Assembly: GCA_010030205.1 (NCBI GenBank)
Contig: RGQD01000005.1
Location: 1-42,305 of the forward strand
Source: Betaproteobacteria bacterium
Lineage (GTDB): Bacteria > Pseudomonadota > Gammaproteobacteria > Burkholderiales > Burkholderiaceae_C
DNA length: 42,305 nucleotides
Reading direction: 5' to 3'
The notes under the pieces were generated by a model, which had not been told where the DNA came from, searched no databases, and saw only the letters and a program-made list of their open reading frames with translations. Below are positions 1 to 42,305 of the stretch, piece after piece. Each line of letters opens with the position of its first letter. The first letter of the stretch is position 1. The translations under genes and the position numbers were made by a program.

Positions 1-1544
1 CCGACCAGCCGCGGCAACAAGTCGCTGGCCAAGGCCTTGCCGAGCTCCACCCCCCATTGGTCGAAGCTGTTGATGCCCCAGATCGCGCCGCTGGTGAACA
101 CCCTGTGCTCGTAGAGTGCGATCAACGCACCCAGCGCACGCGGTGTCAGCCGATCGATCAGCAGCGTGGTGCTGGGTCGATTGCCAGGGAAGCTGCGGTG
201 CCTGGCGAGCGTCAGCGGACCGAGCCCGGTTGACGCGGTCGGGGCCGTCGGGGCTTTCTCGGCCAGCGCGGCCTCGGTGGTCTTGCCCAGCATCAGCGCC
301 GCACTCTGGGCCAGGCAGTTGGCCAGCGCCTTGGCGTGCAGGTCTAGATGTTGATGGGTCGGATGCTTGACGGCAATGAACTCGACCGGGATCACGTCGC
401 TGCCCTGGTGCAGCATCTGGAAGTATGCGTGCTGGCCATTGGTGCCGGGCTCGCCCCAGACCACCGGGCTGGTGGCATAGGGCAGCGGCTCGCCGGACAG
501 GTCGACCCGCTTGCCGTTGCTCTCCATCTCGAGCTGCTGCAGATAAGCTGGCAAGCGCTTCAAGCCCTGGTGGTAGGGCGCGACCGAGCGGCTGGTGAAA
601 CCGTGAAAGTTGCGGTACCAGACATCGAGCAGGCCGAGTTGCGCCGGCAAGTTGGTCTCGAGCGGCGCCTGGGCGAAATGCTGGTCCATCGCGTGCGCGC
701 CGGCCAACAGCATGCGGAAGTTTTCGGCGCCCACAGCGATCGCCACCGCCAATCCCACAGCGCTCCACAGCGAGTAACGACCGCCCACCCAGTCCCAGAA
801 ACCGAAGGTGTTGTGGATGCCGAAGGTCGCAGCCGCCTGCAAGTTGGTTGTGACGCCGGCGAAATGTCGGGCAACATCTTGGCCGCCCTGGGCCAGAAAC
901 CATTCGCGCGCCACGCTGGCGTTAGCCAGCGTCTCCTGGGTCGTGAAGGTCTTGCTGACGACGACAAACAGCGTCTCCTCGGGCCTCAAGCGGCGCAGCA
1001 CTGGCGCGATGTCGTGGCCGTCGACATTGCTGACGAAGTGCATCGTGATGCCAGGGTGCGCAAAAGCGTCGAGCGCCGGTACCACCATCTGCGGGCCCAA
1101 GTCGCTGCCACCGATGCCGATGTTCACGACATGGCGGATGCCGCTCGACGCGGTGTCGCGCAAGCCTTCGGCAAAAGCGAGCATTCGGTCGAGCTCACCA
1201 TGCACCTCGTCACTGAACAGCCCTTGGCCACGCGGCGCACGCAGTGCGGTGTGCAGCACGGCCCGGCCTTCGGTGGCGTTGATTGCAGCCCCGGCGAACA
1301 TCGCGTCGCGCCTGGCTTCCAAGCCGCATTCGCGGGCCAGATCGAGCAGCAACTTGCGTGTGAGCAGGTCCCAGCGGTTTTTGGACAGGTCGGCAAAGAG
1401 CTCGGGGGCCTGCAGCGTGAAGGCCTCAAAGCGACCGGCGTCGCGGGCAAAGGCCTCGCGCAAATCCAGGTCTCGGCCATGGGCTTGGTAATGTCCTTGC
1501 AGCGCCGTCCAGGCCACCGTCTTGTCGCAGCGAGGGAAAGCCAT
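1..1544 (-). CDS. pgi: Glucose-6-phosphate isomerase (C-terminus cut by left window edge)
   Basis: Minus-strand frame open from ATG at 1544 to the window edge: MAFPRCDKTVAWTALQGHYQAHGRDLDLREAF...VVNIGIGGSDLGPQMV...VSKTFTTQETL...FGFWDWVGGRYSLWSAVGL...GEPGTNGQHAYFQMLHQG. PGI signature motifs. Absent from the ORF track because it has no stop in the window. Confidence 0.95.
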   Translation of the reverse strand, partial: MAFPRCDKTVAWTALQGHYQAHGRDLDLREAFARDAGRFEAFTLQAPELFADLSKNRWDLLTRKLLLDLARECGLEARRDAMFAGAAINATEGRAVLHTALRAPRGQGLFSDEVHGELDRMLAFAEGLRDTASSGIRHVVNIGIGGSDLGPQMVVPALDAFAHPGITMHFVSNVDGHDIAPVLRRLRPEETLFVVVSKTFTTQETLANASVAREWFLAQGGQDVARHFAGVTTNLQAAATFGIHNTFGFWDWVGGRYSLWSAVGLAVAIAVGAENFRMLLAGAHAMDQHFAQAPLETNLPAQLGLLDVWYRNFHGFTSRSVAPYHQGLKRLPAYLQQLEMESNGKRVDLSGEPLPYATSPVVWGEPGTNGQHAYFQMLHQGSDVIPVEFIAVKHPTHQHLDLHAKALANCLAQSAALMLGKTTEAALAEKAPTAPTASTGLGPLTLARHRSFPGNRPSTTLLIDRLTPRALGALIALYEHRVFTSGAIWGINSFDQWGVELGKALASDLLPRLV

Positions 1545-1693
1545 CACGAGCGCCGGACCGGACGTCCGGGTTTGAGCGGACGTAGACCGCGAGGATCAGC
1601 GGCAGGCGTCGCGACGACCAGCGCAGACCGGCGTTTGGTACCGACCACGGTTGCGGCTACAAATCTGCGTTGGGTGGGCTGGTTCATCGCCAT
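1544..1693 (-). CDS. Possible 49-aa upstream ORF overlapping the pgi start (TGATG)
   Basis: Minus strand ATG 1693 to TGA 1544-1546: MAMNQPTQRRFVAATVVGTKRRSALVVATPAADPRGLRPLKPGRPVRRS. Stop overlaps pgi ATG. No family recognised. Confidence 0.3.
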   Translation of the reverse strand: MAMNQPTQRRFVAATVVGTKRRSALVVATPAADPRGLRPLKPGRPVRRS

Positions 1694-1804
1694 TCCGAGA
1701 AGCTGCGGGACAGGTCAGATTAGAACCGGTTCAAGCCCAAACGGCGACCCAACTGCGGTGCCGCCGACCATGCCGGAAGCCCAGAGCGTGGCAGATTCGC
1801 GGGT

Positions 1805-2101
1805 TCAGAGACCGAGCAAGGCGTCGACGCCGTAGAGCTGCGCCAACTGCTTGAGCTTGGGCGGCGCGCCTGTCAGCTGCAGGCGCCGGCCCTGGCCTGC
1901 GGCTTGGCGCTGGCAAGCCAGCAGCAGCGCCAGCGCTGCGGTGTCCATCTCGCGCAGTGCCGACGCATCGAGCACAGGGTCGGCGGCGGCCCGCAGCAGC
2001 GGCGCCAGGCGCGCCAGCGTCGCGCTGGCCTCGGCCATCGTCAGACGCTCGGGCAAGCCGATCATCGATTTGGCCTGACCTGCCGGGTCGAGGTCGACCA
2101 T
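1805..2101 (-). CDS. mlaB: STAS-domain protein, MlaB-like
   Basis: 98-aa STAS-like sequence (DPVLDASALREMDTAALALLLACQRQA), last gene of an mla operon; start overlaps mlaC stop. Confidence 0.85.
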   Translation of the reverse strand: MVDLDPAGQAKSMIGLPERLTMAEASATLARLAPLLRAAADPVLDASALREMDTAALALLLACQRQAAGQGRRLQLTGAPPKLKQLAQLYGVDALLGL

Positions 2102-2730
2102 CAGTTCTTGGGCGCCGAGGCCAGCGACTTGTTCTTGTCGGACAAACGGGTGATCAGCGCGTCCAGCCCGCCCGCGCTCAAGTCCTTCGCGAACTGGCCT
2201 TTGTAGGCATCGACCAGCCAGAAGCCACCGACATTGACGTCGTAGATCTTCCAGCCCTCGCCTGCTTTCTCTAGGCGGTAATCGAGCTGGATCGGGTCGC
2301 CCTTGCCGCGCACCTCGGTGCGCACCACCAGTTCGGACTGCTCAGCGCTGCCCGCGCGCAGCGGCTTGACCACCACCGCTTGGTCCTTGACCTGGGTCAG
2401 CGCGCCGGAATAGGTGTTGACCATCAAGGTCTTGAACTCCTCGAGCATGCGCTTTTGTTGCTCAGGCGTGGCGGCGCGCCACTGCGGGCCCACCGAGCTG
2501 GCCGTCATGCGCTGGAAGTTGACATGCGGCATCACCTTGGCGTCGACCAGCGAACGGATTCGGTTGACATCGCCAGCCTGGATCGCCTTGTCAACCTTGA
2601 CCGCCTCGATCACGTCGGTCGAGACCTGCCGCACGAAGGCGTCGGCGCCCAAGGCCTCAGCGCCGAGCGCCGGCAAGCCCAGCAGGCAAGCGCTCAAGCC
2701 CAGCGCGGAAATCCAGCTTCTTCTGTGCAT
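2101..2730 (-). CDS. mlaC: Phospholipid-binding ABC transporter protein MlaC
   Basis: MHRRSWISALGLSACLLGLPALGAEA signal peptide, then MlaC/Ttg2D-like sequence (VDAKVMPHVNFQRMTASSVG...YRLEKAGEGWKIYDVNVGGFWLVDAYKGQF). The ORF track extends further upstream, to 2817. Confidence 0.93.
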   Translation of the reverse strand: MHRRSWISALGLSACLLGLPALGAEALGADAFVRQVSTDVIEAVKVDKAIQAGDVNRIRSLVDAKVMPHVNFQRMTASSVGPQWRAATPEQQKRMLEEFKTLMVNTYSGALTQVKDQAVVVKPLRAGSAEQSELVVRTEVRGKGDPIQLDYRLEKAGEGWKIYDVNVGGFWLVDAYKGQFAKDLSAGGLDALITRLSDKNKSLASAPKN

Positions 2731-2813
2731 CAGTTCATCCTTGTTCTTGTGGCGGGCGATGCGCCCTGAAGTGATTGAACGCGCCAGGGACGCTTGCCGT
2801 TCACAGCGCAGGC

Positions 2814-3569
2814 TCACCTGACCAGGCGCCTGAACGCCGCCGGCGCAGCGTCGTCCTCGGGTGGGTCGCCGTCATAGATCTGGCTCTTGCGTCGCGCCAG
2901 GTAGGCGTCGCGCAACAACAGGTACTTGTCGAGCGCGATCTCATCGAGCACCCGCCCGGCATTGAGCAGCTTGACCCGGGCGTTGAGCAACTGCACCCCG
3001 GTGGCGATGTTGCGGTCACGGGCATCGCGCCAGACCACGCTCGCCCCCGAGTCCTTGAAATCGAGCGCCAGCCCGGTGACGTCGCGCAAGGTCGAGGGCC
3101 CCAGCAGTGGCAGCACCAGGTAAGGGCCGCTTCGTATTCCCCAGTAACCCAAGGTCTGGCCGAAATCCTCGACCGTGCTGCGCTCCAGTCCCATCTCGTC
3201 AGCCACGTCCAGCAAACCGCCCAGCCCCATGAAGGTGTTGACCAGCACCCGCATGCCCATCTCCAACGCCGGCTTGGGCTTGACCTGCAGCGCCAGGTTG
3301 GCGCTGGACCACAGATCGGCGATGTTGCCGAAGAAGTTGTCGACGCCGCTGCGGATCAGCCTTGGCACCAAAGCCTGGTAGACCTGCGCCGCAGGCTTGA
3401 CCGCAGCCTTGTCGACCACCTCGTTGAACTCGAAGACCCGGCGGTTGACCGTCTCCCAGGGGTCGCTGCGGCTCAAGCCCTCGCCAGGCAGGCTGGCGCA
3501 AGCACTCAGCGCCGAAAGCAGCGCCGCCAGCACCAGCCAAAGCCCCGCACGCAGCCAGGTGGCATTCAC
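2814..3569 (-). CDS. mlaA: MlaA/VacJ outer-membrane lipoprotein
   Basis: Lipobox ALSACASLPG; SDPWETVNRRVFEFNEVVDKAAVKPAAQVYQALVPRLIRSGVDNFFGNI...LGYWGIRSGPYLVLPLLGPSTLRD is diagnostic for VacJ. Confidence 0.96.
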   Translation of the reverse strand: MNATWLRAGLWLVLAALLSALSACASLPGEGLSRSDPWETVNRRVFEFNEVVDKAAVKPAAQVYQALVPRLIRSGVDNFFGNIADLWSSANLALQVKPKPALEMGMRVLVNTFMGLGGLLDVADEMGLERSTVEDFGQTLGYWGIRSGPYLVLPLLGPSTLRDVTGLALDFKDSGASVVWRDARDRNIATGVQLLNARVKLLNAGRVLDEIALDKYLLLRDAYLARRKSQIYDGDPPEDDAAPAAFRRLVR

Positions 3570-4054
3570 GGCTTCTTGCCCGCGTCGACGCCCGCGCCCG
3601 CATCGGCGGCCTTGTTGAACAAGAACTGGCCGATCAGGTTCTCCAGCACGACGGCCGACTGGGTTTGCTTGACCACGGCCCCGGGGGCCAGGTTGTCGAC
3701 TTCGCCGCCAGCCTCCAGCCCGACATACTGGTCGCCCAACAGGCCGGCGGTCAGGATCTTGGCAGAGCTGTCCTTGGGAAACTGGAACGGCCGCTCGATC
3801 GACAACGTCACCACGCCCTGGAAGGTCTTGGGGTCCAGGCTGATCGCGGTGACGCGGCCGACCACCACGCCGGCAGCGCGCACCGGCGCACGGGCCTTCA
3901 AGCCGCCGATGTTGTCAAAGCGGGCCGACAAGGTATAGCTGTCCTGGCTGCCGAAACTCGACAGGTTGGCTGCCTTCAGGGCCACGAACAGCAAGGCCAC
4001 CAGCCCCAGCAGCACAAACAGGCCCACCAGGGTTTCAATGCTTCTTTTGGCCAT
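3566..4054 (-). CDS. mlaD: MlaD, MCE-domain substrate-binding subunit
   Basis: N-terminal TM helix followed by MCE domain: YTLSARFDNIGGLKARAPVRAAGVVVGRVTAISLD. Confidence 0.95.
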   Translation of the reverse strand: MAKRSIETLVGLFVLLGLVALLFVALKAANLSSFGSQDSYTLSARFDNIGGLKARAPVRAAGVVVGRVTAISLDPKTFQGVVTLSIERPFQFPKDSSAKILTAGLLGDQYVGLEAGGEVDNLAPGAVVKQTQSAVVLENLIGQFLFNKAADAGAGVDAGKKP

Positions 4055-4102
4055 CTTGGACGCTCCGATTCATGTCGAGGTTTGGCGCAAGGGGTCGAGA
4101 AC

Positions 4103-4882
4103 TCATGGGGTTGAGAACATCAGCGCGGTGAGGATGAAGTCCATCCCCAGCACCGCCAGCGAAGAGATCACCACAGTGCGGGTGGTGGCATAGGCCACGC
4201 CCTCAGGCGTCGCCTCGGTTTCGTAGCCTTGGTAAAGCGCCACAGCGGTGCACACGACACCGAACACCGCACTCTTGACGACGCCGTTGCCCAAGTCGCG
4301 CCAGACATCGACGCCGTTTTGCTGGATCGACCAGAAATTACCAGCATCGATGCCTATCAGTCCCACCGCCACCACCCAGGCACCGAGGATGCCGACCGCC
4401 GAGAACAGCCCGGTGAGCAAGGGCAAAGACACGATACCGCCCAGAAAGCGCGGCGCCAACACCCTGGCACGGGGGTCGATCGCCATCAACTCCATCGCTG
4501 CGATCTGCTCGCCGGCCTTCATCAAGCCGATCTCGGCGGTCAGCGAGGTGCCGGCGCGGCCGGCAAACAGCAGCGCGGTGACCACCGGCCCGAGTTCGCG
4601 CACCAGCGACAGGTTGACCACCAAGCCCAGCGACTCGGCCGCGCCGTACTTGACCAGCGCGTAATACATCTGCAGCGCCAGCACGAAACCCACCGCCAGA
4701 CCCGAGGCCAGGATGATCAGCAAAGAGCGGTTGCCGATCGCGTGGATCTGCGTGACGACCAGACCGAAGCGGCGCAGCGACTGCGGCAGCACGCGCAGCA
4801 GGTCGACAAAGAACAGCGCCGCGTGGCCCCAGCCCCGCAGCATTGCCAGCGTGCTGGCGCCCAGTGTTGCGAGCCAGTTCAC
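4103..4882 (-). CDS. mlaE: MlaE ABC permease
   Basis: FVLALQMYYALVKYGAAESLGLVVNLSLVRELGPVVTALLFAGRAGTSLTAEIGLMKAGEQIAAMELMAIDP, MlaE signature. Confidence 0.96.
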   Translation of the reverse strand: MNWLATLGASTLAMLRGWGHAALFFVDLLRVLPQSLRRFGLVVTQIHAIGNRSLLIILASGLAVGFVLALQMYYALVKYGAAESLGLVVNLSLVRELGPVVTALLFAGRAGTSLTAEIGLMKAGEQIAAMELMAIDPRARVLAPRFLGGIVSLPLLTGLFSAVGILGAWVVAVGLIGIDAGNFWSIQQNGVDVWRDLGNGVVKSAVFGVVCTAVALYQGYETEATPEGVAYATTRTVVISSLAVLGMDFILTALMFSTP

Positions 4883-5709
4883 GGCGTCCCCGCCAGACCG
4901 AAATCCTCGGCCATCGACGGTGCAGGGTAGTGAAACTTGACCGGTCCGTCGGGCTCACCGCGCACGAACTGACGCACCTCGGGGTCGGTGCTGGCCATCA
5001 ACTCGGCCGGACTGCCCTGGGCCACGATGCGGCCCTGCGTGGCCATCAGGATCACATGGTCGCTGATCGCCATGCACTCGGGCACATCGTGCGAGACCAC
5101 CAGCGAGGTTGCCCCAGTGATGTCGTTGAGGGTGCGTATCAGCTTGGCGGCCACGCCCATCGAAATCAGGTCGAGACCGGCAAAAGGCTCGTCGTACATG
5201 ATCAATTCGGGGTCGAGCGCGATCGCGCGGGCCAGCGCGATGCGCCGCGCCATGCCGCCCGACACCTCGCTGATCTTCAGCCCTGCCGCGCCGCGCAAGC
5301 CGACCGCATTGAGCTTCATCAGCACGATGTCGTGGATCAAGGGCTCGGGCAGGTCGGTCATCTCGCGCAGCGGAAAGGCCACGTTGTCGAACACCGTCAA
5401 ATCAGTGAACAGCGCGCCGAACTGGAACAGCATGCCCAGCCGCCGCCGCAGTCGGTAGAGCTGGTCCCGGTTGCGGGTATCGACAACTTCGCCGTCGAAC
5501 ACCACCCGGCCTGCCGTGGCCGCGTGCACGCCACCGATCAATCGAAGCAAAGTCGTCTTGCCGCAACCCGACCCGCCCAGAAGCGACGTGACCTTGCCCC
5601 GCGCAAAGCGCAGGCTGACATCTTGCAGGATGGTGCGACTGCTGTCGTAGCCAAACCTGACGTGGTCTATCTCGATCAGCGTATCGGCGTTCAAGAGGAG
5701 GTGAGGCAA
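4879..5709 (-). CDS. mlaF: MlaF ABC ATPase
   Basis: Walker A GGSGCGKTTLLR, signature SGGMARRIALARA, Walker B LIMYDEPFAGLD; first gene of the mla operon. Confidence 0.96.
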   Translation of the reverse strand: MPHLLLNADTLIEIDHVRFGYDSSRTILQDVSLRFARGKVTSLLGGSGCGKTTLLRLIGGVHAATAGRVVFDGEVVDTRNRDQLYRLRRRLGMLFQFGALFTDLTVFDNVAFPLREMTDLPEPLIHDIVLMKLNAVGLRGAAGLKISEVSGGMARRIALARAIALDPELIMYDEPFAGLDLISMGVAAKLIRTLNDITGATSLVVSHDVPECMAISDHVILMATQGRIVAQGSPAELMASTDPEVRQFVRGEPDGPVKFHYPAPSMAEDFGLAGTP

Positions 5710-5873
5710 ACTGACGCGGCGAGCCTATGGCACAGGCCCGGCGCCGACAGGCCGGTTGACAATGGATACAAATTGTCGCACGCAGCCCGAATCTCTACGG
5801 GATACCCCTGATTCGATCCGGTGACGCTGCGTCGCGCGCAGGCAGAGAAACAGGCCGCCGCTGCGGCCCGCCA

Positions 5874-7349
<1,476 letters not shown>

Positions 7350-7382
7350 GATGGTCTGTCCTGTTGATGGCGTGCTGCAAGT

Positions 7383-12119
<4,737 letters not shown>

Positions 12120-12179
12120 CGCGCAGTCCTTCTCATTTCAGGGGAGTGGGAATTTACTGCAGCGCAGCAATCCCTTCAA

Positions 12180-12258
12180 GCTAATTTAAACAGGGTCAGA
12201 CTCATTTCCTAATGCAGCAAGCCTGGTCAGCCTTTAAAAATAGGGACATATAAAAATC
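12180..12258. repeat. Possible RAYT-associated terminal/REP-like sequence remnants
   Basis: 'taaacagggtcagactcatttcctaa' and 'taaaaatagggacatataaaaatcc' lie between gltB and the 3' end of the RAYT gene, AT-rich against the local background; they resemble motifs I recall near Y1-type transposases in proteobacteria (not verified). Confidence 0.4.
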
Positions 12259-12314
12259 CTGCTGCCACGCACCACGCACCACCTAGCAAGTCCTGCTCCT
12301 GGCTGCGCGTCCGC

Positions 12315-13031
12315 TCAGCCTTGGACCTCACCTGACAGGTTTTTCGGTTGGGTGCTGGGTCGGCCCCTGGGTCGAGGCCGAACCGGGCGCGCAGTCTGTC
12401 GCGCCAAGTCGGCCAGAAACAACGCATCCCCCAGCGCCCAATCCTTGCGTCCCGCCTCGGCCAGTGTCGTCGCGCGGGGGGATGTCAGGCCTTCGTCCAG
12501 CAGTCGACGGTACGCGGCTTCGCGTTCGAACGGCGTGTTGCCCAGCAGCCACCAGGCGCTGCATTCGGTGATCAAACCATCGGCGACCAAGCCCAGATGG
12601 TGGCGGGCGCTGGACCAGGCATGGCCTGGCGCCGCAGCGACCTGACCGGTGCGAACCGGGTGATGGTCGATGAACAGCATCGCGTCCAGCAACAAGGCGC
12701 CGGGCTGCACCACCGTGGCGCGAAAACGCCCAGCCCACAGCGTGCCCTGGCGCCGATGGCGGCGGTTGAACCCAGCGCCGTAGCGCCGACCCAGCCCCTG
12801 CATCAGCCGGCCCAGGCCGTCGCCGGTGCTGGGCGTGAGCAGCAGGTGAACATGGTCGTCGAGCAGCACATAGCCATGCACCAAGACCCGCTGCAGCAGC
12901 GCCGACTCGCGCAGTGCCGCCAGGAACAGGCGCCTGTCCTGGTCGTCGCAAAACACCGACTGGCCGTTGTGACCGTACAGCGACACCAGATGGGCCTGGC
13001 CCGCCAATGCCAGCCTGGGCAGCCGCGCCAT
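12315..13031 (-). CDS. REP-associated tyrosine transposase (Y1_Tnp / IS200-like HUH family)
   Basis: 238 aa: MARLPRLALAGQAHLVSLYGHNGQSVFCDDQDRRLFLAALRESALLQRVLVHGYVLLDDHVHLLLTPSTGDGLGRLMQGLGRRYGAGFNRRHRRQGTLWAGRFRA; HUH motif (HVH) and RAYT-type core. Confidence 0.9.
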   Translation of the reverse strand: MARLPRLALAGQAHLVSLYGHNGQSVFCDDQDRRLFLAALRESALLQRVLVHGYVLLDDHVHLLLTPSTGDGLGRLMQGLGRRYGAGFNRRHRRQGTLWAGRFRATVVQPGALLLDAMLFIDHHPVRTGQVAAAPGHAWSSARHHLGLVADGLITECSAWWLLGNTPFEREAAYRRLLDEGLTSPRATTLAEAGRKDWALGDALFLADLARQTARPVRPRPRGRPSTQPKNLSGEVQG

Positions 13032-13034
13032 GGT

Positions 13035-14246
13035 TCAGGCAGCAGGCCGCGGCAGGACGACCACAGCATCGGCCAGCGCAGCGCCTGTGAGCGTCAAGCC
13101 TGCAAAGGCGTCGCGGCCCGTCAAGCGCCGGTGCTCGCGCGCAGCGAAGCGGTCTGTCATGCCGGCCACATAGTCGGCCACTGCGCGGTGGCGATCAGAC
13201 ATGGCCGCGTGGTCGGCCGGCATCTCGGCCGGCGCGGCGACATAGGCCGCAAACAGCTCGCGTACCACCTGGCGCGCGACATCGGTGGTGCGCATGACTT
13301 GGGGGTGGCGGTAGAGCGCGGCGAACAGCAGGCGTTTGAGCGCGGTGCTGTCGGCCTGCACGGGTTCGGAAAAGCGCAGCAGCCGGGACATCTGACGCGC
13401 CGCGTCAGCATCGGCGGGCTGCGCCGCAGCCAGCGCCGCCGCGGTGCTGTCGATCACGTCGTGGACCTGTGCCGACAGCATGCGCCGGATGGTCTCGAAC
13501 AACAGCCGCCGGCCGGGCTGATCAGCCAGCTTGGGATGCTCGGCCAGGGCCTGGTCGTGGTGCTGGCGAACCGCCCGCAGCTCGAGCAGTTGCTCAAATC
13601 GCAGCAAGCCAGACCGAACGCCGTCATCGATGTCGTGGGCGTTGTAAGCGATGCTGTCGGCCATGTCGGTGAGCTGGGCCTCCAGGCTGGGCTGGGTGCC
13701 GTCGAGAAAGCGTCGCGCGACGCCGCCAGGCTCGGCAGTGTCCAACGCGATCGCATCACGACGGCTGCAGTGCTTGAGGATGCCCTCGCGGGTCTCGAAG
13801 CTCAGGTTCAAACCGTCGAAGTCGGGGTAGCGCGCCTCCAGCTGGTCGACCACCCGCAAGCTCTGCAAGTTGTGCTCGAAACCGCCGTGCTCGGCCATGC
13901 AGTCGTGCAACGCATCTTGACCGGCATGGCCGAACGGCGTGTGACCCAGGTCGTGGGCCAGCGCAATCGCCTCGACCAGGTCTTCGTCCAGCGCCAGACC
14001 GCGGGCGATCGAGCGGCCGAGCTGCGCCACCTCCAGCGAATGGGTCAACCGGGTGCGGAACAGGTCGCCCTCGTGGTTGATGAAGACCTGGGTCTTGTAG
14101 ACCAGGCGCCTGAACGCGGTGCTGTGGACGATGCGGTCACGGTCGCGCTGGAAAGCGTTGCGCAGTCGAACTGCGGGTTCAGCATGACGGCGCCCACGGC
14201 TGGCTGCGGCATCGCTGGCGTAGGGGGCGAGCGCCATGGTGGGCAA
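13035..14246 (-). CDS. dgt: Deoxyguanosinetriphosphate triphosphohydrolase-like protein (HD domain)
   Basis: DRIVHSTAFRRLVYKTQVFINHEGDLFRTRLTHSLEVAQLGRSIARGL...ALAHDLGHTPFGHAGQDALHDCM; HD motif. Confidence 0.94.
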   Translation of the reverse strand: MPTMALAPYASDAAASRGRRHAEPAVRLRNAFQRDRDRIVHSTAFRRLVYKTQVFINHEGDLFRTRLTHSLEVAQLGRSIARGLALDEDLVEAIALAHDLGHTPFGHAGQDALHDCMAEHGGFEHNLQSLRVVDQLEARYPDFDGLNLSFETREGILKHCSRRDAIALDTAEPGGVARRFLDGTQPSLEAQLTDMADSIAYNAHDIDDGVRSGLLRFEQLLELRAVRQHHDQALAEHPKLADQPGRRLLFETIRRMLSAQVHDVIDSTAAALAAAQPADADAARQMSRLLRFSEPVQADSTALKRLLFAALYRHPQVMRTTDVARQVVRELFAAYVAAPAEMPADHAAMSDRHRAVADYVAGMTDRFAAREHRRLTGRDAFAGLTLTGAALADAVVVLPRPAA

Positions 14247-14264
14247 GAACCTGTGCTGGACCGG

Positions 14265-15368
14265 TCAGGCGGCAACGCTGTGCGCCGCGATCACCGACGC
14301 CACCAGCGCGTCGGGGGCCGGTCGCATCAGTGCTCGGCCCAGGCCGTCGATCAACACAAAGCGGATCTCGCCCGCCTCGCTCTTCTTGTCGCCGCGCATC
14401 AGGCTCATCCAGCGCGCCATCGGCAGTGCCGGCGCGAGCACCGGCAAGCCCGCGCGTTGGCAAAGTCGCTGCAGCCGCGGTACCAGCGCAGCGTCGGCCA
14501 GCCCCAAGCGGGCCGACAGATCGGCTGCCATCACCATGCCGCAGCCCACCGCCTCACCGTGCAACCAACTGCCGTAGCCCAGCCCAGCCTCGATCGCATG
14601 GCCAAAAGTGTGGCCGAAGTTCAGGATCGCACGAAGCCCAGCTTCGCGCTCGTCCTGCCCGACCACAGCTGCCTTGATCTCACAGGACCTGCGCACCGCA
14701 TGCGCCAGCGCGGCCTTGTCGCCGCCGCGCAGCGCATCGACATGGGCCTCGATCCAGTCCAGGAATACGGGGTCGGCGATAGGCCCGTACTTGATGATCT
14801 CGGCCAGGCCGGCCGACAGTTCGCGCGCCGGCAAGGTGTCGAGCAGGTCGAGGTCGCAAATCACCCGCAGCGGCTGGTAGAAAGCGCCGATCATGTTCTT
14901 GCCCAGCGGGTGGTTGATCGCGGTCTTGCCACCGACTGACGAGTCCACCTGCGCCAGCAAAGTGGTCGCGACCTGCACAAACGGCACACCCCGCATGTAG
15001 CAGGCGGCAGCAAATCCGGCCATGTCGCCGACCACACCGCCGCCCAGCGCGTAGATCACTGTCTTGCGGTCGCAGCCTTCGGCCAGCAGCTTGTCGTAGA
15101 TGAGTTCCAGCGTCGCAGCGTTCTTGTGCTCCTCGCCGTCTGGCAGCACAACCTGCAGCAAGCGGCGGTGGCGACCCGCGAGCTGCGCGGCCAAGCGATC
15201 GGCGTAAAGCGGGCCGACCGCCGTGTTGGTGACGATCAGCGCTTCGTTGGATGCCGGCAGGCCGGCCCAGGACGCGGCCTGAGCCAACAGGCCGCAGCCG
15301 ATGTGGATGTCATAGCTGCGATCACCCAGCGCAATGGCAACCTTGGTCGTGGTGATGGCGGCGTTCAT
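14265..15368 (-). CDS. aroB: 3-dehydroquinate synthase
   Basis: [90 protein letters not shown]. Confidence 0.97.
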
Positions 15369-15411
15369 GGCGGTCCAGTGTATTCGGCGCGATGACCGGG
15401 CGAGACGCTGC

Positions 15412-16032
15412 TCAACCCGAGGGCGGCAGCACGCGCCCCACCGTCGCAGGCACCCGGGCGGGGTCGATCACGCCGGCCAATTCCAGTTGCATCAGGATCA
15501 TGTTGACGAGCGTGGGCACCGAGGGTCGACCGGTCTCGATCACGAAATCGGCAGCGTCGCGGTACAGCGTGTCGCGCTCCTGGTACAGGTCACGCAGACG
15601 CTTGAGCGGATCCTTGACCTGCAACAGCGGGCGTTGGGTGTCGTGGCGCAAGCGGCGGAACAACTCCTCGGGCGCCGATCTCAGGTAGACCACCTCGCAG
15701 TGGCGTTTGAGCGCCTGCCGGTTGGCATCGCGCAGCACCGCCCCACCACCAGTGGCCAGCACCGCACCGGTCTGCTGGGTCAGGGTTGCGAGCGTCTGCT
15801 GCTCGAGATCGCGAAAAGCCGGCTCGCCGTGCTGCTCAAAAAAAACCCGGATCGAGCCGCCGATCTCGCGCTCGATCTCATGGTCGCTGTCGACAAAGCG
15901 CCAACCGAGCTGGCGCGCCAGTTGCCGGCCGACAGTGGACTTGCCGCAGCCGGGCATGCCAACCAGCGCGATAGTGGTCGCACTCACGCCGGACATCGCG
16001 GGCTCAGCATGGGTGATGGCATCACCGACCAA
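15412..16032 (-). CDS. aroK: Shikimate kinase
   Basis: Walker [43 protein letters not shown]. Start may be the internal Met at about 15996. Confidence 0.95.
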
Positions 16033-16188
16033 TCGCCACCACCGGACGCCGGCCCGGCATGAGAATAGCGGGCGCGTCGATCATTGTGGCAGTGACATTC
16101 ATGGCGCCAGAGTGTATCGGCGGGCGTGTGCAGACTGCGGACGAGGAGTCCGTCCGGGCGCGAGCTTGCGTCAGGTCAAACGGCCGCA

Positions 16189-19100
16189 TCAAGGGCAGTC
16201 ACTGGGCTTGGGGTTGAGCACCGTCGTCTGCTGCACATTGATGGCATAGGTCGACGCCACGCCGCTGGGCGACGTGAAGGTCACGAACACGACGCCCGAT
16301 GACACCGTGTCGAAGCTGACCCCGACAGCGGCTGAGCTCGCCTCTGTGGTGCTGGGCACCGGCGAGCCCCCGCCCAGCGTCACCTTCAGGCCGGTGGTTG
16401 GCGTCGAGACGGTCACCGTCGTTCCAGCCGCCATGGGGTTGAATCGGCCGACAGACCCGTTGGGACCACGTGAAGAAAAGGTGTTGGCATCCGCGACGAT
16501 GAAAGGCAGTGCAATCGATGCGCCGGCACCGTACCAGACTTGACCGCTGAGCACCGGCGTGAACACCGACGTGGTCGTGGGTTGCGGCCCCGTCTGCAAG
16601 GTGATCGCCTGGCATGACGCATCCAAACCGCTCTTGCCGGCCCACAACACCCGCGCCGCCGAAGTCGACAGCACGGTCTCGGTGGCGCGGCGCACATAGA
16701 CCTTGCCGCCGCCACTCCAGGTGCCGTCGCAGGTGCTGCCACCCATCGACGGAATGCTCGGGTCAAGTGCCAGCAAAGCCGTGGTGGCGGTGGTCGCCCC
16801 CGCTGCAGCAGCAGCGGCGACACAGGCCGAGGTGTTGGCGATATTCGTCGGCACGTACTCGTCGAGGCTGACGTCGTAGAAACCGTCGAAGGCCCTGTCC
16901 TTGAAGACATTGCCCAGGTCCTGGAAAGGCTCGCCGGGATCGAAGATGTTGTTGCCGTTCTGGTCAATGAAGGACTCTTCGCCCAAGGCATATGCTGTCA
17001 CCGTGATCCGACCGTCGGCAGGTCTTGGGTTGGACGAGACAAAACCGGCCGTCGTTCGTGCCAAACCCGAGGCGAGTTGGATCTGCTTGATCGACTCGAT
17101 CTGGCCCCCTTCGGCAACGAAGTTGATCGACGTACCGGCGGGTACCGGGTTGCCGCTACGGTCGGAAGCGATGATGTTGTAGCTGTTGGGCGTGCCGTCG
17201 ATGTTGAAGCCTTCGATGTTCTTGGTCGCCTGTGCCAGCGAGAAATTGAGCTGGGACGGCAAACCCACGGCGACGCTGAGATTGCTTGACACGGTCGCGA
17301 CGACAGGCAAAACGCCAGTCAGCGTGGCAGACACACGGATCGGCGTGGGCAAGGTGCCGGCGTTGACCCGTACCGTCACCCGACCCGAGGCATCAGAGAC
17401 TTGGGGCACATCGGCAATGCCGCCTTCGATGGTGACGCCACCGCCGCGTGTTAGCAACGACAGCGTCACACTGCGGTTGGGCAAGATGTTGCCCGCACCA
17501 TCGCGGACCTCAAAGGTCACGCTGGATGTCTCGGTAAAGCCTGAGCCCTTGATGTAGATGATCTCTGGCGACGCCGAGACAAAGGCCAGGCTCGAAGCCA
17601 ACGGTGTCGCGACCGGCAAACTCAGCGACACGCTACCCGAACCGCCAGCAATGCTGGCCTGCAGTTTGTCCTCGGCCTGTAACGCGCCGCAGCCGTTGTC
17701 CTTGTACTGCAAGGCCACGCTTGCGCTGGTGGCTGTAAAGGTCAAAGGCGACAAGCTGGCTTTGCCCTGGCTGACACAGGAGGATGTGACGCTGACGCTG
17801 ACAGGCGAACCGACGGAGGCCCCTGTGATGCCCAGCGTCAGCGTCGTCTGCCCGTAGGCGCCCAAGGATGGAATGGCGGAGGTCAAACTCGACAGCGCCA
17901 CATTGGTGGCCTGGATCTGGAAGCCTTTGGTGCTCTGCAATGCCGTGCCGGCAAAGCTCGCCGACGCGGAGACTTCATCGGCACCGGCAATGGTCGAACT
18001 CACCGGCGACAGGATGACCACCGCCTTGCCTGATGCATCGGTCAATGCGGTGCCGAGATGAGTCTTGGCCAGCCCTCGCACCACCGAAAAGGTGATGACG
18101 GCACCAGCAACGGCTTGCCCGTTACCGTCGCTGAGGATGGCCGTCACAGTCGCGGGCGACGCTGCGCTGACAGCCGTCGACGACAACGAGGTCTGCAGCA
18201 CCGGCGGCGCATTCAGATTTGACGAAGAGACCTGCACCACGAATGGCGCCGTGACTGTCACACCGCCGACTGTCGAAGTGACGTCGATCTGATCGGCGCC
18301 GTTGCTGTTGGCCGACTTGGGTGTCACCGTCACGGCCGCAACACCGCTTGAGTTGGTCGATGAGGTCGCAGCGTCGAAGGAGCTCAGGCCGAACAAGGAA
18401 CTGACCTTGACGATGGTGCCGGCGCCAACGGCAAGACCGGCACTGTCTTTCACCAGGATCGACAAAGTGGCAGGCGCCGCTGCGGTGACATTGGAATTGC
18501 TGGCGCTGACGGACAGCGAAGGCCTATCGGCCAGCAATTGCACGACCAGAGAACTCGTCACGGCCACAGCGCCCACTGTTGTGCTGGCTGTCAGCGTGTC
18601 GGCTGCGGTCAGGGTCGAGTCGCCGACGGCGGCAGTCACGGTGGCGACGCCCAGACCGTCGGTCTTGGCCGACTGCGCACCGAGCTTGACACGCCCGCCT
18701 ACCGAAGTGAACGAGACAAGCATATTGGACACCGGGCCGCCAGCAGCGTCCTTGACCACGGCACGCAATGTTTCGGCACCTGTCGATCCGCGCAGCGTGC
18801 TGGCACTGATCGTCAGGCCTATCGTCGGCTGGCCGCCTGCGACGACGAAACTGACGCTGCCCTGGACCGTGGTGGTGCCAAGCTTGGCGACGCCGATGAC
18901 TTGATCAGCCCCTGACAGTCCACCGCTTGCGGCAGACAGCAGCGCGGTGGCGTTGCCGTTGGAATCGGTGGCGACCGAAGCCACGCTCAAGCTCGCCAAG
19001 CTGCCGCGCTCCGTGCTCAGGTCAACCACGGTTCTAGCCATCGGGCTGCCCTTGGCGTCACGCACCGTCAGCGTCACAGTCACCGGGCTCGCGGCCGTCA

Positions 19101-19296
19101 CCGTGGGCGAGGACACGGCCATCGTGATCGACGCACTGCCAGTGGAACCGGCGCCAGAACCCGAACCGGTGCCGGGCAGCACCGGCGCGCCCGCGTCGAT
19201 CGATCCACCTCCGCCGCCGCCGCAAGCCACCAGCACCAGCACCAGCACCAACATCAGCAACCCGCCCAGCGCCGCCCTGATCTTCAAGAAACTCAT
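16189..19296 (-). CDS. Large lipoprotein with tandem bacterial Ig-like (Big/invasin-like) domains
   Basis: 1035 aa; signal peptide MSFLKIRAALGGLLMLVLVLVLVAC with lipobox Cys then GGGGGGS; repeated units such as SNSNVTAAAPATLSILVKDSAGLAVGAGTIVKVSS...DSSGVAAVTVTPKSANSNGADQIDVTSTVGGVTVTAPFVVQV. Confidence 0.85.
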   Translation of the reverse strand: MSFLKIRAALGGLLMLVLVLVLVACGGGGGGSIDAGAPVLPGTGSGSGAGSTGSASITMAVSSPTVTAASPVTVTLTVRDAKGSPMARTVVDLSTERGSLASLSVASVATDSNGNATALLSAASGGLSGADQVIGVAKLGTTTVQGSVSFVVAGGQPTIGLTISASTLRGSTGAETLRAVVKDAAGGPVSNMLVSFTSVGGRVKLGAQSAKTDGLGVATVTAAVGDSTLTAADTLTASTTVGAVAVTSSLVVQLLADRPSLSVSASNSNVTAAAPATLSILVKDSAGLAVGAGTIVKVSSLFGLSSFDAATSSTNSSGVAAVTVTPKSANSNGADQIDVTSTVGGVTVTAPFVVQVSSSNLNAPPVLQTSLSSTAVSAASPATVTAILSDGNGQAVAGAVITFSVVRGLAKTHLGTALTDASGKAVVILSPVSSTIAGADEVSASASFAGTALQSTKGFQIQATNVALSSLTSAIPSLGAYGQTTLTLGITGASVGSPVSVSVTSSCVSQGKASLSPLTFTATSASVALQYKDNGCGALQAEDKLQASIAGGSGSVSLSLPVATPLASSLAFVSASPEIIYIKGSGFTETSSVTFEVRDGAGNILPNRSVTLSLLTRGGGVTIEGGIADVPQVSDASGRVTVRVNAGTLPTPIRVSATLTGVLPVVATVSSNLSVAVGLPSQLNFSLAQATKNIEGFNIDGTPNSYNIIASDRSGNPVPAGTSINFVAEGGQIESIKQIQLASGLARTTAGFVSSNPRPADGRITVTAYALGEESFIDQNGNNIFDPGEPFQDLGNVFKDRAFDGFYDVSLDEYVPTNIANTSACVAAAAAAGATTATTALLALDPSIPSMGGSTCDGTWSGGGKVYVRRATETVLSTSAARVLWAGKSGLDASCQAITLQTGPQPTTTSVFTPVLSGQVWYGAGASIALPFIVADANTFSSRGPNGSVGRFNPMAAGTTVTVSTPTTGLKVTLGGGSPVPSTTEASSAAVGVSFDTVSSGVVFVTFTSPSGVASTYAINVQQTTVLNPKPSDCP

Positions 19297-19336
19297 GGCA
19301 ATACCTCCTCAGACAAGGCGCTGGTCTTCGCGCCAC

Positions 19337-21523
19337 TCAGCGCGCCGCGGCGCGGTCGGTCACGATCTTGGGCGTGATGAAGATCAGCAATTCGGTCTTG
19401 GTCGCCACCTTGGTGGTGTTGCGAAACAGCGCGCCGAGATAGGGCAAATCGCCCAGCAAAGGCACCTTGTTGACGTCGACGCTCTCGGTTTGCGTGAAGA
19501 TGCCGCCAATCACCACCGTGCCGCCGTTCTCGACCAACACCTCGGTCTGCACATGCTTGGTGTCGATCGCAAAGCCCTGCGGCGTGGATTGGCCCACGCT
19601 GTCCTTGTTGATGTCGAGCACCATGATCACGCTGCCCTCGGGCGTGATCTGCGGCTTGACTTCGAGCTTCAAGTTGGCCTTGCGGAACTGGATCGAGGTC
19701 GCGCCGCTGGACGTGGCCACCTGGTAGGGCAATTCAGTACCCTGCTCGATCAAAGCCTTGGTCTGATCGGCAGTGATCACCCGGGGACTGGAGATGATCT
19801 TGCCCTTGCCATCGGCCTCCAGCGCCGACAACTCCAGGTTCAGAAAGCGATTGGCCGCAGGGCTGAACAATGACAGCGCAAAACTGGGCAGGGCCGCAGC
19901 CCCCGAGAACACCGAGTTGACGCTGTTGGCCGGCAGGTTGACGAACTGGGTGTTGCTGAAGGCGTTGGTCGCGCCAGGCTGCAGCGTCTGGGAACCGGCC
20001 GCGTTGTAGTTGCCGCCAATGGTGAGGTAGTTGCCACCACCGACCGAATAGCCAGGAATGCCGCCCTGCACGCCACGCAGATCTGAGGCACCCAGCTTGA
20101 CCCCCAACGTGCGCCCGAAGCGGTCATCGGCCTCGACGATACGGGCCTCGATCAACACCTGGCGCACCGGGATGTCGATCTTGGCGATCAGCGCCTGGAC
20201 CTCCTCGAGCTTGGCAGGGATGTCGGTGACGAAGAGCTGGTTGGTGCGGCTTTCGAAGATCACGCTGCCGCGTGCCGACAGGATGCGCTGGGCTTGGGCG
20301 CCTGCTGCGGCCGAGCCGCCTGCGCCTCCTGCCCCAGCCCCGGCCGCGCCACCCGAAGCCCCAGCGCCGGCCTGCCCGGACAGGCCTCGCGCCACTTCGT
20401 CGGCGCGGGCATAGTTGAGCTGAAACGACTGTGTGCGAACCGGTTCGAGCTCAGCCGTCTTCTTCTTCGATTCGAGTTCGAGCTGCTCCTTGGCCAGCAA
20501 CTCCTCCTTCGGCGCGATCCACAGCACGTTGCCCGATTTGCGAACGCCCAGTCCCTTGCTCTGCAGGATGATGTCTAGGGCCTGGTCCCAAGGCACGTCC
20601 TTGAGCCGCAGCGTGACGCCGCCGGTCACGCTGTCGCTCGTCACGACGTTGAAGCTGGTGAAGTCGGCGATCACCTGCAGCAGCGCACGCACCTCGATGT
20701 TCTGGAAGTTCAGCGACAGCTTTTCGCCCGAAAATCCGGCGCTGGGGGTCAGTTTGTTCGGGTCGACCTTGAGCGGACGCAGTTCGAGCACAAACTGCTG
20801 GTCGCTCTGGTAGGCGCTGTGCTCCCAGTTGCCGCGCGGCTCGACCACCATGCGCACCCGGTCACCGCTCTGGGTGGTCGTCACGTATTGCACCGGTGTG
20901 CCGAAATCGGCCACATCGAGCCTGCGTCGCAGCGTCTCGGGCAGGCTAGAGCGCAAGAACTCGACCACCAGGCTCTGGCCTTGCTGGCGGATGTCAACCC
21001 CGACCTGGGTACTGGCCAGCGCGACGATGATCCGACCGGCACCATCGGCACCGCGACGGAAATCGACATCACGCAAAGGCAGATTTTCAGCACTGCCGGC
21101 AGCCGGCGCCGCAGCGCCGGCGTTGTCAAGCACCACCACCAGCACCTTGCCCTGCAACTCGGCGCGGTAGCCGACGGCATGCCGCAAGTTGAGCACCAGG
21201 CGCGTCCGCTCGCCGGCCTGAGCGATCGCCACCGACCGCAGGTTGCCCTGGTTGATGTCGACCAGGTTGCGGCCCAAGGCATTGGCCATCCGGGGGAGGT
21301 CGATCGCGACGCGGGGCGGAGTTTGCACCAAGAATCCATTCGGTGGCAGGCCCAGCGGCTCAGCGAACTCGATGCGCACCACGTCAGTGCCGGCTTGGGG
21401 GTTGCTGGTGATCGCCAGGATCGCGTTCTCGGCCAGCGCAAGCAAGGGCGTGGCACCGGCCAGCACGATGGCAGCAAACCGGTTGCACCACTTGAACATG
21501 CTCGACTCCTGAGGGTGGTTCAT
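19337..21523 (-). CDS. pilQ: Type IV pilus secretin PilQ
   Basis: AMIN-like N-terminus, KLSLNFQNIEVRALLQVIADFTSFNVVTSDSVTGGVTLRLKDVPWDQALDIILQSKGLG, VLIEARIVEADDRFGRTLGVKLG, secretin core; start overlaps pilP stop. Confidence 0.96.
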   Translation of the reverse strand: MNHPQESSMFKWCNRFAAIVLAGATPLLALAENAILAITSNPQAGTDVVRIEFAEPLGLPPNGFLVQTPPRVAIDLPRMANALGRNLVDINQGNLRSVAIAQAGERTRLVLNLRHAVGYRAELQGKVLVVVLDNAGAAAPAAGSAENLPLRDVDFRRGADGAGRIIVALASTQVGVDIRQQGQSLVVEFLRSSLPETLRRRLDVADFGTPVQYVTTTQSGDRVRMVVEPRGNWEHSAYQSDQQFVLELRPLKVDPNKLTPSAGFSGEKLSLNFQNIEVRALLQVIADFTSFNVVTSDSVTGGVTLRLKDVPWDQALDIILQSKGLGVRKSGNVLWIAPKEELLAKEQLELESKKKTAELEPVRTQSFQLNYARADEVARGLSGQAGAGASGGAAGAGAGGAGGSAAAGAQAQRILSARGSVIFESRTNQLFVTDIPAKLEEVQALIAKIDIPVRQVLIEARIVEADDRFGRTLGVKLGASDLRGVQGGIPGYSVGGGNYLTIGGNYNAAGSQTLQPGATNAFSNTQFVNLPANSVNSVFSGAAALPSFALSLFSPAANRFLNLELSALEADGKGKIISSPRVITADQTKALIEQGTELPYQVATSSGATSIQFRKANLKLEVKPQITPEGSVIMVLDINKDSVGQSTPQGFAIDTKHVQTEVLVENGGTVVIGGIFTQTESVDVNKVPLLGDLPYLGALFRNTTKVATKTELLIFITPKIVTDRAAAR

Positions 21524-22095
21524 CGCGCCTTCTCCTGGGCACGCTCTTGCAGTTGCAAGATGACAGCGCGCTCGGTCCATTCGCCAGCGGCGTCCTGCAC
21601 CAGCTCGCGCAAACCGATCTCGGTCTCGCTGACGCGGGTGACGCGACCGAAGTTCGGACCCAGGTAGTCGCCCAACCTGACCTGGTAGAGCTGCTTGTCG
21701 ACCTTGATCAGCGCAAACGCCACACCACCCTTGTTGACACTGCCCACCATGCTCATGGCATCGAGCGGCAATGACTCAAGCGGCTGTTTGCGGCGGTTTG
21801 CCTCCGAAGACAGCAGCGAATTAGCTTGCGCTGCTGGCTGCTTGATCGCAACGATGAGCTTCTGGCTGGAGAAGGGGTCGACTTGTCCGGTGTTGGCGTA
21901 GGGCACTGGTTCGAACTTCTTGGGCGCGGCCAGCGACTGCACGCGGGGCTTGGCCTCGCGGTGCTGCAGCGCCATCCAGGCCTGCAAGTCCTGGTTTTCG
22001 GCCTCACAAGCAACCAGCAGACCGCCGAACAGCGCCAGCAACAAGGCCCGTCGCAGCGCCCAAGCGGCAGCGCAGGACGCAGTGGGTGCGTTCAC
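21520..22095 (-). CDS. pilP: Type IV pilus lipoprotein PilP
   Basis: Lipobox GGLLVACEAENQDLQAWM; PLDAMSMVGSVNKGGVAFALIKVDKQLYQVRLGDYLGPNFGRVTRVSETEIGLRELVQDAAGEWTER. Confidence 0.95.
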   Translation of the reverse strand: MNAPTASCAAAWALRRALLLALFGGLLVACEAENQDLQAWMALQHREAKPRVQSLAAPKKFEPVPYANTGQVDPFSSQKLIVAIKQPAAQANSLLSSEANRRKQPLESLPLDAMSMVGSVNKGGVAFALIKVDKQLYQVRLGDYLGPNFGRVTRVSETEIGLRELVQDAAGEWTERAVILQLQERAQEKAR

Positions 22096-22793
22096 TTGCG
22101 GGCTCCCTTGGCCTTGGCTTCAGCCTCGATGCGGGCCTTGCGCAGCTCGGCCAACTCGGCGTTGTCCAGATAGCGGTAGGTTCGCGCGACGGCGTCCATC
22201 GTCAGCAGGCTGGCGCTGTCCTTGGCCGCGGGCACGATCGCCAGGTTGTGCAGCGTGACGATGCGCGAGAGGTTGGCGAGGTCAGCCGTGAATGCACCGA
22301 TGTCGTGAAAGCGGCCCGTCACGCGCACGCTGATGGGCAGCACCGCGTAATAGTCCTTGATCTCCACTTGACCAGGGCGAAAAAGCTCGAACTGCAGGCC
22401 ACGGCCTATGCCGGCCTGGTTGATGTCGGACAGCAGCGCATCCATCTCGGCCTTGCCGGGGAGCTGGCGCTCAAGCTGGGTGACATAGTCCTGCACCTGA
22501 ACCTTCTGCTTGCGCAACTCCGACAGGTTGACCGCTTGACCCAGCTTGGCCCGGTAGTCGTCCTTCAGCCCGGATTCGACCCTGCGGTCCGCCTCGAGTT
22601 GGTCTGCAGCGCCCGCGACCAACAACAGCCAGCCCAAGGCCAGCGTCAGTGCGGTGGCACCGACCCAGGCGCAGACCTTGGGCAACATCGGCCACTGCCC
22701 TGGCTGGCGCGGATTTAGGCCCCGAAATTGCAGCGACACGCGGTCGAACAAAGTGGCCAGGTCAAGATTCACCGCGCGGCTGCTGTTGGCCAT
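22092..22793 (-). CDS. pilO: Type IV pilus inner-membrane protein PilO
   Basis: LRKQKVQVQDYVTQLERQLPGKAEMDALLSDINQAGIGRGLQFELFRPGQVEIKDYYAVLPISVRVTGRFHDIGAFTADLANLSRIVTLHNL. Confidence 0.95.
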   Translation of the reverse strand: MANSSRAVNLDLATLFDRVSLQFRGLNPRQPGQWPMLPKVCAWVGATALTLALGWLLLVAGAADQLEADRRVESGLKDDYRAKLGQAVNLSELRKQKVQVQDYVTQLERQLPGKAEMDALLSDINQAGIGRGLQFELFRPGQVEIKDYYAVLPISVRVTGRFHDIGAFTADLANLSRIVTLHNLAIVPAAKDSASLLTMDAVARTYRYLDNAELAELRKARIEAEAKAKGARK

Positions 22794-22802
22794 CGCAGTT
22801 CC

Positions 22803-23411
22803 TCAAGCCGCTTTGCGCCCGCGGGCAGGGCCAGACGCCGCCACACCCGGCGGCTTGACAACCACGCGCAGCGCGAATTCGTAAAGTCGCTGCTGCTCAC
22901 GCAGGCCCGCAGCAGGCGGCGACATGACAGCCTTGATTTCGACCAGCTCCATGGGATCGAGCCACGCCGAGTTGTTCTGGGTGTTGCGCAGAAACTCCGA
23001 CACCCTCTCGTTCGTCTGCGCCAGACCGGTCAGCAGCACCAGACTGTCAGTCTGCTTGAGGCTGCTGAGGTAGAGGCCGTCGGGGCAGAGCCGCACCAAT
23101 TGGTCGAGCAAATGCACCGGCAGGTTGCGGTTGAGTTGTAGGTCTTCGACCGCGGCCTGGCGCGACTTGAGTCCGTCGATCTCGGCACGCAAGTGGGCAA
23201 TGTCCTTGATCTGAAGTTCCATGCGACCGATCTCGGTGCGCAACAAACTGTTTCGGGCCAGCTGGATCTGGTTCAGTCGCTCAACGCCGGCGTACCACAG
23301 CCCGACGATCACCGACCCAGCCGCTGCTGCCAAACCGATACCGATGAAGAACTGGCGCTGGCGCTGCCGGCGCCTGGCTTCCCGGTGCGGCAGCAGGTTG
23401 ATCCGGATCAT
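22803..23411 (-). CDS. pilN: Type IV pilus assembly protein PilN
   Basis: MIRINLLPHREARRRQRQRQF; operon context pilMNOPQ. Confidence 0.94.
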   Translation of the reverse strand: MIRINLLPHREARRRQRQRQFFIGIGLAAAAGSVIVGLWYAGVERLNQIQLARNSLLRTEIGRMELQIKDIAHLRAEIDGLKSRQAAVEDLQLNRNLPVHLLDQLVRLCPDGLYLSSLKQTDSLVLLTGLAQTNERVSEFLRNTQNNSAWLDPMELVEIKAVMSPPAAGLREQQRLYEFALRVVVKPPGVAASGPARGRKAA

Positions 23412-24487
23412 GGCAAGAACCTCCTCATCGCAAGGCCGCAGGCGGTAAGGTAGGAAGCGGCCTCTTTGCGCAATCTGGCCTCGCGCACGGCAGGCCCGGT
23501 CTTCATGCCGTCGAACGGATTGACCACGTTTGCAGTGAACCCGGTCAGCGCGGTGACGCGGTCAGCCAGGCCCGGCAGTGCAGCGCTACCGCCGGCCAGC
23601 ATCACGTGGTGCACTCGATGGTGCGGCGTGCTGGTGAAGAAGTACTGCAAGGCGCGGCCGATCTCCTGTGCCAGGGTGTCGACAAACGGCGCAAGAATTG
23701 CCGTGGCAAAGTCGTCGGGCAGGTCACCGGACCGCTTCCTCTGTTCAGCCGCGTCGACAGACATGCCGTATTGGCGAGAGATCAGGGTCGTGAGCTGCGA
23801 ACCGCCAAAAGCCTGGTCACGGTCGTAAAGCAATTCGCCTTCACGCAGCACCTTCAGGCTGGTGCTGTCGGCGCCGATTTCGAACAGGGCGACCAAAGCG
23901 TCACGGCCGCCCTGCGGCAACTTGGCGATCAATCGACTGATCGCCAGCAATGAAGCATGGTTCTCGAGGTCGAGGATCACCAGCTTCAGGCCTGCGGCCT
24001 CGGCCAAACCTTGCCGGTCCTGCACCCGCTCCTTGCGCGAAGCGGCGATCAGCACTTCGACATCTGCGCTCGAGTTCGGGCTGGGCCCAATGACGCAGAA
24101 GTCCAGGCTCACATCGTCAAGCGAAAACGGGATGTACTGGTTGGCCTCGGACTCGACCTGCAGTTCGAGTTCTTCGTCGCGCAGTCCGGCCGGCAACAGG
24201 ATCCGCTTGGTGATCACCGCCGATTGCGGCATCGCCATCGCCACCAGCCGGGTCTTGCCACCACTCTTGGCCATCAGCTTGAGAACAGTGGCTGCAACTT
24301 GATCGAAGTTCTCGATCTGGCCATCGCTGATCCACCCCTTCTCGAAGGGCTCACTGGCCAGGCGGTCGAGCACATAGTCGCCAGCCGAAGACATGCCGAG
24401 TTCGACCAGTTTGGCGCTCGAGGCACTGATGTCCAGGCCGATCATCGGCGCGGGCTGGCGGCCCAGCATCCGGTCCAAAAAACTCAC
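23408..24487 (-). CDS. pilM: Type IV pilus assembly ATPase-like protein PilM
   Basis: Likely GTG start at 24487: VSFLDRMLGRQPAPMIGLDISASSAKLVELG...LLPAGLRDEELELQVESEANQYIPFSLDDVSLDF. ORF track extends to 25042 but that overlaps mrcA antisense. Confidence 0.94.
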   Translation of the reverse strand: MSFLDRMLGRQPAPMIGLDISASSAKLVELGMSSAGDYVLDRLASEPFEKGWISDGQIENFDQVAATVLKLMAKSGGKTRLVAMAMPQSAVITKRILLPAGLRDEELELQVESEANQYIPFSLDDVSLDFCVIGPSPNSSADVEVLIAASRKERVQDRQGLAEAAGLKLVILDLENHASLLAISRLIAKLPQGGRDALVALFEIGADSTSLKVLREGELLYDRDQAFGGSQLTTLISRQYGMSVDAAEQRKRSGDLPDDFATAILAPFVDTLAQEIGRALQYFFTSTPHHRVHHVMLAGGSAALPGLADRVTALTGFTANVVNPFDGMKTGPAVREARLRKEAASYLTACGLAMRRFLP

Positions 24488-24670
24488 AGGGCGTCTCCCA
24501 ACGACCAACAAGGCTGACATCACCTCAATAGTTGAGTCGATGCTAGCAGCAAAGCCCTTGCCGCCCAACGCCCATCGCACCGGCACCAACGGGTCGCGTT
24601 GATATATCCCGAGAGCAACGCCATTCGGGCGACGGGCCAGGGAACCGCGTTCGATACACTGTGGTGCTAC

Positions 24671-27046
24671 ATGAGCGACACCGAGCCCGCGCCAGCGGCG
24701 CCCCGCGCTGCCAAGACAGCGCCCCCTGCCAGCCCCAAGCGCAGCTTGGTCAAAACCTTGCTTGTACCGCTGGCCTGGCTGCTTGCTGCCGGCTTGGCGG
24801 CGCTGCTGACGGGCGCGATGCTGTTGGGCGTGGCCTTGGCCGTGGCCTATCCCAACCTGCCGGAAGTCAGCGGCCTGACCGACTACAGGCCCAAGCTGCC
24901 GCTGCGGGTGATATCGGCCGACGGCGTGCTGCTGGGCGAGTTCGGCGAGGAACGGCGCATCTACACCCCGATCGCACAGATCCCGAAGGTGATGCAAGAG
25001 GCTGTGCTGGCGATCGAAGATGCCCGCTTCTACCGCCACCACGGCGTGGACTACCTGGGCGTGATCCGCGCCGGGCTGGCGCAGTTCAACAAGGCCAAGA
25101 GCCAGGGCGCATCGACCATCACGATGCAGGTCGCCAGGAATTTCTACCTTTCGACCGAAAAGACCTTCACCCGCAAGATCTACGAGGTCTTGCTGGCACT
25201 CAAGATCGAAAGTCAGCGGACCAAGCCGCAGATTTTGGAGATCTACATGAATCAGATCTTCCTAGGACAGCGCGCCTATGGCTTTGCGGCAGCCAGCGAG
25301 ATCTACTTCGGCAAGCCACTGGCCGAGATCACCATCGGCGAGGCCGCCATGCTGGCTGGCCTGCCGCAAGCGCCATCGGCTTACAACCCTGTGTCCAATC
25401 CGAAGCGGGCCAAGCGGCGTCAGCAGTACATCATTGACCGCATGGAAGCCAACGGTTTCATCACCGAAGATCAGGCCGAACTGGCGCGCAACGAGGTATT
25501 GAGACTGCGCCCGCCCAGTGAAGTGGCAGTGCACGCGGAATATGTCGCCGAGGCGGTGCGCCAGCTGATCTTCAGTCAGTACGGACTCGAGACCACGACC
25601 CGGGGTTTGAACGTCCAGGTCACCGTCGATGCATCGGACCAAGCGGTGGCGTACCGGGCGCTCAGGCGTGGCCTGCTCGACTACGAGCGGCGCCAGGTCT
25701 ACCGCGGCCCGGAAGACCATGTCGACCTGCCCGCAGACCCCAAAGAGTTGGACACCCGCATCGCCGAGGCGCTGGCAGACCACCCCGACAACGACGAGTT
25801 GAAAGCCGCCGTGGTGCTTGAAGCCAGTCGCAACAAGGTGGTGGCGGTGTTGCAATCGGGTGAAAGCATCACCATCAGCGGCGAAGGCCTCAAGCCGGTG
25901 GGCTCAGGCCTGGTCGACAAAGCAGAGCCTCAAAAGCAGATCCGCCGCGGCGCGATCGTGCGCGCGGTACGCGGTCCCAAAGGCGACTGGACCCTGACCC
26001 AATTGCCGGAGGTCGAAGGGGCTTTCGTGGCGATGGACACCCACACCGGCGGCATCCGCGCGCTGGTCGGTGGCTTCGATTTCGGCAAGAGCAAGTTCAA
26101 CCATGTCACCCAGGCCTGGCGCCAGCCTGGGTCGAGCTTCAAGCCCTTCATCTACTCGGCTGCGCTGGAAAAAGGATTCACGCCGCAGACCGTGGTCAAT
26201 GATGCGCCGCTGTTTTTCGACGCCGGCACGACCGGCAGCCAGCCCTGGGAGCCGAAGAACTACGACGGCAAGTTCGAGGGCGCGATGCCGCTCAAGACGG
26301 CCCTGGCCAAGTCGAAGAACATGGTGTCGATCCGGGTCTTGCAATCGACTGGCGTGCACTTCGCCCAGGACTGGATCACGCGCTTCGGTTTCGAAGCCGA
26401 CAAGCATCCGGCGTACCTGACGATGGCGCTGGGCGCGGGTTCGGTCACCGCCTTGCAGATGGCCAGTGGCTACAGCGTGTTTGCCAACGGTGGCTACCGC
26501 CTCAAGCCGATGTTGATCACCCGCATCACCGACAACAAGGGCCGCTTGCTGCAGCAAAGCGCGCCCCCAGTGGTCGATGAGTCGTCCCGGGTGATCGACG
26601 CGCGCAACGCCTTCGTGATGACCCAGTTGCTGGGCGAGGTGGCACGCTCAGGCACCGCAGCGCGGGTTTACCAGACCTTCAAACGCATGGACTTGTCCGG
26701 CAAGACCGGCACCACCAATGACTCCATGGACGCCTGGTTTGCCGGCTACCAGCCGAAGCTGGCGGCTGTGGTCTGGATTGGCTACGACAACCCGCGCAAG
26801 CTAGGCGATCGCGAAACCGGCGGTGGTCTGGCATTGCCGGTGTGGATGGAGTACATGACCCACGCGCTGCGCAAGCTGCCCGAGCAACAGCCCGAGGTGC
26901 CAGAAGGGCTGACGCAGCGCGCAGGCGACTGGATGTTCAACGAATTCGGTCCTGGCGCGGGCATCAGCAGCGTCGGTCTGGACGACAAGGTGCCGCGCAG
27001 CCCCAGCGATACCGAGCGCAAGGGCATCCTGGACCTGTTCCGCTAA
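24671..27046 (+). CDS. mrcA: Penicillin-binding protein 1A
   Basis: GT51 motifs EDARFYRHHGVDYLGVIRAG, GASTITMQVARNFYLS, and transpeptidase GSSFKPFIYSAALEKG, SKNMVSIRVL, SGKTGTTND. Divergent from pilM. Confidence 0.97.
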   Translation: MSDTEPAPAAPRAAKTAPPASPKRSLVKTLLVPLAWLLAAGLAALLTGAMLLGVALAVAYPNLPEVSGLTDYRPKLPLRVISADGVLLGEFGEERRIYTPIAQIPKVMQEAVLAIEDARFYRHHGVDYLGVIRAGLAQFNKAKSQGASTITMQVARNFYLSTEKTFTRKIYEVLLALKIESQRTKPQILEIYMNQIFLGQRAYGFAAASEIYFGKPLAEITIGEAAMLAGLPQAPSAYNPVSNPKRAKRRQQYIIDRMEANGFITEDQAELARNEVLRLRPPSEVAVHAEYVAEAVRQLIFSQYGLETTTRGLNVQVTVDASDQAVAYRALRRGLLDYERRQVYRGPEDHVDLPADPKELDTRIAEALADHPDNDELKAAVVLEASRNKVVAVLQSGESITISGEGLKPVGSGLVDKAEPQKQIRRGAIVRAVRGPKGDWTLTQLPEVEGAFVAMDTHTGGIRALVGGFDFGKSKFNHVTQAWRQPGSSFKPFIYSAALEKGFTPQTVVNDAPLFFDAGTTGSQPWEPKNYDGKFEGAMPLKTALAKSKNMVSIRVLQSTGVHFAQDWITRFGFEADKHPAYLTMALGAGSVTALQMASGYSVFANGGYRLKPMLITRITDNKGRLLQQSAPPVVDESSRVIDARNAFVMTQLLGEVARSGTAARVYQTFKRMDLSGKTGTTNDSMDAWFAGYQPKLAAVVWIGYDNPRKLGDRETGGGLALPVWMEYMTHALRKLPEQQPEVPEGLTQRAGDWMFNEFGPGAGISSVGLDDKVPRSPSDTERKGILDLFR

Positions 27047-27068
27047 GCTCGCGCGAGGGACCGACCCG

Positions 27069-27431
27069 TCAAGGTGGGTTGAACAACAGCGTTTGGCCCG
27101 CCTGTGCACTGGCGTGGCGTGACAGTGACGCAAAAAATTCGCTGCCATCTCTTGTGTCGAGCCAGCAGCCCGCTACGTGTCGGTAGTGGTGGCCGCCTGC
27201 CTTGGCGGCGAGCCACAGTTCGTGCAACGGCGGCTGGGTGTTGACCACGATCTTGCTGCCGCCCGGCAGGCTGAGTTCGAGCAGACCGCCGGTGCGCTGG
27301 CTGTCGATGTCGATCACATCGTCATCCAGCCACTGGTCGACACTGGCTTCGATCGCGGCCAGCGCGGCCTGCGACAGGCGGCTGAACTCGCTGTCGGATA
27401 TCGGCGTGGCCGGGGGGGTGATGTGGGTCAT
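27069..27431 (-). CDS. cyaY: Frataxin-like iron donor CyaY
   Basis: DSEFSRLSQAALAAIEASVDQW...DIDSQRTGGLLELSLPGGSKIVVNTQPPLHELWLAAKAGGHHYRH. Confidence 0.95.
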   Translation of the reverse strand: MTHITPPATPISDSEFSRLSQAALAAIEASVDQWLDDDVIDIDSQRTGGLLELSLPGGSKIVVNTQPPLHELWLAAKAGGHHYRHVAGCWLDTRDGSEFFASLSRHASAQAGQTLLFNPP

Positions 27432-27450
27432 GGTCGATAGAATCCTGCAG

Positions 27451-27606
27451 ATGAAGCCTTATACGAGTGTAGCGAGCCTGCGGCGAGCCGGTCGGATCGC
27501 TGGCCTGCTGGCTGGCGCAGTCATCGCCAGCGGCTGTGGCCAGAAGGGCCCGCTCGCGCTGCCCAGCGCGCCCGCCAAAGCCGCCTCGGCGCCGGCGCCG
27601 ACATGA
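27451..27606 (+). CDS. lptM: LptM (YifL-type) small lipoprotein
   Basis: MKPYTSVASLRRAGRIAGLLAGAVIASGCGQKGPLALPSAPAKAASAPAPT; lipobox plus GCGQKGPL motif directly upstream of lysA and divergent from cyaY. Confidence 0.88.
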   Translation: MKPYTSVASLRRAGRIAGLLAGAVIASGCGQKGPLALPSAPAKAASAPAPT

Positions 27607-28916
27607 GCCCGGATCGAGACCCGGACCTGGCCGCGACATGGACCGCCGCCACGCTGCCTGGCAGTCCATTTCTGACCCGTCGAGGGTCGGAGTTGTGGTT
27701 GGACGAGGTTCGCCTGGCTGATCTGACGAACGAGTTCGGCACGCCGCTCTACGTGTACTCGCGGGCTGCGATGCGCGCGGCGGCTGCCGCATACCAACAG
27801 GCTCTGGCAAACCGCCCACACCTGCTGTGCTACGCGATGAAGGCCAATTCCAGCCTGGCAGTGATCAAGACTTTTGCCGACATGGGTTTGGGCTTCGACA
27901 TCGTCTCGGGTGGCGAATTGGCGCGGGTAATTGCCGCTGGCGGCGACCCGGCCAAGGTGGTGTTCTCAGGCGTGGGCAAGACCCGCATCGAAATGGCGAC
28001 GGCATTGAAAGCCGGCGTCAAGTGCTTCAACGTCGAGAGCGAGAGCGAGTTGCAGACGCTGTCGGCAGTCGCCTTGAGTCTGGGCCGGACGGCCGCGGTC
28101 AGCCTGCGGGTGAACCCGGATGTCGACGCCAAGACCCACCCCTACATCTCCACAGGCCTGAAGGGCAACAAGTTTGGCGTCGCGCACGAGCGCGCACGTG
28201 CTGCCTATGCCCAGGCCGCCAACCTGCCCGGGCTACGGGTCGTGGGGATCGACTGCCACATCGGCTCGCAGATCACCGAGGTCGCGCCGTACCTGGATGC
28301 GCTGGAGCGCCTGCTAGACCTGGTCGAACAGGTCGAGGCCGACGGCGCGCTCATCCATCACCTCGACCTGGGCGGCGGTCTGGGCATCACCTACACCGAC
28401 GAGCAGCCGCCCGCGGCCGGCATGCTGATAGCCCAGTTGCTGGCGCGCATAGACGCCCGCGGGCATGGCCACCGCGAACTGCTGATGGAGCCCGGTCGCT
28501 CCTTGGTCGGCAACGCCGGCGTGCTGCTGACCGAGGTGCTGGTGCTCAAGCCCTCGCCAGAGAAGAACTTCTGCATCGTCGATGCAGCCATGAACGACAT
28601 GATTCGACCCGCGATGTACCAGGCCTGGATGGGCATCGTGCCCTGCAAGCAGCGCATGGGCGAGGCAATGACCTGGGACGTGGTGGGCCCGGTCTGCGAG
28701 TCCGGGGACTGGCTGGGACGAGACCGCGCGCTGACGCTGCAGGTCGGTGACCTGCTGGCTGTGCTGTCTGCCGGCGCCTACGGCATGACGATGGCCAGCA
28801 ACTACAACACCCGGCCGCGGGCCGCCGAGGTGATGGTCGACGGCGGTCAGGCGACGCTGATCCGCCGCCGTGAAACGGTGCAAGAGTTGTTCTGCAACGA
28901 CATACTCCCTGCCTGA
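27603..28916 (+). CDS. lysA: Diaminopimelate decarboxylase
   Basis: FGTPLYVYSRAAMRAA, YAMKANSSLAVIKTFADMGLGFDIVSGGEL, GVGKTR, LDLGGGLGITY, EPGRSLVGNAG, CESGDWLGRDR. Confidence 0.97.
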   Translation: MSPDRDPDLAATWTAATLPGSPFLTRRGSELWLDEVRLADLTNEFGTPLYVYSRAAMRAAAAAYQQALANRPHLLCYAMKANSSLAVIKTFADMGLGFDIVSGGELARVIAAGGDPAKVVFSGVGKTRIEMATALKAGVKCFNVESESELQTLSAVALSLGRTAAVSLRVNPDVDAKTHPYISTGLKGNKFGVAHERARAAYAQAANLPGLRVVGIDCHIGSQITEVAPYLDALERLLDLVEQVEADGALIHHLDLGGGLGITYTDEQPPAAGMLIAQLLARIDARGHGHRELLMEPGRSLVGNAGVLLTEVLVLKPSPEKNFCIVDAAMNDMIRPAMYQAWMGIVPCKQRMGEAMTWDVVGPVCESGDWLGRDRALTLQVGDLLAVLSAGAYGMTMASNYNTRPRAAEVMVDGGQATLIRRRETVQELFCNDILPA

Positions 28917-28933
28917 GGATGTGCCCACTGACG

Positions 28934-28967
28934 GCGCATCGTGACATCGGCCGCCGCCACGATGCGC
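28934..28967. terminator. Bidirectional terminator-like hairpin between convergent lysA and crp/fnr
   Basis: Perfect 10-bp inverted repeat GCGCATCGTG (28934-28943) / CACGATGCGC (28958-28967), 14-nt loop, in the convergent gap; no clear U-tract. Confidence 0.5.
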
Positions 28968-28987
28968 AAGGACATGAGCCCAGCGTG

Positions 28988-29719
28988 TCAATCGACGCCG
29001 TGGCCTCTCAGGCCTTTCAGGTCCAGAACCCGTACGCCACCGTATTCGACGCGGATCAGTCCTTCCGCCTGCAAGGCATTGAGCGCCGAATTCACACGCT
29101 GGCGTGACAGCCCCACCAGATAGGCCAATTCCTGCTGGGTGATGCGCAACAACTGCCCCACGCCAGGGTAGAGCACAGGGTGAAACAGCGCAGCCAGGCT
29201 GCGCGCGACGCGCGCATCGGGCTGGTTGACACGGTCGATCTCGCGCGCAGCGATGAACTGACCCAGACGCTCATTGAGTTGGTTCATCACAAAGCGGTTG
29301 AACGGGATGCTGCGCTCGAGCAGGCGCCAAAACACCGCCAACGGCAGGCCAGCGACCGTACTTTTGCGCAGCGCCTCGATGTTGTAGCGGTAGATCTCGC
29401 GCTTGAGCAGCGTGCCCTCGCCAAACCAGGCGCCCGGCGGCAAGCCGGTGTAAGTGATCTGCTGTCCCTCGAGGTTGACATTGCTCATCTTGAGCAAGCC
29501 ATCAATCACGCCAAACCAGAAGGTCGACGGCGCACCGGTGCGGCAGACCCTCTCGCCCGGATCGGCGCTGACCACCTGTAGCGCTGCAGCGGCCTCGTGC
29601 CGGTCGGCTTCCGAGACCATGGCCAGCCATGGAATATTGAGCAACTCAGCCGCACTGGGCGAGCGCGCTCGTTGTCGCAGTCGAGGAGCGGATGGGTACA
29701 TACACACGATCTGGATCAA
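28988..29719 (-). CDS. Crp/Fnr-family transcriptional regulator
   Basis: cNMP-like N-domain (CRTGAPSTFWFGVIDGLLKMSNVNLEGQQITYTGLPPGAWFGEGTLLKRE) and C-terminal HTH (RITQQELAYLVGLSRQRVNSALNALQAEGLIRVEYGGVRVLDLKGL). Confidence 0.93.
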   Translation of the reverse strand: MIQIVCMYPSAPRLRQRARSPSAAELLNIPWLAMVSEADRHEAAAALQVVSADPGERVCRTGAPSTFWFGVIDGLLKMSNVNLEGQQITYTGLPPGAWFGEGTLLKREIYRYNIEALRKSTVAGLPLAVFWRLLERSIPFNRFVMNQLNERLGQFIAAREIDRVNQPDARVARSLAALFHPVLYPGVGQLLRITQQELAYLVGLSRQRVNSALNALQAEGLIRVEYGGVRVLDLKGLRGHGVD

Positions 29720-29755
29720 TAACCTGGGAAAGTCCGATCAGGGAAGACCCTTTAA

Positions 29756-29773
29756 TTGTCGTCGTACCGACAA
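29756..29773. promoter_or_regulatory. Candidate Crp/Fnr-type operator (TTGTCG-N6-CGACAA)
   Basis: Perfect 6-bp inverted repeat with 6-nt spacer in the divergent region between the regulator and the ligase/liv cluster. Confidence 0.45.
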
Positions 29774-29853
29774 AAAAGCGTCAAACCAAGACCTAGCATA
29801 CGCTCGCAATCGCTGACCTGTCATATTGGACGGCTCATGCTGAAGGAGTTGCC

Positions 29854-31800
29854 TTGCTGACGACCTTTCCCCGCCTGATGCTTGACCATGCGCGCCAACG
29901 ACCCGACGCGGCGGCACTGCGTGAAAAAGAATACGGCATCTGGCAAACCACCAGTTGGTCGAAATTGGCCAGTCTGGTGCGCGACCTGGCCTGCGGCATG
30001 GCCGAGGCCGGCTTGGTCGCGGGTCAACATGTCATCGTGGTGGGCGACAACCGGCCGCGCCTGTATGCCAGCATGCTGGCTGTGCAATCGCTGGGTGCGG
30101 TGCCAGTGCCGCTGTACCAGGATGCGGCGAGCAGCGAATTCGTCTTTCCGATCAACAACGCCGAGGTGGTATTCGCGGTGGTCGAAAACCAGGAGCAGGT
30201 CGACAAACTGCTCGAGATCCGGGACCAATGCCCACGGCTGGCGCGCATCTGGTTCGACGACCCACGTGGCTTGCGCAAGTACGACCAGCCAGGGCTGGGG
30301 GCGATCGATGCATTGATCGAAGCAGGTGCGGCACGCAGTCATCGTGACCCCGGCTTCTTCGACACCGAAGTGGCCAAACGCAGGCCCGATGATGTGGCGG
30401 CGATGTTCTTCACTTCGGGTACCACCGGCAATCCAAAAGGCGTCGTGCACACACATGGATCGCTGCTCGACAGAGCCCAGGCCGGCAAGGACTTCGACCG
30501 CTTGACCGAGCGCGAAGAGGTGCTGGCCTACATGCCTTTGGCCTGGATCGGCCAGAACATCTTCAGCTATGCACAGTGGCTGGCCTGCGGCTACATCGTC
30601 AACTGCCCCGAATCAGCAGCCACCGTCACGATAGACCTCAAAGAGGTCGGCCCGACCTATTACTTTGCGCCGCCGCGCATCTTCGAGGGCCTGCTGACGA
30701 CGGTGATGATCCGGATGGAGGACGCCTCGAGTCTCAAGCGCTGGTTGTTCCAGCGCTGCATGACCTTGGCCCGGCGCGTCGGCCCGGCACGGCTGGATGG
30801 CAAGCCGGTCTCGTGGATCGACCGCCTGAAGTGGCGCCTGGGAGATCTGGCGATCTACGGCCCGCTGCGCAACAGCCTGGGTTTCAGCCGTGTGCGAGTG
30901 GCCTACACCGCAGGCGAGGCGATAGGACCCGACCTGTTCAGCTTCTTCCGCTCGATAGGCGTCAACCTCAAGCAACTCTACGGCTCGACCGAGACCGCCG
31001 TGTTCGTCTGCCTGCAGCCCGACCACGAGGCACGATCTGACACCGTCGGGGTGCCGATCGCCGGGGTGCAGATCAAGCTGGCTGACAGCGGCGAGATCCT
31101 GATCAAGAGCCCGGGTCTGCTCAAGGAATACTACAAGAACCCGGACGCCACTGCCGAGGCCTTGACGCCCGACGGCTGGTACCACAGCGGAGACGCCGGA
31201 TTCCTGGACGCCGATGGACACCTGAAGATCATCGACCGCCACAAGGACGTTGGTCGCCTCAAAGGCGGACCGCACGACGGCGCGATGTTCGCGCCCAAAT
31301 ATGTCGAGAACAAGCTCAAATTCTTCCCGTACATCAAGGAGGCGGTGGCCTTTGGCGACCAGCGCAGCGTGGTCTGCGCCTTCGTCAACATCGATGTCGA
31401 AGCCGTCGGCAACTGGGCCGAGCGCCGAAACCTCGCCTACGCAGGCTACGCCGACCTGGCGCAAAGGCCAGAGGTCTACGAGCTGATCCGCGATTGCGTG
31501 GAACAAGTCAACGCTGACCTGGCGATGGACGACATGCTCGCCGGCAGCCAGATCAGCCGCTTCCTGGTGCTGCACAAGGAACTCGACGCCGACGACGGCG
31601 AAATGACGCGCACCCGCAAGGTCAAACGCGGCGCGATCTTCGAGAAGTACCAAGTCCTGGTCGACGCGCTGTACGCTGGGAAAACCGAGCAATTCATCGA
31701 GACAGCGGTCAAATTCGAGGACGGACGCTCGGGCAGTGTCTCGGCCACTTTGAGGATAGGCGATGCCAAGACCCTGCCCGCGCTGAAGAAAGCCGCCTGA
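29854..31800 (+). CDS. AMP-dependent acyl-CoA synthetase/ligase (ANL superfamily)
   Basis: 648 aa, TTG start with AAGGAG upstream; canonical P-loop MFFTSGTTGNPKGVVHTHGS, YGSTETAVF, GWYHSGDAGFLDADGHLKIIDRHKDV. Confidence 0.93.
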   Translation: MLTTFPRLMLDHARQRPDAAALREKEYGIWQTTSWSKLASLVRDLACGMAEAGLVAGQHVIVVGDNRPRLYASMLAVQSLGAVPVPLYQDAASSEFVFPINNAEVVFAVVENQEQVDKLLEIRDQCPRLARIWFDDPRGLRKYDQPGLGAIDALIEAGAARSHRDPGFFDTEVAKRRPDDVAAMFFTSGTTGNPKGVVHTHGSLLDRAQAGKDFDRLTEREEVLAYMPLAWIGQNIFSYAQWLACGYIVNCPESAATVTIDLKEVGPTYYFAPPRIFEGLLTTVMIRMEDASSLKRWLFQRCMTLARRVGPARLDGKPVSWIDRLKWRLGDLAIYGPLRNSLGFSRVRVAYTAGEAIGPDLFSFFRSIGVNLKQLYGSTETAVFVCLQPDHEARSDTVGVPIAGVQIKLADSGEILIKSPGLLKEYYKNPDATAEALTPDGWYHSGDAGFLDADGHLKIIDRHKDVGRLKGGPHDGAMFAPKYVENKLKFFPYIKEAVAFGDQRSVVCAFVNIDVEAVGNWAERRNLAYAGYADLAQRPEVYELIRDCVEQVNADLAMDDMLAGSQISRFLVLHKELDADDGEMTRTRKVKRGAIFEKYQVLVDALYAGKTEQFIETAVKFEDGRSGSVSATLRIGDAKTLPALKKAA

Positions 31801-31801
31801 C

Positions 31802-32623
31802 ATGGCCAACGAAGCGAACAGCCAAGCCTCTGGCGACGTCATCCTCGACGTCAAGAACATCTCGCTGAGCTTTGGCGGGGTCAAGGCGCTGACTGACATC
31901 AGCTTCAACGTACGCGAGCACGAGATCCGCGCCATCATCGGACCCAACGGCGCGGGCAAGAGTTCGATGCTCAACTGCATCAACGGCGTCTACACGCCGC
32001 AACAGGGCGCGATCACCTTCCGCGGCCAGACCTTCAGCCACATGAGCAGCCGCCAGGTTGCCGAGATGGGCGTGGCCCGCACCTTCCAGAATCTGGCGCT
32101 GTTCAAAGGCATGAACGTGATCGACAACATCATGTCGGGGCGCAATCTGAAGATGAAAAGCAACCTGTTCCTGCAGGCCTTCCGTGATCCATTCGGCATC
32201 GGCCCGGCAGCGCGCGAAGAAGCTGCTCACCGCGAGTTCGTCGAGCACATCATCGACTTTCTCGAGATCCAGGCCCACCGCAAGACGCTGGTCGGCCGCC
32301 TCCCCTACGGCCTGCAAAAGCGCGTCGACTTGGGGCGCGCGCTGGCGATGGAGCCCAGCGTGCTGTTGCTGGATGAGCCGATGGCGGGGATGAACGTTGA
32401 GGAGAAGCAGGACATGTGCCGCTTCGTGCTGGAGGTCAACGAGGAGTTCGCGACCACCATCGTGCTGATCGAGCACGACATGGGCGTACGGCACCCCGGA
32501 CGAGGTGCGCAACAACGAGGACGTGATCAGTGCCTACCTCGGCACGTCTCACTGACATGGCCCACCCCCTACGCGCTTCGTGCGCCCCCTCTCAAGCAAA
32601 TGTGGCTTTGCCACTTTGCTTGA
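31802..32623 (+). pseudogene. livG: Branched-chain-amino-acid-type ABC transporter ATP-binding protein LivG, C-terminally frameshifted by an apparent internal deletion
   Basis: Normal through LLLDEPMAGMN...TIVLIEHDMGV (about 32488), then out of frame; the expected C-terminus GTPDEVRNNEDVISAYLGTSH* is present in another frame ending at 32555. Confidence 0.85.
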
Positions 32624-32764
32624 TCCCCACGGGGGGCGGCCGGCTTCGGCCGGCCTTGGGGCGCTCAAGAGGGCGCCGCCAGCGGCCCGGCAAAACCGGT
32701 TCTGCGCTGCTCGCCTGGTTTGTTCAACACCATATCGGCACGCCGGATTGCTGAGACTATTGCC
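32556..32764 (+). repeat. Structured intergenic spacer with stacked hairpins (livG-livH)
   Basis: Contains AAGCAAAtGTGGC-ttt-GCCACTTTGCTT and GGCCGGC-TTCG-GCCGGCC stem-loops; its ends resemble the livM-livK spacer. Confidence 0.6.
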
Positions 32765-33694
32765 ATGGGATTTTTCCTGGAAACACTGTTTGGCGGCCTG
32801 ATGGCCGGCATGCTCTATTCGCTGATCGCGCTGGGTTTCGTGCTGATCTACAAGGCCTCGGGCGTGTTCAATTTCGCCCAGGGCGCGATGGTGCTGTTCG
32901 CCGCGCTGGCGATGGCGCGCTTCGCCGAATGGGGGCCAAAGTACCTGGGGTTTTCCAACCACCTGCTGGCGATCGCGTTGGCCTTCTTGGGCGCGATGGC
33001 GGTGATGGTCGTGGTGGCTTGGTTGATAGAGCGCCTGGTGCTGGGGAAATTGGTCAACCAGGAGGGCATCACGCTGCTGATGGCCACGTTGGGCATCAGC
33101 TACTTCATGGACGGCTTTGGCCAGACCCTGTTCGGCAGCGACATCTACAAGATCGACATCGGCATGCCCAAGGACCCGATCTTCGTGCTTGAAAGCCTCT
33201 TTCCAGGTGGCGTGCTGATCAACAAGGAAGACCTCTACGCCGCGCTGATCGCTGCAGTGCTGGTGGCTGCCCTCAGCGTCTTCTTCCAGAAGACCAGCAC
33301 CGGTCGTGCCTTGCGCGCGGTGGCCGACGACCACCAGGCCGCGCAGTCCATCGGCATCCCATTGCGCAGGATCTGGGTGATCGTCTGGAGTGTGGCGGGC
33401 TTTGCCGCGTTGGTGGCCGGAATGATCTGGGGGTCGAAATTGGGCGTGCAGTTCTCGCTCAGCCAGGTGGCGTTGAAGGCGCTGCCGGTCGTGATCCTGG
33501 GCGGGCTGACCTCGGTGCCGGGCGCCATCCTCGGTGGCTTGATCATCGGCGTGGGCGAGAAGCTGTCCGAGGTTTACATCGGCCCGATGCTGGGCGGTGG
33601 GATCGAGATCTGGTTCGCCTACGTGCTGGCGCTGCTGGTGCTGCTGGTCAGGCCGCAAGGCTTGTTCGGCGAAAAGATCATCGACCGCGTCTGA
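32765..33694 (+). CDS. livH: Branched-chain-type ABC permease LivH
   Basis: MGFFLETLFGGLMAGMLYSLIALGFVLIYKASGVFNFAQGAMVLFAAL..., typical LivH N-terminus. Confidence 0.95.
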   Translation: MGFFLETLFGGLMAGMLYSLIALGFVLIYKASGVFNFAQGAMVLFAALAMARFAEWGPKYLGFSNHLLAIALAFLGAMAVMVVVAWLIERLVLGKLVNQEGITLLMATLGISYFMDGFGQTLFGSDIYKIDIGMPKDPIFVLESLFPGGVLINKEDLYAALIAAVLVAALSVFFQKTSTGRALRAVADDHQAAQSIGIPLRRIWVIVWSVAGFAALVAGMIWGSKLGVQFSLSQVALKALPVVILGGLTSVPGAILGGLIIGVGEKLSEVYIGPMLGGGIEIWFAYVLALLVLLVRPQGLFGEKIIDRV

Positions 33695-33711
33695 TCGGCC
33701 AAGGAAACAAC

Positions 33712-34776
33712 ATGCTCTATCGTGAGAACGGCCAATTCAAGACCAGCTACCGTGCTGACCAGCAGATCTTTCCGATCTTGCAGGACCGCGTGCTGATCTT
33801 GGCGCTGGTGGCGCTGGCCTTCATCGCAGTGCCTTTTCTAGCCAGTGAGTACACCTTTCGCGCGGTACTGATCCCGTTCCTGATCCTGTCGCTCGCCGCA
33901 CTGGGCCTGAATGTGCTGGTGGGCTACTGCGGCCAGATTTCGCTGGGAACCGGCGCCTTCATGGCGATCGGCGCTTATGGCGCTTACAACTTTTTCGTCC
34001 GGGTACCCGGCATGCCGCTGATCGCCGCACTGCTGTTGGGCGGCGCCTGCTCGACGACGGTCGGCGTGCTGTTCGGCCTACCGTCGCTGCGCATCAAGGG
34101 CTTGTACCTGGCAGTGGCCACCTTGGCGGCGCAGTTCTTCACCGACTGGGCCTTCTTGCGCATACGCTGGTTCACCAACGATTCGTCGTCGGGTTCGGTC
34201 AGCGTCGCAGGTCTGAATGTACTGGGTTGGCCGATCGAGACGCCGGTGCAGAAATACCTGTTCTGCTTAGGCTTCGTCTGCGTGTTTGCGCTGCTGGCCA
34301 AGAATCTGGTGCGCGGCAACATCGGCCGCGAATGGATGGCGATTCGCGACATGGACGTGGCTGCAGCGGTGATCGGCATCCGGCCAGTGTATGCAAAGCT
34401 CACCGCTTTCGCTGTCAGTTCCTTCATCGTCGGCGTGGCCGGCGCACTGTGGGGCTTCGTGCACCTCGGTTCCTGGGAGCCGGCGGCGTTCTCGGTCGAC
34501 CGATCGTTCCAACTTCTGTTCATGGTGATCATCGGCGGGCTGGGGTCGATCGCTGGCAGCTTTTTCGGCGCGGCCTTCATCGTCTTGCTGCCTATCCTGC
34601 TCGACGCGCTACCCTCGATGATGGGAATACCGATCGACACGGCGCTGGCAGCGCACCTGACCTACATGATTTTCGGCGCGCTGATTGTTTTCTTTTTGAT
34701 CGTCGAGCCGCACGGCATCGCCCGACTTTGGGCCACCGGGCGCGAGAAGCTGCGGCTGTGGCCATTTCCACATTGA
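33712..34776 (+). CDS. livM: Branched-chain-type ABC permease LivM
   Basis: LGLNVLVGYCGQISLGTGAFMAIGAYGAYN...GLGSIAGSFFGAAFIVLLPILLD. Confidence 0.95.
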   Translation: MLYRENGQFKTSYRADQQIFPILQDRVLILALVALAFIAVPFLASEYTFRAVLIPFLILSLAALGLNVLVGYCGQISLGTGAFMAIGAYGAYNFFVRVPGMPLIAALLLGGACSTTVGVLFGLPSLRIKGLYLAVATLAAQFFTDWAFLRIRWFTNDSSSGSVSVAGLNVLGWPIETPVQKYLFCLGFVCVFALLAKNLVRGNIGREWMAIRDMDVAAAVIGIRPVYAKLTAFAVSSFIVGVAGALWGFVHLGSWEPAAFSVDRSFQLLFMVIIGGLGSIAGSFFGAAFIVLLPILLDALPSMMGIPIDTALAAHLTYMIFGALIVFFLIVEPHGIARLWATGREKLRLWPFPH

Positions 34777-34799
34777 CTCGACCCACCCCCGGCAGCGCT

Positions 34800-34825
34800 T
34801 GCGGAACGGCGAACCCGGTTCCGCA
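34800..34825 (+). other. Hairpin in livM-livK spacer
   Basis: TGCGGAAC-(10 nt)-GTTCCGCA, perfect 8-bp stem. Confidence 0.6.
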
Positions 34826-34869
34826 GCAGTTGCTGGTTTTGTTCCATTGACCCACTCTTGGAGGTAGAC

Positions 34870-36207
34870 ATGACATTCAAATCAATTGTTCTCAGCGCTG
34901 CGGTATTGGCCGCCAGTCTGAGCGCCTTGCTGGTCACGCCAGCCATTGCACAGGCGCAGGCCAAAGAGCAGTACTTTCCGCTGCTGGTCTACCGCACCGG
35001 CCCTTATGCGCCCAACGGCACACCCTGGGCCAACGGCAAGCAGGACTACCTCAAGCTGGTCAACGCCCGCGACGGCGGCATCAACGGGGTCAAAATCAGC
35101 TTCGAGGAATGCGAGACCGGCTACGCCACGGACAAAGGCGTCGAATGCTACGAGCGATTGAAGAGCAAAGGCGCCAGCTTGTTCGACCCACAGGCCACTG
35201 GCATCACCTTCGCGCTGACCGACAAGGTGGCTGTCGACAAGGTGCCGCTGATCACTGTGGGCTACGGGTTGGCGGCCTCGCAGGATGGCGGCGTCTTCAA
35301 GTGGAATTTCCCGATTCTGGGCAGCTACTGGACCGGTGCAGATGTGCTGGTCCAGCATATCGGCAAGAAGGAAGGCGGGCTGGACAAGCTCAAGGGCAAG
35401 AAGATCGCGCTGGTCTACCACGACAGTCCGTTCGGCAAGGAACCCATGCCGCTGCTGGAAGAGCGAGCGCGAACCCACGGTTTCGAGTTGTTGAAGATCC
35501 CGGTCACCGCGCCAGGGGTAGAGCAGAAGTCGGCCTGGCTGCAGGTGCGCCAGCAAAAACCCGACTATGTGCTGTTGTGGGGATGGGGCGTGATGAACTC
35601 CACTGCGCTGAAAGAGGCGCAGGCCACGGGCTACCCGCGCGACAAGATGTACGGCGTCTGGTGGGCCGGCGCCGAACCTGATGTCAAGGATGTCGGCGAG
35701 GGCGCCAAAGGCTACAACGCGCTGGCACTGCAGCACGGCGCCGACCGCAATGCCAAGGTCGTGCAAGACATCCTCAAGCTCGTCCACGACAAGGGGCAGG
35801 GCACAGGCCCGAAGGACGAAGTGGGCACGGTGCTCTACATGCGAGGCCTGATCATCCAGATGCTCGGTGTCGAGGCCGTGCGGCGCGCCCAGGAGCGCTT
35901 CGGCAAGGGCAAGGTGATGACCGGCGAACAAGTTCGCTGGGGACTGGAAAACCTGGCGCTGGACCAGAAAAAACTTGACGCACTGGGCTTCGCAGGTGTG
36001 ATGCGTCCTGTCAGCACCTCGTGCATGGACCACATGGGGTCGTCGTGGGCGCGGGTCCACACCTGGGACGGCAGCAAATGGGGCTTCAGCTCTGACTGGT
36101 ACCAGGCTGACGAGCAGATCCTCAAGCCGATGATCAAGGCAGCGGCCGACAAGTACGCCAGCGAAAAGAAAATGACGCGCCGCACGCCAGCGGATTGCCA
36201 GTCCTGA
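34870..36207 (+). CDS. livK: Branched-chain-type ABC transporter periplasmic substrate-binding protein
   Basis: Signal peptide MTFKSIVLSAAVLAASLSALLVTPAIAQA; LivK-like fold sequence (YATDKGVECYERLKSKGASLFDPQATGITFALTDK...); cluster context. Confidence 0.9.
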   Translation: MTFKSIVLSAAVLAASLSALLVTPAIAQAQAKEQYFPLLVYRTGPYAPNGTPWANGKQDYLKLVNARDGGINGVKISFEECETGYATDKGVECYERLKSKGASLFDPQATGITFALTDKVAVDKVPLITVGYGLAASQDGGVFKWNFPILGSYWTGADVLVQHIGKKEGGLDKLKGKKIALVYHDSPFGKEPMPLLEERARTHGFELLKIPVTAPGVEQKSAWLQVRQQKPDYVLLWGWGVMNSTALKEAQATGYPRDKMYGVWWAGAEPDVKDVGEGAKGYNALALQHGADRNAKVVQDILKLVHDKGQGTGPKDEVGTVLYMRGLIIQMLGVEAVRRAQERFGKGKVMTGEQVRWGLENLALDQKKLDALGFAGVMRPVSTSCMDHMGSSWARVHTWDGSKWGFSSDWYQADEQILKPMIKAAADKYASEKKMTRRTPADCQS

Positions 36208-36254
36208 TCGGCGCTGCCAACCAAGACTGGCGTTGCCAGGTCCGTTCGGCATCC

Positions 36255-36353
36255 ACCCCTTCCCGCCAAGCGGGAGGGGTCTGCAGCAACCCCACCCAGC
36301 GGGGCGGGCTCCTGGCGGAGCCCTAGTGCAAACACCGCGCGCGGTGCTTGCAC
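36255..36353 (+). other. Three consecutive hairpins in the livK-livF spacer
   Basis: 36255-36280 ACCCCtTCCCGC-caa-GCGGGAGGGGT; 36306-36323 GGGCTCC-tggc-GGAGCCC; 36326-36353 GTGCAAaCACCGCG/CGCGGTGcTTGCAC. Confidence 0.7.
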
Positions 36354-36372
36354 GAGTCAAAGGACATCCCCG

Positions 36373-37185
36373 ATGAGCACACCGAACATCCTTCTCAACG
36401 TCAACGGCATCGAGGTCATCTACAACCATGTGATCCTGGTGCTCAAGGGCGTGTCGCTGAACGTGCCCGAAGGCAAGGTGGTGGCGTTGCTCGGCGGCAA
36501 CGGCGCGGGCAAGACCACCACGCTGCGTGCGGTGAGCAACCTGCTGCGCGCCGAGCGTGGCGATGTCACCAAGGGCAGCATCGAGTTGCGCGGCGAGCGT
36601 ATCGAGCAGCTCAGCCCGGCGCAGATGGTGGACCGCGGCGTGATCCAGGTGATGGAGGGCCGGCACTGCTTTGCCCACCTCACGATCGAGGAGAACCTGA
36701 TGACCGGCGCCTACACCCGCAAGGACGGCAAGGCCTCGGTGGCGGCGACGCTTGACAAGGTCTACAACTACTTTCCGCGCCTGAAACTGCGGCGCAGCAG
36801 CCAGGCCGCCTACACCTCGGGTGGTGAACAACAGATGTGCGCGATCGGCCGGGCACTGATGGCCAATCCCAAGATGGTGCTGCTGGACGAGCCCAGCATG
36901 GGCCTGGCGCCGCAGATCGTCGAGGAGGTGTTCGAGATCGTCAAGGACTTGAACACCAAGGAGCAAGTCACCTTCCTGCTGGCCGAGCAAAACACCAATA
37001 TCGCGCTGCGTTATGCAGACTACGGCTACATCCTCGAGAACGGCCGCATCGTGCTGGACGGCGTCGCCAAGGACCTGCGCGAGAACGAAGACGTCAAGGA
37101 GTTCTACCTCGGGATGGGCGGCGGAGATCGAAAGAGCTTCAAGGACGTCAAGAGCTACAAGCGCCGCAAGCGTTGGCTCGCATGA
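36373..37185 (+). CDS. livF: Branched-chain-type ABC transporter ATP-binding protein LivF
   Basis: LLGGNGAGKTTTLRAVSNLL, YTSGGEQQMCAIGRALMANPKMVLLDEPSMGLAPQIVEEVF. Confidence 0.95.
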   Translation: MSTPNILLNVNGIEVIYNHVILVLKGVSLNVPEGKVVALLGGNGAGKTTTLRAVSNLLRAERGDVTKGSIELRGERIEQLSPAQMVDRGVIQVMEGRHCFAHLTIEENLMTGAYTRKDGKASVAATLDKVYNYFPRLKLRRSSQAAYTSGGEQQMCAIGRALMANPKMVLLDEPSMGLAPQIVEEVFEIVKDLNTKEQVTFLLAEQNTNIALRYADYGYILENGRIVLDGVAKDLRENEDVKEFYLGMGGGDRKSFKDVKSYKRRKRWLA

Positions 37186-37209
37186 CACCCGACGCTGCGG
37201 GGGTCCGCG

Positions 37210-37509
37210 ATGACCGATGACCTGAGTCTTGATGCACAGCCATTCGATGCCGCAGAGGCACTGCAGAAGTTGCAGCGCGGCCTGCGCGACCTGGGGCTGA
37301 CCGAACGCGCGGGCTATTTCGAACGGCGCGGCATCGCGATCGCCCGCGCAGGGATCGATGGCATGACTGTCCTTGCGGCCAGGGTCAAGCGGCCGTCGCG
37401 CGGCAGTCCCGAATGGATCGAACGGGTGCTTCGCAGCAGCGCCGATGCCCGTGATTTCGTCGCTGACTTGAAGAAGCAACTGGCGCAATGGAGCGACCGT
37501 GATGACTGA
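37210..37509 (+). CDS. Uncharacterised 99-aa protein encoded between livF and the AMP-ligase homologue
   Basis: MTDDLSLDAQPFDAAEALQKLQRGLRDLGLTERAGYFERRGIAIARAGIDGMTVLAARVKRPSRGSPEWIERVLRSSADARDFVADLKKQLAQWSDRDD; overlaps the next start by 8 nt. Confidence 0.75.
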   Translation: MTDDLSLDAQPFDAAEALQKLQRGLRDLGLTERAGYFERRGIAIARAGIDGMTVLAARVKRPSRGSPEWIERVLRSSADARDFVADLKKQLAQWSDRDD

Positions 37510-38665
37510 GTATTTCGACGCGCTGGAGCGGCGCGACCCGGTGGTCCGCGAGGCCGCGCTGATGGCGGCGCTGCCTGGCCATATCGCGCAAGCCCAGCGC
37601 GCTACCAATGCTTTTGCGCTCTCGCTCGCCGGCGTGAACGCCGACAGTGTCACCAGCCGAACGTCACTCGCCCGCCTGCCGGTGATCCGCAAGCACCGGG
37701 TCTTCCAGTCGCCCGGGCCGATCTACGAGCCTGAGGGCCTGGGTCATGACTACTGGCGCATGGCGCGCGCGATCTTCGCGGCCGGATTTCGCGCCGGCGA
37801 CTTGGCGCACTGCAGCTTCAGCTACCACCTGACGCCCGCTGGATCGATGATGGAGAGCGGCGCCCATGCGGTCGGCTGCACCACTTTTGCCGGCGGCGTC
37901 GGCAACACCGAGTTGCAGTTGCAGGCAGTGGCCGAATTGCGGCCGCACGGCTACATCGGCACCCCCAGTTTTTTGAAAATCCTGGTCGAGAAAGCGTCCG
38001 AAACAGGCATGTCGATCGCATCCTTGACCAAGGCCATGGTGGGCGGCGAAGCCTTTCCGCCCAGTCTGCGCGACTGGCTGCAGGAGCGTGGCATCGCGGC
38101 CTACCAAAGCTATGCCACCGCCGACGCAGGCTTGATCGCCTACGAGACCCATTATCGACAAGGCTTGGTCGTGGACGAAGCGATCCTGCTGGAGATTGTC
38201 CGCCCCGGCACCGGCGATGTGCTGCCCGAAGGTGAAGTCGGCGAGGTCGTGGTCACGGTGCTCAACCCCGACTATCCACTGGTGCGCTTTGGCACCGGCG
38301 ACCTCTCCGCAGTCTTGGCCGGCCCCTGCCCCAGCGGCCGCAGCAACATGCGTATCAAGGGTTGGCTGGGACGCGCCGACCAGACTGCCAAGGTTCGCGG
38401 TATGTTCGTGCACCCCAGCCAGGTCGCGGAAATCCTCCGGCGCCACCCCGAGGTGCTGCGCGGCCGCCTGGTGATCGAAGGTCAGATGGCCAAGGACCGC
38501 ATGACATTGCGAGTCGAGGTGGCAGGCGGACCTGAGGGTCTGGCAGAGGCCATCGCCAACAGCATCCGCGACATCACCAAGCTGCGAGGCGAGGTGCAGC
38601 TACTCGCCCCAGGTGGTTTGCCCAACGATGGCAAGGTGGTCGATGATGCGCGCTCCTACGACTGA
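37502..38665 (+). CDS. PaaK-like (phenylacetate-CoA ligase family) AMP-ligase homologue with non-canonical P-loop region
   Basis: EIVRPGTGDVLPEGEVGEVVVTVLNPDYPLVRFGTGDLSAVL...RIKGWLGRADQTAKVRGMFVHPSQV is PaaK-like; no SSGTTG-P motif. Confidence 0.85.
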   Translation: MTEYFDALERRDPVVREAALMAALPGHIAQAQRATNAFALSLAGVNADSVTSRTSLARLPVIRKHRVFQSPGPIYEPEGLGHDYWRMARAIFAAGFRAGDLAHCSFSYHLTPAGSMMESGAHAVGCTTFAGGVGNTELQLQAVAELRPHGYIGTPSFLKILVEKASETGMSIASLTKAMVGGEAFPPSLRDWLQERGIAAYQSYATADAGLIAYETHYRQGLVVDEAILLEIVRPGTGDVLPEGEVGEVVVTVLNPDYPLVRFGTGDLSAVLAGPCPSGRSNMRIKGWLGRADQTAKVRGMFVHPSQVAEILRRHPEVLRGRLVIEGQMAKDRMTLRVEVAGGPEGLAEAIANSIRDITKLRGEVQLLAPGGLPNDGKVVDDARSYD

Positions 38666-38783
38666 AGCCGAAAGACTTGCGTCAGTGGCTTGTGCTGTAA
38701 GTAGTACCCTGCAGCGCAAGCGATGCACCGCTAGGCCTAGCATTGGCGTCTGAAATTTCAACTGGTTCAATGAGGGCTTTGCG

Positions 38784-39752
38784 ATGAAAAATTTGATCTG
38801 TGCCGCCATGTTGTTGGGAGCAGCTTCGGCTGCAATGGCAGAGTTTCCCGACAAACCCATCACGGTGGTGGTGCCCTTCGCTGCGGGTGGCCCTACAGAC
38901 AAGGTCGCACGCGATCTGGGTGAAATGCTGAGAAAGCAGCTGAACCAGACCATCATCATCGAAAACGTCGGCGGTGCCGGGGGCACCCTGGGTGCAGCCA
39001 AGGTCGCCAAGTCCTCGCCCGATGGCTACACCTTGTTGCTGCACCACATCGGCATGGCCACCTCGCCGGCGCTGTACCGCAAGTTGCCCTATGACACGCT
39101 CAGCGACTTCGAATACCTCGGCATGATCAACGAAGTACCGATGACCCTGATAGGCCGCAGCACGCTACCCGCCAACAACTTTGCCGAGTTGCGCAAGTGG
39201 ATAGACGCGAACAAAGGCAAGATCAATTTGGCCAACGCCGGTCTGGGCGCAGCATCGCACCTGTGCGGTCTGCTGTTCCAGCAGAGCATCGCGGTCGACA
39301 TGACGACCGTGCCCTACAAAGGCACGGCACCGGCGATGACTGACCTGCTGGGCGGTCAAGTCGACCTGATGTGCGACCAGACCACCAACACCTCGCAACA
39401 AATCGAAAGCGGCAAGGTCAAGGCATTCGGCGTGACAACGGCCAAGCGCCTGCACACCCCGGCGCTGGCCAAGTTGCCGACCCTCGACGAGTCAGGCCTC
39501 AAAGGTTTCAATGTGTCGATCTGGCACGGCATGTATGCACCTAAAGGAACGTCCAAGGCCGTGGTGGACAAGCTCAACAACGCCCTGCGTGCGGCACTCA
39601 AGGAACCTGAGTTCATCAAGCGCGAAGAGGCACTGGGCGCAGTCGTGATGACCGACGCCCGATTGGGTGCCGCGGAACACAAGAAGTTCGTCGAGGCCGA
39701 GATCAACAAATGGGGTCCTGCCATCAAGGCCGCCGGTCAGTACGCTGACTGA
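38784..39752 (+). CDS. Bug-family (tripartite tricarboxylate transporter) periplasmic binding protein
   Basis: MKNLICAAMLLGAASAAMAEFPDKPITVVVPFAAGGPTDKVARDLGEMLRKQLNQTIIIENVGGAGGTLGAAKVAKSSPDGYTLL, diagnostic Bug N-terminus. Confidence 0.96.
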   Translation: MKNLICAAMLLGAASAAMAEFPDKPITVVVPFAAGGPTDKVARDLGEMLRKQLNQTIIIENVGGAGGTLGAAKVAKSSPDGYTLLLHHIGMATSPALYRKLPYDTLSDFEYLGMINEVPMTLIGRSTLPANNFAELRKWIDANKGKINLANAGLGAASHLCGLLFQQSIAVDMTTVPYKGTAPAMTDLLGGQVDLMCDQTTNTSQQIESGKVKAFGVTTAKRLHTPALAKLPTLDESGLKGFNVSIWHGMYAPKGTSKAVVDKLNNALRAALKEPEFIKREEALGAVVMTDARLGAAEHKKFVEAEINKWGPAIKAAGQYAD

Positions 39753-39781
39753 GCGATCACTGCGCTGTGCCCAAGCACAAG

Positions 39782-39798
39782 GCCCCGCCCAGCGGGGC
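39782..39798. terminator. Intrinsic terminator-like hairpin between Bug gene and dtd
   Basis: GCCCCGC-CCA-GCGGGGC followed by TATTTC in a convergent gap. Confidence 0.65.
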
Positions 39799-39802
39799 TA
39801 TT

Positions 39803-40246
39803 TCATGCCGCAATGCGCAACGGGATCGTCACCGGTCCGTCGTTGACCAATCTGACCTGCATGTGAGCGCCGAATCGGCCCGCAGCCACCTCTGGGTGAC
39901 GCTCTCTCGCCATTCGCAACACGGCCTCGTAGAGCATGCGTCCGTGTTCAGCCGGTGCTGCGGCGGCGAAACTGGGACGATTGCCGCCTGACACGTCGGC
40001 CGCCAGCGTGAACTGGCTGACGATCAGCAAACCGCCCTGGACGTCAACGACGCTGAGGTTCATCTTGCCAGCAGAGTCGGCAAATATCCGCAGCCGCAAC
40101 AGCTTGTCTACCAGCTTGGCGGCCTGCAGCTCGGTGTCGGCGGTTTCGGCGCAGACCAGTACCAACAGTCCTGGACCAATGCTACCGACAGTTTCACCTG
40201 CGACCGCAACCGCGGCCTCGCTCACGCGCTGAACCAGCGCGATCAT
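39803..40246 (-). CDS. dtd: D-aminoacyl-tRNA deacylase
   Basis: [31 protein letters not shown]...[37 protein letters not shown]. Confidence 0.97.
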
Positions 40247-40264
40247 GCGCCCGTCCTCATGGGT

Positions 40265-41447
40265 TCAGGCGCTCAATGTGATGCGGGCGAACTTGCGCTT
40301 GCCGACTTGCAGCACCACAGTGCCGGCAGCCACCTTCAGTGCCTTGTCGCTGACCAACGCACCATCGATCCGAACACCGCCCTGGTCAACCATGCGCAAG
40401 CCTTCGCTGGTCGAGGGGACCAAACCAGCCTGCTTGAGCAACAGGCCTATCGTCAGCGGCGCACCGGACAAGCTCAGTTCGGCGATCTGGTCAGGGATTC
40501 CGCCACGAGCCCGATGGGTAAAGTCAGCCTCGGCCGCATCTGCCGCAGCCGGGCTGTGAAATCGAGTGACGATTTCCCTCGCCAGCAGCAGCTTCGCATC
40601 CTTGGGATTGCGACCTGCGTCAACCTCGGCCTTGAGCGCCGCACATTCCGTTGGCGAACATGCTGTTGGCAGGCTCGGCAATGCCGATGTAGTTGTTCTT
40701 GCTCTTCGACATCTTTTCGACGCCGTCCAGTCCTTCGAGCAAGGGCATCGTCAAGATGCACTGCGGCTCCTGACCGTACTCCTGCTGCAGGTGGCGACCG
40801 ACCAGCAGGTTGAACTTCTGGTCTGTGCCGCCCAACTCCAGGTCACTCTTGAGCGCAACCGAGTCGTAGCCCTGCATCAGCGGGTACAGGAACTCGTGAA
40901 CCGAGATCGGGGTGTTGGCCTTGAAGCGCTCATGGAAATCGTTCCGCTCCATCATCCGAGCCACCGTGTAGCGAGCAGCCAACTCGATCATCCCACGGGC
41001 ACCCAGAGGATCGCTCCATTCGCTGTTGTAGCGGATCTCGGTTCGCGCCGGATCGAGCACCAGGCTGGCCTGTTGGTAGTAGGTCTTGGCGTTGGCCTCG
41101 ATCTGTTCGCGCGTCAGCGGCGGCCGGGTGTTGTTGCGCCCGGACGGATCGCCAATCATCGATGTAAAGTCGCCGATCAAAAAGATGACTTGATGCCCCA
41201 AGTCTTGTAGCTGGCGCATCTTGTTGAGAACCACAGTGTGACCGATGTGAATGTCAGGCGCGGTCGGGTCGAGACCGAGCTTGATCCGCAAAGGCAGACC
41301 GGTGGCCTCAGACCGCGCGAGCTTCCTGAGCCAGTCAGCCTGCGGCAGGAGCTCCTCGCAATTGCGAAGCGAGACTGCCATCGCCTCGCGTACCCTATCG
41401 GTGATTGGATAGGACTCGGCGAGGCCAGCAGATTCAGGCATAGACAT
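40265..41447 (-). pseudogene. tyrS: Tyrosyl-tRNA synthetase, split into two frames by an apparent internal deletion
   Basis: N-terminal part ([23 protein letters not shown]...[18 protein letters not shown]...[21 protein letters not shown]) ends out of frame at 40620; C-terminal part ([19 protein letters not shown]...GLLLKQAGLVPSTSEGLRMVDQGGVRIDG...VGKRKFARITLSA) continues in a second frame to 40265. Confidence 0.88.
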
Positions 41448-41663
41448 GTTGTTCGACTGATGGCTTCCCCCGGGCCTGGAAGGGCGGGGCGCACTGGTTA
41501 TACTCATCAACCCGTTGTAGGCTAGGCACTTCGCCGACGACAGGGGCAGCCGACGATTCTAGGTGACGCAGAATCCGGCTACGACGCAGCCTTGGCGCAG
41601 GCCTGCAAACGCTAACCAAGGGCAATTCCAGCATCGGATTGGCCGCATTCGGAACTGACTGCC

Positions 41664-42305
41664 TTGGACTCAGTACTGCCCATTGCCAAAAAGTTGCTGT
41701 CACACGGCCATGCACTCGTCGTAAGACACCCGCGTCGGTTCAGCGCCGTGCTGATTGCGTTGCTGGGGGGCTTCGCGGTGACGGCGTTCGGCATTGCACC
41801 CCTGGCGCCTGATGCCGCAAATTTGCCGCAACATCTGGTCAGCGAAACTCTGCAGGTTCCAGGTCTCGATCGTCAACTGGTCGAACTGGCAGAGAAAACT
41901 CTCGAACTCAACCGCAGCGGCCTGACCCGCAGTCAGGACACTGCCGACAGCCTGCTGCGTCGCCTCGGGGTCAATGACCCATCCGCAGCCGCGTTCCTGC
42001 GCGTGGACCGCAATGCCAGGCTGCTGGTCGAAGGTTCGCCTGGAAAAATGATTCAGGTTCGAAGCGCAGCCGATGGTACGCTGATCGAACTGGTCGCCAG
42101 ATTCCCTTCGCTCGACGCCTCTCGAGCAACCAGCCATTTCACCCGACTGACCGTAAAGCGAGCACAAGGCGAGCTTCGAGCCGCACTCGAAACTGCCGCG
42201 CTAGTGCCACAAGTCCGCTTGGGTAGTGGCACTGTGCGCAGTTCACTGTGGGCAGCCACTGACGACGCAAGACTGCCTGATGCGATCGCCATGCAGCTGG
42301 TTGAT
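41664..42305 (+). CDS. M23-family metallopeptidase, N-terminal part (cut by right window edge)
   Basis: Plus frame open to the window edge: LDSVLPIAKKLLSHGHALVVRHPRRFSAVLIALLGGFAVTAFGIAPLAPDAANLPQHLVSETL...SQDTADSLLRRLGVNDPSAAAFLR...GTVRSSLWAATDDARLPDAIAMQLVD; resembles the N-terminal region of MepM/M23 proteins divergent from tyrS. Start codon uncertain (TTG 41664 or downstream GTG). Confidence 0.75.
   Translation, partial: MDSVLPIAKKLLSHGHALVVRHPRRFSAVLIALLGGFAVTAFGIAPLAPDAANLPQHLVSETLQVPGLDRQLVELAEKTLELNRSGLTRSQDTADSLLRRLGVNDPSAAAFLRVDRNARLLVEGSPGKMIQVRSAADGTLIELVARFPSLDASRATSHFTRLTVKRAQGELRAALETAALVPQVRLGSGTVRSSLWAATDDARLPDAIAMQLVD

Follow-up and report, generated by a model that had tools for sequence, protein, structure and literature searches.

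A PaaK-derived protein family with a replaced phosphate-binding loop, genetically coupled to FadD and a Liv-type importer

We describe here a conserved family of PaaK-derived proteins that fail two defining catalytic features of their superfamily and that are tied to an importer and to an intact ligase. These proteins have the fold and the family signature of PaaK, their phosphate-binding loop is replaced, the A10 lysine has been lost repeatedly among them, the A7/A8 pocket is retained, and their gene is coupled, both genetically and phyletically, to a FadD–Liv module. We define this clade, named SPGP, by the presence of SPG[P/T/A] instead of the P-loop together with GRADQ..K at A8. The member considered in detail is encoded in the window, i.e., the whole stretch of 42,305 nucleotides that was analysed. 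We give a probability of about one half to the reading that SPGP would be a non-adenylating pseudo-ligase, binding AMP, acyl-AMP or acyl-CoA and serving the importer and FadD. The gene and its motifs are located in the window as follows.

37502–38665, forward strand: SPGP-clade PaaK-like protein of 387 aa (ATG at 37502; in-frame GTG at 37499)
37696–37697, forward strand: deletion junction, 99–111 nt (33–37 codons) missing in the DNA alignment with L077, L086, L087 and L089
37697–37732, forward strand: RVFQSPGPIYEP in place of the A3/P-loop, with SPGPIYEP at 37709–37732 (SPG in 141/141 of the family)
38111–38125, forward strand: A5 motif YATAD (YGLSE in PaaK), Tyr kept and Ser-Glu changed to Ala-Asp (97 SPGP versus 22 PaaK sequences)
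38285–38302, forward strand: A7 motif RFGTGD, ribose-binding Asp kept (R and D in 141/141)
38369–38392, forward strand: A8 hinge motif GRADQTAK, Arg kept (GRADQ and K in 141/141)
38627–38653, forward strand: A10 region DGKVVDDAR, Lys present in the window, another residue in a fifth of the family

The membership of SPGP in the ANL superfamily is clear from both sequence and fold. The initial annotation, made from the letters of the DNA, had seen a PaaK-like ligase homologue in this gene, and every peptide that it quoted is present in the 37499/37502–38665 frame. At the level of profiles, two Pfam families exceed their cut-offs, AMP-binding with 41.2 bits and AMP-binding_C_2 with 25.7 bits. The NCBIfam PaaK profile TIGR02155 stays far below its curated cut-off, with 112.4 bits for 646.3. 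PF00501 was found in all 35 SPGP members tested. The closest PDB sequence relatives of the window protein are PaaK structures (4r1l/2y4o/2y27), which are also the top Foldseek matches of the SPGP model. The AlphaFold model of the window protein has a pLDDT of 90.0, and the global rmsd of about 12 Å between the SPGP model and PaaK is probably caused by a rotation of the C-terminal domain; side chains and domain orientation in such models carry no weight as ligand evidence. The genome of the window also encodes a separate PaaK-type protein (G000:C275, L162/L188), which reaches 559 bits to TIGR02155 and is cut by the contig end. The SPGP protein is thus not the only PaaK relative of this genome.

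At the phosphate-binding loop, the 22 canonical PaaKs of our alignment all carry SSGTTGKPTVVGY, and what reads SSGTTGKP in PaaK reads SPGPIYEP in the window protein, which continues as SPGPIYEPEG. The S, P and G are invariant in the window and in 141 of 141 distinct homologues, and are followed by P in 133 of these homologues, by T in 7 and by A in 1. Thus, the loop replacement is a conserved property of the family and not a matter of chance; the same family-wide invariance rules out a local frameshift as the origin of the motif. Column by column, from the 22 PaaK to 97 SPGP sequences, Ser became Pro, one Thr became Pro, the other became Ile, Gly became Tyr, and at least two residues were deleted, so that both threonines and the second glycine of the loop are gone. 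The absence of the canonical ATP-binding loop from 37502–38665, which the initial annotation had reported, is therefore borne out and extends to the whole family. The annotation had also named a canonical P-loop elsewhere in the protein as the observation that would undo its reading; we looked for [ST]SG[ST]TGxP and found it in none of the 142 rows. Walker A-like strings occur in two rows and are unconserved, and a relocated P-loop is ruled out. In the full-length relative L086 (AlphaFold pLDDT 90.9), the loop forms a tight hairpin, with strands at residues 97–103 and 107–112 and a three-residue turn.

The window copy also lacks a segment directly 5' of RVFQSPGP, in frame, which amounts to 111 nt when compared with the nearest relative and to 99 nt when compared with others in the genus. 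It is the sole row of 142 in which all 32 columns are empty, every other complete member, nearest relative included, keeping the segment; the N-terminal part before the motif is thus incomplete in this copy. The gap may be a deletion private to this copy or may stem from the assembly, and the window copy may accordingly be impaired or misassembled. Taken further, this would make of it a decaying pseudogene or an assembly error, and of the missing loop an artefact of one copy. The loss of 33–37 codons in this copy alone is in keeping with such a reading, as are the low confidence of its model at residues 65–73 (pLDDT below 50, with no hairpin there) and the fragmentation of the source assembly (906 contigs, 6.9% contamination). 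However, the deletion is in frame, the remaining reading frame stays open and shows purifying selection (dN/dS of 0.10 against L008, its nearest relative, over 273 codons, and about 0.15–0.18 against other relatives), and every intact relative has the loop replacement. Since this reading explains the gap and not the motif, we consider it very improbable. A private deletion as the simple cause of the motif is ruled out, the motif being identical in the intact relatives. What the initial annotation observed is a family-wide loop replacement and a private deletion combined, of which the deletion could not be recognised from the single copy at its disposal.

The other active-site motifs are unequally preserved. 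At A5, the tyrosine of the adenine pocket is retained in the clade, together with several other pocket residues; in the aligned set of 97, the two positions that follow as Ser-Glu in PaaK are occupied by Ala in 97 of 97 and by Asp in 90 or Glu in 7. The A7 aspartate and the A8 arginine are each present in 141 of 141 members, as in catalytic ANL enzymes. Within A8, the Asp of PaaK is replaced by Gln, and the Ile found in 22 of 22 PaaKs by a lysine that is invariant in SPGP (141/141). We take this lysine to correspond in position to the lysine that firefly luciferase uses for the second half-reaction. The A10 lysine, kept in 22 of 22 canonical PaaKs, is found in 112 of 140 SPGP members; in the other 28 the position holds L, V, I or R, and the residues that flank it are nearly invariant in the family. 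On the tree, parsimony counts 16 changes between lysine and non-lysine, and at least 10 are required by the starred branches; one of the non-lysine rows, L066, is simply truncated and is counted among these changes. Where class I adenylate-forming enzymes were surveyed (PMC6122825), the A7 Asp and the A8 Arg were listed as fully conserved, as was the A10 Lys. Three peptides that had been listed as kept landmarks fare differently here: RFGTGDLSAVL is confirmed by the invariant R and D of A7; YATADAG is not, the Ser-Glu of PaaK being replaced in it; and GKVVDDARS holds for the window and not for the family. The initial annotation thus overstated how canonical A5 and A10 are. Taken together, the replacement of the A3 loop and the repeated loss of the A10 lysine, with A7, A8 and the A5 tyrosine kept, show that the adenylation elements have decayed in this family and that the nucleoside pocket and the hinge have been spared.

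Two other activities can be weighed on these residues. SPGP could still be an ATP-dependent acyl-CoA ligase, with a remodelled loop that binds the triphosphate, and act as a second ligase for another acid. The residues retained at A5 (Tyr), A7 (Asp) and A8 (Arg) and the match to the PaaK fold would suit such an enzyme; the A10 lysine in 80% of the members and the acidic residue (D/E) at the A5 Mg position may even indicate a reshaped ATP site. Against this, both threonines and the second glycine are lost and at least two loop residues deleted, the A10 lysine has disappeared at least 10 times, and damage to the P-loop cripples other members of the superfamily. Indeed, this motif is critical for the adenylation step, Gly/Gly/Pro mutations inhibiting other members severely (PMC6122825), and in a related ligase, mutation of Thr161, Gly163 or Pro168 lowers activity 1000-fold or abolishes it (PMC8388817). 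We therefore regard a ligase activity of SPGP as quite unlikely. A protein restricted to the second half-reaction, or to acyl transfer from acyl-AMP or acyl-CoA by means of the invariant A8 lysine, seems to us unlikely as well, if a little less so. The strict GRADQ..K of SPGP where PaaK has Ile, and a decay confined to the adenylation elements, are what this would predict, but FadD appears capable of both steps and an A8 lysine is common among ANL proteins generally. Ligases rarely release acyl-AMP, which also counts against it.

The window protein and 141 homologues share the defining motifs, and in the tree the clade forms one starred branch (96) with 98 rows under it. Among 399 Pseudomonadota genomes, 68, i.e., about one in six of those sampled, carry a strong SPGP member; intact members score at least 575 bits, the shortened copy of the window 568, and the next matches at most 271. 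A described group of P-loop-less PaaKs, or a biochemical characterisation of SPGP, was looked for in the open-licence literature and none was found. The suggestion that these proteins form a distinct subfamily is consequently upheld by the score gap, by the branch and by this literature. A scan of about 85,000 species finds the clade essentially in Alpha-, Beta- and Gammaproteobacteria, as seen with query peptide patterns by which distant forms would be missed. Below the score gap, the remote relatives L152 and L153 read SPGP, L157 reads SPGN, and L154 keeps SSGTTS. L152 (8785–10023, forward strand) and L153 (2979–4196, reverse strand) lack the A8 Asp and the A10 Lys as well, and they too lie among FadD and Liv genes; they represent another branch, deeper than the first, on the same theme. 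As for the source records, those titled Flavobacteriia and Roseobacter (L029/L031) show matches of identical length (3,021 bases) at identical coordinates, and the nearest relative of the window SPGP sits in a MAG titled Bordetella parapertussis (L008/L077); both pairs are probably mislabelled bins.

The genomic context of SPGP is as conserved as its motifs. In the window, the module extends over 29854–38665 and consists of the following genes, the SPGP gene listed above being the last.

29854–31800, forward strand: FadD-type acyl-CoA synthetase with an intact P-loop (Pfam AMP-binding, 219 bits), the phyletic partner of SPGP
31802–32623, forward strand: LivG-type ABC ATPase (family match)
32720–33694, forward strand: LivH-type permease (family match)
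33712–34776, forward strand: LivM-type permease (family match)
34858–36207, forward strand: LivK-type periplasmic binding protein (Peripla_BP_6, family match)
36373–37185, forward strand: LivF-type ABC ATPase (family match)
37210–37509, forward strand: 99-aa ORF between livF and SPGP, overlapping the SPGP start and not part of the core module

The order fadD-livGHMKF-SPGP, with SPGP as the last of seven genes, is found with small rearrangements in nearly all loci with enough flank, and this synteny is seen in Alpha-, Beta- and Gammaproteobacteria. TSGTTGNPKG and YGSTE are both intact in the FadD of the window, which confirms that a canonical ligase is co-encoded at 29854–31800. The small ORF at 37210–37509 has no Pfam or NCBIfam match, and its homologues are restricted to loci closely related to the window. 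With FadD presence set at E ≤ 1e-120, the 399 Pseudomonadota genomes comprise 67 with both FadD and SPGP, none with FadD only and one with SPGP only (Fisher p of about 5e-76, uncorrected for relatedness). In the sole SPGP-only genome (G398), a FadD scoring 388 bits lies about 5 kb from SPGP, and in 61 of the 67 shared genomes the two genes are at most 13 kb apart. When the FadD threshold is lowered, weaker FadD matches without SPGP occur, from 377 bits downwards.

Several known systems are close to SPGP. The phenylacetate-CoA ligase PaaK (TIGR02155; 2y27, 2y4n, 2y4o) shares with it the fold, the domain order, the A7 Asp, the A8 Arg and the A5 Tyr, and a canonical PaaK can also adjoin Liv-type genes, as in L155; SPGP differs by the absence of the SSGTTG loop, by the changes at A5 (Ser-Glu to Ala-Asp) and A8 (Asp to Gln, Ile to Lys) and by a dispensable A10 lysine. 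The best match in both sequence and fold is the putative acyl-CoA ligase BT_0428 (4r1l/4rvn), which, unlike SPGP, retains a glycine-rich loop, SSSGTTGNPT in the printed alignment. The next fold match, the PaaK-like 2-hydroxyisobutyryl-CoA ligase HCL (6hdw-6he2), is linked to SPGP by the cluster member of Xanthobacter that lies beside a B12 acyl-CoA mutase; in contrast to SPGP, HCL has a GTSGTTGRPT loop and is a proven ligase, with crystal states containing adenylate and CoA. Direct members of the clade are found under the names of putative phenylacetate-CoA ligase (Xaut_5040) and, on plasmids, 'AMP-binding protein'. These names were given by similarity only, and the motifs do not support ligase names.

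The neighbouring genes give few hints on the substrate. In a minority of loci, the module has leucine/isovalerate-type genes (L026, L047, L116, L121) or a B12 acyl-CoA mutase (L012, L118, L119) beside it. In L116 and L121, on plasmids of Azospirillum and Peteryoungia, the module is followed by genes for isovaleryl-CoA dehydrogenase, a methylcrotonyl-CoA carboxylase-type enzyme and HMG-CoA lyase. In L118 (8367–13215, plasmid pXAUT01 of Xanthobacter autotrophicus Py2), the neighbours of SPGP are a B12-dependent acyl-CoA mutase with its chaperone and a PaaD-type thioesterase, and the FadD–Liv genes follow. Since such genes are restricted to a minority of loci, a short branched acid as the substrate in some lineages is only a lead. 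Pivalate reportedly figures in work on Xanthobacter. A search for another gene present throughout the loci, from which the substrate could be read, found none, and the recurrent extra ORF clusters, which have no reference label, appear to be antisense shadow ORFs. In the window, the module is flanked by a lysA-type decarboxylase and a TctC-type receptor, which say nothing specific on the substrate. Its surroundings are ordinary for a chromosome, with gltB- and gltD-type, HD-domain phosphohydrolase, aroB and pilM/pilO/secretin genes at 5877–25042 (reverse strand); Big_1 repeats are encoded at 16192–19296. A 936-aa open frame at 34882–37692 (reverse strand), antisense to livK-livF-SPGP, most likely arises only as the shadow of coding sequence with a high GC content.

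How could these elements work together? The Liv-type ABC importer (LivGHMKF) would take up a carboxylic acid, which FadD would activate with ATP and CoA. SPGP would assist FadD or the importer as a partner that makes no use of ATP, presumably in physical contact with FadD or LivFG. Through its retained adenosine/ribose pocket and its A8 hinge, it would bind AMP, acyl-AMP or acyl-CoA, adenylate binding being suggested by a few retained residues, and it would hold, pass on or sense the activated acid at the transporter–FadD site. As an evolutionary route, a PaaK encoded next to a Liv importer, an arrangement seen in L155, might have left activation to FadD and remained as a partner. That the protein does a different job from the co-encoded ligase, as the initial annotation supposed, is supported by the lost phosphate loop, by the repeated loss of the A10 lysine and by the constant pairing with an intact FadD. 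The role as a sensor or a carrier-interacting protein that it also raised would be compatible with this picture. More tentatively, and as a possibility that we hold to be rather doubtful, this pseudo-ligase of PaaK descent, devoid of ATP use, could be indispensable to the module, linking the import of the acid to its activation by a separate synthetase through carrying or sensing the activated acyl group.

Databases label SPGP as an AMP-binding protein or a phenylacetate-CoA ligase despite the missing loop for ATP use. If the pseudo-ligase reading is true, this annotation would be wrong in many genomes, and SPGP would represent an undescribed partner for an acid uptake that is coupled to CoA activation. 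It would also provide a conserved non-adenylating branch of the ANL superfamily, in which the features of adenylation and those of the thioester side would be separable for study.
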